A stretch of DNA of 64,000 bases from Zingiber officinale (taxonomy: Eukaryota; Streptophyta; Magnoliopsida; Zingiberales; Zingiberaceae), in NCBI RefSeq assembly GCF_018446385.1, contig NC_055991.1, positions 119,145,794-119,209,793 on the forward strand. Direction: 5' to 3'. Every line of letters starts with the position of its first letter. The first letter of the stretch is position 1. A program made the position numbers and the translations under genes. Positions 1-64,000 of the stretch are shown here, in pieces. The notes beneath the pieces were generated by a model. The model had not been told where the DNA came from, did no database searches, and saw only the letters and a list, made by a program, of their open reading frames with translations.

Positions 1-667
1 TATGGTCGTTGTAAGAGTACCACATTAAAAGCTTTTCAAGCCCAATGCCACCTTGGTAGTAGAGAGGCTTGGCATTCCTGCCAATCATCCATGTTTCCAA
101 CCCTGACCAGCTGATCCTACACCCAAGTGTATATTATCATTCCTAATGACATAATTTTGAAAATTTATATTACAAGCTTCATGTTTGACAACTTTCCAAA
201 GCTATTCTGATGCCCATTTCAAAATGTAGGTATCTATCATATCAGCTCAATTTTCAGCAGTCCTAAATAAACTCAGAAACTAGGTCAATTCATAGCCAGA
301 GAAATTTCTCAGTTGGAAGAGAGATTTTTTCGATGTTGCAGAGATATAAGATAAACAAGGCTGTTACACCTTCTCAACCCATCATTTATCGACTCTTCAA
401 TTTAAGCAGTCCTAAAGGATCATGAAAACTCAGTTAATATATTGCTCGAGAAACTTCTCTTGCTTCTGTCTGTATGATTCGTATCTACCACTTACCATCA
501 GTTACCTATCATTCAGTAGTCTCACTTGTTGCTCTAATAGTTCACTAGTCGCACCTTGAAAAGAGTAACCAACTTAGCAACTATTTGAGAAACAAAAAGA
601 TCAGCCTCAAATTTTCTTTTGCATCATTTGTCTGCTTATTACACTTGAATTACTATCTTGTACTTAC
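1..667 (-). other. intron of the BET1-like gene
   Basis: AT-rich sequence downstream of the exon-two splice donor at 667. I see no continuation of the SNARE motif on the minus strand and no other gene. It is best read as a long intron whose acceptor lies outside the window. Confidence 0.6.
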
Positions 668-1405
668 CCTCTTCAATATGCTGACTCTATCTTGTAGACC
701 TTCAATAGCCACATCATTATCATGCTCAGAAATTTCATGAGATGAAAATTGTGAAGCTCGGATGCCACCTTCTTCAATTCCATCAAAAAGCGCAGCTCTA
801 GTACCTCGATAGTCCCTATAATTGGATGAGTGTCAGAATAATCAAATATGATGAACATAATATAAAAGACATCAGATACTTTTAAGGTTCAAGAAAAATT
901 TTATAATACAAAAATAGTAACTAGTACTTGAACAAACATAGCTTATGTCCTAGAAATATAATGATTAGTAGGTTTGCAACACAACAGATGGCATGAATAT
1001 GCAATAATGCAATCAAAGGAATTATGTAACAAGGAACCTCAAAACATATTGAGAACTGCAGAAGCAATTCAAATAAAAAAAAAGTAACACAAATGTTAAA
1101 TTTTCCAGGACTTATCCTCATAATTTTGAAGCTGTAGCTGGTACATGAAATAAACCCTGCATACAGTTCAATCAAGGGGTAAAATCCATGAAGCTGACCC
1201 CAAATATTTGGCACAAACATGGTTTCCTATCGTTTTTTTCTATTTGTTTCTTCTCTTCCCAGGAAAAAGGATCGTGTGCTCATGCAACACTAAAACACAC
1301 TTGAGCAACTAAAAGAACAAATCAGAGGATGAAACAAAAGCTAAATTCTCGTGTTGATCATAAGCAGGCACAGAGACAGGTCATGACTAACCTTCTGGAG
1401 TTCAT
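668..1405 (-). CDS. BET1-like SNARE (BS14/BET11 type), 5' part
   Basis: Membrane-fusion protein of the ER-Golgi pathway: plant BET1/SFT1-like Qc-SNAREs sit on Golgi vesicles and pair with SYP, MEMB and SEC22 partners. Two coding exons are visible. Exon one is 1405 to 1392 (M-N-S-R and a split codon) and ends at a GTTAG donor. Exon two is 815 to 668, begins after a TATAG acceptor and ends at GTAAGTA. The frame joins exactly and gives the family's signature N-terminus: YRGTRAALFDGIEEGG, then RASQFSSHEISEHDND, then the start of the SNARE helix (VAIEGLQDRVSILKR). The rest of the SNARE motif and the C-terminal membrane anchor are not between 1 and 667, so they lie left of the window. A 5' UTR intron is likely: donor at 1861, acceptor before 1461. 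The gene is head-to-head with the next one. Confidence 0.9.
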
Positions 1406-1862
1406 GGCTACGCTAGATTACGACGATCTTTTTTTCCTCAGTCTTCCCTCAGAATTCTCCTCTGCACAGTATTTCAGAAAGCGTATGTATTCAGTAAGGG
1501 TTCCAAAACAGAATGAAAATCGATCCAAATATCCAATCACACAACAAAGTTTACAAACCTCACCACAGAATCAGCGAATGCAGAACCCGAAAGAAAGATT
1601 AGCACAAGAAAAATAGAGGACGGAATCAAATCGAACATTTTGAAAGAATACAATATTGCCAAAAAAACAAAAAAAAAAAAAAACAGCGCACAGAAACATA
1701 CGAAAATTGACGCCATTTAACTGATAAAATGCAGGAGAAACGAGAAAAATCTTCGGATCTCACAACAATTCGCCCAATCAAAAACCCTAGGTCGATTCAA
1801 ATTCAAAAGCGTTCGAATTGGGTGAATATAACCTAAATTGATAGAAAGGAACGGATCTTACT

Positions 1863-2145
1863 CGATCGCGTCGGCAATCTTCGTGTCACGATTCTTTCGA
1901 GGGTTTCGACCGAGATCGATTGCGAGAGAGACGAAGGGGAAGATATAATTTCCTCCCTTTTTATTATGGCCGTACGATAAGTGTCGGTGGTGATCTTACC
2001 GTTCATAGTGTTTCAATAATTGCAAAGCTTCAAGTGTTATTATGTTACAAATTATAGGGGGCAAAGTAAAAAACTTCTCAGACACAGATAAACCGAGAGG
2101 ACCAAGAGCGACTCCTTCCTTCGATTCCTTCTTCCTCGATTGTTA
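1863..2145. promoter_or_regulatory. short head-to-head promoter region and 5' leaders
   Basis: The interval between the minus-strand BET1-like 5' UTR exon (donor at 1861) and the plus-strand ATG at 2146 is under 300 bp. It must hold both transcription starts. No clear TATA box is seen on either strand. The plus-strand leader before the ATG is pyrimidine-rich (runs of TTCCT and TTCTTCC). Such TATA-less, divergent arrangements are common for housekeeping genes. Confidence 0.5.
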
Positions 2146-5100
2146 ATGGCGGACGATCTATTCCAGGGCTTGCCTCCTCCCTCCAGTGCCCCTTCTCCGC
2201 CGCCGGAGAAGCGTTCACCCTCCCCGATTGAGAGGGATTCACCGCCGCCTCCGCCGCCAGCTCCTGCGCCTATCCTCAAAAGCGCCCTCAAGCGAGACAA
2301 ACCCTCAGATTCCCATGACCAAGGTGCGTCGACGTCCTTATTCATAAATTTGATTTCTTTTTGTTCTCTGTATCTCCTTTTCGTATTCGTCTTCCTGCCT
2401 GATTCAGTAGCTGTGATTGTAATTTCTCTTATTTCGGCGATTAGGGTTTCTTCTGGTTCGATTGTCCACGAGGCCCCACTAATTGACTAATTGCTAAATA
2501 ACTTGGTCCAATTAACTTTTTTTTTTTTCATTTTAGTGATGGACTGTCAATGTGATTGTGCCTCGCAGCTTTGATTTTCCTTGTTCACATCAATTTATCT
2601 TTATAATTTTATATCAATTTGTGTACGAGTATGAAGGTTCCATATTCGGTTTTGGGACATGGAACACTTTAGAAGTATTGAACTATGTTATAGTGATAAC
2701 TAGAATGTCAGAGTTGCAATATAAAAACTTTTTGACTATTATCAATCCATAAGTTATTGAATATAAACTCTATTATCTACTTCAAAGCTCGCTAAAGTTT
2801 CATTGAGTTTAGTACCTATAGTTTAAGTGTCCGTGTAATGGTGCTGGAAGTATCATCATGCCCCAAATTTGGAAAATTTTCACATTGTGGTTAGTTTCAG
2901 AGGAAGAACTTGTTCTATGGTTAACTTTTCGAGTCGTTCTGTTCTACTTGCCATCCAGCATGTGAAAATAGTCCATACAAACGATATTAAATGTCTTGGC
3001 TCATGAGGCTCCCTTGAGCATCACTACTTGCACGTAGATTCAGTGAACTAGGATTCTGTTCTCGCCTTTTGCAAGCTGGGGTTCCGCCGAGAAACTTCCT
3101 CAAGGCTTTTTATGAGGACCTAGCAAAACTTCTACGAGCTGGAGATAATTGGTGCGATCTTCTGTGAGGTTCCTCTCCCATTTCTTCTTTTTCTTCCTTG
3201 GTTCCTCCTGATCAATGCCGAGTTGCACCACTTTGGTATGCAATCAGCACCATTGGTATCTCTTTCCAGATGGGACCCCAGCATGGAACAAGATTTTAAA
3301 CCTTGCTTTGTTGTTTCCTTTAGGGAGGATAGATGAATAAGGATCTGTAAAGACTACCCAAATAAGTGGTCAATGCTTGATGGTTATGGCTGTGGTAATT
3401 TCATTTTTTTGTCACTGACAATACTAACTTTTTTATTACTTGCAACCTTTTGAATCAAACTCTACATATGCAGCACCCCAGAAACGTTTAAGGTTCAAAA
3501 CAAGTGTGGATGCGACTGAAGCACAAGTGACGCAGGCGATGCACAAAATAGCTTCACATATAAAAAATCGTGCAAAATTTGGCAAGGCATCAAAACTTGC
3601 CATGCAATTAATCCAAGCCGGAAGTGTCAAGCCAGGAACTAGCAATCAGTTTTTTGATATTCTGGAAGCTGCAATGTCTTCTCCATTAGTTTGTAATGAG
3701 CCCTCATTGAGAATGGATTATCAAGCCTTATTTTCAGCAGTTCAAGATGTTGCAGATGTAAGTTAATATTGAGGACAATCCTGTTTTTATTGGAAAAAGA
3801 GTTTACGACAGTTTCCTTGTTTTATGTTGATGCTCGATACACTTGTTCTCTGGTTGAATTCATGTTATTAATTTTCTTATTAACTGCAGGTTTTCAATAA
3901 ACAGCAGAGAAATCAGCTGGCGACATGGACTTTGCGGGCAGTTGTTGCTAATGATCTCTATACTGATGATAGTTTTGTGGTATGCATTTCTAAACTACAA
4001 ATTTATGTAGTGTTGCATTAAACTCCATTCAATTTCATGTGTTGTCTGAGTTCAAAAAATATTGGGAAAGTTATTCTTGATGTTTTCATGAGTTATTTTT
4101 ACGAAGACAAACCCACAATGTTGTTCTTGATTTTCCCATGAAAGGATAGCATTTGATCTATTTTGTAGTTCCCTAAGGGATGAGGACATTAGATTAGAGT
4201 TAGTTGTCGGTCTGAGTTATTGTCTATTGATTCTCATTGCCAGAAAAAGGAGGCAGGCTAGTAGCCAATAAGAAAAAACTAAGGCCGATGGCGCCCTCCC
4301 AACCAAAATATGACTGCCATGGTCAAGATGTGGTAAAGTAAGCTCAAATCTATTAGCTTTTTATCGAACCACGTAGGTAAGTTTCCGAAATTATCAAATC
4401 ACGTAGGTTAGTTTCAAAATTACCAAATCACGTATCCACTTTCCGTTTTATCTCTAATCAGTCGATTGATAAAAAAAATCAATCGAATTAATTTCTATTT
4501 AAAAATCAATCGATTGATTTTTTTAACACTAGTCGAATCGATTTCTCTTTGTGTTGAAATTTTGAGCAAATCAGTCGACTGATAATAAAAATTAGTCAAA
4601 TCGATTTGCTTCTGTATCAAAGTTGATTTTGGGTTAAATCAGTTGATGAACCATGCAACCTCGGATTGACATAAAACTAGTTCTTATGTGTTCGACTAGT
4701 TCTCCTGATTATATCCATGCCTTTAAACATTTATTTGACCCAATATATTGAGAACGGTGAATTTTTAAACACGAATGTGTTCAAAAAATTCAATTTATGT
4801 TCAAAAAAATCACTGCTCTCAATATATTAAATCAAATTAATGTTGGAGGACATGAATATAATCAGAAGAAGTAGACGAACACATAGAAGCTAGTTTTATA
4901 TCAATCCGAGGTCTTTGGTCCAAACCTATGGACCAAACATTTTCGGATTGACATGAAACTATCTCTTATGTATTTCTCTATTTCACCTGATTATATTCAT
5001 GCATTCAAATATCAATTTGACTCAATATATTGAGAGCACTGATTTTTTTAACACGAATTGAATTTTTCAAACACATTCGTGTTCAAAAAATCACTACTTT

Positions 5101-6938
5101 CATTATATTGTGTCAAATTAACGTTTGAGAGCATGAATATAATCAGGAGAACTAGCCGAACATATAGGAACTAGTTTCATGTCATTCTAAATTGTCTAGG
5201 TCCATCATCAATTTGATCCAATATATTGAGAGTAGTGATTTTTTAACACAAATTAGATTTTTCAAACACGTCTGTATTTAAAAAAATCATTGCTCTCAAT
5301 GTATTAGATCAAATTGACATTTAAGGGCATGGATATAATTAAGAAAATTAAACGAACACATAGGAAATAATTTCATATTAATATGACATATATTGGTCCA
5401 GTAGGTTTTGTCCAAAACGGGCTTATAAACCAAATGACCTCGGATTGACATTAAATTAGCTCTTATGTATTCGTCTACTTTTAATTATATCCATGCCCTC
5501 AAATGTCAATTTGATAAGATATATTGAGAGCAATATACAAGATTTTTTGAACACAAATGTATTTGAAAAATTCAATTCATATTTAAAAAATCACTGTTTT
5601 CAATATATTGGGTCACAATGACATTTGAGAGCATGAATATAATCAGGACAACTAGCTGAACACATAGGAACTAGTTTCATACTTTCATGTTAATCCGAAA
5701 TCGTTTGATCCATCAACCGGTTTTATCCAAAATTGACTTTGATATAGAAGTAAATCGATTCAACTGATTTTCATTATCAGCCGACTGATTTGCTTGAAAA
5801 TTCGGCACCGAGAGAAATCAATTCTATTAGTGTTAAAAATCAATCAACTAATTTTCAAACAAAAATCAATTCGACTAATTTTTTTTTATTCGATTGATTA
5901 GAGGTAAATCAGGAAGTGAATACGTGATTTGATAATTTTAAAATTAACCTACGCGATTTAGTAATTTCGGAAACTTACTTACATGATTATGTAAAAAAGT
6001 TGCAAAACAATAGAACTACTAGACCTTTTAACAACAGCGTGCCAACTTGCTTTCTTTATTCACTAAAAGTCTATGCTTGCATTTTGTAGATTTGTTCACA
6101 TCAGAACATATTTGCTAATCTGTGTATTTTGAAAGTATAGTAGGCATGTTAACTTTAAGAATCTTTCTTTTTCTTGGTTTACCTACATTATAACTGACAA
6201 GTCATAATTCTTAGTATTCAAAAGCAGCTGGCAAGATCAAAGAAGCCATTTCTAGCCTCCCTCAAGCTACCGCAGATGATGATAACGAAGAAGCCGCAGC
6301 ATTAGCACTAGCGGAGAACAACACAGTTGGCAAGGACACAGCTGAACATGAGGCTACGTCATCGGATGCCCTCACTGAAACTGACAACAATGCTTCTGAT
6401 CCATTTGGATTAGATAGTCTGCTTCCAAGTAAATCCAAGAAAGACGAACAACCCAAGACAAAAGATGCATTAAGTTTAAGCAGAAAAGCTTCCGACGACG
6501 GTGAACACAAGAGATTCATTAAATCTCAAAGAGAGGTCTTATTATTATGTTTGGACACTGCTGCTCGGCGCTATAAAGTTCCTTGGTAATACTTGGTCTA
6601 CTGTTCTGTTCTTTGCTTCCTATACAATCCCTTCATTGGCTTGTGCTGATACCTTGCCCTCGTTGCATAACAGGTGTCAAACAGTAATCGATATATTGGT
6701 TAAGCATGCTTTCGATAACATAGACAGATTCACATCTCAACAAAGAGATGCGATCGAGAAGCTATGGGCTTCCATTAGGGAACAGCACATCAGAAGAAAA
6801 CAGGGCAAATCGGTGACCGGTAAACTCGACATGAATGCATTTGAGTGGCTCCAGGAGAAGTACGCAAATGAGAAGATCAGCATTCGACATGCTGTTGGAG
6901 GCAGTGGTGAGCGACGTGCCCAACAGTGGCTAGGTTAA
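2146..6938 (+). CDS. conserved plant protein of unknown function, five exons
   Basis: Exons 2146-2323, 3474-3757, 3890-3979, 6215-6585 and 6674-6938. Every junction is GT-AG and every phase joins, giving 395 aa and a TAA stop. I do not recognise the family. From the N-terminus: a short acidic start (MADDLFQGLPPPS), a proline-rich low-complexity stretch (about residues 10-45), a basic ILKSALKRDKP patch, then a helical region (about 60-190) with evenly spaced hydrophobics (TQAMHKIASHIKNRAKFGKA). An Ala/Glu/Asp-rich linker follows (about 195-265), then a conserved-looking C-terminal helical block (CQTVIDILVKHAFDNIDRF) ending QQWLG. There is no signal peptide or membrane segment. A nuclear or cytosolic scaffold or RNA-binding role is possible but unproven. 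ATG 2146 was chosen because the upstream in-frame codon (2140) is only TTG. Intron four is 2.2 kb and holds a foldback repeat. Confidence 0.8.
4345..6020. mobile_element. foldback or TIR element inside intron four
   Basis: The ends are long inverted repeats. Left (about 4351-4500) reads GTAAGTTTCCGAAATTA, then AAATCACGTA and a stretch of ATCAATCGA motifs. The right end (about 5880-6015) is its reverse complement, with the matching block at 5965-5990. The interior is made of four or five alternating direct and inverted copies of a roughly 250-bp module containing ATGAATATAATCAGGA, a CATAGGAACTAGTTTCAT block and CAATATATTGAGAGCA. No transposase ORF is present. I could not settle a target-site duplication, so the superfamily (MULE-like foldback or other) is open. 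Confidence 0.6.
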
Positions 6939-7858
6939 CATTATCGATGGCATCAGAAAGTCGATATGAAACCAAAATGTGATCCCTCATTTCGGAGAAA
7001 ATGAGGTGGCAATGTAATTGTACGTCCAAAGCTTTGGTGATTACACTGTCAGTTCTATATAAACTTAGCTCAGAATCTAATGGATCGAGAGATACACAGC
7101 CTAGTTTGTTGTTGAATTACAGTCGGATGAAAATTCTCAATATTAGAACTTCGTTTATTAATATCAACAACTAGAATTGTTGTCTAGTCTGCTGTAGAGT
7201 TAGTCATTTGATGAGCAGTCTCAATATTGTCTCATAAAGGAATTGGACCTCAAGCTCTTCCACATGAGATTTTGAATCACATTTCCTGAAGCTCCCCCCT
7301 TGTATCTCCTACCTCCTAACTCCGGCGCTAATGTCAACAGCAGCTATCTCCCCTCAGGCCCCAGCTACGACCATGCTGCGGCTATCTCCCATCTATCACT
7401 CCGCGACCGAGGGGTTACTTCACACACCACCACCTTTGCAAACACCTGTAGACCCAAACTATTGGTGCGGCTCGCCAGCCAGTTTTAAGTTCAACAGAGG
7501 TGAAGTTCACAAACACACTCATCAATGTCATTAGCTACAAAACAACAATACAACACTTGGCAACAAAAATATTTCTAGCTTTTATCCATGAATTTAGTGA
7601 ACATCAATGAGACTATATTATCCCTGAAAACATTAACTGAGTTCCTTTCCTCACTTGAACCATGGAGGCATGGTTGAATCTGTAGACAAGGTAGCAAAAT
7701 TTAATTGCAAATAAGTCATAACAAAACAGAGTATTTTTACCATCAACAAGTATCCATCTCTAAATTTTATTATTTATTTTATTGTATTGTATCTAAAGTT
7801 TTTCCATTGAAAAAAAATTAAAGAAAAATATTGTCGAAATCCCCTTAGCGTAGTAACC
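6939..7858. other. 3' UTR and intergenic sequence between convergent genes
   Basis: Sequence between two converging genes. Short overlapping reading frames near 7300-7534 look like chance. Probable 3' UTR of the plus gene (6939 to roughly 7250) and of the DnaJ-like gene (7858 leftward). No RNA gene or repeat recognised. Confidence 0.4.
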
Positions 7859-8478
7859 TTACCAGTTTATCTTTCCGGTCCCTCCACAAGCACTGCAAGA
7901 TCTAGTTGAGGAGCACTTTGAACAATAACTCCACTTCTTTGGAAGTCTGAAAAACCAAAATTCTTTAGTTAGTACAATAGATCATCTTGACTGTGTGAAC
8001 AAACGTCAAGCATACCCCGCAGTGTATCGGGTGGCCATGTTCTTCGCGGTCAATCTAGCTCTTTCAGCACTTTGGTCAGACAATTTCTTGAGCACGAATC
8101 CTTCCCCGTTGCATTCCGTGCAGATACCCGAACCGCCGCAATCTTCGCAAGCTCTGGAAGCATTCTACATCTAGTCGGAGAAAGTTAGCTAGTCGACATC
8201 TAGTGCAAAAGAGTAAAACCTGTGGTGCATGCAATTCGAGAATGTACAATGACAGTTTCACTAGCTTTTGTTGTTCTTGCGAGGAGTGATGCTGCAGTAC
8301 CCACAGCCACAGCAGCGATTACAACCAATGCAGCGGTTTCGGGTAATGCAGAGAGCCCAAGGTGCTGATTTCGTTGCCTTTCGGTTTCACAAGGCTTGAA
8401 CTTTAACAAGTTAGCAAAGCGAGCTTCATTTGCAGTTTGGATCTTGCAGTGCAAAGCTATAGCTGTTTCAGACAACAT
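7859..8478 (-). CDS. small DnaJ-type cysteine-rich zinc-finger protein
   Basis: Three exons on the minus strand: 8478-8248, 8164-8016 and 7946-7859, joining in phase to about 155 aa. The protein has an N-terminal segment, one hydrophobic helix (about residues 46-66, ALVVIAAVAVGTAASLL), then a DnaJ-like cysteine-rich domain with four Cys pairs in order: CEDCGGSG, CTECNGEG, CSKC, CSACGGTG. Such domains without a J domain occur in plant organelle chaperone-like proteins such as LQY1, BSD2 and ORANGE, where they bind zinc and act on disulfides or folding. Which of these it resembles most is not clear. Between the pairs lies LTAKNMATRYTAGLPKKWSY. The donor of exon one is GTACATT, chosen because it is the one found that keeps phase; a GGTTTTAC donor 30 bp downstream would be out of phase. 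A 5' UTR exon may end at the GTATATAC donor near 9306. Confidence 0.75.
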
Positions 8479-9460
8479 TATAGTCGAGGACACTTTAATA
8501 TCATTATCATCAATTCGTGCAAGTCACAAATAATAATACAGGAGCTTATATACTTCAATAAGTGGGTATATACTTCAATAGCATGTCAAATAGGAGCAAG
8601 AATGGCACAATGTGCTCAAACTCGAAAAAATATCATCACCATCATCAAATCCTATAAGTCGCAAATAATAATACAGGCGGGTATATACTTCAGAATGTGC
8701 TCAAACTCAATTAATATCCTTATCATCACCAAATCTTGTATGTCAAATAGGAACAAGAACAGCACAATGTGCACAAACACGAACAATATCCTCGTCGTCG
8801 TCAATCCATGTAACTCAAAGCTATTTAGGGATCTTTAAATCCATGTTATCAGTTATCTGAAACAAAACCACTTCTAGCTCACCTTCTTGGAGAAAGAACA
8901 GTTAGAACTCCGTTCTTAGTCCAGTTCAAATCATGCATTAATAATCTCAACAAAAGAAGAAAAATAATGCAGAAAAGCAAAATCACCATCGCTCTTTGCT
9001 TGCTTCAGAAAAGAAAATTCTGATTTTTCTCAAGATTTCTGCATATATTATTAAATGTCAAAATATAACCAAATGATATAAAGATCCAAAAATGAAAGAA
9101 AAGAAGAGGATTTTAATGTCAACATATAGAAATTTAACATCAGAAGCTTCTGAGACCAAGAAAACACACAGAGTCCAGAGAACCAAAACCCTAAAGAAAA
9201 GAGGAAGAATTTAAAAAACAACATCTAGAAATTTGAAGATTTTTCATGTTCAAAAACTAAGATAAAATTCAGAAGAAATTGAAGTATAAGTAATATATGT
9301 ATATACCTCTTTTGGAGCTTGGAAAACTTGGTGTTGGTGGTGTAGCTCGGAGTGGAATGAGCTCCATCTCCCAATGCAGTAGAGTTCGTCGGTGTGTCGA
9401 TAAGATTTTGCTTTGGGGAAGGTATATGAGGATTTTGAGAAAATTTCAAGTTGCCCCTTG
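8479..9460 (-). other. 5' leader, probable UTR intron and promoter of the DnaJ-like gene
   Basis: AT-rich, with no supported coding exon. Between about 8490 and 8830 a roughly 130-bp segment repeats imperfectly (AATATCATTATCATCA, AAATAATAATACAGG, TATATACTTCA). A candidate non-coding first exon lies at about 9307-9450 and ends in a GAG|GTATATAC donor on the minus strand. Confidence 0.4.
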
Positions 9461-11150
9461 TAAGTTACCTATTTTCCATAATGCTACTTGGGTATTCACC
9501 TTTTGAACTTACCGATTGAGAGAAATGTCCATCATTTATTTTTTTAAAAAAAATGAATTGGGATAAATTAAGACAATTTTTAGTTAGATATTTGTAATCT
9601 AAATCAAATAAAAGAATCGTTTTAATGAATAACTCGGTGTTTATTCTATAATTAAAATTGTTACTGGACAGCTTAATTTTCTGAGAATTTATTTATAAAA
9701 CTTAAATTTAGTAATAAAAATCTGTTTAATTTAAATTTGATTCATTTTCTTTCACAAATAAATATATATACATAAACTAGAGGGTACAAAATCAAAATTT
9801 TCCCAGGAGTTTTGATAGATTTGGGGCGGATCCAATCAATAGATACGCTAGAGCTGATAGATTAGGGGATCCAATTAATAGACCAATCAGGTGAAGCTAT
9901 GATATTTTCTAACTGAAAATTGTAATTTATCTATAATTATTGGAAATTATAACTAGTATATTAATTATTGATGATTAATTTACTCTTGCATCCTGTTTAC
10001 CACAAGAGAAGAGATCCACTTAATTTCTTAAGACCTTGTTATGTTGTATTATGGGGATAAGTAACCAATAAACCCTTGATATTAACTTAAATTATTTCTC
10101 CTCCTAAGTAAATTGCTTTTGTTGTAACTAAACAGGCTGCGTTAGGTCCTTATGAGTTCAGTCCAGTCAAGTTCAATATCTCAACCATGATTTGCAAAAC
10201 CAGGAACGGGATCGTACGATCCTATAATTTGGAAGTACTAAATCGATCCAAAATCAATTGATATCGGGATTTTGTAGTGGAATAAGAGTAGGATCGTTGA
10301 GATTGTGCATCATCGGTGGGATCAGGTACGATTCTATGATCCTACGATTCTACATTTTGAGAGACAATAACTTTACATTTTGAGAGACAATAACTTTTAA
10401 TTTGGATTGAACCATGAAAGACACAATATATTAAATCTACATTTATTACCAGGTGTATCCTGTAACCGCCCGATCTTTGGCTTAAACAAATATTGTTTAA
10501 AGTCTTTTCAAAGGCTTCAAACAATTTTTGTCATTGTAATAGAGTTATTTTTGTCTTTTGCGTCATTAGGATTTTTAGACTATTTAAAACATCTATTTAG
10601 TTGATATTTGATAGTTTTGATCATCACGGATATTTTCTTTCGCTGCTTTCCCCCAAAATTATGACTTTTTGATGTTTATTTTTTTGTTGAATCAACATGT
10701 CTTTAGATGATTGTTTCTGACATTTGTGTTCTAATCAACAGAATCAATATCTAATCCTACTTCACATCAACAAGCTAAAAAACCTAATTATAACACTAGA
10801 TACCGACTAGTTTGAAGCAAACCCTATCATTCTACATAATACCCCTCGAGGAGTTGTTTTTTTTTTTTTTGTCCTCTCCCCAACACCTGTGCTAACCATG
10901 ATGCCTCTTCTCACTTGCCAAAAACAGTAACCAACCTAACAAAGAGCAGTCATAGATCCTTAGTGACAGTTATGCAACATCCACATTTGACCTCAGTAAT
11001 CTATCATCCACCTTATAATAAGTCACTAGTCCACATCATTGATTTAACCTTCCACGTGCAGACCCTAGTTAGGCATGCTTCCTTGCTGTTCCAGGCAACA
11101 CAAACATACCTACAAAGCAATCAAATCAGGCATCCAACAGAAAAAACAAA
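9461..11150. other. intergenic, repeat-like, no gene seen
   Basis: AT-rich sequence. Around 10200-10400 there are short repeated and inverted GATCGTACGATCCTA-like words, which look like remains of a small transposable element. A poly-T run sits at about 10858-10870. I see no coding exon. Confidence 0.4.
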
Positions 11151-11163
11151 CAAAAAAAAAAGT

Positions 11164-11335
11164 GCAAGGACCCCTTTGTTCTTCAAGTCAGACAAGGCCA
11201 GGATATGCATATCTCTCATGACATGGACTGCAACACTGAATTCTATATAAGGGACATGCCCTTTGGTCTTCGAGTCAGACATGGCCAGGGCATGCCTATC
11301 TCTCATGACATGGACTGCAACACAAAATGCTATAT
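11164..11335 (+). promoter_or_regulatory. tandemly duplicated promoter segment with two TATA boxes
   Basis: Two direct copies of about 85 bp lie just upstream of the SAUR gene, first about 11164-11248 and second about 11250-11335. Shared words include GTCAGACA, GGCCAGG and TCTCTCATGACATGGACTGC, followed by AACAC. Each copy ends in a TATA-like box, TCTATATAAGG (about 11240) and GCTATATATG (about 11329). Each copy also has a CATGC-type word (CATATGCATATC in copy one, GGCATGCC in copy two). The second TATA box is 60-70 bp before the ATG at 11400, the usual spacing for a short SAUR leader. Confidence 0.6.
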
Positions 11336-11399
11336 ATGTGCTCACTTCAGGTATGCTGAAACAACACAGGAGGTACCTGAAGCTCAAAAGTTTGGTGGC

Positions 11400-11714
11400 A
11401 TGGGGAAAGGTGTGCTCAAAACTACAGCCAAGGCCATGTCCTGGCCAAGGAGCAGCAGTAGAGAAACTTCTTCATCTTCATCAGCAGTGAAGGTGCCAGA
11501 GGATGTGAAGAAGGGGGAGTTTGCAGTCGTGGCAGTGTGGAATGAGAAGGCAACAAGGTTTGTGGCCTCACTCAGATGCCTATCAAACCCTGTGTTTCTG
11601 AGGCTGCTGGAGTTGGCAGAGGAGGAGTTTGGATTTCAGCAAGTGGGAGCCCTTGCTGTTCCCTGCAAGCCTTCAGAGTTGGAGAGAATCATTAAGGAGA
11701 TTAAGAATTATTAG
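11400..11714 (+). CDS. SAUR-family auxin-responsive protein
   Basis: Intronless, 104 aa, the usual size for small auxin up RNA proteins. These regulate plasma-membrane H+-ATPase activity and cell expansion through PP2C-D phosphatases. The SAUR core runs from about residue 32: VPEDVKKGEFAVVAVWN, then RFVASLRCLSNPVFLRLLE, then EEEFGFQQVGALAVPC, ending SELERIIKEIKNY. The N-terminus is a basic Ser-rich extension (SSSRETSSSSSA). The frame stays open upstream to 11205, but ATG 11400 is preferred because the upstream part is duplicated promoter sequence and the protein then starts MGKG like a normal SAUR. The core's usual VGEE-type word appears as VWNEKATRFVA. Confidence 0.9.
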   Translation: MGKGVLKTTAKAMSWPRSSSRETSSSSSAVKVPEDVKKGEFAVVAVWNEKATRFVASLRCLSNPVFLRLLELAEEEFGFQQVGALAVPCKPSELERIIKEIKNY

Positions 11715-12624
11715 TGGTTTTATTTGTATTGTGTATGTGTTGTTTTTGTTCTTTGTTTATGTTTGGATAGAATTGGACAGTCAGGTGTGGAGATTAGTTG
11801 TAGAACCTTAAACGAAAGTTAGTTAAGAAGAGAGTTTCAATCATGACTAGTTAGTTGCTTCTCTTTTTGTTTCAGGTATCCGAATTTGAAGATTATGGTC
11901 CCTGCTTCATAATATCAAAACCATGCTCTCTAGGTTTGAGAATTAATTTATCATTGAATAAGGTTGTGCATAAATGACAGTCATCAAACTTCGCATTGTG
12001 GTTATTAGTGTTATAGTGCACCTAACAGAGTAGATAATTACTTTGTGATTTGTGTAGTTGTTGCACTTATCTCTACTGGTGTGATTGCATTAGTTGTGTT
12101 GACATTAACAAATATTGGGGTTAATGTGTAGGTTATATTGTCAATATACGACTGATAGAGCATCTTCTATTAAGAAACATAAATATTCATTATTCTACAT
12201 TTCTGAACAAGAGTAGAAGTTAACTTGAACTTGTTTTCTACTTCTGTGATCAATTACTCGTGTTGATATTGCAAATGTTGTCCGTTCGATCCGTCACACT
12301 ACTTATGTGTTGCCTATGATATGTTCATGAACTAATCATTGCCTAGAGGAATGAATTAAGTTTCTTTTTCGTTATCAGGGAAGTTTTCTCCTAAAATTGT
12401 GAATATGCTAAACAAAGGAAATCATTAGCATCAGAAGTCAGAACCACATGTAGCAATTTCTTTAAATACTATCAATTTTGAAAATTTTCTAATTGTCAGC
12501 TCAACAAGTTAAAGAAGTTTGAATTACAACAGTTTTTTAACATTTATCTTGAAAAGTTCAGACATAAAAACATAGATACATACACAAGAAAAGCCTTCTA
12601 TTGATTTCACACTCGTATAACTAG
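11715..12624. other. intergenic between convergent genes
   Basis: 3' flank of the SAUR gene and of the SANT gene. AT-rich, with no supported gene, RNA or repeat. Confidence 0.4.
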
Positions 12625-15600
12625 TTACCTCGTCTTGTCGCCTGAATCTGATAGAGTATCCTCAGTTGATGCTTCACTTGGTTCAGCTGTTGCAGAACAT
12701 TTCAAACTTAAGTTTAAACTATCATTCAGACCTCTACCTGAATCACTCAGTGCAGGATTTTTAAAAGTCAACCCGATACCGGGGAACATGGATGATGATC
12801 CATTTCGCATCTGCACTTCATCTGGCGATACTACATTTCCGTGCATCTTCATGCTGCCACCGCAGTCACCAGAGACCATGCTCATCCTTTTCAATAGTCC
12901 ACGGCCTTGAGAATTATTAGGTGGAGCAGGTGGATCCCCATGGTTCAGAAAAGAAGAGGTTTGCCACTCTTTCATAGGCATATACTGAATTGTTGTGCTG
13001 CTGTCGGGGTCACCATAGGCCAAGTTCTTCCTTTTCAGTAGTCCGTGACCATGAGAGTTATTAGGCGGAACAGATGGATTGCCATATTTGGGAAAAGAAG
13101 ACATTGGCCCCTCATTCTTAGGCATATATTGACGAAAACATGATGCAGATGGAGATTCTGAATTCTCTTGGTATTTTTTAAATGTATTAACAAACCAATC
13201 TGGAACACTTGGAGGACATTGATTTCTCCATGCTGGGGTTTCAACTGAATTTTGACACCAATTAGATGACCTGAAAGGATAAGACTGGTTCGGTAATGTG
13301 AATCTATTCAGCTGCTGCCCGATTCCTGCCATTGGATAGCCAGATCTTATTAGATTGCCAGCAAGAAAAGGGCCAGGAGGAGGTCTGAAAGAAATAGGTT
13401 CGGCTATAGTCACGTTTGATGGATTGGGACTGGTGCAACTGAAATTGTTCATACTCCGAATGAGTATATCTCCCATCGATCTTCTAGTTTCTCCATTGCA
13501 TTGTGTAAATTCTGAGTTTGTTGGTAAAATATTGCTCCCATAGTAGTGACTGTTTGCTGCACTTTTTGTAGCGAATGTAGACGGTGGATGGACTGGCCTA
13601 GTAAACTTTCTTGGCTCATAAAACACCTCATTAATAATCTTTTTTCGTTCTTTGGCCCATTGCTCAGCCAAATCCTCTGCCACTCTTGATTTCAAGAAGC
13701 AGAGATTTGTATCTGTCAAGATGGTATTCCAGTTATTCTGTCCATGCCGTCTCACACCAAGCCATAGGAAATCCAACTCATCGTCTGACCATTGAATGGG
13801 AGTCTTTGCACAGTTTCCAAATAAAATGTTATGCTTATCTTTTATCACCTCTGGCCCTTTAAACATAGTCTCATATGCCGATCTTCTATGCCATGACGCT
13901 GAACTTTCACCACCATAATGCTCTTGAGTTTTTCTTTCAAGGTAATTAGCATTCTCATAACCCAAACCTGATATTGTTTCTCGTCTTTGGGGATCCTTCA
14001 CAAAAGATTCATGGAATTGAGAATTCGGAGATACATGATGAAAGGAGGCATTTGATGCCTTTTCAGTTAGCTCCTTCTCATAAGTAGAGACTCCTGGATT
14101 TTTCATTTCTCCTTTTCCTTTTTTTTCGGTAATCTGAAAGGTGAACTCCCTAGATGGATCACAATGTGTAGGTGCATCCTGAATTAGGGAAACCATCAGA
14201 CACAATATGAAATCAATCACCATTATTCAACCTATGCAGAACATGAATACAATGACTTGTCTCATAATTCACCTGATTGAGTTGACTTTGCATGGATGAA
14301 TTAACTGGATGCTGAGAGGAACCCATTTCATTTGGCATCCCCGTGCAACCACTACGAAGTTTCTCCGCATTGAAGGATGAAGTTTCTAGAACATGTACAG
14401 GAAATACTGAAGGTTTTCTGTCAAAAGTTGGAAATTTTAGAATTTGAACATACCTGACTCATAATCATAAATACAAGTTTTTTATTAATAGTAAAACTAA
14501 AACAAAGAGCATTTGGCAAAAAGAGAAACAGAGAAAAGTGTGGGTTACCCATTCACTTGAGGAAAGCCAGTAGGTGCAGGTTTATCCACAGCATCTATCC
14601 CAGATTCAGGCACCTATAGAAATGTTAATTGAGGCAATTTTCGTCAACCTTAAGTTCTTAGATGAGAAAATCACAGATTAGAAGAAGCTAGAAAAGATTA
14701 CACCCATGACAAGATAGACATTACATGTCCATAATGACATATGAAGTGCTAAGTTTACTTTGTGAGACCTACTCGACATGGCAATGACAGTTCTTGATCA
14801 ATCAACCAGAGAATTATAACAAACAAAACCCCAAAAACCTTTTTGATATTGCATTTTGGCTATTTGCTTCTAGTACAGTAATTTTTATGGGAAAAATATT
14901 CTCTAATAAATATTCAATCTGAAAACACCTATTGCATGCAAAGGAATAGCATTCACCAATCACCATTGTGTACTCAATAAATTCAATCCAGAATATTAAT
15001 TAAATACTGGGGTACAATCCATACTATACAAGGTGAGATACATTAATAGGATGGATAAAACAACATAATTGAAATTTATCATAGGTACAAGCATATACAT
15101 CGGGTTAAAGTTTGGCAACATGGATTACTTCCGGTATCAACAGAATCCCTTGACAGACTCCATATGCCAACTAATTGCATCAATACTAAATTGTCTTTCA
15201 AGTTATTAATATCGATGTTAGAAATATGTTTAGAACCTTCTTACTAAATTGATCCAATATGGAGTTTGTGCAGTTGCATTAATCTAGTCAAATATGGAAA
15301 CAGCATTGACAAGCTATGTTGTCTCATTGATAGAAAATTGTCTTTCAGTACATCATAAAATGTGTAAAACCTAAAATGCAGCAGGTAATGAAGACTTAAA
15401 CTACTACCACGAAATGGAACTCTACATGCCCACTAATTGCATCAATACCAAATTATCTTTCAAGTTATTAGTAGCATTGCTAAATATGTTTAGAACCTTC
15501 TTAAAAAAAGGAGTCGATGTGGTTTTTGTGAAGTAGCATCAATCCAATCAAATATGGAAATAGCATTGACAAGCTATGATGTCTCTTTGATAGATAACTG

Positions 15601-18600
15601 TCACTCGGTTCATCACAAAATGTGTAAACTTAGAATTCAGCAATCAATGAACTCTAAATTACTATCCCGAAATGGAACTAAAATATCCAACACCTTTATT
15701 CTAAAATAAACAAAAGAGAAGGCCGTAGTATATATAGCAAACCACATGGACCATAATACTCTCAGGTGCTAAATAACATGGTATATGCGTCTTTGTTTGA
15801 ATACTAGTTGAATCACTAGATAGCTGAGACCTATTAACCAAACTAGCACATCTTGGTTTAGAAATGCTTACTATTAAATTAAATGCCACCAAGAAAAGTT
15901 TGTAATTTCAAATACTGGAGTAGAATGACCAGATATCTCACATTATGACATAAAGAAGTACATGACAACATGTAGCGTATGATATTGGCAGGGTACCGCT
16001 ATAACAAGTTATTCAAATTCATATTGAATTATATCTAAACCTTACTGAATGGATCCAATGCGATGCTAGTGCCATTGACCCGATAACTATGTTACCTTAT
16101 TAGCAGGCAGTCTTAATGGTTGATCACAAATTATCATATAGTAAAAAAATGAGCATCATTAATAGGTAAAGAAAGAAACCTATAAGCGATGAATCATGTA
16201 AAAGAAAAAATCATCATAAGTATGATCATTTAACACCATGATATGTGCTTAATATCGTGAGGAACTAATGGGAGAATTATCCTATAAACTCGATAGGCCT
16301 ACACCGCTAATTGTCTGAACCCAACTAAATAATAGTTGATTAATCTAAGCCTTAAAAACACCCCTAACGTAGTGTACAACATCCATTATAGGATTGAGTT
16401 TAGATTCATTCAATAGTCATCTTATTTGGCAGCACATAAAGCTTAGTAGGGGATCATTGTTGCTCCCATCAATATCATCTAACCAAGTCAAGAACTGATT
16501 CATTTTTTACCATTTCCCAGCATCCAATCCAATGAGAAAAGTAATCTATTGATTTGATGAGCCTAAATAATTGCCCAAAATGTTAAAGCCAAAATTAGTA
16601 GTGATATATGCATATACACCTTACAAACCTCCCTTTTATTAGAGCATAATCAGGATAAAACTAATTGTCAAACATAAAACTTATCAGACAATCAAGTGAC
16701 AAATCTCACAAAATCGAATTATCTAACATCTATTTGTAACTTTGCAATACAAGATTTACATGCAAAATTATAAGTACTAGGAACCAACCATCTTCACTAT
16801 AGGGATGAAGAGATCAACTATAGGGCATCCATTAATGAGTGTCTTCAAATGCACATCATCAAGAATTTGCTGGAAGAACTTAAGTATCATTCCAGACAAT
16901 TAATCAGGCAGTAGTTAATGCTATAATAGATAACACCACCTATTATTCCTTGAAACTTATCATTATTTCTTCACGTTTTTATCTTTTTTCCATTTTTAGT
17001 TCTGCATATTTATATTACCATTTCATTACTCTTCGAACAATATTTATACTCTTGCGTATTCCTGAAAAATATATCTCTTGATAAATATTTACAAACCTTA
17101 TGCCAATTGTTATACTAGGCCAATCCACCCATGAAACATGTTTTTGTTACAATATCTAATAATTTATCCTTCCTCTTCTCTTAACAAATAGAGATACAGC
17201 TTGTAGAACCACTAGTGTAGTATTTGATCGACACCTTGCTTGGCAATAGGTTACAGTTCCAATCCCACATAGTAGTGCTCTATGTGCAAAAGAAATTGTA
17301 CCATATGGCCTTTGTTTTTAAAGATAATTCCACCATTTACTCATTTATGAAGACACATGAGATTTCCTTCATTTTTTGTAAAATATCTCATCAATTGAAG
17401 GTAAGTTTCTATAACCAAGGTGAACTAAATTTCCATTCTCTATGCATATAGTAGTTTTCCAAAGTTAAAACACTTAAATTCTTTCATTATTCTCATATTG
17501 AGATAAAAATAATAACAAAGTGATTAGTTAGTTTCTAGTGCAAATAGGTAAAGACTGAGACCCTATTTCACATGTTTACCAATAATGTGTAATCTCAAGA
17601 AGGTCAATGTAGATGTTAATAGGTATGAATTAAGAGGAACTCAACCATGTTATCATTGTATTTTTAGAGAAGATTCACTTTACCTGATGGTGTTCAATAT
17701 ACTTGAGAGTTGAACAAATATGTTCATAAAAGTGATGTTAATGGATCTACTGGAGCTCACTATGTGTGTTTCACCTCTAGCACCTGAACTCTTCACGTAC
17801 CCCTCTGTATCTGTGTAGGCTTTCAACACTCGAACACTGACACTCTTGGTGGACAATCAATATTTCTACTAATTACGAGTAAGAAATTTTAAAAATAGTC
17901 ATTTTAGACCCTTGGATCTATACACGTGTCGAATACTTGTACCCTAGTATGAATGAAATAAGACATAAACTTATATGAGCGGAATATTGTTATGATGTAC
18001 TAAGTAGTTTAGGTAAGTCGTAATCAATATTCTTCTACCACTTGGTTAAGTCTTTGGAAAGGATTGTTTTGTCGAGATGGCAGATCAACCATTAGACCGT
18101 ATATATTACTACTAAGAATTACACTAAGCTAATGAGTTGAATTTTATTGTTAACGAAAACACTGAGCCTTGAGTGAGAAAATTGTGACATCTCTAGTAAA
18201 GTCTTATATGGAAAGTCATGCCCAATAAAGGAGCTTGTAGACCTCCTTTTGTAAGTTTCTTTGTCACTCTTGCCTTCCCTTTGTGGCATTTTCTCATGTT
18301 ATTCGCCCAAAGTTAAGAAATATAAGGTTTCTCTAAAGTTTGCCATCCTCTTGTTTCGTATGCCATGATACTTTCATCCCATGCTTTTTGTCATGTTATG
18401 ACCTTTCAATCTCTACCGTAAACATGCTCCTACAAATTGTTCCAAAATTGGAAATGAAAGATGCCCAAAGTTTAGCATCTCCTTTGGGTTGTTATGCCTC
18501 CAAAAACTTCTCACTCGTACTCTAACAGCATGTTGTTGCCACCATGTTGTAGCCCTTATGTTTATGGATCTTCAAGTACAAATGTAGCGCATATTTTCTA

Positions 18601-20377
18601 GAGTTGCTCATTTTAGAATGATGTTCAATATAGGAAACTTGAATGACTCAAAACATTAGCATTTTCTCATGTTATTCACCCAAAGTTAAGAAATATAAGG
18701 TTTCTCTAAAGTTTGCCATCTTGTTTCATATGCCATGATACTTTCATCCCATGCTTTTTGTCATGTTATGACCTTTCAATCTCTACAGTAAGCATGCTCT
18801 TACTAATCATTTCAAAATTGGAAATGTAAGATGCCCAAAGTTTAGCATCTTCCTTTGGTTGTTATGCCTCCAAGAACTTCTCACTCATGCTCTAAGAGCA
18901 TGTTGTAGCCCTTATGTTCACGGATCTTCAACTACAAATGTAGCGCATATTTTATAGAGTTGTTGTGTTTAGTGTGATGTTCAATATAGGAAACTTGAAT
19001 GACTCAAAACATTATTTTTTAATGTAGTTGTAAAATTAAGTGATCTATGAGGGATCCTCCAAATCTTTCATTAAATAAGACTCGTTTCACGAATTTGTCA
19101 TCTTTTGTTTTGTCCATAGTTATTAAAAGCGCTTGCCTCATTGTGCCTAGGCCAAGGCGCAACCAGGCGAGACTCTTGTGCCTCGTCACCTTAAGCGTGC
19201 ACTTTATGAGAGGCACCAGGGGCACATAAGGCGCATTTAAGGCGCTTGGTCTTACGAAACTGATGAAGATTCAGCTATACAAATCTGGAACATCCGATGA
19301 TGATGATAATGATATGATTGAGAAAGATGGTGAAGATTTTGATGATTTACATATTTGAAGATTTTTTAAATTTGAATTATGTGTATAACATATTTATTTA
19401 CTAATGAATTTTATATTTACATCATTGTTTAATATTTTATCCACTATAGTTTTGTTAGTGAAATATTTTAGTAAAAATTCCCTATATGTATTTGAATTGT
19501 AAAAATTTATATCCGGAGCGTCTTACTTTAGTAAGGCATGAGCCTCACCTTATGCGTTGCACCTCAAGCCCCACAGCACTTATGGGCTTTTAGGCACCTC
19601 ACGCCTTAAATAACTATGGTTTTGTCACCCACAATTGTGAGTAGGCTTGTCAAAGAAAGGTCTTTCTTTCTTGATTTCCATTTTTTGTATGGATATTTTA
19701 CTCTTTATTGTTGTTTGTTATGCTGCAACACTTTCACACCAATGTGCCATGTTAAGGACTAGGGTTCAAAATCTTAAGCCAGCAATACCGATGTTTCCGT
19801 CGTGCCGATATTTCTATGTCGGTAATAAATTGGAGGAAGAAGGAAAGAGGTGGAAAAGAAAAAGAAAAAGATGCAACATTATCTCAATTTTGGCACGCTA
19901 AAGTATGTCGAGTGTTTATCATAAAATGATATTTGTCAACACGATTGACACAACGACACAAGAAATATTGCCTCGGTGCCAAATAGCATAGAGTTTTTTG
20001 TGATTTATCAAAATGGCACATTTTGATCATTTCTCCCAGCACGATTCAAGATTTCTATCTATCTCTTTTGTGATTTTCTCTCACAAATCCTTTCATAATT
20101 AAGAAATGCAAGATACCCCTAAGTTGGGCATTTTCTTTTGGTTGGTATGCCTCTAGGAACTTTTTCCACAAACTTTATTAGAATGTAGTGGCCGTCTCTC
20201 TATCTTTATAGATATCTAACTTAAGATGTGATCATGTTTCTGGGTTGTTGTTTCTGGTGTGATGTTGGATTCAAGCAGCTCCAAATGCTTCATTAGTCAT
20301 ACTCCAAAGTGATATGTTTTGTGTTGTCTTTGCAGGAATTCAGCAATCTTTGTGGAATCCTCCTATTCTTTGAGGAA

Positions 20378-20409
<32 letters not shown>

Positions 20410-22138
20410 CTTCTTCTTCTTCTTTTGATTTCTGCTCCTTTATAGCTATTATTCTTTTCTATAATACTTATATTTTTTCCATTTATTTCATTTACTTTAA
20501 ACAGCATGTTCTTCCAATGAGCTTAAAGGAGAAACAAAATCCATGTAGCCAACCCCAATGTTGGGACAAACATAGCTACAACATACATTTCGATAACATA
20601 CATAGCATCTTCTTAATGCTTATATAATCACTAAGTAGCATTACTATAATTGTCTAGTTGATTAATGTTTACGCGAGAAGATGGAAAAGAGCAAGAATGG
20701 AAGACATGGTGGGGATGAAAAGTCATATAGATGGAAAGGTTTAATGTGTTTGTAGAGATAGAATATCAAATTGGCATTTAGTTTTTCCTATGCTCCTACT
20801 ACAAAGACTACCTTAAGGCATTCATTTACCCCTACACTAAAGACCATATTCTGAAAGAACAGTGGAGTAAACTCTCAAGAACTTCCTTTCTTCAGCACTT
20901 CATCTCAAAAGAATCTTGGGCTACACTTCTTGTGCCTATGGGTGAGAGAAGAAATCCTCTGATGTTGTCTAAGGCACTATGATATTCATAACACTATGAA
21001 AAAAAGAATATACATATTATTCCCATGGACCAGGAAAAAGAATACACCATAGCTATACAATTAGGATTCCCATGGAAAGTTGATGATCTTACACATTTTA
21101 AGACAACCTTGTGCACATGGAAAAATGAGAAAGTCTTTTCAATTTCATTGCAGCCATTCTCTCACATAGTAAACAACTTCCAAGTCAAAGTGTTAGGGAT
21201 AAGTGGCATCTACCCAATTCATCATCCAGTAAAATGAGTCATGTAACTTCACATCTAGGAGTGCAAATCATCTTAAAAGCAAGGAGAATCTTTTACATCT
21301 TCTAGCTTCAGAAAACAAAAACACATGAGTAGTTATTGGGAGGTTTAGTCCAACCATAGTTGAGCCTATCCATTATATCCTAACTACTGTTTAAAGTTAA
21401 TAATATGAGTAAAGGACAGGGCTTTAGAGCACCTAAGGCAACCTGATACTTGATTAAATGGTAAATGTGATATCATAAATTCAGGGAGTCTGAGAAATGA
21501 CAACATTTGAAAGAATCTAGTTCTTAGGATACAGTATCCAAAAGCTTTAAAATTACTGGTTTCTAGAGGAAGATTTTATTTCATGTTATTATAGGTTGAT
21601 AGGATAATGACTGAACTGAAAAAAAAAAAAATAAAGAAGCATGTTAACCAATGGGCATGCATGTTTTTTCAGCTTACTTATTAGCATTCATATCATCATT
21701 TGATCTATAACTTCAAATATAGAAACAGTCAAAGTTCTACTGCCAGATCAAAGATCAAAATGCAAGGAAACAAAGAAATGGTAATAAGCAAAGAAAGACA
21801 AAACTTAAACTGTAAGAATTACTAAAAAGCTAGGATTGTTTCGCTAAAAGAAGTACTGGTATTGAATTCAAGACAGCAGATATCAAATTCTAAGGCGCAT
21901 CCTAGTTGGAAAATAGGCTAGTGCTACACCACAAGCAGATTGTAGTTTTGCGTGTCCTCACCACTTTTTCTTCGTTTAGGTTATCCTTCTCGGCCGTTTC
22001 TTCGGCTGTTGTGGCTAGGTGCCTAGAAGTTGAGGCTTCTCCCTCAGTCTTGCACGATGAATCATCATTAGTGTCTGCACAAGGATTTGTTTTCTTCAGA
22101 ACACGCCTTCTCTTGTACGTTATCAACACCTGGCTCAT
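12625..22138 (-). CDS. SANT/Myb-like nuclear protein related to the C-terminus of CHR4-type remodellers
   Basis: Four minus-strand coding exons fit: 22138-21962, 14613-14549, 14417-14273 and 14178-12625, giving 646 aa. Exon one starts MSQVLITYKRRRVLKK and ends at a GTGAGG donor in phase 0. The later junctions (phases 0, 2, 0) join cleanly. The recognisable domain is a single SANT/Myb-like repeat at about residues 255-315: QWSDDELDFLWLGVRRHGQN, then NWNTIL and LAEQWAKERKKI. This resembles the terminal SANT-like block of plant CHD3-type CHR4 proteins. No PHD, chromodomain or helicase exon was found. The last 30 residues contain LNLSL, an EAR-type LxLxL repression motif, so a co-repressor role is plausible. 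A 5' UTR intron (22470-22143) precedes the start codon. Unseen extra exons inside the 7.3-kb intron cannot be excluded. Confidence 0.65.
15135..15680. repeat. tandem duplication, two units of about 270 bp
   Basis: Both units carry, in order, CTAATTGCATCAATAC, TTTCAAGTTATTA, ATGTTTAGAACCTTCTTA, TCAAATATGGAAA, AGCATTGACAAGCTATG and AAAATGTGTAAA. The copies differ at scattered positions, so the duplication is not recent. Confidence 0.75.
18290..19015. repeat. tandem duplication, two units of about 365 bp
   Basis: Both units begin GCATTTTCTCATGTTATTC and contain AAGTTTGCCATC, ATGATACTTTCATCCCATGC, GATGCCCAAAGTTTAGCATC and AAATGTAGCGCATATTTT. Both end ACTTGAATGACTCAAAACAT. A third, weaker copy of the central words appears near 20100-20290. 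Confidence 0.8.
19115..19618. mobile_element. hAT-type MITE with 8-bp target duplication
   Basis: The ends are inverted: CATAGTTATTAAAAGC on the left and TTAAATAACTATG on the right. An exact 8-bp direct repeat, GTTTTGTC, flanks the element (19107-19114 and 19619-19626). The sub-terminal sequence is rich in AGGCGC and GCCTCA words, as in many plant non-autonomous hAT elements. There is no transposase ORF. Confidence 0.85.
20382..20424 (+). repeat. TTC trinucleotide microsatellite
   Basis: About fourteen consecutive TTC units, which create a spurious poly-serine reading frame. No coding context. Confidence 0.9.
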
Positions 22139-22770
22139 CTTTCTGATCAAACAACCAAAAAAAGACGCAAAAATTAAAAGAAAAAGGCAAACTCAAAAGC
22201 AAATCAGCAACATACTTTCTCACGCCACTAGCCACAATCATACATCCTGAGTTATATATATAAACGTCAATGACAATAAAGATTTAAACTTTTTAGGTAA
22301 TTCACAAGAACAAAAACCATGTAAACAGAACTTCTGACAAAACCCACTCCAACTCAAACACTGACTTCACTGATGCGCTAAAACACCCAAACTACTTGCA
22401 TCCCGTTTCCGATTGCTTTCCAAACCGAGTAAAAAAGCAAAAATAACGACCAAAACGTGATTTTTCTCACCGTCTCGACGACTTCGAGACGACGATTGCC
22501 GATGAAAAGGAAAAGCGAGACAGATAAAATTAGTTAGAGCAAGAAATCGGGCTTTACTCTTCTGTGACGGCGGGAGGGAGCCCCGCTGACGATTCCTGAG
22601 CCCGATCTGTACCGGGCGGCGAGCGATTCATCGGACGACGGTCGCGAGAGAGAGAGAGAGAGGCGCTTCCACCATTTCATTCTCACTCGTTTTATGGGGC
22701 GAAGCGGCCAGAGCGGGGGTAGCCATCGATAAATGACATATTTGCCCCTCGGTTTTGCCAACAACACCCT
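22139..22770 (-). promoter_or_regulatory. 5' UTR, UTR intron and promoter of the SANT gene
   Basis: On the minus strand a UTR exon ends at the GTGAGA donor (22470), and the coding exon is entered after the GATCAG acceptor at 22145-22143. The region 22480-22700 is GC-richer than its surroundings and includes a GA microsatellite (about 22646-22662). The small reading frames here look like leader sequence. Confidence 0.55.
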
Positions 22771-23871
22771 TACGTTATGGGTCTTTTGGTAATTTTATAG
22801 TACGCCGTTTCGCAGGTGCTATTGACCCCCTAGGCCTTCCTTGTCCAGGCACAAACACGAAACATCAATATCTCTCTCACTCGAAGCGGCTAACCACGGT
22901 CCGGTTGTCCCTGCTGGAGTCTTTGAGGAGGAATTCGTGTTCGGTGTTCCAGAAGTAACACAGAGGTCCGAGGAGGGGCACCAACGGCTGGTAGCAGCCA
23001 TGCAAAGGGTTTTGTTTCATGCATTTGAATTATATATAAAATTAATTTAATTCTTGCTATGTTTTCATTTTGAGGAATTTCCATACTTTCCAAATTAACA
23101 AAAGGAAGATTTTAAATTTTTTAAACATTAAATTTAGAAATAATATTTGGCAAGTAGTCTTTTATATATATATTATATATATATAGATGTAATATCCTTG
23201 AAAATTTATTTAAATAAAATCAGAATATTTTATATATATATATATATATATAGATGTAATATCCTTGAAAATTTATTTAAATGAAATCAGAATATCAAAA
23301 TAGCAAATTAAAAAATTAAATATGTGCATTTATTTATTTAATTCAAAATTTTGAATGATTTGATGATGTGAATTATGATTAAAAAATAGAGTGATTAGTG
23401 TTTCATTTTCTTTTATGTGAATTATGATTAAAAAATTTCAAGTAGTAATTTTGGTTGCACAAAATGGCCTCCAAAATTAAACACTTGCTTGTTAATAATA
23501 AGCGATTGATTATATATTTGAGTGGTTTATATCAAGATGTTTCATTTAAATTATTTTGATAGTAAAATATTGCAGAGTAAAAATAAAGAAAAACATCCTT
23601 TATTATAATTTTTGTTATTTTTTAAAATATCAAACTAATATCTTATTATATTTTATTTTGAAAAATATCCTTGTGCAATCGGCTTACTAATAGTGTTGTA
23701 TTATATACGTAGCAGCTAAGGTTATAATTACTATAACAATATTAGTTGATGAACTACTTTTAAAGTAAACGCTAATACCGTTCATCTCAAACTATTTAAT
23801 ATCATTGATTCTAGGATAAAATATAGATAAGTAAATTACAGAGGACATTTTGCTATGATATAATCTTTTAT
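22771..23871. other. intergenic, AT-rich, with a duplicated AT segment
   Basis: 22780-23040 has balanced base content and short overlapping frames on both strands that I cannot assign. From 23150 a segment of about 100 bp is tandemly repeated (a run of TA dinucleotides, then AGATGTAATATCCTTGAAAA and TTTATTTAAAT; 23160-23295). The rest is AT-rich and shows nothing. Confidence 0.45.
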
Positions 23872-24637
23872 TGTAACGTCCTGGTCCGAGCGAGTCCCAC
23901 CCGGATCAAACTAGAAACGCCACCAGAATTATCCATCGGGTTGACGACTAGCTCCACAGACTACCGGAGGTCCTTTCAGCGTGCTTTGTCCTCACTCGCA
24001 CGCACCCTGGAAAACTTCCCAGGAGGTCACCCATCCTCAGATTTATCCAAGCAAAGCACGCTTAACTTTAGAGTTCTTAAGTTTGGACTTCCGAAAAAGA
24101 AAGTGCACATTAGTGATATGAATAGTATCATCTAACCTTTTAAGACATACTTAACCAGAATCTCAGAACCGGGGCATTACAATCACCCCCACTTAAAGAC
24201 ACAACGTCCTCGTTGTGTAACCACGAATCACACCACAGACAAATCCCAGAATCTCCCTCGCTAGGCAGTACCCTGGGTGCTCTTGCCATAGGCGCACTCA
24301 CGATCGCAAGGTCGCTCTGATACCATATGTAACGCCCCAGCTCGGGCATGCCCCACTCGGACCAAACCAGGAACGACACCAGAATTGCCCATCGGGTTGA
24401 CGACTAGCTCCATAGACCACCGAAGGTCCTTTTAGCGTGCTTTGTCCTCACTCGCACACACCCTGGAAAACTTCCCAGGAGGTCACCCATCATCAGATTT
24501 CTCCAAGCCAAGCACGCTTAACTTTGAAGTTCTTAAGTTTGGGTTTCCGAAAAAGAAGGTGCACCTTGGTGATATAGATAATATCATCTAACATTTTAAG
24601 TCATACTTAATCAGAATCTCAGAACCGGGGTATTACA
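23872..24637 (-). mobile_element. complete Cassandra-type TRIM retrotransposon
   Basis: Two direct LTRs of 310 bp each (23872-24181 and 24328-24637) enclose a 146-bp interior. The target duplication TTTAT is exact on both sides (23867-23871 and 24638-24642). Read on the minus strand, the LTR starts TGTAAT and ends GTTACA. The interior starts with a PBS, TGGTATCAGAGC, matching initiator tRNA-Met, and ends with a purine tract, AAGTGGGGGTGATTG. The LTRs carry a 5S rRNA-derived stretch, seen on the plus strand as CTTCCCAGGAGGTCACCCAT and AAGCACGCTTAACTTT. That is the Pol III internal-promoter part of 5S RNA and the hallmark of Cassandra elements. It has no coding capacity and must depend on other elements. 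Confidence 0.95.
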
Positions 24638-24642
24638 TTTAT

Positions 24643-25508
24643 TTGTTAGAGGGGATATGCCATTTGTGAGCATCATGGTGAACAATTAGAAATAATTTGG
24701 TGATATGATAAGTCTATATGGAAATCGACTAAAATCCAAGATATACTTACCTAAAGTGGATGAGCAAGTTAGGGATGTGCAACTCTTAAATTTTTATGTT
24801 GAATTTTATTATCCTTATTAGGTGGATTTATTTATAAGTTAAACATGTGAATACAATCCTAATCATAGTGAACAATTAGAAGTAGTTTGGCGATATGATA
24901 GGTCTATATGAAAATCGACTAAAATCCAAGATATACTTAGCTAAAGTGGACGAGCAAGTTAGGGATTTGCAACTCTTAAATTTTTATGTTGAATTTTATT
25001 ATCCTTATTAGATGAGTTTATCTATAAGTTGAACATGTGAATATAATTCGAACACTTTAAATGATCTAACTTATATTTATGGGGTTTCGAGTTATTGTAT
25101 GCGGATTCAATGTGTAAGAACCCTTTAGCCCAATCCGTTATCATTTATGGGCTGATAACGGATTAGATTCTTATATAAAGGAGAGGTCTCCAAGAGTTCA
25201 GGATAATCTTAATAGAGTTTTTGGTTCCCCCATTGACTTAGAGTTTTTCGGCGTTGTCAACCCTAACACCCAAGAACGATCTTCCCCGTTTACTTCCACT
25301 TCTTCTTCTTCCTCCTCAAGATAATCTAGACAACATTAAGGGACAAGGATAATGGCTTTTCAATCAAGTTCCCTTATCATGTTTATGTATTGACTTTCTT
25401 ATGTCATGTTCATGATGAAACTAGATCTTTCTTGTTATTATTTTCCTATGTACGAGTTCTTGTCTGATGTTTAAAATTTATGTGGCTTAGATTTTACAAG
25501 AAGTAACA
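24643..25508 (+). mobile_element. putative 5' LTR of a decayed copia-like element
   Basis: It contains the 190-bp repeats, an 11-bp perfect inverted repeat (AATCCGTTATC at 25132-25142 and GATAACGGATT at 25154-25164), a TATA box (TTATATAAAG, 25171-25180) and an end in AACA. Directly after it, TGGTATCAAAGC (25511-25522) resembles an initiator tRNA-Met primer-binding site with one change. I did not find the matching 3' LTR beyond 32210, so the link to the copia remnant downstream is by position only. The left edge is approximate. Confidence 0.5.
24678..25050. repeat. two tandem units of 190 bp
   Basis: Unit starts at 24678 and 24868. Shared words are GTGAACAATTAGAA, AAATCGACTAAAATCCAAGA and AACTCTTAAATTTTTATG. 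They lie upstream of a TATA box and a PBS-like site, so they may be U3 enhancer-like repeats of an LTR. Confidence 0.75.
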
Positions 25509-25522
25509 TGTGGTATCAAAGC

Positions 25523-26298
25523 TTTGTGTTTTATCGTTTTTCATGGCTATTAGATTAAGTTTTTCATCGATTTATTATTTAAATACTAAATCAAGTTTTC
25601 CTAGTATAACACAGTTTTTTATCGTCGAAAATCATATAAGAAAAAACCTAGGATATACTTGTTTTCTAAGTTTTTCATATTTCTGTGAAGAATGACGGCA
25701 GAATCATCTCTTTTAACCTAATTTTTAGATCAAATCGTGATAGTTCAATCGATTAACTTGGTCGACCAATCGATTACCTAACAACAAACAGAATTGATGG
25801 AAATTGATTGATCTAATCAATTCATTTGACATCAATTGATTGATGAAAATCACCAATCAATTAAGACGACAGGATCAAATAAAGGATTAATTTCTAATCG
25901 ATCAAATTAATCGATTCAGGCTACCAATCAATTGACAAATTTTGCTAATCGATTAAAAGTCTTGAGTTGTAATAAAATCTTACTAACAATTGATTTTTTT
26001 TAATCGATTAACATATTAAAATCGTGATAGACTCGATTGGAATAGATCAACTAATTGATTGATACATTTAATTGATTAGGATTGATGCTCAATCGATTAG
26101 CAATCTTAAACTCACGACAGCGTCAATTATCAATTGATTAAAATGTTTCAACCGATTAAGAATGATTCCAATCGATTAAAACTATTCTAACTACATGAAA
26201 CAATTGAGAATTATATTTAATAATAGTTTAATGACATTAAACAGTACTTTTCAAGCAATGTGATTAAATAGTATTACATAATGTATGAGAATGGATTA
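25523..26298. other. leader-like AT-rich sequence with ATCGATTAA words
   Basis: Follows the PBS-like site. 25730-26180 is packed with CAATCGATTA and TAATCGATT words in both orientations. No reading frame of note. Confidence 0.4.
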
Positions 26299-27426
26299 AT
26301 GATCCTGTCCGAGAGTCGAGACGATGAATGTTGGAGACGTGACGCTCCTATTGATTACGGGTGGACTCCGAGTCAGAGAGACCTACAACCAAAGTGGTGT
26401 CAGTGCCGAGCCAGGGAGGGGTTCCCCGGTGATGACCTTTCGACGCTCAAGTCAGTTACTGGCAGAAGAGAGGAAACAAAGTAGCAGAGTAACAGTAGCT
26501 ACAGTAAAAGTTATGCCTACCTCCGTCGAAGCTTGAAGCCCTTTATATAAGGCTCCGGGAAAGCGTGTACACACTCCTCGAGGCGTGCACGCTTCTCAAA
26601 GCTTGACATGACAGTGGAAGCTTCCGCCGTACGATCTTTTGTCTATCCATGCTGCCAACCATGTCATCTGTCAGTGGCACGAGTTCCCACGAGGATATCG
26701 GTTGATCCTCTTTTTGTCTGTTAGTGGGCCGAGCGGGATGGCCGCTCGGCCAGCCCTTAGCCGTTCAGGTGGTCTAGCCCTTTGGCCGAGCGGAGTGGCC
26801 GCTCGGCCAACATTCCACTGTCAGAGCTCCGTTGTCGTGCTGCGATCCTTTTTCACCGGTTCCGAGGTTCGATGTAAGTTTGAGCGAGTTGGTCGCTCGA
26901 CGTATGTCTTATTTTGAGCGTCAGAAGCTCGGCGCCTAGCCGAGCTGTGGTGATATCTGATCGGTACTTCTTTATCCCGATCGGGCGAGTGAGTTGTCCG
27001 ACCGACCAACGACATAGGGATGTTGATCACCTAGACTTTGACTTCCACCGTGGTCATGACCCTCTGAGGGGTGGGCCCTTATCACCGGATCACACATACG
27101 GGTGGTCTAGCCCTTTGGCCGAGCGGAGTGGTCGCTCGGCCAGCATTCCACTATCAGAGCTCTGTTGTCGTGTTGCGATCTTTTTTCACCGATTCCGAGG
27201 TTCGATGTAAGTTCGAGCGAGCTGGCCGCTCAACGTATATCTTGTTTTGAGCATCGGAAGCTCGGTGCCTGGCCGAGCTGTGGTGATATCTGAACGGTAC
27301 TTCTTTATCCCGGTCGAGCGAGTGAGTTGTCCGACCGACCAGCAACACAGGGGCGTTGACCGCCTAGACTTTGACTTCCACCGTGGCCATGATCCTCTGA
27401 GGGGTGGGCCCTTATCACCGGATCAG
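26299..27426 (+). mobile_element. GC-rich LTR-like insertion with internal tandem duplication
   Basis: Base composition jumps sharply against the AT-rich flanks. The outer ends are inverted (TGATCCTG and CCGGATCA). A TATA box TTTATATAAGG lies near 26541. The right half is two tandem units of about 328 bp (about 26772-27099 and 27100-27426) sharing TTTGGCCGAGCGGAGTGG, TCGGCCA, CGATCGGGCGAGTGAGTTG-type words and GGGTGGGCCCTTATCACCGG. I found no flanking duplication. It is likely a solo LTR of a gypsy-type element, but that is an inference. Confidence 0.5.
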
Positions 27427-28499
27427 GTATATATAATATAGTTTTCAAATCGATTATCATAAGGTATCCATCGATTGGATAATGCATGTACTTATATTAT
27501 ACATTAAAGAATAATCGTTCCACACCTCTGACTAGTGCTCGCACTATAGAGCAGAGGCCTGAATTTCAGTTTCGAAAGAAATCAAATCGTATGTATATGA
27601 ATATCATAAGACTTTTTATACTGACAGAGACGGACTTACGTTGGAGTAGCCCTGGGCTATAGCCCAGCCCAAGTATACCATTAATCCAAATGGTGTAGTT
27701 CTCCTCAAGGCAGTGCGGTGGTTGAGACATAGAGTGTTGTTAAATGAGATCTTGGGGTCAAAACTCGGCGTGTTCCAGCATGTCCTCCTCATGCCTTAGC
27801 CACTTGTACTAATGACTAATAATCATCCATGATTTACTTCTTCCGTGTTGATCTAAGAACAGATTGACGGGAATATGAGATGAACAAATTAAAACAAAAG
27901 ACATTTTAACAGATTGACGGGAATATGCATGTGGAATAACTCATGATTCATTTTTGTATGAGTAGCTGGTTGATTAAATAATATCAAATTAAAACAAGTC
28001 AGTCCAAGAACAAATTATACAAGAAAATTATTAAATCAATTCGTTTTCTTCTTTGCGGAATCAAATAACAAAAGACATTTTAATTATTTTTTCCTTTAAA
28101 ATCACTCCTTACAAAATTCTATCCACCGTATAAACGATCAAATTATATTATAATTTTATTACATTAATAAAAAAAAATGCAAATTGAATATATAGATTTA
28201 TTTGTGGATTGACATATGAAATAATGAACTTGTGAATTAATTTACTATGTATGTCGTCCTCCACCCATCCTCCTTGATATTGTCTCCTTCCTCTACCTCA
28301 CTTATTCATCCTCATGTCCTTTTTTTATAGTCACTTGCGACCACATCCATTTTCTTTGTGGCTAGGCCCTCGCCCCCAAAGGCATATTCATCAACATGGC
28401 TACCCTTGACTATCATAATCAGATCGAGGTGTCATCCACAACGGTGTACTCAACTAATTTAGGATCAACACAGCCCGCTTCTAATTCCTAGATCCGTCC
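27427..28499. other. probable non-autonomous DNA element remnant
   Basis: Imperfect inverted ends: CAGAGACGGACTTACG near 27624 and the complement of AGGGACGGATCTAGG near 28490. An ATACT word lies just outside each end. GGGCTATAGCCC near 27652 is a perfect palindrome. No gene seen. The element boundaries are tentative. Confidence 0.35.
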
Positions 28500-31400
28500 C
28501 TAGATACTAGCATCAATAAAGGACTCAATCATAGAGAGAGGAGATGATAGGAGTTTTTTGAACCAACTAGCAGACCGATTCACCTCAAATGAAAAGGTCG
28601 AGACTACCATACTTCTTACAAAGTTGGTAATCATGTGACACAATGATAAAGGAAACATAAGGGAGTACATAAGGGAGTACATTATGGAGATGTCCAATAT
28701 AGCAACAAGTTTGTAAACACTAAAACTCGATATGTTTGAGTATGTTAGTATATTTCGTCTTGATCTCTTTGCATGCACGATCACTCCTTTTAAGATATCA
28801 TATAATACTAAAAAGAAAAGTAGATATTGAATGAGTTCATTGATCAATGCGTGCAAGAAGAGAGGAGACTGAAGATTAGACATTTGAGAGTGCTCATTTA
28901 GCATCTGGTTCTCAAAGTACGAGCAAAAAGTGAAAGAGAATAAATAACAAAGGAAAAGGAAAACAAACTACAGATCTTAGAGACAATAGATATAAGGAGC
29001 ACAAGAAGCAGGATAAAGAATCAACTTATTTTTTTGTAAAAAAAAAGTCATACGAAAAGAGATTGCCTCAAGTATGCTAACTATATGGGAAATGGAAAGA
29101 AGGTTGCAGTCAAGTCTATTAATGTTTTTAGACTTTATTAAGGAGCTAATGTCTATTTGAATTTAGAAAATATTTTTATTGTACCGTCTTTCATATGGAA
29201 CTTAATTTCAATTTCTCATTTAGACAAATCAGGTTATTCTTATTTATTTAAAAATAGAATATTTAGTATTTTTTTAATTCAATTTTAATTGGTAATGGTT
29301 TCTTGATTGATAAATTTTATAAATTGAATGTCTTTACTCCTACAGTTGACAATATAATAATACATAATATAGGTACAAAACCTAAATTAATCGATGAGAA
29401 TTCTTCTATGTTATGACATATGTGTTTAGACATATATCCAAATAGCACTTAGAAAGGTTAATGTCACATGGAATTCTCGATTCCCTTGACATGTCAGACT
29501 TTGATGTCTGCATAGAGTGTGTTAAGGGGAAGACCACTAACAAAAGGAACAATGAGGCTAGCCGTTGTAGTGACGTTTTGGAGCTAATACATACTGACAT
29601 TTGTGGATCATTCCCTAAGGTATTTTGGAATGAACACACATATTTTATTAGTTTCATAGATGATTATTCCAGATTTAGTTATTTATACCTTTTTCATAAG
29701 AAGTCGTAGTTTTTGAATATGTTCAAAATTTTCAAAGTCAAAGTTGAAAATCTACTAGGTAAAAAATTTAAAGTAGTCTAATCTGATCGTGAAGGTGAAT
29801 ATTACAGTCGATAAGATGGATCAGGTGAACAACATTTAGGACCTTTTGCGAACTACATTGCTAAGTGCGAGATTGTGCCTTAATATACCATGTCCAGTAC
29901 ACCCAGTTAGAATGATATAACTGAGTGTCACAGTCGAACTCTAAAAGATGTGACAATAAGTATGATGGACTTGACTTTTCTACTAGAGTTTTGTGGAGAG
30001 AGACACTCAAGACTGCAGTTTACCTACGCAATAGAGTACCAAGTAAAGAGTAACTAAAACATCATTTGAGATGTGGACGAGTAGACAACCTAACATTAGA
30101 TATTTACATGTCTGGGATTATTCAACTGAGGCTAGACTTTATTGGCCTAATAAAAGAAAATTAAACTCAAGAACACTTAGTTATAATTTTGTAGGTTACT
30201 CTGAGAAATCAAGAGGGTATAAATTTTATGATCCCTCTAAGAGATCCTTCTTCGAAACTGAAAATACCAAATTTATTGAGACTAATGGGAGTGATACGGT
30301 TAGAAAAGTATCTTTTGAGGAAAGCGTTAATGATCCTCCTATTATCACTACTAATGTAATTAGTAGTAGTATGATTTCCATACCACACATTATAGATATT
30401 GCACACACAGTGAACATAGTAAACCAAGATATTCTCGTGATATCTCCAATGTAATTTGAGGAGTCTACCACTATAATTGAGGTATTGCTTCATTTTTATG
30501 AGCAAGTACTTCAACAACCTCAAACACAAGTACCTTTAAGGTGATCTACAAAGAAATGGAGAACTACAAATTTTTGTAATTATGTTTATCTCCAAGACAT
30601 GATTTTGACATAGGGTTGGAAAGTAATTCTATATATTTTCAAAAAGTCAAATAATTTTCTAACCCTGAAAGGTGGATTAACACCATGCAAGAAGAGTTAA
30701 AGTCTATGACGGATAATGACATTTGAGAACTTGCCTAATTACCTGAAGATTCAAAAGTCATTGGTTGTAAATGGATATTTAAACCAAGCGAGATTCAAGA
30801 GGCAATATCGAAAAGTATAAAACTCATTTTGTTGTCAAGGGATTCACTCAAAAATAATACATTAATTACTAGGAGACTTTATCACATGTGTTGACAAAAA
30901 ACTCCCTTAGAATAATCATGGTATTTGTAGCTCATTATGAATTGAAGCTACACCAAATGAACATAAAGACTACATTTCCCAATAGATATACTGAGAAATC
31001 TATATATATGATACAACTGGAAAACTTTGAGTGCTCAAACTCAAAGAACATAGTATGTAGATTAAAAAAGTCCATTTATAATTCGAAACAGATGTCCCAT
31101 TAGTGGTACCAAAAAATTTGATCAAGTGATTATCTCATTTGGATTTAAGAAGAACCTCGTTGATTAATACATATATGTCAAATTTAGTGGGAGCAAATTT
31201 GTTATACTTGTTTTGTACATGGACGATATATTATTTGCGAGTAATAATAAGGGTTTGTTTTATGAAGCCAAGTTATTTCTATCTGGTAATTTTAAAATGA
31301 AGATCTTGGTGAAGCATCTTTTGTTTTAAACATACAAATCTATCATGATCGTTCAAGAGGCATTCTTGAACTTTTATAACAAGACTATATTGAAAAGGTG

Positions 31401-32215
31401 CTTATGAGATATGACATGTAGAACTGTATACTTGATGACACACCTGTGTTAAGAGATGACAAGTTTAGCTTGCAATACTGTCCATGACTTGAACTTGAAA
31501 TAAAGGTAATGGAACACTTTTCATATGCATCAACAGTGCAAAGTTTGATGTATTTACAAATTTGTACTTGACCAGATATAGCGTTTATAGTAGGGATGTT
31601 AGGCAGATATGGAAGTAACCCAGGATCATTGCACTAGAAAGAGATTAAGAGTGTGATGCAGTATTTGCAAATAACTAAAGGACATATACTCATGTATCAG
31701 AGATCAGATCGCTTGGAGGTGATTGAATATTCAGACTCTAATTTTGCTAGATGCTTATAGATAACAGGAGATCCATTGTGAATATATTTCCATACTTGTT
31801 GGCAGGACTATATCTTGGAAGAACATCAAGTAAATGCTAGTAGCCACTTCTACTGTGAAAGCAGAGTTAGTAGCATGCTACAAAGCATCCAATCACGGGA
31901 TTTGGCTGTGAAATTTTATCACAGTATTACAAATCATTAATGACATTGATAGACCACTGAGAATCTATTTTGATAATAAAGTCACAAAACTTTATGTCAA
32001 GAACAATCATAGTTTGTCGAAGTCTAAGTATATCAACATCAGGTTTCTAGAGGTTAAAGAAAGAGTCCAGAGTCATCAGGTCATGGTAGAACATATCAAC
32101 ACATATTCTATGTTAACCGATCCACTCACCAAAGGCTTAGTGCCTAAGGTATTTCATGCATATGTTGTAGATATGAGAGTCCTTCTTATGGAAGAAGAAT
32201 CTATCTAGTGGGAGT
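28500..32215 (+). pseudogene. Ty1/copia gag-pol remnant
   Basis: Many stops and frameshifts, but the order of domains is copia. Gag UBN2-like segments lie at 28580-28930 (NIREYIREYIMEM). The integrase part at 29461-29709 has CIECVKGK zinc-type residues and HTDICGSF and FIDDYSRFSYLY words. The integrase C-terminal part is at 30071-30290 (YKFYDPSKRSFFETENTKFI). Reverse transcriptase follows at about 30670-31260, with CKWIFK and the YMDD box in VLYMDDILFAS. The RNase H region is at 31840-32208 (STVKAELVACYKASNHGIW, LTDPLTKGL). The integrase-before-RT order separates it from gypsy. It cannot encode active enzymes. A purine tract (AGTGGGAGT) at 32207 precedes what may be the start of its 3' LTR. 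Confidence 0.85.
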
Positions 32216-32385
32216 ATGTATTTATTGCTCTATATTTGATAATAAAGATAAAAAAATTTATTTTGATTGTTGTACGTACTTAAAGTTTAAAACATTCATG
32301 GAATTTTATTTATTTGTTGGAAATTTTGGATTACAATATCATGATTTACTACTGTTGTTTAGCATCTAGTATTTATAAATGTGAT

Positions 32386-32838
32386 TGATGAGGTGATAAG
32401 GAGGAACCTATAGGAGGAGCCTATCTGGCACAAATCAATTGTCACAGTGTAGGTCAAAGTTAGGGCGGTCAACACTAGGGTGTAAGCAGGGCACGACTCG
32501 AGCGGGAAAAGGCTACATCGATCGATCAGAGGAACCACTATCTGGGCGACCGTATGGATAAGCCAACGTCTGATGAGCCTGGCTCGGGGTATGGCATTAG
32601 CATCGTCTATATTAGTAATAAACCGATAAAATAATAAAAGAAGAAAAGACTGAGATATTTAATAAGGGGAAGACAAAACAAAATAGAACACTCCATCTAT
32701 CATTGAATGCGAAGAAGTCAAGACAAAGATGTCTTTTATCGGTAATTAATATCATTAAACATGGGAAAATGGAAGGTTACTAAGAAAGGTATAATAGAGT
32801 ATGCTAGGTATGAAGAAAGGTAAGATTCATCTCTATCC
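32386..32838 (+). mobile_element. left LTR fragment of gypsy element G
   Basis: Matches 61105-61543 over about 400 bp. Shared words are GTGATAAGGA, GGCGGTCAACACTAGGGTGT, ACACTCCATC and TCAAGACAAAGATGTCTT. The right end stops without a primer site at about 32838, where sequence of element X (gag C-terminal region) begins abruptly. The junction is therefore a deletion or recombination breakpoint, not an insertion edge. Confidence 0.7.
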
Positions 32839-35475
32839 TTATAAATTAGAAAAGACACTAAAAAGGTTGGAAAATATCCTAAAAGAGTAAGATGAGCAAA
32901 ATCTAGGTTTAGGACAACAAGGGTCATCCAAGGGTCATAGAGGTTTGGGATACATACATAAAACCAAAAAGGATGTGCCTTCTTACCATATAGTTCCATA
33001 TAGTTATGGAACTAACCCTAGGCCTAGTGGTCAAATCAAAAATACAAGGAAAGTTATCCCTAGAAGTATTTTTGCAACAACAAACGTGACTAAGACTTCT
33101 AAGAAGTCTAAGAAAGTCACAAAGAATGTCACAAGGGAAGAAATCTCTAGAGTTGACCTAGAAAAGATGACCAAGGACTCTAAGAAGCCTAACAAGGTCA
33201 CTAGGAGGTATCTAGGGAAGTTATCCCTAGTGAATACCTAGAATATCCAAGGAGCACCAATAGGTTTTGGGTTCCTAGGAGCATTTTCTCTACCCTTTAG
33301 ATGGGTTAGAGAGTGTCAACTCCGATTAGAAGGATAGTTAACCCAACTTTGATGAAGTTGACCCTCGGAGAGCATTTTTAAGATTATTGTTAACCTTTGA
33401 AAATGAAAAGGATTATGATTTACTCTTGAAATGGAGTAAAATGTGCCATAGTTTGAGTATTTGGATATAATTTTAATTGGCACAAGAGATCAAGTGTAAA
33501 GAAATGTCAAGTTGGGATTTTGGCATTTTATTGGAAAGTTAAAGGCAAATCTAAGCCTTATTTTAATTTGTTACTCTTTAAAAAGTAAATTTGTGCCAAA
33601 ATTTGAGGAATATGCTTAATTTAAATTGGCACAATGTAGGAAAAGCAAAGGAAATGTCAAAATTGGATTTTGGCGTTTTCTTGGAAAATATTGAGCAATC
33701 TAGGTTTAAACTTTAAGTTAGCTAAGGTTTAAGGATACTTAGATAGTTATTCTAGGTATTTTATTTATGCTAATTTGTCATGCTTTTTTTGCCCATCATA
33801 TGTCATGACATCATATTTATTCTTGCACTCATGCCTTATTATGAAAAATAAAAAATATCATGTCGTGTCATACATACATCATGTAGTCATAGGAAATTTT
33901 CTTTTGAAAATTATTTATCTTTGATGTATGTCATAACGCATCATGCATTATTTTAATTCCTTGTAAACTAAGGACAAATGACATTCATTAACAAGTAACA
34001 TCCTTAGTGGATGTTCCTAACCTCAAAATGCCTAGATAAATATGCATGATCCCTAGATTAGGGCAAAATCAAGGTTTACATCTCACTAAAGAAATATAAG
34101 GTGACTTGTATGTGTTTTAGTGTACATTAGATACAAGTGAGATGTTAGGATGATGAACAAAACTCAAGGTGTTGATTTAGTGCATTCTTTTGAGTTTTAG
34201 GTTCATCAAAATACATAGTTATGTGTTTTTCAATCATTGGGAAAGCTAATGTACAAGTCATGTGCATTGAGCCCAACGAACATGGTTGGATATTGGTTTT
34301 TAAAATAATTTTAAATATATTTTGGAAAACCCTGATGAAGGCTATCATTTGATAGTAATCATCATTGAATAGTTAAACACAAACTTGAAGAAAACACTAA
34401 AATTTTTACAAGTTTTCAAGTTTGTGTCAATCTTTGAAAATAGGAAATATTTTCATAGAAAACTATTTTTCCATGATAGTATATGCCCTAAATAATGTCT
34501 ACAACAATTTTCATGATTTTTAGAATTTTGTAGAAATTTCTAGGGGTTTCTGAAGTTGACTGAAATGAAATTTCAGCAACTTCAGACCTTCAATCGATCA
34601 CTCGATGATTGAAGGGTCTCAATCGATCGGGCGATCGATTGAGAGTGAGCTTCTCGCAAATAGAAGCTCAATGGATCGATCCACCGATCGATCCACGTAG
34701 TCTGAATCGATCAGTGGATCGATTCAGCAGGGTTCAATCGATTGATACCCAACTCCAATCGATTCAAGTGTTGATTTTGGCTGGGAAAGCTTATTTTCAT
34801 CATTTTTGGTCTATGTAGTCATTCCTTATCCCTCAAAACACATTTGTATACATTTAGGGGGAGTTTTCATGATGAAAACAAGGATGGATTGGTTAAGGAA
34901 GACTAAGTAGAGGTTTAGGTTGAGGTTTGGTTTCTATATTGAATTTATAAACCTCAAACTTCTAAGTTTGGATTTTCTATATGTTTAAGGATTCCAAGTC
35001 AATGTTGGTGCAATGACAGAAGTTACGTGCATATCTTTAGGGGGAGTTACTCTTTAAGGACATGAAAATTTATTTTTCATACACCTTAGAAGGTGGTTAA
35101 CTTTCTTTCGTGAAAATGCTCAAGGTTGGGCATTTGAATACAATGGAGAGTGGATATCTTCATTGTTCAAGTGGTAATGCTCAAGGGTGAGCATTAAGGA
35201 AAATGAAAGGTATGGGACTTTCATTATCGTATTGTGAGCAACGAGTGAAGTTGTGAACAACGTTGGGTAACTCTTCAAGGGGAGAGTTTTTTATGTATGC
35301 CAATAGGGGGAGAATGTGTGGTTAAATTAGGCCTTCATTACCTAAAGAGGGAGTTTGCCCTCTAGGAAAGGGGGAGAATGAAGGAAATCATCATTCATAC
35401 ATTGGCATGAAGAAAGTTGAGGCTATGAGATTAGCCTAACTTAAGGGTATTGTCAAACATCAAAAAGGGAGAGAT
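32839..35475 (+). mobile_element. element X, truncated first copy (gag tail and 3' interior)
   Basis: Collinear with 38425-39341 plus 43373-45095 of the second X copy. It holds the C-terminal gag fragment (32945-33297), a long non-coding 3' region, an ATCGATC palindrome cluster (34590-34770), several purine tracts of the AGGGGGAG type and a terminal PPT at about 35465-35475. The gag fragment is out of frame. The site where element V entered the second copy is empty here (33755-33770). Confidence 0.8.
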
Positions 35476-37011
35476 TGTTGGTGCAATATCCCTAGGTCAA
35501 TGTTGACCTGGTTGACTAAGCTTGAGTTGGCTCAAGCTTGAGTCTTGATGTTTGGATTTCGATGTTTAACAATACATTGAGACAATACATGAAGATTGCA
35601 GGTGCAATTGTTCATGTGGGGAGATTGTGAAGGAGAGTCAAGTAGGTCAAGGTTGACTGGATACTTGACTGAAAAATCCTGGTGAGTGAAGCCAGGTGAA
35701 AGTCCTGGTGAGTGAAGCCAGGCAGGTGAAAGACCTAGTGAGTGAAGCTAGGCAGAAAGGAAAGTCCTGGTGAGTGAAGCCAGGCAGATGGAAAGTCCTG
35801 GTGAGTGAAGCTAGGTGAAAGACCTAGTGAGTGAAGCTAGGTGAAAGACCTAGTGAGTGAAGCTAGGCAGAAAGGAAAGTCCTGGTGAGTGAAGCCAGGC
35901 AGATGGGAAGTCCTGGTGAGTGAAGCCAGACATAGGAAAATTCAGGTGGATCAAGTTTGATTGGAGACCTGGTATTGTTAAGTCCAAGTGGGTCAAGGTT
36001 GACCGGACACTTAGCACGAAGATAAAAGTCCAAGTGGGTCAAAGGGATTGACCGGACACTTTGTGAGAGAGTTCTAGCAAGTCAAGGGTGGCCGGATGCT
36101 AGGCATGATGTACCAACAGGTCATGGTTGACCGGATGTTGGTTTAAGGGACTTTGGACTTGGTTTTGGGCAAAAACCATGAGTTGGATCGATCAGCCGAT
36201 CGATTGGTTCATGCCCAATCGATTGGATGAGTCTCCGCGACAAGCCTCCTCCTAATCGATCAGTGGATCGATTGGGAGAAGCTCACGATCGCACAGAATA
36301 GATCTGGATCGATCGGTCGATCGATTCAGAGCCTTCAATCGATCAGCCGATCGATTGGGAGCTGCGATTTCACGCGATAAGCCCTGGATCGATCAGCCAA
36401 TCGATCCAGGCAATTCCCGAGAGCACAGAGGTGCTCTGGATCCATCGACCGATCGATCCAAAGCCTCTCCAATTGATTGGGAGCAATCCAATCGATTGGG
36501 ATTCGACCGTTGGTGCTGGATAAAGACGTTGGCGTTCGATTTCGTCGACAGAACTCTCGGCTTTCTTCTCTAGCGACACCAACGATTCCACAGCTTCTCC
36601 ACAGAGTTCTCACCGCCAGTTCTTGAAGATTCTTGGAGGCTTGTGCTGGTGCACGTCCAAGTCAAGAGGCGAGGAAGAAGTTAGGTTTAGGGTTTGTGCA
36701 AACTTGTAAGATCTTATTATATTTTGTTTCCCTTTTCTTTCTTCTTGTATTGAGAGCTTGTAAGGCTTCTCCGCCTTTGGTAATTACCGAAAAGGAGTGT
36801 TTATATAGTGGAGGATGCGTAAGTGTGTGGATCCTTGGACTAGTCACCTCTTCTTGAGGTGGATACCAAGTAAATCCTTAGAGTTAGCATTGTTGTGTTG
36901 TTTCTTGTATTTTCCGTTGCTATCATCTTGAAGAAACAAGCAACGACGAGCACGAGATCGCACCGAGCTATTCATCCCCCCCCCCCTCTAGCTATATTTT
37001 TGGTCCCAACA
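35476..37011 (+). mobile_element. element X, central LTR (shared by two tandem copies)
   Basis: Starts TGTTGGTGCAATATCCC and ends GGTCCCAACA. It is followed at 37014 by TGGTATCAGAGC (tRNA-iMet PBS). Layout: a start module with GTTGACCTGGTTGAC, a short-hairpin array (35680-35930), five long hairpins (35941-36142), a palindrome cluster with ATCGATC cores (36185-36500), and a possible TATA box, TTATATAGTG (36801). Compared with the right LTR (45096-46673) it has many small differences. Confidence 0.85.
35680..36142. repeat. hairpin arrays in the X central LTR
   Basis: Short units of CCTGG-TGAGTGAAG-CCAGG alternate with CCTAG-TGAGTGAAG-CTAGG, in which both stem sides change together. Long units lie at about 35941-35972, 35984-36014, 36030-36063, 36073-36103 and 36112-36142. 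Each has a 7-bp outer stem around a GGTCAA...TTGACC-GGA core (GATCA...TGATT in the first). Some stems here carry single mismatches that the right LTR copy does not have. Confidence 0.8.
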
Positions 37012-37134
37012 AGTGGTATCAGAGCGAGGTTGCTCTTCACCGGAATCATCGCCGGAAGGGGCAAAAAGCTAGAGGGTGGAGAAGTTGGAGCAATTTTACA
37101 AGTCGAAGACTTCATTCAAGAAGCTCAACTTCAA

Positions 37135-38901
37135 ATGGAATTCCAAGATGGACTTGGATTCGATACAAAGGTGCATCCACCATTCACAATGATGAGCTTC
37201 GATCTTTGGAAATCAAGGATCAAAAATTTCTTGATGGTGAAGATAGAGCAATGGTTTGCTCTCATGGAAGGCTTTGAAGCTCCAACAAGTTCAAAGGGCA
37301 AAGTTCTAAAGAGAAGCAAGTGAAACCAAGAACAAATTCAAAGGAGTGAGGCAAATGATAAAGTGACCAAGCTTTTGGTCAATCTATTACCTAGCCACAT
37401 TTTGGAGCAAATTGGAGAATTAAGGATGCCAAGGAGTTTTGGAGCAAATTGGCAATGATTCATGAGATCCCCTCCACTGTACCAATCCAAGAAGAATTAA
37501 ATGAGGGTGATTCATTGAATCAAGATCAAAAAGAAGAAGAAGAGGACTCCGAGGTTGAGAGGTGCTCAATATCGGAAGAAGAAGTCCTAGAAGCTTCATC
37601 CTCAAAGGAGTGCAACCAAAAGAGCAAGGAAGGAGCATATTCCTTGTTTCATGTACAAGAGGATGAAGAGGAAGATGAAGTCTCCACCTCTAGGATTGAG
37701 GGGGAGAGACCTTTGTTGACATCGGATCAAGAAGAAGGAGAAGCTTCTGCATCCGGGTCAAATGGAGAAGAATATGTTGCATCCTCCAAAAATCAAGAAA
37801 CATCAAATGGAGGAGCAAGTGTCATCCCTACACATGAAGGTAAAAATGGTTCAATTAAGAATAAAAATCATATTATATGTTTTGAGTGTAGGGAACATGG
37901 GTACTACAAAAGCAAATGCCCTAAATTGGCTAAGAAAAAGGGTCAAGTAACACCAAAGGGTAAGGAGAAACCCAAGGAGACCGCTCCCGGAACAAAGAAG
38001 AGCAAGGAGCACATTGTATGTTTTTCTTACAATCAAAAGGGACACTATCGAAGTCAATGTTCTAAGGGGAAGAAAGCGGTCAAGGCTCAAGGAGGAAGCA
38101 CAATTCAAGGGGGAACCTCCAAGATAAAACGCAAGGTATCATTTGTTGAGCCTACCCCGTTAAATAATGGTAAAAAGCATGTCAGTTATAATTTATATCA
38201 TTTTAATGCTATTTACCATAAAAATAGGAAGCATGATAGCATTAAGGAAAAACATGTAGCTCTTCGTGCTAAAACTACCACACCTAGGTCTAGGAAGGTA
38301 GATAAAAATTTAGGCAAGAATTCTAAGGATTTTAGTTACAATGCTAAAAATAAAATTGCTCAAGGATTAAATGAAAAAACCAAAAACTAAGGATTTAATG
38401 AGAGAAAATCAAGTCTTGAAGTCAAGATTTGATAAATTAGAAAAGATACTAAAAAGGTTAGAAAATATCCTAAAAGGGCAAAATGAGCAAAATCTAAGTT
38501 TAGGACAACAAGGGTCATCCAAGGGTCATAGAGGTTTGGGATACAAACCTAAAACCAAAAAGGATGTGTCTTCTTACCATAGAGTTCCATATAGTTATGG
38601 AACTAACCCTAGCCCTAGTGGTCAAGTCAAAAATACAAGGGAAGTTATCCCTAGAAGTATTTTTGCAACAACAAGCATGACTAAGACTTCTAAGAAGTCT
38701 AAGAAAGTCACAAAGAATGTCACAAGGGAAGAAATCTCTAGAGTTGACCTAGAAAAGATGACCAAGGATTCTAAGAAGCCTAACAAGGTCACTAGGAAGG
38801 TATCTAGGAAAGTTATCCCTAGTGAATACCTAGAACATCCAAGGAGCACCAATAGATTTTGGGTTCCTAGGAACATTTTCTCTACCCCTTATATGGGTTA
38901 G
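37135..38901 (+). pseudogene. broken gag of element X
   Basis: Starts at ATG 37135, 121 bp after the PBS, and breaks at a stop at 37321. It resumes in other frames at 37449-38390 and 38371-38901. The middle carries acidic Glu/Ser-rich sequence, then two retroviral-type zinc knuckles that are both damaged: CFECREHGYYKSKC (Tyr where His is needed) and CFSYNQKGHYRSQC (Tyr where the second Cys is needed). The C-terminal part is a coiled-coil-like segment (LEKILKRLENILKGQNEQN), then a Lys-rich region and a VIPSEYL...NRFWVPRNIFSTP ending shared with element Y. No protease, integrase or reverse transcriptase follows. Gag-only LTR elements are known as TR-GAG elements. Confidence 0.8.
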
Positions 38902-39346
38902 AGAGTGTCAACTCCGATTAGAATGGTAGTTAACCTAACTTTGATGAAGTTGACCCTCGGAGAGCATTTTCAAGGTTATTGTTAACCTTTGAAAATGAAA
39001 AGGATTATGATTTACTCTTGAAATGAAGTAAAATGTGCCATAGTTTGAGTATTTGGATATAATTTTAATTGGCACAAGAGATCAAGTGTAAAGAAATGTC
39101 AAGTTGAGATTTTGGCATTTTATTGGGAAGTTAAAGGCAAATCTAAGCCTTATTTTAATTTGTTACTCTTTAAAAGAGTAAATTTGTGCCAAAATTTGAG
39201 GAATATGCTTAATTTAAATTGGAACAATGTAGGAAAAGCAAAGGAAATGTCAAAATTGGGTTTTGGCATTTTCTTGGGAAATATTGGGCAATCTAGGTTT
39301 AAACCTTAAGTTAGCTAAGGTTTAAGCATACTTAGATAGTTATTCT
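38902..39346. other. element X interior left of the V insertion
   Basis: Non-coding 3' interior, matching 33300-33767 of the first copy. AT-rich. Ends at the ATTCT target site. Confidence 0.8.
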
Positions 39347-40263
39347 TGTAGGTCCCTTTGGAGGCCGGCAAGAGGGGAGGGGTGAATTGCCCTATAAAAA
39401 ATAAACCAAAAACTTTTCTCGGATATTCAACTAATTTAAAAGAACTTGTAATTAAAAAACTAGAGACTAAATAAACAGAAATCAGACACAGAGGATTTAC
39501 TTGGTTTGCAATCAGGGGATTGCTAATCCAAGGAAAATAAGCACACTATCTGACGATCTCCTTTGGGCGGAGTAGCCTCTTTACAGCGTTGAGAGCACAG
39601 ACAGAAAAGTAGAAATGAAAGAACTGATTACAAGTTGTTGTTCTGAATTAATTGATTAGCTTCTGGACCAAGGCTATATTTATAGCCTTGGTCGGGGCGC
39701 CTGGAAGAGTTCCGGGCGCCCTGGGGGGGATAAATTTTATCCCCCAACGTTCAGATCGAGTCAAACCTCGATCCTGGTCAAAATCCACTTTCGGGCGCCC
39801 AAAAGAGTTTCGAGCGCCCCGGGCTGCTCCGGGCGCCCCGGGCTGCTCCGGGCGCCCCGGAGCCCAAAGTCAACAACGTTGACTTTTTTGTCTCCGGTTC
39901 AGCTCATCTCGGTCCGGGTCTTGTTCGCTCCGGCTCCGCTAGCTTGGGTGATTTCGGCCATCTGGAATAGGGCTCACCCGAACCCATGTTCCGGCCTTTT
40001 CCTCGAGCAGTCTTCCTTCCTGGTTTCTCGTCCCTCGAACGCTGCGCACGTTCTTCTCGTCCACCGGTGTACTCCGCGGTCACCTCGTCTCTCGGATGCA
40101 CCGAGCCTGTCGGCTCTCTCCCCGTGCCATCCTTCTCGCTAGCCGCGTCTTCCGCTCAACTTGCTGTGTTCCTAAGTTCCTGCACACTTAGACACAAGGG
40201 TTAGACAGTGCAGGACCTAACTTAGCTTGTTTGATCACATCAAAACACCTTAGGGTTTCAATA

Positions 40264-41286
40264 ATCTCCCCCTTTTTGATGTGAGCAACCCAAGTTAAGT
40301 TAGGAAAAATATATGCAATAAAACCAACATATTTGCAATTAATTTGCAAATAAGTCTAAAGATTTTTCAATTAAAAATATATTACCTCCCCCTACATGTA
40401 ATATCCTTCTCCCCCTTTGATCACATAAAAAATAGGGGTTCTTAAACAAGTCTAAGGTAAAAGAAAATTCTACGGCAAACTTAAAAACAATTTTAAGTCA
40501 ATTTTTTTTTAAAAAAAAATTCTAAGTCAATTTTTTTTTAAATGTAAGGAAATATTATCAAATATTAAAAAAAATTCTTTGTCAAAATTTTTTTAAAAAA
40601 ATCTTAAGGCAATTTTTTTAAAAAAAAATCTAAGATAACTTTTATGAAAAAAAATTTCTAAGTCAATTTTCATAAAAAAATTTCTAAGGTAATTTTCAAA
40701 AAAAAAAATTCTAAGTAAAAAATTTTTTAAATATTTTCTAACACAAATTGAATAACTCTTTTAAAGCATCAAGTAAATTAAATTAATGCTTTTTCAGTTA
40801 GTCAATTAAACTTTTCATTTCAATACTTGGCTTCCAGGTCGTGGCGAGGCACTAGGCCTTCTTGGTTATTGGAGCAACAACCACTTCCTTAGACAAAGCC
40901 TCATAAAGAAATTAGTTGTTTAATTTCCTTGCTGAAAATGCTAAGTCTAATTTTAATTTTAAATTAAACAGGTTTTTGGAACCAGTAGAGGTTCCTACCT
41001 ACAGGGTTAACCAAGTATTTCCTAGGTACATAGATTTTTTATATATTTCTAATTTGACTTTGATGAAATCTATAATACCAATTTAAACCTCTATAATTTC
41101 TAAAAGTAGAAATATTTGAACCATTAGATTTTTTCTATTTTTCTATTTCTTCTTTTAGTTTTTCATTTTCAATTTTCAATTTATCAAAATCCTCTATAAG
41201 ACATGATTTTGCCAAAATTCTTTTTGTTTCTAGAATTTTATTTTCTAATTTGGTATTTTTATTTTCTAATTTATACATGGATTTTG
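40264..41286 (-). other. non-coding 3' interior of element V
   Basis: Between the gag stop and the 3' LTR. Seen on plus, 40480-40740 is a run of TTCTAAGTCAATTTTTTTT-like repeats. CCCCCT tracts near 40270, 40388 and 40412 are purine tracts on the element strand. No reading frame. Confidence 0.7.
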
Positions 41287-42411
41287 TCATTGCCTTAATA
41301 CCAAAGTAAGTTCATCAGGGGGTAAGAGGCATACCTCACTTACCATATCAGACTTGAAGCCTGAATCTCCCCCTGCTTCGCTACTTCCATCTGAGCTCGC
41401 TCCCCCTTCATTGATGTTGGGTTCTGATGTACTTTGTCCTTCGTAGCTTGCCATCAATGCTATCCCGACATATTTTTGAATCTCGGACTCAAATGATGAA
41501 GTGTCATCCCAAGTGGCTTTTAGGTTCCTGTGTTTCTTGGGTGTCTTTATTTTGTCCTTCTTTAGTTCTGGCCAATCCTCTCTTAAGTGTCCTTCCTTTT
41601 GACACTGGTAGCAACACACTTTTCTTCTATTTCTTGGATTCTTTTTATTCTGTATTTCTTTAAATTTATTAGATCTTAAAAACTTTTTAAAGTTTCTTAC
41701 CATATATGCTTCTTGGTCTTCTTCGGAGTCTGACTCGGGTTCATCCTTCTTGGTTGCGTTCAGCGCCATTATCCGACTTGAGTCTTTTGTTGTAGCTGCA
41801 CACCTGGTTTCATGTAACTCAAGAGTAGAAAACAACTCTTCTAAAGTACTTACCTCCAGGTCTTTTGAAATATAGTAGGCGTCGACGATTGATGTCCACT
41901 CCGGAGTTCTGGGAAATGCGTTGAGTGCGTAGCGTATGTTGTCTCGATTTGTTACCGTTTCTCCGAGGTTCTCGAGATCAGTAATCAATTCTTTTACCTT
42001 TGCATGTAGATTGGCTACCTTTTCACCTTTTTCCAGATGAATGTTCATCAACTTGTTCTGGAGGATGTCTCTTCTAGCGAGCTTCGCTTCAGACGTGCCT
42101 TCGTGGAGTTCCAAGAACTTCTCCCAGAGTTCTTTAGCAGATGAATAGCTTCTGATGCGGTTGACCTCTTGAGGCGGTAACACGCTCAGCAGGTGATATT
42201 CCGCATGGCTGTTTGCTACAGATTCATTCTGCTTCTTCTTTGTCCAATTGCTCTTTTTTTTTTCTTCTCCATCTTGATTCGTCGGAGCTAAAAAATCATA
42301 CTTCATTATAAATCGAATTTTGAAATCAGTTCTTAGGAATACCTCCATACGACGCTTCCGGTCTGCGAAGTTCCCCTCGAATTTTGGTGGGACGATGCTT
42401 GGTCCGGCCAT
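41287..42411 (-). CDS. gag polyprotein of element V (UBN2-type)
   Basis: An uninterrupted ORF of 374 aa starting at ATG 42411; the upstream GTG at 42465 lies in the PBS region and is not a likely start. The N-terminus (KFEGNFADRKRRMEVFL) and the following SSAKELWEKFLELHEG segment, with KVANLHAKVKELITDLENLG, are typical of copia-type gag (UBN2 family), which packages the RNA in virus-like particles. A Glu/Asp-rich linker follows, then one zinc knuckle, CYQCQKEGHLREDW, where Trp replaces the last Cys. RNA binding through that knuckle is probably impaired. The protein ends in a Gly/Ser-rich acidic tail (GASSDGSSEAGGDSG). No enzymatic domains. Confidence 0.85.
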   Translation of the reverse strand: MAGPSIVPPKFEGNFADRKRRMEVFLRTDFKIRFIMKYDFLAPTNQDGEEKKKSNWTKKKQNESVANSHAEYHLLSVLPPQEVNRIRSYSSAKELWEKFLELHEGTSEAKLARRDILQNKLMNIHLEKGEKVANLHAKVKELITDLENLGETVTNRDNIRYALNAFPRTPEWTSIVDAYYISKDLEVSTLEELFSTLELHETRCAATTKDSSRIMALNATKKDEPESDSEEDQEAYMVRNFKKFLRSNKFKEIQNKKNPRNRRKVCCYQCQKEGHLREDWPELKKDKIKTPKKHRNLKATWDDTSSFESEIQKYVGIALMASYEGQSTSEPNINEGGASSDGSSEAGGDSGFKSDMVSEVCLLPPDELTLVLRQ

Positions 42412-43372
42412 CTTGTTGCTTCGATCGGCGGTTAGTCCTCCTGAAGCGCCTTGCTCTGATACCACTTGTAGGTCCCTTTGGAGGCCGGCAAGAGGGGAGG
42501 GGTGAATTGCCCTACAAAAAATAAACCAAAAACCTTTCTCGGATATTCAACTAATTTAAAAGAACTTGTAATTAAAAAAGCAGAAACTAAATAAACAGAA
42601 ATCAGACACAGAGGATTTACTTGGTTTGCAATTAGGGGATTGCTAATCCAAGGAAAATAAGTGCACTATCTGACGATCTCCTTTGGGCGGAGTAGCCTCT
42701 TTACAGCGTTGAGAGCACAGACAAAAAAGTAGAAATGAAAGAACTGATTATAAGTTGTTGTTCTGAATTAATTGATTAGCTTCTGGACCAAGGCTATATT
42801 TATAGCCTTGGTCGGGGCGCCTGGAAGAGTTCCGGGCGCCCTGGGGGGGATAAATTTTATCCCCCAACATTCGGATCGAGTCAAACCTCGATCTTGGTCA
42901 AAATCCACTTTCGGGCGCCCGGAAGGGTTTCGGGCGCCCCGGGCTGCTCCGGGCACCCCGGAGCCCAAAGTCAACAACGTTGACTTTTTCGTCTCCGGTT
43001 CAGCTCGTCTCGGTCCGGGTCTTGTTCGCTCTGGTTCCGCTAGCTTGGGTGATTTCGGCCATCCGGAATAGGGTTCACCCGAACCCATGTTCCGGCCTTT
43101 TCCTCGAGCAGTCTTCCTTCCCGGTTTCTCATCCCTCGAACGTCGCGCATGTTCTTCTCGTCCACCAGTGTACTCTTCCGCGGTCACCTGGTCACTCGGA
43201 AGCACCGAGCCCGTCAGCTCTCTCCCCGTGCCATCCTTCTCGCTAGCCGCGTCTTCCGCTCGACTTCCTGTGTTCCTAAGTTCCTGCATACTTAGACACA
43301 AGGGTTAGACAACGCAGGACCTAACTTAGCTTGTTTGATCACATCAAAACACCTTGGGGTTCCAACAATTCT

Positions 43373-45095
43373 AGATATTTTATTTATGCTAATTTGTCAT
43401 GTTTTGTTTGCCCATCATATGTCATGACATCATATTTATTCTTACACTCATCCCTTATTATGAAAAACAAAAAATATCATGTCGTGTCATACATACATCA
43501 TGTAGTCATAGGAAATTTTCTTTTGAAAATTATTTATCTTTGATGTATGTCATAACGCATCATGCATTATTTTAATTCCTTGCAAACTAAGGACAAATAA
43601 CATTCATTAACAAGTAACATCCTTAGTGGATGTTCCTAACCTCAAAATGCCTAGATAGATATGCATGATCCCTAGATTAGGGTAAAACCAAGGTTTACAT
43701 CTCACTAAAGAACTATAAGGTGACTTGTATGTGTTTTAGTGCACATTAGATACAAGTGAGATGTTAGGAAGATGAACAAAACTCAAGGTGTTGATTTAGC
43801 GCATTCTTTTGAGTTTTAGGTTCATCAAAACACATAGTTATGTGTTTTCCATTCATTGGAAAATCTAATGTACAAGTCATGTGCATTAAGCCCAACGAAC
43901 ATGGTTGGATATTGGTTTTTAAAATAATTTTAAATATATTTTGAAAAACCTTGATGAAGGCTATCTTTTGATAGTAATCATCATTGAATAGTTAAACACA
44001 AACTTGAAGAAAACACTAAAGTTTTTACAAGTTTTCATGTTTGTGTCAATCTTTGAAAATAGGAAGTATTTTCATAGAAAACTATTTTTCCATGATAGTA
44101 TATGCCATAAATAATGTCTACAACGATTTTCATGATTTTTAGAATTTTCTAGAATTCTCTAGGGGTTTCTAAAGTTGACTGAAATGAAATTTCAGCAACT
44201 TCAGACCTTCAATCGATCACCCGATCGATTGAAGGGTCTCAATCGATCGGGCGATCGATTGAGAGTGAGCTTCTCTTGAGCAGAAGCTCATTGGATCGAT
44301 CCACCGATCAATCCACGCAGTCTGAATCGATCAGTGGATCGATTCAGCAGGGTTCAATCGATTGGAACCCAACTCCAATCGATTCAATTGTTGATTTTAG
44401 CTGTGAAAGCTTATTTTCAGCATTTTTGGTCTATGTAGACATTCCTTATCCCTCAAAACACATTTCTATATATTTAGGGGGAGTTTTCATGATGAAAACA
44501 AGGATGGATTGGTTAAGGAAGACTAAGTAGAGGTTTAGGTTGAGGTTTGGTTTCTATATTGAATTTATAACCTCAAAACTTCTAAGTTTGGGTTTCCTAT
44601 ATGTTTAAGGATTCCAAGTCAATGTTGGTGCAACGACAGAAGTTACGTGCATATCTTTAGGGGGAGTTACTCTTTAAGGACATGAAAATTTATTTTTCAT
44701 ACACCTTGGAAGGTGGTTAACTTTCTTTCGTGAAAATGCTCAAGGTTGGGCATTTGAATACAATGGAGAGTGGATATCTTCATTGTTCAAGTGGTAATGC
44801 TCAAAGGTGAGCATTAAGGAAAATGAAAGGTATGAGACTTTCATTATCGTATTGTGAGCAACTAGTGAAGTTGTGAACAACGTTGGGTAACTCTTCAAGG
44901 GGAGAGTTTTTGATGTATGCCAATAGGGGGAGAATGTGTGGTTAAGTTAGGCCTTCATTACCTAAAGAGGGAGTTTGCCCTCTAGGAAAGGGGGAGAATG
45001 AAGGAAACCATCATTCATACATTGGCATGAAGAAAGTTGAGGCTATGAGATTAGCCTAACTTAAGGGTATTGTCAAACATCAAAAAGGAGGAGAT
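43373..45095 (+). other. element X interior right of the V insertion
   Basis: Non-coding and collinear with 33771-35475. It includes the ATCGATC palindrome cluster (about 44205-44390), the repeated words AGGGGGAGTT and GGTGAGCATTAAGG, and a terminal PPT (CAAAAAGGAGGAGATTG, 45081 onward). Confidence 0.85.
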
Positions 45096-46673
45096 TGTTG
45101 GTGCAATATCCCTAGGTCAAGGTTGGCCTGGTTGACTAAGCTTGAGTTGGCTCAAGCTTGAGTCTTGATGTTTGGATTTCGATGTTTAATAATACATTGA
45201 GACAATACATGAAGATTGCAGGTGCAATTGTTCATGTGGGGAGATTGTGAAGGAGAGTCAGGTAGGTCAAGGTTGACTGGATACTTGACTGGAAAATCCT
45301 GGTGAGTGAAGCCAGGTGAAAGTCCTGGTGAGTGAAGCCAGACAGGTGAAAGACCTGGTGAATGAAGCTAGGTAGAAAGGAAAGTCCTGGTGAGTGAAGC
45401 CAGACAGATGGAAAGTCCTGGTGAGTGAAGTTCACTCACGCAGATGGAAAGTCCTGGTGAGTGAAGGTAGGTGAAAGACCTAGTGAGTGAATTTAGGTGA
45501 AAGACCTAGTGAGTGAAGCTAGGCAGAAAGGAAAGTCCTGGTGAGTGAAGCCAGGCAGATGAGAAATCCTGGTGAGTGAAGCCAGACATAGGAAAATCCA
45601 GGTGGATCAAGTTTGATCGGACACCTGGTATTGTTAAGTCCAAGTGGGTCAAGGTTGACCGGACACTTAGCACGAAGATAAAAGTCCAAGTGGGTCAAAG
45701 GGATTGACCGGACACTTGGTGAGAGAGTTCTAGCAGGTCAAGGGTGGTCGGATGCTAGACATGATGTACCAACATGTCATGGTTGACCGGATATTGGTTT
45801 AAGGGACTTTGGACTTGGTTTTGGGTAAAAACCATGAGCTGGATCGATCAGCCGATCGATTGGTTCATGCCCAATCGATCGGCTAATCGATTGGGTGAGT
45901 GTCCGCGACAAGCCTCCTCCTAATCGATCAGTGGATCGATTGGGAGAAGCTCACGATCGCACAGAATAGCTCTAGATCGATTGGCCGATCGATTCAGAGC
46001 CTTTAATCGATCAGCCGATCGATTGGGAGCTGCGATTTCGCGTAATAAGCCCTGGATCGATCGGCCGATCGATCCAGGCAATTCCCAAGAGCACAGAGGC
46101 GCTCTGGATCGATCGGCCGATCGATCCAAAGCCTCCCTAATCGATTGGGAGCAATCCAATCGATTGGGATTCGACCGTTGGCACTGGATAAAGGCGTTGG
46201 CGTGCGATTTCGTCGACAGAACTCTCGGCTTTCTTCTCTAGCGACACCAACGATTCGACAGCTTCTCCACAAAGTTCTCACCGTTAGTTCTTGAAGATTC
46301 TTGGAGGCTTGTGCTGGTGCACGTCCAAGTCAAGAGGCGAGGAAGAAGTTAGGTTTAGGGTTTGTGCAAACTTGTAAGATCTTATTGTATTTTGTTTCCC
46401 TTTGCTTTCTTCTTGTACTGAGAGCTTGTAAGGCTTCTTCGCCTTTGGTAGTTACCGAAAAGGAGTGTTTACATAGTGGAGGGTGCGTGAGTGTATGGAT
46501 CCTTGGACTAGTCACCTCTTCTTGAGGTGGATACCAAGTAAATCCTTAGAGTTAGTGTTGTTGTGTTTTTCTTGTATTTTCCGCTGCTATCATCTTGAAG
46601 AAACAAGCAACGACGAGCACGAGATCGCGCCGAGCTATTCACCCCCCCTCTAACTACATTTTCGGTCCCAACA
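45096..46673 (+). mobile_element. element X, right (3') LTR
   Basis: Starts TGTTGGTGCAATATCCC and ends GGTCCCAACA. It is followed by TCCGG of element G; no matching TCCGG lies at the left end, because that end is deleted. It contains the short hairpin array (45295-45590), five long hairpins, best preserved in this copy (45598-45628, 45640-45670, 45686-45719, 45729-45759, 45768-45798), and the palindrome cluster (45840-46175). A 19-base perfect palindrome at 45421-45439 is unique to this copy. Confidence 0.87.
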
Positions 46674-48520
46674 TCCGGGCGACTGATCAAAATGACAACC
46701 AAACTAAGTGAGTTTGATATTCAATATCAACCCCAAATAGCGATAAAAGCTCAGGGCTTGACTGATTTCGTCACAGAAGTCTAGAACGCCGAGCTAGAAG
46801 CAACTTGGAGAATATATGTTGATAGTTCGTCCACCCGATAAGGCAGCGAGATCGACATTCTACTCATTTCACCACAGGAAGACCGGATGTAACTTTTCGT
46901 CCGGCTGGATTATAAGGTCACCAACAATAAAGTCCAGTATGAAGCCTTGATAGCCGGCTTTCAGGCAGTGCGATATGTCGGAGCCACAAAAGTCATCATT
47001 CACTCGAACTCTCCGTTGGCCACCCAACAGCTATCAAGGACGTTTGAGATTAGCAGCCCCCAACTCAAGTTATATGTAGAAGCTTTCGAGAAGCTGAAGA
47101 CAAATTTTCAAGAGGTTACTGTACAGAAGATCTCCCGAACGGGCAATCAAGCAACGGACGAACTGGCTAAGTTAGCTAGTTCATTATTGTCGATCGCGAT
47201 CAACCAGTCGATCAAACAGGTTTCATTGGTAGCGCACATCGACCTGATGGAGGGAGTGGTCTTCTCGAGCGACTAGAGAATGCCACTGATTGAATTCCTC
47301 CAATCGAGTAGTACTCTGACCGACCAGGAGGCGGTGCGATTATTAAAGAAGAGGGTCAGATGATTCACCCTGATCGGAGACCAACTTTATAAGAGATCTT
47401 TCTCAAGGTCGCTTCTCAAATGTGTGGCCCCGGAGGATATGAAGTATATACTCCAAGAAGTACATCTTGGCTCATGTGGAAGTCATCTGAGCGGTCGTTC
47501 GCTGGCTCTAAAGATCCTCCTGGTCAGATATTTTTGGCCAACTCTCCAAGACGATGCTGCTCAGACAGTAGCCACATGCATGTCCTGCGAAAGGTATCAC
47601 AACATCCCGCATCAACCAACTGAGGATATGAAGACGTCCACAATGTCTTGCCCATTCGACCAATGGGGCATGGACATCATGGGACCGTTTCCCATGGCAA
47701 CTGGTCAGCAGAGGTTCCTGCTCGTCGCGGTGAACTACTTCTCAAAATGGGTGGAAGTCAAGCCACTTGCAAGGATAAGTGAGCAAATAGTCATCAAATT
47801 CCTCTAGCAGAACATCTTGTGTCAGTTTGGTATCCTCCACCGGCTCGTCTCGGATAACGGGAGGCAGTTCGTGGGTCGGAGGCTCAGGGAGTAGTGCGAA
47901 GGCTATGACATCTAGCAGACCTTCACCTCAGTGGTCTATCCCCAGAGCAACGGCCAGGCGGAAGTCGCAAATCGGGAGATCCTTAGAGGCTTACGAGCTC
48001 AGCCCGACCACACCGGGAGCAGTTGGGTCGACGAGCTCCCAAGTGTCTTATGGGCACTTCGCACGACTCTGAAAGATGCGACCGACGTAACATCATTCCA
48101 GCTGGTGTATGGAGGAGAAGCGGTTGTCCCAATAGAGGTTGAAGTAGAATCCGACCGGGTGTAACAGTACAACGAAGGAAATGTCGAACAGAGGTTAATA
48201 GAGCTTGACTTAGTGGATGAATCGCGGGATAAAGTCGTCATCCGACTAATGGCATACCAACATCGGATGAGGCAGAACTGCAATCGAAGGGTGATCCCAA
48301 GGTCTTTGCAAGTCGGGGATCTGGTGTGGAAGAAAATCAAGCCGGTCGACGACGTCACCAAGCTCGAGGCACCATAGAGAGGACCCTACAAAATCATACA
48401 GAAACTTCGTTCAGGGGCCTACTATTTGGAGGACAAAGACGGAAGATGGCTCAAGCGGCCATAGAGCGCAAATCATCTTCAATCCTACAAAGCCAGGTGA
48501 GAGGTGTGTGAATAAATATA
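46674..48520 (+). pseudogene. gypsy element G: RNase H and integrase remnant
   Basis: Several stops and frameshifts. The RNase H part (46690-47276) shows WRIYVDSS, KVQYEALIAGFQAV, HSNSPLATQQL and ATDELAKLAS. The integrase zinc-binding part (about 47420-47620) has VHLGSCGSHLSGRSLA, YFWPT and CMSCERYH. The integrase core (47640-48164) has QWGMDIMGPFP (first Asp), RLVSDNGRQFVG (second Asp) and YPQSNGQAEVANREI (Glu), so the catalytic triad residues are still readable. RNase H before integrase is Ty3/gypsy order. Gag, protease and reverse transcriptase of G are absent from the window. Together with the antisense ORF downstream this suggests the Tat/Retand lineage. Confidence 0.85.
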
Positions 48521-48617
48521 AGTATACTTGTGTATATGTCTTCTAGATACAAGACAGACATGAATAAACAACGAAAGTTTTCCAAACTCTTGAGCGGTAA
48601 CTTTAAACCCTTGTTGT

Positions 48618-49089
48618 TAGGGGTGTCAATTCGGGTGGGTCGGGTCGGGTTGGGTCGGGTTGGATTTTTTTTTATTTTTTTTAACCCAACCCGAACCCGA
48701 CTTCAACCCAAAACACCTAAACCCGAACCCGAACCCGACCAACCCGATCAACCCGAACCCGACCCATATAACCCGAAAATCCGATTCAAAACGACTTTTT
48801 TGGGATATTTTCCCTATAATTCTTCACTTTTATCTCAATACTCCATCATTATCATACAAACATGATATTAATATACATAAAAACATCTAAATTTTTAAAA
48901 TAAAATTTGATTTAACCCCAAAAAACCCCACAAAACCCTATATTTAAGTCAACCCGGGTCAACCCGAACCCGACCCGACCCAACCCGAAAATATTTAACC
49001 CTCCAACCCTCCAACCCGAACCCGAACCTGATTTTTTTCGGGTCGACTCGGGTTGGGTCGTCGGGTCGGGTTCATTTTTGACACCCCTA
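48618..49089. mobile_element. hAT-type MITE with exact 8-bp target duplication
   Basis: Inverted ends TAGGGGTGTCAA and TTGACACCCCTA, flanked by CTTGTTGT on both sides (48610-48617 and 49090-49097). The sub-terminal sequence is dense in CGGGT and ACCCG repeats. No transposase. It is inserted into the G interior. Confidence 0.9.
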
Positions 49090-50573
49090 CTTGTTGTCAT
49101 CAACGGTCGAGCGGCGACCTTAAACCCTTGTCTCCATTAACGGTCGAGCGACGACCTTAAACTCGGAACTGATCGATCGGCTGTGAAATTAAATAGCCTG
49201 TTGCCGATCGGAAGAGCATGAAGCCACACTTAGGGAGTATAATCAACTCTCAGTTTCGCTCGAGTTTGCGCGACAACACGTGAACTAAATGCAAGTCAAA
49301 ATCGAAAATGTCGAACGACAAAAGGGACAAAGAAAAGTGTTCTCCAGACGAACGATCATTCATTGATACTTCAAAAAATTATAAAAGCAAAACTCGCACG
49401 GACAGACTCACTCAAGATAATCTAAAACATCGTCGGGCACCGACTTAGTCAGCTTATCTTAGCTGATGACCTTGTTGGTCAGAGTAATCAGAATGTAGTC
49501 ATCGCCCCTAAATTGTTCGAGCATCCCGTCGATCACGAGGTTGAAGAGGTGGAGAGCCTGATTGGTGACCCTGTCATTAAAAGCGTTCGAGCGGAGGTAG
49601 GCTTTCTTCTACAGCTCAAACCTGCTCAACTCGACTCCCTGATAAATCTCTAAGGTCGCTAGGGAGGCATTCAGCTCTTCCTTCAACCTGGCCAGCTCTT
49701 CATCTTTTGCGTCGAGCTGGGTCTTCGTGGCAGAGCGTTCGGCTGACCTACTCTCCCTCTCGGCGTTTAGTGAGGCCTCCACATCCTTCAGGTTTTGAGC
49801 CAACACCCGAAACTCCTTACTTTTGATCTCTAAGTCCTCGCCTGAAACTTTCTGGTGTTGGCCAAGTTAAGATTGGAGTCGAAGGAGTTTGCCTATTTAT
49901 CAAGCCGATCCAATTGAGCAGCCTTCTCGGCGCCTTTGCTCTTCTCCTGCTCCAGCTGCTCAGAGTTCTTACTTAGATCGACCCTTAATTGAGCCATCTT
50001 AACGCTCATTTGCTCCAGCTACGCCTGAGAAGTCGTTGCCTGGCCGCTCGGGGCGTGTAGCTGTTTAACTTCTTGCTCTAAAAAGGTGAGCCTTTGGCAC
50101 ATGACCAAACTTTCTACCCAATACTATGAGGAAGCAAAAATTTTATTAGGGCCGAGTGGCGATAAATAGGAATATACAAGTAAAATACTTACCTCAATAG
50201 ACATTTGGGTATGATTGTCAGCAAGTGCCCCTGGAGACATAACCGCCAGTCGGGCCTGGGCGTCGGCTCATATCTGTGCGAGCGGTCCCTGGATAATTAT
50301 TTAGTACTCGGGGGCTCAGGATTCGGCGCTGTCGAAATCACACCACTCGTCCGTAGGTAGATGGATGACTGCTGTTATATGATGTCGGCCACTCAGAGTG
50401 GATGGGGTTGAAGTTGCTCTGCCGACCGATTGAGACCTTGACGTCGGTCGAATGTGAGACTTCTGAGCCTTCGGCAGTGGCGGCGATATGAAAGCAACCG
50501 GCGACGCGTAGATGGTTCCTTATAGCAGCCCAAACAGGGAAGACGTCCGATCAGACGACAGGGACGTATAGGG

Positions 50574-52295
50574 TGTTGATACAGTCTGACCTGGATGTTA
50601 TTTTGATGTTGACACTGATTTAAGTTTGAATCAGATATTAAATTAACTCAGATTAATTACTAATCAAGGTTGACTTGGTTAACCTGATTGACCTGATTGG
50701 GAAAAGTCCAAGCGAGGAGCTTGGCACGGGAAAGTCCTGGTGAGTGAAGCCAGGCAGTGGGAAAGTCCTAACTGGGATGTTAGGCAGTTGGAAAGTCCTG
50801 GTGAGTGAAGCCAGGCAATTGGAAAGTCCTGGTGAGTGAAACCAGGCAATTGGGAAGTCCAAGTGTGGAAGCTTGGCATGTATGGTCGGAGAGGGTTCGG
50901 TAGCACGCTCTCTGGACCGTCAGGGGTGAGGGCAGCAAGCTTGGAAGCTTGACTCGAGACTCACTTTGGATCGGTCCGCATCGATCCATGGCACGGTGAT
51001 CGATGCATGGGCCGATCCACTGATCGATCTGCGATCGACCGCATCGAGGCAACACTCGATAACATCGAGTGTATCTTGATCGGTCCGGGACCGATCGTAA
51101 CAAACAGCACACCGTGGGTATATGATCGGTCCGGGACCGATCGAGATAACACTCGATGCACATCGAGGATCTTGATCGGTCCGGGACCGATCGATGATCC
51201 CGATGGCGGTGGATATTGATCGGTCTTACGGACCGATCCGGTGAGTCTGATCGGTCCACGCACCGATCGCCGCGCGATTCGCGTGAAGGGTGGATCGGTC
51301 TTGGGACCGATCGAGACAAGCACTGATCGGTCACCGACCGATCGATGACGATAAATAGAGCGTGGATCGGTCTGCGACCGATCCACGATGGCTTGTTTTG
51401 CATGCGCTTTCTCTTATTGTTTCTGATTCGCAATTGCTTTTACCTATTTCGTTTCTAACCATCTGCTGTAAGCTTTCTCGAAGTTACAGGTTACAGATTA
51501 CTTGATGTTGGGTGAATTCAAATTAAGGATCATTAGTAGAAGGCGACGAAAAAGCTTTTGCTGTGTCTCGCTGCGGACAAACCAGTTTTGGTAGCAACGT
51601 CTCGTTTGCGATCTGCTGGCAGCCGTTTGGTCGAAATCAGCTTGACTTGTGGTGATATGTTCAAGCTCAGAGGTACCAGTGGAAACGAGGATGCCATTGG
51701 TGGGAGCTGAGACAATCAGACAAGGAAGAAGCGTGATTGGCGACGTCGTGGACGGTTGCAGGGATTTGCAGGGATTTGCTGTAGGTTTGGCAGAGATCCG
51801 TTACAGAGCAGAGAGGCATATGAAGGTGGAGAGGAGAGGCTCTCGTGATAATGCTTTTTGTGCTCTTGCTGTGAAAAACACTGTGGAGAAAAACTCTCTG
51901 GAAGATTGAAGCAGTGTGCTTGTTCTTCGCTGATTGTGGCTGTGAGCTTCCTTTGATCATTTCACTTGAGCCACTACTGTAAGTCTTGTGCTTAATTTCT
52001 TACTGCTGTTAAAGACTTTGTGGAGAGGTTACTCCACCGAGAAGGAGAATCCTTTAGCCGGATAGCTTCCGGGGTGTGATCTACCGAAAGATCAAGAGGA
52101 TTCGTCCACCTTACGGACACGCCGAGGAGTAGGGGCAAGTTATCCCCGAACCTCGTAAATCTCTGAGTTAGTGTGCTGTGCTTTCTTGTTTTAGTTTTCT
52201 AATTCCGCTGTGCTAACAAAGTTCTTGAAGAAATTTGTGTTTAGTGTTTTTCAAAGAGGCTATTCACCCCCCTCTAGCCATCTAAGGTCCCAACA
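50574..52295 (+). mobile_element. solo LTR of element Z
   Basis: Starts TGTTGATACAGTCTGACC and ends GGTCCCAACA, with target duplication TAGGG on both sides (50569-50573 and 52296-52300). No PBS or interior follows, so it is a solo LTR left by LTR-LTR recombination. Contents: a short-hairpin array (50706-50876), a palindrome cluster with GATCGGTC...GACCGATC (50960-51385), a TATA box (GATAAATAGAG, about 51349-51359), and a leader (about 52020-52160) alike to that of Y. Confidence 0.93.
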
Positions 52296-53132
52296 TAGGG
52301 AATGGTTGTCGTTTGAGCAACATGCGTCAAGGTTTCACCCCGCTTGAAGGAAGGCGCGAGCTGGTCTTGGTTGGGGACCACATCGTAGAGGAAACGAATC
52401 GGGAGGCAGTGTTCGTGCGGCGCCTTTTTCGGCTGATCAGCGGCTCCTTGAAGGAAGTCGATTCTGAAGCCCCCTCGACTGAAATCACCGAAAGTCATTC
52501 TAGTGGAGGATTCACTTCACCAGTAGTTGTCCGGCTGGCCACTCCTTCGCTTCCTTGGGCTGGCATTCCCATGCTCTCTCCAAGCAGATCTTTGTTGGAG
52601 CCGATCGGCTGCAAACTGGGGTTCTCCACCTCGGCTACGGTCGCATGTTGATCTCTGCGTCCGCAAGTTTGCTCTTGCTAGCCAGACACGCCCTTAGCAT
52701 GATATGAGCTGCAAAAAAAGAGAAAACATTAGTTAGATTCAATGAAGGATAAGAAGGAGAGCATACCTAGGCTGGACAGGAACTTTGTGCGGATTGGACT
52801 CAAGCCGAACACATAGAGGACTCCCTCATGCAGCAACTTATGGATATGATACTTCTGACCGGCCAAGTGTGAAGTGTTGGTGCAACCTTAGGTCAAGGTT
52901 GACCTGGTTGACCCGACTCGAGGTGACGTGACTCGAGTTGTATTTTGATGTTTGACTTGGGAAGATTGTCGGTGCAACCTTAGGTCAAGGTTGACCTAGT
53001 TGAGTTGCATGTTGATGTTTGACACTCGTGAGAGAGTTATATTCTTGATATGAGACAAGAATAGATATTTGGGAGATTATTCGTGCAACCGTAGGTCAAG
53101 GTTGACCTGGTTGACCTGATTCGGGAAAAAGT

Positions 53133-53526
53133 CCAAGTATGGAGACTTGGCACGGAGAAGTCCAAGCAGGGAGCTTGGCACGCGAAAAGTCCAAGTGTGG
53201 AGACTTGGCACGGGAAAAGTCCAAGTATGGAGACTTGGCACTAGAAAAGTCCAAGTATGGAGACTTGGCACGGAGAAGTCCAAGTAGGGAGCTTGGCACG
53301 TGGGAAAGTCCTAACTGGGATGTTAGGCAGTGTGGAAAGTCTTGGTGAGAGAAGCCAGGCAAGGGAAAATCCAGATGGATCAAGGATGATCGGACATCTG
53401 GTGTTGGAAAGACCAAGTGGGTCAAAGGGATTGACCGGACACTTGGTAGGGAGTCTTAGCAGGTCAAGGGAGTGACCAGATGCTAAGCATGAGATACCAA
53501 TAGGTCAAGGTTGACCGGATATTAGT
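53133..53526. repeat. short and long hairpin arrays in the Y 5' LTR
   Basis: Short units: CCAAGT-ATGGAG-ACTTGG (several), CCAAGC-AGGGA-GCTTGG and CCTAAC-TGGGAT-GTTAGG, then CTTGG...CCAGG. Long units: 53371-53401 (CCAGATG/CATCTGG), 53413-53446 (CCAAGTG/CACTTGG), 53455-53487 (CTTAGCA/TGCTAAG), 53496-53526 (ACCAATA/TATTAGT). The inner core is GGTCAA...TTGACC followed by GGA or AGA. The same units are in the 3' LTR at 58573-58728. Confidence 0.85.
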
Positions 53527-53571
53527 GTGGAAGGCGTGGGAATTGGTTTGGACAAAAACCAAGAGCTGGAT

Positions 53572-53940
53572 CGATCAGTGGATCGATCCAGGTCATCTGA
53601 TCGGTCTGGAGACCGATCAGAAAGCGATCAGTGTGCCTCTGTGAGCTTACTGATCGGTCTGGGGACCGATCAGCATGAATCCTGATCGGTCCCCGGGACC
53701 GATCAGGGTACGCACAGAAAGTTGGGCGCTTTTCTGTAGAACAGCTGGATCGGTCTGGAGACCGATCAGCACCATGCTGATCGGTCTCCACGACCGATCA
53801 GAGACGCAGCCACCTCTCTGTAAGAGAGGTGGGATCGGTCCGGGGACCGATCAGACTGGGGCCTGATCGGTCTCTCGGATCGATCAGGATAGCTCCAGAC
53901 CGATCAGGGCGATGCCTGATCGGTCTGGCCCTAACCGTTG
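53572..53940. repeat. GATCGGTC palindrome cluster in the Y 5' LTR
   Basis: Successive inverted repeats of the form CTGATCGGTC-n-GACCGATCAG with loops of 3-5 bases, led by an 11-bp stem CTGGATCGATC/GATCGATCCAG. About eight copies here, and one more pair in the 3' LTR. The 5' LTR has one arm mutated (GATCGATCAGG where the 3' LTR has GACCGATCAGG). Confidence 0.85.
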
Positions 53941-54597
53941 AGAGACAACGGCTAGGCTATTTTTGGCTCCTGTGTTTCTGGCCTTTTGGCTTGCAGGTTC
54001 GCAGGTTATATAAGGGTTCGAGCGACTCTACAGACCATAACTCTCCGAACCTTCTTCTTCTTTCTGCTGCTGAGTTCTTGAAGCGTTGAAGCTTCGCGTG
54101 AGCTTCCCTTTGGCTGGGTCACCTGCTGTTGTAGGCGCTTGGAGCTGCTGCTTCTTCCAGTCGAAGAGAAGGCAAGCAAGAGTTTTCTTACTGTTGTATT
54201 TCTTGCTGTCTTTCCTTGTATTTCTGTACTCTCCTTACTTGCTGTTGCAAGAGTGTGTTGTGGCGAGGTTTCTCCACCCAGAAGGAGCTTGTATTAGCCG
54301 GTTCTCCGGGGACTCATCCACCGACGGATTGACTGGACTCGTCCACCTTACGGACACACCGAGGAGTAGGAGCCCTAATCTCCGAACCTCGTTACATCCT
54401 TGTGTTAAGGTTTGGTTTTCTTCTCTTTTGGTTATTTGTATTTTCCGCTGCGCTAACACGTTTTGTAGAAAGATACGACAATTTGGGGCGGCTATTCACA
54501 CCCCCCCTCTCTAGCCGAGTACGAACGATCCCAACAAGTGGTATCAGAGCTAGGCCGCTCTTTGACGGATCAACACCCGGGGGAGCACAAGCTAGAG

Positions 54598-55908
54598 ATG
54601 GATCAATTCGGAGAAGACATCACCATTCCACCCTTCTACAACGACAACTTCGCATATTGGAAGGTAAGGATGATGTATTTTCTTAGGACTAATATGTGGA
54701 ACTGGTTTTGTGTATAAGAAGGGTTTACTCCTCCAATGGATAAAGAAGGAGAGCCTCTAGAGAAGAACAAGTGGACGAAGGAACAAGTCCACCAATCCAC
54801 GATCAACAATGAGGTAACTAAAACAATTGAATTTTCATTACCTACTAATGTTTTGTGTAAGATAGGTAAATACAACAATGCCAAGGAGTTGTGGGATAAC
54901 TTGGCCAAGTACCATGAGGAGAGCTCCACTTCAAGCCATGAAGAGGAGCCTAGTGAGCCAAGTAGCTCACATCATGGAGGAAGCGAATTGGGAGTTGAGG
55001 GCTACTCAACATCCAAGGAAGAAGAGGAGGAGAGCTCTTGTTCAAGATCGGAGCAAGAAGAGGCATCTACCTCCGGAAGGGATGAAGAAGAAAGCTCATC
55101 TACATCCACAACCCTAGGTAACTCAAACACTGTGATTTCAAGCAAATTACACATAATGTGTTTTGAGTGTAGGAAGTTTGGGCACTACAAGAGTAAGTGT
55201 CCAAAGAGGGTTAGAAAGACTCCACCGGCACCAAAGGTCAAGGAAGCCGGAGTCTCGACATGCAAGAGCAAGAAGCACGTGATGTGCTTCCAATGCAAGC
55301 AACGGGGACACTATAGCAGTCAATGTCCAAGGGGGAGGCAACCTCACAAGGACAAGAGACCAAACACATGTAAAGGGGGAGCTAAGGCAAACCCTAAGGT
55401 AACATTTAAAGCTCATTCTTGCAATTCTAGTAGGATGCATGCTAGTAGTCTTATTGCCATTGTCAATAATGATAAGCATGTTAACACTAGAAATCGATAC
55501 ATGTGCTTAGGAGCCAAGCATGTTAGCCTAGATAAGAACAATTCTAGAAATGCTAACCCTAGAATTAACTCATCTAAGGCTAAGGAAAATCTAGATAGAA
55601 ATCCCAAATCATCTAGACACATGCCTAGGAATACCTCAAAGAAAAATGATAAATCAAAACTTGAGGTATTAGAGAAAGAAAATCAAGTCTTGAGGTCAAG
55701 ACTTGACTCTCTAGAAAAGGCTCTTAAGGATTTGACTCTAGGGTCTAGGGGTCAAAAACCCAAATCCAAGGACAAGAAAGGTTTGGGTCACAAACCTAAG
55801 TCCCAATTGGTCAAGCCCACTTATCATAATGTTTCATTCGATTATGGAACAAAACCTAGGGCTAGGAAGACCATTACCAAGGGCACAAGGAAGTCACCCT
55901 ATAGTTGA
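54598..55908 (+). pseudogene. gag of element Y with one premature stop
   Basis: From ATG 54598 the frame runs to 55908 with a single in-frame TAA at 54715-54717 (codon 40). The N-terminus has the FAYWKVRMMYFLRT block typical of copia-type gag, then KELWDNLAKYHE, a Ser/Glu-rich acidic linker, and two intact CCHC zinc knuckles: CFECRKFGHYKSKC and CFQCKQRGHYSSQC. A basic region and a Leu-zipper-like segment (LEKENQVLRSRLDSLEKALK) follow. The conserved C-terminal motif (VIPSEYLVNPMSSNRYWVPR) is read in another frame at about 55970-56056, so a frameshift near 55890 is also likely. No pol. Apart from the two breaks the gene is well preserved. Confidence 0.85.
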
Positions 55909-56056
55909 CCTTGATGAGACCCAAATGACCAAGGCTTTAAAGCCTAAGAGGGTCATTAGGAGGGTTGCTAGGGAAGTTATCCCTAGTGAATATTTAGTGA
56001 ACCCAATGAGCTCTAATAGGTATTGGGTTCCTAGGAGCATCTTCTCTACCCCATAG

Positions 56057-58067
56057 ATGAGTTAGAGAGTGTCAACTCCGATTAGAAGGGTAGTTAACCC
56101 AACTTTGAGGAAATTGACACTCAAGGAGCATTTTCAAGGTTTTGAGAACTTTTGAAAATGAAATGGAATTATCATTTACTCCTTTGAAGAGTTAAATGTG
56201 CCTAAAGATTGGAAATTTTATTTTTAATCTCAATTGACACAATTTGGGAAAATCTAGAGAACTCTCGAGGAAAAATGAAACATGCCAAGTTTTGAGGATA
56301 AATTTGATCTTTAAGTGGCATGAATTAATCTAGAGTTCAAGAAGTGTCAAAATTAGGATTTTGGCATTTTGGGGCAATCTAGGATTAAATTTGAAGTTAG
56401 CCAAGTGGTTAAGGATACTTAGATAGGTAATCTAGGTATATTTATGTATGTTAAATCTTGCCATGATTGTTTGCCCTCACATGTCATGACATCATGTTTA
56501 GTTTTATTATCATTTGAAATGTCATGATAATTCTTAGGCTAGTTTTTATGTCATGTTTATTTAAGTTTCAAACTTTATGCCATGACATCATGACTTTGAC
56601 ACATGTTTTCATTTATGATACCATTTATGTCATGTCATCATCTCTTGCATTAATAATCAATTGAATTGATTTAAGGATGAAAAACACATTTTGATATTGA
56701 GATCAAATTTGTGTTTAGAAAATGCATGAGACCTTAGTCTAAGATACCTAAACTCATATCTCACATCAAAATTGCCATGGATGTGTTTGATACACTTTAG
56801 ATGTGTGTGAGATATTAGGATCATGAATTAGGATCAAGGTGCATAGTTCTTGTACCTAGATGAGCCTAATTCAAGAAATGGAGGATCATAGGGAAAGCTT
56901 GTGTACAAGTCATGTACATTTAGCCCTAAGATTATGGTCCTAAATTAAAAGGTTTAAAATCATTTTGAAATTGATTTGGAAAACCTTGATGAAGCCATCT
57001 TAGTGATTGCATTCATCATTGAACATTGTGATACAAAGTTGAGTTAAACTTGAACTATTTCAAAGTTTTTGAACCTTGTATCAAGATTGAAAAATGGAAG
57101 TTATTTTCATAGAAAACTATTTTTCCATGATAGTATATGCTATGAGGAATGTATCCTCAAAATTTCATAATTTTTCGAATTTTCTGGAATTTGTTGTGAG
57201 TTTCTGAATTTCGGGAGAAGGAAATCAGAACTCGAGTCTGTCCAAGGCTCTCGAGGCCGATCCAAGGCTGGATCGGTCTGGGGACCGATCCAGAGGGGTT
57301 CTGATCGGTCCGGTGACCGATCAGGCGTGCTGAATTTGCTGAATTTCGACTGTGGTCTGAAATTTCAACTGTGTGAGTTGAGTTTCGGGTTTCTAAAGGT
57401 TTGAAACTCTCCAAGACATTGTTGGTGCAATGGTCAAGGGGGAGTTGACCTTTAGGGGAGTTTTTAACTAATTGTCAAGGGGGAGTTGACTTTGAGAAAG
57501 AGTTTTTTTACTCCTTAAAGACTTTTGAGGATTAGTGACATAGGATTGTCACTAAGTTGATTGTTGAGTTTAGTATCAAGGGGGAAATTAAGAGTTTCAA
57601 TGAAAGGTATGGGACTTTCATTAGGAGGAAACTCTTGACCTTGATTCTCTCTTTTTGATGTGTGTCAAAAGGGGAGAGTGTTCATTGGAGAATTATTGGA
57701 GAACCCAAGTTAGGTTATCGGGTTAACCTAAGCTAGGGGAAGAATGTCAAGGAATGTTCGAGGAAGAACATTGGAATTCTTTTTGATGTGTGTCAAAAGG
57801 GGGAGAATTATTGGAGAACCCAAGTTAGGTTATCGGGTTAACCTAAGGGGAGAATGTCTAGAGAATGTTCAAGGAAAGAACATTGGACATTGGAAGATGG
57901 TTGGAAAACCTAAGTTAGGTTATCGGGTTAACCTAAGGGGAGAATGTCCAGAGAATGTTCAAGGAAAGAACATTGGACATTGGAAGATGGTTGGAAAACC
58001 TAAGTTAGGTTATCGGGTTAACCTAACTTGATTATGGGTTTTGTCAAACATCAAAAAGGGGGGAGAT
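56057..58067 (+). other. non-coding 3' interior of element Y with serial purine tracts
   Basis: No reading frame. One GATCGGTC palindrome pair lies at about 57269-57325. From 57440 purine tracts of the AAGGGGGAG type recur (57440, 57478, 57580, 57668, 57797, 57847, 57936) up to the true PPT at about 58055-58066. A unit of about 90 bp containing AGGTTATCGGGTTAACCTAA repeats at 57828, 57917 and 58008, with a partial copy at 57712. Confidence 0.75.
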
Positions 58068-59779
58068 TGTTGGTGCAACCTTAGGTCAAGGTTGACCTGG
58101 TTGACCCGGTTGACCCGACTCGAGGTGACGTGACTCGAGTTGTATTTTGATGTTTGACATGGGAAGATTGTCGGTGCAACCTTAGGTCAAGGTTGACCTA
58201 GTTGAGTTGCATGTTGATGTTTGACACTCGTGAGAGAGTTCTATTCTTGATATGAGACAAGAATAGATGTTTGGGAGATTATTGGTGCAACCATAGGTCA
58301 AGGTTGACCTGGTTGACCTGATTCGGGAAAAAGTCCAAGTATGGAGACTTGGCACGGAGAAGTCCAAGCAGGGAGCTTGGCACGCGAAAAGTCCAAGTGT
58401 GGAGACTTGGCACGGGAAAAGTCCAAGTATGGAGACTTGGCACTGGAAAAGTCCAAGTATGGAGACTTGGCACGGAGAAGTCCAAGCAGGGAGCTTGGCA
58501 CGTGGGAAAGACCTAACTGGGATGTTAGGCAGTGTGGAAAGTCCTGGTGAGAGAAGCCAGGCAAGGGAAAATCCAGATGGATCAAGGATGATCGGACATC
58601 TGGTGTTGGAAAGACCAAGTGGGTCAAAGGGATTGACCGGACACTTGGTAGGGAGTCTTAGCAGGTCAAGGGAGTGACCAGATGCTAAGCATGAGATACC
58701 AATAGGTCAAGGTTGACCGGATATTGGTGGGGAAGGCGTGGGAATTGGTTTGGACAAAAACCAAGAGCTGGATCGATCAGTGGATCGATCCAGGTCATCT
58801 GATCGGTCTGGAGACCGATCAGAAAGCGATCAGTGTGCCTCTGTGAGCTTACTGATCGGTCTGGGGACCGATCAGCATAAATCCTGATCGGTCCCCGGGA
58901 CCGATCAGGGTACGCACAGAAAGTTGGGTGCTTTTCTGTAGAACAGCTGGATCGGTCTGGAGACCGATCAGCACCATGCTGATCGGTCTGGAGACCGATC
59001 AGCACCATGCTGATCGGTCTCCACGACCGATCAGAGACGCAGCCACCTCTCTGTAAGAGAGGTGGGATCGGTCCGGGGACCGATCAGACTGGGGCCTGAT
59101 CGGTCTCTCGGACCGATCAGGATAGCTCCAGACCGATCAGGGCGATGCCTGATCGGTCTGGCCCTAGCCGTTGAGAGACAACGGCTAGGCTATTTTTGGC
59201 TCCTGTGTTTCTGGCCTTTTGGCTTGCAGGTTCGCAGGTTATATAAGGGTTCGAGCGACTCTACAGACCATAACTCTCCGAACCTTCTTCTTCTTTCTGC
59301 TGCTGAGCTCTGCTGAGTTCTTGAAGCGTTGAAGCTTCGCGTGAGCTTCCCTTTGGCTGGGTCACCTGCTGTTGTAGGCGCTTGGAGCTGCTGCTTCTTC
59401 CAGTTGAAGAGAAGGCAAGCAAGAGTTTTCTTACTGTTGTATTTCTTGCTGTCTTTCCTTGTATTTCTGTACTCTCCTTACTTGCTGTTGCAAGAGTGTG
59501 TTGTGGCGAGGTTTCTCCACCCAGAAGGAGCTTGTATTAGCCGGTTCTCCGGGGACTCATCCACCGACGGATTGACTGGACTCGTCCACCTTACGGACAC
59601 ACCGAGGAGTAGGAGCCCTAATCTCCGAACCTCGTTACATCCTTGTGTTAAGGTTTGGTTTTCTTCTCTTTCGTTTCTTTGTATTTTCCGCTGCGCTAAC
59701 ACGTTTTGTAGAAAGATACGACAATTTGGGGCGGCTATTCACACCCCCCCTCTCTAGCCGAGTACTAACGATCCCAACA
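58068..59779 (+). mobile_element. element Y, 3' LTR
   Basis: Starts TGTTGGTGCAACC and ends ATCCCAACA, followed by the right target site TGAAG (59780-59784). It is 50 bp longer than the 5' LTR, mainly through one extra palindrome pair (about 58970-59010) and a repeated GCTCTGCTGA. Otherwise the two LTRs differ at only scattered bases, so the insertion is fairly recent. Confidence 0.93.
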
Positions 59780-59784
59780 TGAAG

Positions 59785-61104
59785 TCACATGGAGGTAGTC
59801 CGATCGACTCTTATACTTCTTGAGTTCCGGTGGGTTTGCCACTTCAAGCTACCAGTCAATCAGAAAATCGGTCCGCTTGGGGAATTTAACAAAAAAATAG
59901 TAGTCCTTCCAATGCTTATTGGAGGACGTCATCTTATCGAAGAAGACCAAGTCCACTCGGCCTTGGAAAAGGAAGATCCCCAGCTTGGACAATTTAGGAT
60001 AGTAGAAGTAGTAGAGAGCCGAGGGGTCAAACAAATGTCATGCAGACAAAAAAGGATGATGACCCCATACAACAATCTAAAGAAATTCGGGACTAATTGG
60101 TGGAGAGAAATATGAAAATATTTACAGACTGCTGAAAAGAAGGGGTGGACAGGGAACCGCAAACCAGTGATGAATTGATCCCTAAAGAAGATACAAAACC
60201 TGGAGGCGGCTCATTCGAGTGATCGAAGGCCGAAGGAAGGCCGATTTGATAATCAAGTGGAATTTCAAAAGCGGCTCTCAAGATCTCAACATTGCCTCCG
60301 TCAAACCTGGACTCGATGGATTTGTACCAGAGCCCAGGGACGGAGACGAGAGGTTGCGAGGAGCTTGCCATCGGAAACAAAGGTCAACAGGAAACAATGA
60401 GAAAGTTCGATTGACCGAGAAGACACTAAGAACAATGACAAAATTCAAGTGAGGAAATGGAAGCTTACAGAAACAGTCGTCGGAGAGGAAGAAGAAGCAA
60501 GGCGTCGACGGGAAGCTCAAAGACGAAGGCACACGAATTGAATATGACGGTGACACACACGAGGCTTATTAAACCTCGCGGGCGATCGACCTCAACTGTT
60601 CAATCTAGAATTACAAAAACCTAAAAGCATATCCAATCGTTGAATTTGAAAAAACGCACGTCGTGTCGCAAGTGGATATCTGCCTATCACATCGAGCGTG
60701 CGGCGGTAGTGTGGGACATGTGTCCTTCGATCATCGGGCAGCATTTAAGACACTTAATTAAAAGGTATGGTCGCATGATCGACCATAATTATCAGGAATT
60801 TACACAGTCTTCGAGAAATTTGGATGACGTCAGCCAAGACCGCGCTCTCCCAAGGAAGCGCAAAGAAAATGATGACAATTTGCCAAGTGTTGCTGCTCAT
60901 CACCTTGATTGGCATAAAGCATGGGTCACAAGGATGAAGCTATCAACGGCAAAATGAAGTCGAGCGGCGTTGTCTTATAGGTTGATCGGTAATTAAGAAC
61001 TTAGCACAGTCCGATCGGTCAAGCACAGTCCAATCGGAGTGGCACCACTTGTCCAGTTAGTCGGACTTGTAGTCTCCTTCGACTAGACTTGAGGGGGAGG
61101 CTTG
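59785..61104. other. element G interior: start of the antisense ORF and its upstream region
   Basis: 59785-60370 carries the 5' part of the antisense ORF. 60370-61080 would be its upstream region; short frames on both strands there are not convincing. The PPT of G is GAGGGGGAGG at 61091-61100, next to the LTR. Confidence 0.6.
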
Positions 61105-61543
61105 TGATGTAGTGATAAGGAAGAGTCTATAGGAGGAGCCTACCTAACATGGGTCAATTGCCACGGTGTAGGTCAAAGTCATGGCGGTCAACACTAGGGT
61201 GTAAGCAGGGCATGACCCGAGAGGGAAAATGCTACATCGACCGATCAGAGGAACCACTGTCTGACTGGCCGTCTAGATAAGCCAGCATATGATCAACTCG
61301 GTCGGCAAGAGAACGGTCGAGCGGGCCACCTGTCTGGCTCGGGGTATGACATTAGCATCGTATATATTAGTAATAAACTGATAAAATAATAAAAGAGGAA
61401 AAGACTGAGATATTTAACAAGGGGAAGAAAAAATAAAAGAGAACACTCCATCCATCATTGAATGCGAAGAAGTCAAGACAAAGATGTCTTCTGTCGGTAA
61501 TTAATATCATTAAACAGGGGAAGATGGAAGGTCACTAAGAAAG
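61105..61543 (+). mobile_element. right LTR of gypsy element G, cut by W
   Basis: Begins TGATGTAGTGATAAGG after the PPT and matches 32386-32790. It is interrupted at 61543 by the TG of element W. The remainder would lie beyond the window. Confidence 0.8.
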
Positions 61544-63389
61544 TGTTAGTTAGAGCCCTAGAGCCAATCATTTGATGATTGTATTATGGACTTGTTGTAT
61601 CATATTCTTATATAAATAAAGACATTTGTTTTTTGTTATTATACTTACTTGTATTTGTGCCAAATAAACTAAGTATAATAGCGTCCTTGAGTAGAAGGTT
61701 CTCACCTATATCAATCGGTTAGTTGAACCGATAGTGAGATGATATAGGGAACACTACTCTTAATCATTGCTAGTCGAGTATTAACATTTAGGGACAATGT
61801 TAATGCGACGAGACTAGCATGTAGGTCAACTCGATGACTTGATCTCACAAGTCATGGATATGGAGATATCAAGTTGACACATGGGTATGCATTGGAGAAT
61901 GTATATTGAATGACCCGCCATGAGAAAGTATCATGGATCGTTATATGAGTGTCATATACTTTCTCATGTGGCTATTAGTATGACTACTAGTCATTAGACC
62001 TGAAGTCACCATGGATCCCTACATAAGGAGTTATGTACTTTGGTTTCGTCAAACGTCACCCGTAACTGGGTGGACTATAAAGGCGATTACTGGGTATGTA
62101 ACGAATTATGCAGAGGGATGTGAGTGATGTAGATGGGATCTATCCCTCCTATATGACGGGAGCGACATCAATATTCTTGATAGAGTGAGACCACGAAGTG
62201 CATGGCCATGCCCAAATGAGTCAATATGAGATATTGAGCTCATTTGATCGAGTGAGTCTACTTGGAGTTCAAGATTTAGATTGATTAGAGGATGACACGG
62301 TCTATGCCTCACATTGATCAATCTAGATGTCTAGAATAGAAGGACACTTGTCATATATTGTGAGGAGTCACAATTAGTAGTCACAAGGTGATGTTGGATC
62401 TCAACATTCTTGTAACTTGGGTAGTAATGATGTGTTACTAGATACCGCTCATTACTTATACTCCTAAATGGGCTTAGGGGCATTGCCAACATTATAAGAA
62501 CCTATAGGGTCACACACTAAGGACAATTAGATGGAGATTAGGTTCATATGATGAACCAAGAGGATTAGATTCATTTGATGAATCAAATTGGATTAAGAGT
62601 AATCCTAATTGGGCTAATTGAGTTGGACTCAAGTTGATTCATGTGTTCAATGAGTCTAATTTAGATTATGACTCATTGAATCAATTTAATTAAATGAATT
62701 AGATTCATTATATTAAATTGGCTTGAATTAAATTGTTGGATTAGATCAACCATGAGAGAGATTAAGTCAAGTTTGACTTGACTTGAGAGGAAGAGGGAGA
62801 GTCAAGTTTGACTTAACTTTATGCCACATCATTTGTGACTTGGCATTAAGTGGCCAATGATAAGGTGCCACATCATCATGTTTAGCACATGTGTGTGCCA
62901 CCTCATGGAGGTTACAAATCTCTTTAATGGCCACACTTAATGCAAAATGGGGGTTACACTTTTGTGAAAGTGGCCGGCCACTTTTGTGAAGGGAATGAAT
63001 TCAATTTTCATTCAAGTGTCATTTACATCTTCTTCTTCCTCAAGTGCTCTCTCTTCTTGCTCTTCCTCTCCTCTCTTGGCCGAACACCATCTAGGTGCTA
63101 GCACACCTATTGTTTGGTCTTCTCCACCTAATTAGTTCGTGTGGATACTTCTAGAGAGTTGTCTACTTTGACAACTTGAGATCCGGCATCTCCTTGGACG
63201 AGCGGGATATGAAAAGGGCACGCATCGAAGGTATAAAAGGTTTCCTCTTTGTAAATCTAGTATAGATCTAGATTAGAAACTCGTACTTATATTTTTGTTT
63301 TATTTCTACTTCGCACGGATTCGGTGGCTTGGGGCTTCGGGGTTTCCGCGACGCGAAAAAGCGATTTTCGCGACCCGAAAAACCCAACA
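61544..63389 (+). mobile_element. 5' LTR of element W
   Basis: Starts TGTTAGTTAGAGCCC and ends ACCCAACA. It is followed directly by GTGGTATCAGAGCCACGTG, a tRNA-iMet primer site. A TATA box (TATATAAATAAAG) lies at about 61610. It also contains AGTCAAGTTTGACTTGACT-type inverted words at about 62766-62817. The partner LTR is outside the window. Confidence 0.85.
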
Positions 63390-64000
63390 GTGGTATCAGA
63401 GCCACGTGCCAAGCTTGTACGAGTTTAGTTTTTGTTTTTATGAAAAAAATTTAGTACTGTAACATTCTGTAAATTTATAATTTTTAGAGATTTTATGGGT
63501 ATTTTTCTCGTAGAAACGAAGCACAAGTGTTACGACACTTGTAGGCTTCGACTACCGAGAAGATTTTTCCGAAATGACAAGGTTTCGCCCCAAAACTTTT
63601 TGGGACAGCGGACTAAGGCGCTGTAGGATCGCTAAGGAACCCTCGCGATGGTTAGATTGCGGGTAGGGGCGCTGCCCCTGGCCCCGCAAGGGGATTCGTT
63701 CCGCGATTGCGCCCGAAAACCGCTAAACGGGACCGCCGAGAAATTTTACTCGTAAAAATTGTAAAAATTAATATTAAAATTACAGAAAATTATGAAAATT
63801 ACATAATTTAGAATTATGTATAATTTGTGATAGTCATGGCCCAAAAAAACCCAATCTGATTGGATTTGTGTTGTAATTCATATTACGGTCTGCGCGCCGT
63901 CATTTGTGTTGTGCGTGTTGTACATTTGATTCGCGACCTGCGCGTCATGCCTTTCTCTATTATTTATTCTTATTGTAAATTAGTTTAGACTCGAATGTAA
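63390..64000 (+). mobile_element. element W interior, start only
   Basis: From the PBS to the window end. No reading frame starts here. It is a leader region with GC-rich patches (CCCCGCAAGGGG at about 63682) and TGCGCGCCGTC. The class of W cannot be decided from this part. Confidence 0.6.

Follow-up and report, generated by a model that had tools for sequence, protein, structure and literature searches.

Hairpin ladders with covarying arms in the U3 region of Sirevirus-type LTRs of Zingiber officinale

The LTRs of two retrotransposons of Sirevirus type, X and Y, and a solo LTR of the same type, Z, which lie in one 64,000-nucleotide stretch of the Zingiber officinale genome (contig NC_055991.1; hereafter the window), carry a ladder of short and long hairpins, and in related LTRs of the assembly the outer stems of the long hairpins, taken together, keep their pairing above phylogenetic expectation while their sequence changes. 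From the sequence, we read the ladder as part of a Sirevirus U3 palindrome array upstream of the promoter, in which W-boxes would recruit WRKY factors and outer stems would be kept for folding of a single strand, and we give this overall reading a probability of roughly one half. Sirevirus palindromes have so far been treated as cis-regulatory boxes and as templates for small RNAs; arms that go on pairing through sequence change suggest a role for the fold as such or for some process of arm-to-arm copying. As one assembly contains thousands of copies, data could distinguish selection from template switching, and the ladder bears on why plant retrotransposons retain structures that possibly invite silencing.

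Ladders in the LTRs of the window

The hairpins were first described in the right (3') LTR of X, which runs from TGTTGG to CCCAACA at 45096-46673 (window positions, plus strand here and below unless stated). Five long hairpins were counted in its U3 between 45598 and 45798: hairpin 1 (45598-45628, CCAGGTG/CACCTGG), an extra hairpin (45640-45670), hairpin 2 (45686-45719, CCAAGTG/CACTTGG), hairpin 3 (45729-45759, TCTAGCA/TGCTAGA) and hairpin 4 (45768-45798). In each, the outer stem is 7 bp long, the inner stem is of the GGTCA/TGACC or GATCA/TGATC kind, and the 3' side bears a bulge of 3 nt. The five long hairpins of the X central LTR (35476-37011, with a PPT-like tract before it and a PBS after it) lie at 35942-36142, and neither copy has a perfect inner stem in hairpin 3 (A/C and T.G in the central LTR, G.T and T.G in the right one). 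The preliminary description was right that X and Y share the order of their hairpins, four X hairpins being matched in the same sequence in both Y LTRs, and that X has one extra unit, as 45640-45670 has no Y counterpart. It also gave GGA as the bulge throughout; a 3-nt bulge is there, but hairpin 3 of Y has AGA, and among 122 distinct contexts from 40 further LTRs the bulge is GGA in 96, AGA in 25 and TGA in 1.

This block is just the 3' end of an array that starts about 160-270 nt into the LTR. In the right LTR of X it is preceded by a leading long hairpin (45258-45288) and by a short-hairpin array (45298-45586) of CCTGG/CCAGG and CCTAG/CTAGG units with a loop that is mostly GAGTGAA; in the table of these short units, three mis-registered rows were taken out, four re-registered ones were put in and an odd unit at 45417 was left out. 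Ladders hold about 14-15 units in each X LTR, 12 in each Y LTR and 6 in Z. Those of Y lie at 53133-53526 in the 5' LTR (52875-54536) and at 58335-58728 in the 3' LTR (58068-59779), the latter with long hairpins at 58573, 58615, 58657 and 58698, and that of Z (50574-52295, TSD TAGGG) consists of short units only (50708-50876). Short stems fall into the classes CCTGG/CCAGG, CCTAG/CTAGG, CCAAG/CTTGG and CCTAA/TTAGG, and long units have an added inner stem of the GGTCA/TGACC kind with a GGA or AGA bulge on the 3' side. After the ladder, X, Y and Z all have a second array, made of CGATC-type palindromes, which in the right LTR of X are of the CGATCGGCCGATCG type (45850-46165) and in the 3' LTR of Y run GATCGGTC...GACCGATC (58768-59161). 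A TATATAA box lies downstream of both arrays in Y (59240-59246 in the 3' LTR, 54007 in the 5' LTR), so that the order there is ladder, palindromes, TATATAA and the Y block is indeed upstream of the TATA box, as first described. Neither TATATAA nor TATAAA occurs on the plus strand of the X LTRs. In some ladders a further long palindrome, GTCGGAGAGGGCTCGGTAGCTCGTTCTCCGGAC or a close variant, is repeated (L230, L251, L254 and L258 among the further LTRs; near 50885-50920 in the window).

Pairing within the Y and Z ladders is nearly complete over the first five stem positions, all of which are paired in 12 of 12 units of the Y 3' LTR, 6 of 6 in Z and 10 of 12 in the Y 5' LTR. The Y 3' array holds 11 perfect 6-bp hairpins against 1.33 in shuffled sequence (maximum 4), and a chance origin of the Y ladder is rejected because the array lies so far above its shuffles. 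On perfect stems alone the excess of the whole X arrays is modest (5 perfect 6-bp hairpins versus 1.7-2.2 shuffled, with maxima of 5 and 6), and that of the 201-nt block by itself is borderline: its perfect 7-bp hairpins number 3, where 300 shuffles average 0.30 and reach 3 at most, and a control stretch of X linker (44000-44180) also has 3 (mean 0.73, maximum 3). RNA folding z scores were -4.9 (plus strand) and -9.4 (minus strand) for the Y 3' ladder and -2.2 and -5.9 for the block. Measured against shuffles, the minus strand is the better-folding one as RNA and, by a smaller margin, as DNA, and we attribute its better folding to purine-rich spacers as a putative cause. Taken as a whole, the hairpins first described are partly confirmed. 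Elsewhere in the window, overlapping long inverted repeats with arms of 106-165 nt lie at 4358-5997, apparently in no relation to the LTRs.

Pairing of the arms among related LTRs

Changes on both arms had been proposed for several hairpins from the comparison of X with Y. At hairpin 1 the proposal holds: pair 5 is G-C in X and A-T in Y, in both copies of each family, and all 30 Y loci fetched have CCAGATG/CATCTGG. At hairpin 3, said to read TCTAGCA in X and CTTAGCA in Y, the difference at pair 2 (C-G versus T-A) is present in both copies, but pair 1 is C-G in 17 of 22 X-family copies; the right LTR of X is thus in a minority state there, and of the two pairs claimed to differ from Y, only one does. 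The paired change in the last hairpin stands, pair 6 being T-A in Y and in the X-family copies C-G in 15, C/A in 5, the right LTR of X included, and T-A in 2, with at least two origins of T-A in the X tree. These 22 copies comprise both X LTRs of the window and 20 of the 38 full-length places outside it among the 40 best-scored. Lone mismatches are not confined to single copies, as had been supposed, since the C/A mismatch at pair 2 of the extra hairpin is common to both window X copies; that pair is C-G in 18 of the 22. The majority state across the 22 is paired in every outer stem, and 1,220 of 1,320 cells are paired in the X-family copies, which are more divergent. All ten stem differences between two LTRs of one family are one-sided (nine between the X central and right LTRs, one between the Y 5' and 3' LTRs).

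Further LTRs, like all relatives used here, came from the one assembly (3,090,333,446 bases in 211 contigs), in which the exact PPT plus AT/TG LTR-start string AGGGGGAGATTGTTGGTGCAA has 7,534 + 7,687 = 15,221 matches and its reversed control 0. The test set consisted of the first 60 of 100 listed LTR starts, consecutive on C1 between 0.2 and 12.1 Mb; picked by the exact start signal and from one contig end, they are biased toward intact copies and are not a random genome sample. By pattern and minimum pairing, at least one short unit was found in 58 of the 60 and at least one long unit in 53, a count in which having a unit already presupposes some pairing, as 6 short and 13 long units were dropped for low pairing; L239 and L244 had neither kind. 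With long units in 53 of 60 further LTRs, the stems are conserved in further members. Perfect 6-bp hairpins averaged 9.6 per LTR against 2.3 shuffled in the first 40 of the 60, to which this shuffle test was applied, and as each of the 40 exceeded its shuffle mean, a chance origin was rejected for them. In 37 of these 40 there were at least three short units, 4 short units with fewer than three Watson-Crick pairs having been left out.

The long units were then compared on trees. A total of 172 distinct ones, found blind to the outer stem and none of them dropped in the tree tests, were set against a null in which substitutions were re-dealt on the tree with the number and kind of changes per column kept; the units are short, the unit trees, with 29 or 47 columns, are poorly resolved, and the analysis uses parsimony. 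Over the seven outer pairs, the Watson-Crick fraction was 0.885 against a null of 0.428 (sd 0.071), which 0 of 200 nulls reached. When the register was slid by 1-3 columns there was no excess, with 28 to 196 of the 200 nulls reaching the observed value. Over nine pairs (seven outer, two inner), the fraction was 0.886 versus 0.517 on the whole-unit tree and 0.459 on the non-stem tree (0 of 300 nulls in each case). Thus, Watson-Crick pairing of the pooled stems lies far above the tree-aware null, in the true register only. The covariation test that the preliminary description proposed, run here on the 60 LTRs, is clear for pooled pairing and weak for single pairs: E values against the tree null were 0.05 to 4.7 for outer pairs and 0.97 for inner pair 2, with none for inner pair 1. 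In APC-corrected association over 351 column pairs, ranks 1-6 were all stem pairs, as were 8 of the top 12. Because the search pattern sets the inner TCA/TGA columns, their invariance is no evidence.

Pair types vary along the stem. In 163 distinct contexts, tabulated with 13 units of fewer than four Watson-Crick pairs left out, the commonest states were CG 138 and TA 14 at outer pair 2, AT 108, TA 30 and CG 17 at pair 3, AT 117 and GC 38 at pair 4, GC 102 and AT 57 at pair 5, TA 112 and CG 42 at pair 6, AT 85 and GC 62 at pair 7, and GC 128, AT 27 and G.T 8 at inner pair 2. Changes on the same branch fell on the nine partner pairs 46 times on the non-stem tree (5.1 each, versus 1.72 for non-partners, maximum 5) and 16 times on the whole-unit tree (1.8 each, versus 0.49, maximum 3). 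On the non-stem tree the outer pairs underwent 98 breaks (86 one-sided, 12 two-sided), 25 restorations and 28 two-sided changes from one Watson-Crick pair to another, of which 25 were transitions and 3 transversions.

Selection on a sense RNA is expected to let G.U outnumber A.C among non-standard pairs. Counted over the first 40 LTRs, the ratio was 62:22 (the last such tally omits 7 long contexts that have fewer than four Watson-Crick pairs), and over all 60 combined it was 87:43, but the excess was not replicated in the 20 held-out LTRs (28:21, p 0.39). X-family copies have 52 G.U against 32 A.C cells, or 25:32 without the 27 cells of two wobble pairs in hairpin 3 that occur throughout the family, and X-type short units have A.C 13 and G.T 6 at pair 4. 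A sense-strand preference, which the 40 LTRs had suggested, is no more than tentative after the held-out set. Of the earlier suggestion of a selected RNA or cruciform, what stands is the pooled pairing above the tree null; the strand test failed to replicate, and template switching predicts similar changes.

What may keep the arms paired

We read the block as the 3' end of a palindrome array upstream of the promoter, a ladder of short and long units each of which is predicted to fold on one strand. The inner dyad consists of two W-box cores, the WRKY core being TTGAC(T/C) in the consulted part of PMC6671987. TTGACY occurs on average 12.5 times per LTR start against 1.5 in shuffled sequence, with 59 of 60 LTRs above the shuffle mean, an excess that may stem simply from the repetition of one unit. 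According to the part consulted of PMC12786077, the element EVADE/ATCOPIA93 is activated by WRKY binding to W-boxes in its LTR, and the GGTCAA...TTGACC dyads of the ladder would likewise serve, as paired W-boxes, to bring WRKY factors to the promoter of the LTR. The outer stems would be retained since the single-stranded form must fold, be it the sense RNA, with U3 at its 3' end, or the cDNA strand. Such an array would be dosage-like, in that units come and go yet every unit has to pair, and single paired steps such as C-G to T-A by way of one-sided intermediates, which are still present in many copies, would simply reflect compensatory evolution of the usual kind in active lineages. A further step, which we put forward tentatively, is that the ladder may work as a folded single-stranded module, made up of hairpins that can replace one another and located in the cDNA or at the 3' end of the genomic RNA. 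A factor of the element or of the host would recognize the bulged, two-stage stem of each hairpin, and compensatory evolution would maintain the module in thousands of copies even as its units drift in number and sequence. If true, this would amount to a modular structural code within a retrotransposon U3.

The explanation that fares best next to these is that template switching during reverse transcription or replication copies arm onto arm and lets units swap within the array, which would leave stems perfect in the course of copying, with no selection on the fold. Template switching can both create and repair stems and so leave changes that look compensatory (PMC8794818, consulted in part). 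Y-family copies that share an identical long block differ in their short arrays (L166, L184), and this turnover of the ladder indicates a region that is readily rearranged; the predominance of transitions among the two-sided events (25 of 28) also fits. Against such copying, one-sided intermediates are common and paired changes mostly concern a single base pair, and the divergent X copies retain one-sided mismatches that were left unrepaired, while the Y 3' and Z ladders are fully paired over the first five positions. We consider template switching a less likely but serious alternative account of the ladder.

Rather unlikely, in our view, is that the units act at the DNA level only, as double-stranded dyads upstream of the promoter (W-box pairs among them) to which dimeric factors bind, with folding incidental. 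The array does sit between the LTR start and the TATA box in Y, and in U3 W-box cores reach 15 per kb in the right LTR of X and 20 per kb in the 3' LTR of Y, compared with about 1 per kb elsewhere in those LTRs and in window positions 1-32000. Bousios et al. 2010 (PMC2829016, consulted in part) suggest regulatory sites for Sirevirus palindromes, and the failed replication of the strand bias of wobble pairs is also compatible with binding of a duplex. However, the outer arms vary yet stay complementary, which a sequence-specific site does not require, and the bulge is asymmetric. Outer arms that hold their pairing and not their sequence, for which a DNA site has no need, would favor a folded single strand for the outer stems alongside WRKY sites in the duplex. 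Deamination of methylated cytosines in symmetric contexts on both arms, turning C-G into T-A by chance, would also yield transitions, and pair 6 of X hairpin 4, where T-A arose repeatedly among counts too few for an association, could be so explained, but it is very improbable as a general account, since pairing stands at 0.885 against 0.43 in a tree null whose columns undergo as many changes, of the same kinds, as the real ones, and A-T and G-C states are family-wide, as at hairpin 1 of Y, with paired A-T states fixed in families of near-identical copies.

Carriers, copies and known Sirevirus palindromes

By their junctions alone, X and Y carry signals of Sirevirus-type (Ty1/copia) elements as set out by Bousios et al. 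2010 (PMC2829016, consulted in part). The CA/AGTGG junction and the 9-bp PBS TATCAGAGC, compared with that source, follow the X central LTR (37012-37025) and the Y 5' LTR, whose TSD is TGAAG. Multiple PPTs are present, with 4, 4 and 3 exact AGGGGGAG octamers upstream of the X central, X right and Y 3' LTRs, respectively; the four before the right LTR of X lie within 44476-44996 (at 44476, 44659, 44925 and 44989). The terminal octamer, which in Sireviruses sits exactly 10 bp ahead of the LTR, is one base off in 3 of 3 window 3' junctions, as in the AGGAGGAG variant followed by AT at 45086-45095, and the AT/TG attachment site is present in all three. By-eye comparison places C-runs, in the manner of the C-rich integrase signal, near the ends of the two X LTRs, the two Y LTRs and Z. 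A Y ORF at 54718-55908 has only a CCHC zinc knuckle above the Pfam cut-off.

Among 1,938 and 2,250 candidates, the 40 best-scored Y and the 40 best-scored Z copies are 99-100% identical. Several Z places come in pairs with a spacing of 9.4-9.8 kb, and some Y places with one of 5.1-5.3 kb; near-identity and spacing together point to a long and a short element that amplified recently. Three short patterns sought in viral and other genome contigs gave 0 of 134 loci with two or more inner motifs among the matches listed. Eleven rows with a loose PPT were taken as chance because the records are bacterial or viral.

The preliminary description had not recognized its elements as Sirevirus-like, a group in which palindromic LTR repeats at this place are already described (PMC2829016 and PMC10760457, each consulted in part). 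RM boxes of Sireviruses, as the consulted part of Bousios et al. 2010 (PMC2829016) presents them, are palindromes of high copy number that begin 200-400 nt into the LTR, within U3 and ahead of the TATA box; the Y LTRs of the window have such tandem palindromes in U3 upstream of the TATA box. Downstream of the ladder, Y and Z have CGGTC...GACCG palindromes and X has CGG-CCG ones. The ladder units differ from RM boxes: they generally have no CGG-CCG core, which X, Y and Z carry in their downstream arrays and which CCCGG/CCGGG approaches in only a few ladder units; they comprise several stem classes and contain loops or a GGA/AGA bulge; and they show covariation between the outer arms. A second array of such a kind is not described for RM boxes in the consulted part of PMC2829016. 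Clusters of LTR palindromes in the cis-region of maize Sireviruses resemble the arrays as well; they are predicted to be strongly structured and show small RNAs in excess, but their consensus is CACCGGACNNNGTCCGGTG, and paired changes of the arms go unmentioned in the consulted part of that source (PMC10760457). Copia element EVADE/ATCOPIA93 shares TTGACY-core WRKY sites in its LTR; the consulted part of PMC12786077 mentions no hairpin dyads or ladders, and the W-boxes of the present ladder are predicted from sequence. Among the titles and abstracts listed, none concerned compensatory pairing in Sirevirus LTRs, and a search for ginger with SIRE and LTR-RT gave no match. Palindromic boxes in Sirevirus U3, and hairpins with small RNAs in maize, are known from the sources consulted in part; a distinct upstream ladder, mostly lacking the CGG-CCG core and having bulged two-stage stems and covarying arms, is not described in those portions of the Sirevirus literature.

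Several smaller observations concern the carriers. In a Z-family copy (L201, positions 1-933), an open frame of at least 310 aa lies upstream of the LTR array, at the position of Sirevirus envelope-like genes, and has no Pfam match. The LTR-start-like sequence GTTGGTGCAA occurs in the linker upstream of the 3' LTRs (35004, 44624 and 57421). Y-type LTRs have extra copies of the PPT/LTR-start junction in U3, for example GGGAAGATTGTCGGTGCAACC and GGGAGATTATTGGTGCAACC, which look like duplications of the junction; they lie at 52963-53003, 53072-53115, 58165-58205 and 58274-58317 in the window and are also found in L225, L228, L229, L231 and L233. X (32841-46673) is a tandem, in which duplicated 3' internal sequence flanks an LTR that is preceded by a PPT-like tract and followed by a PBS. 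A second element is seemingly inserted in X, with LTR-like repeats at 39345-40265 and 42465-43369 and a copia gag ORF (PF14223) on the minus strand at 41287-42546.
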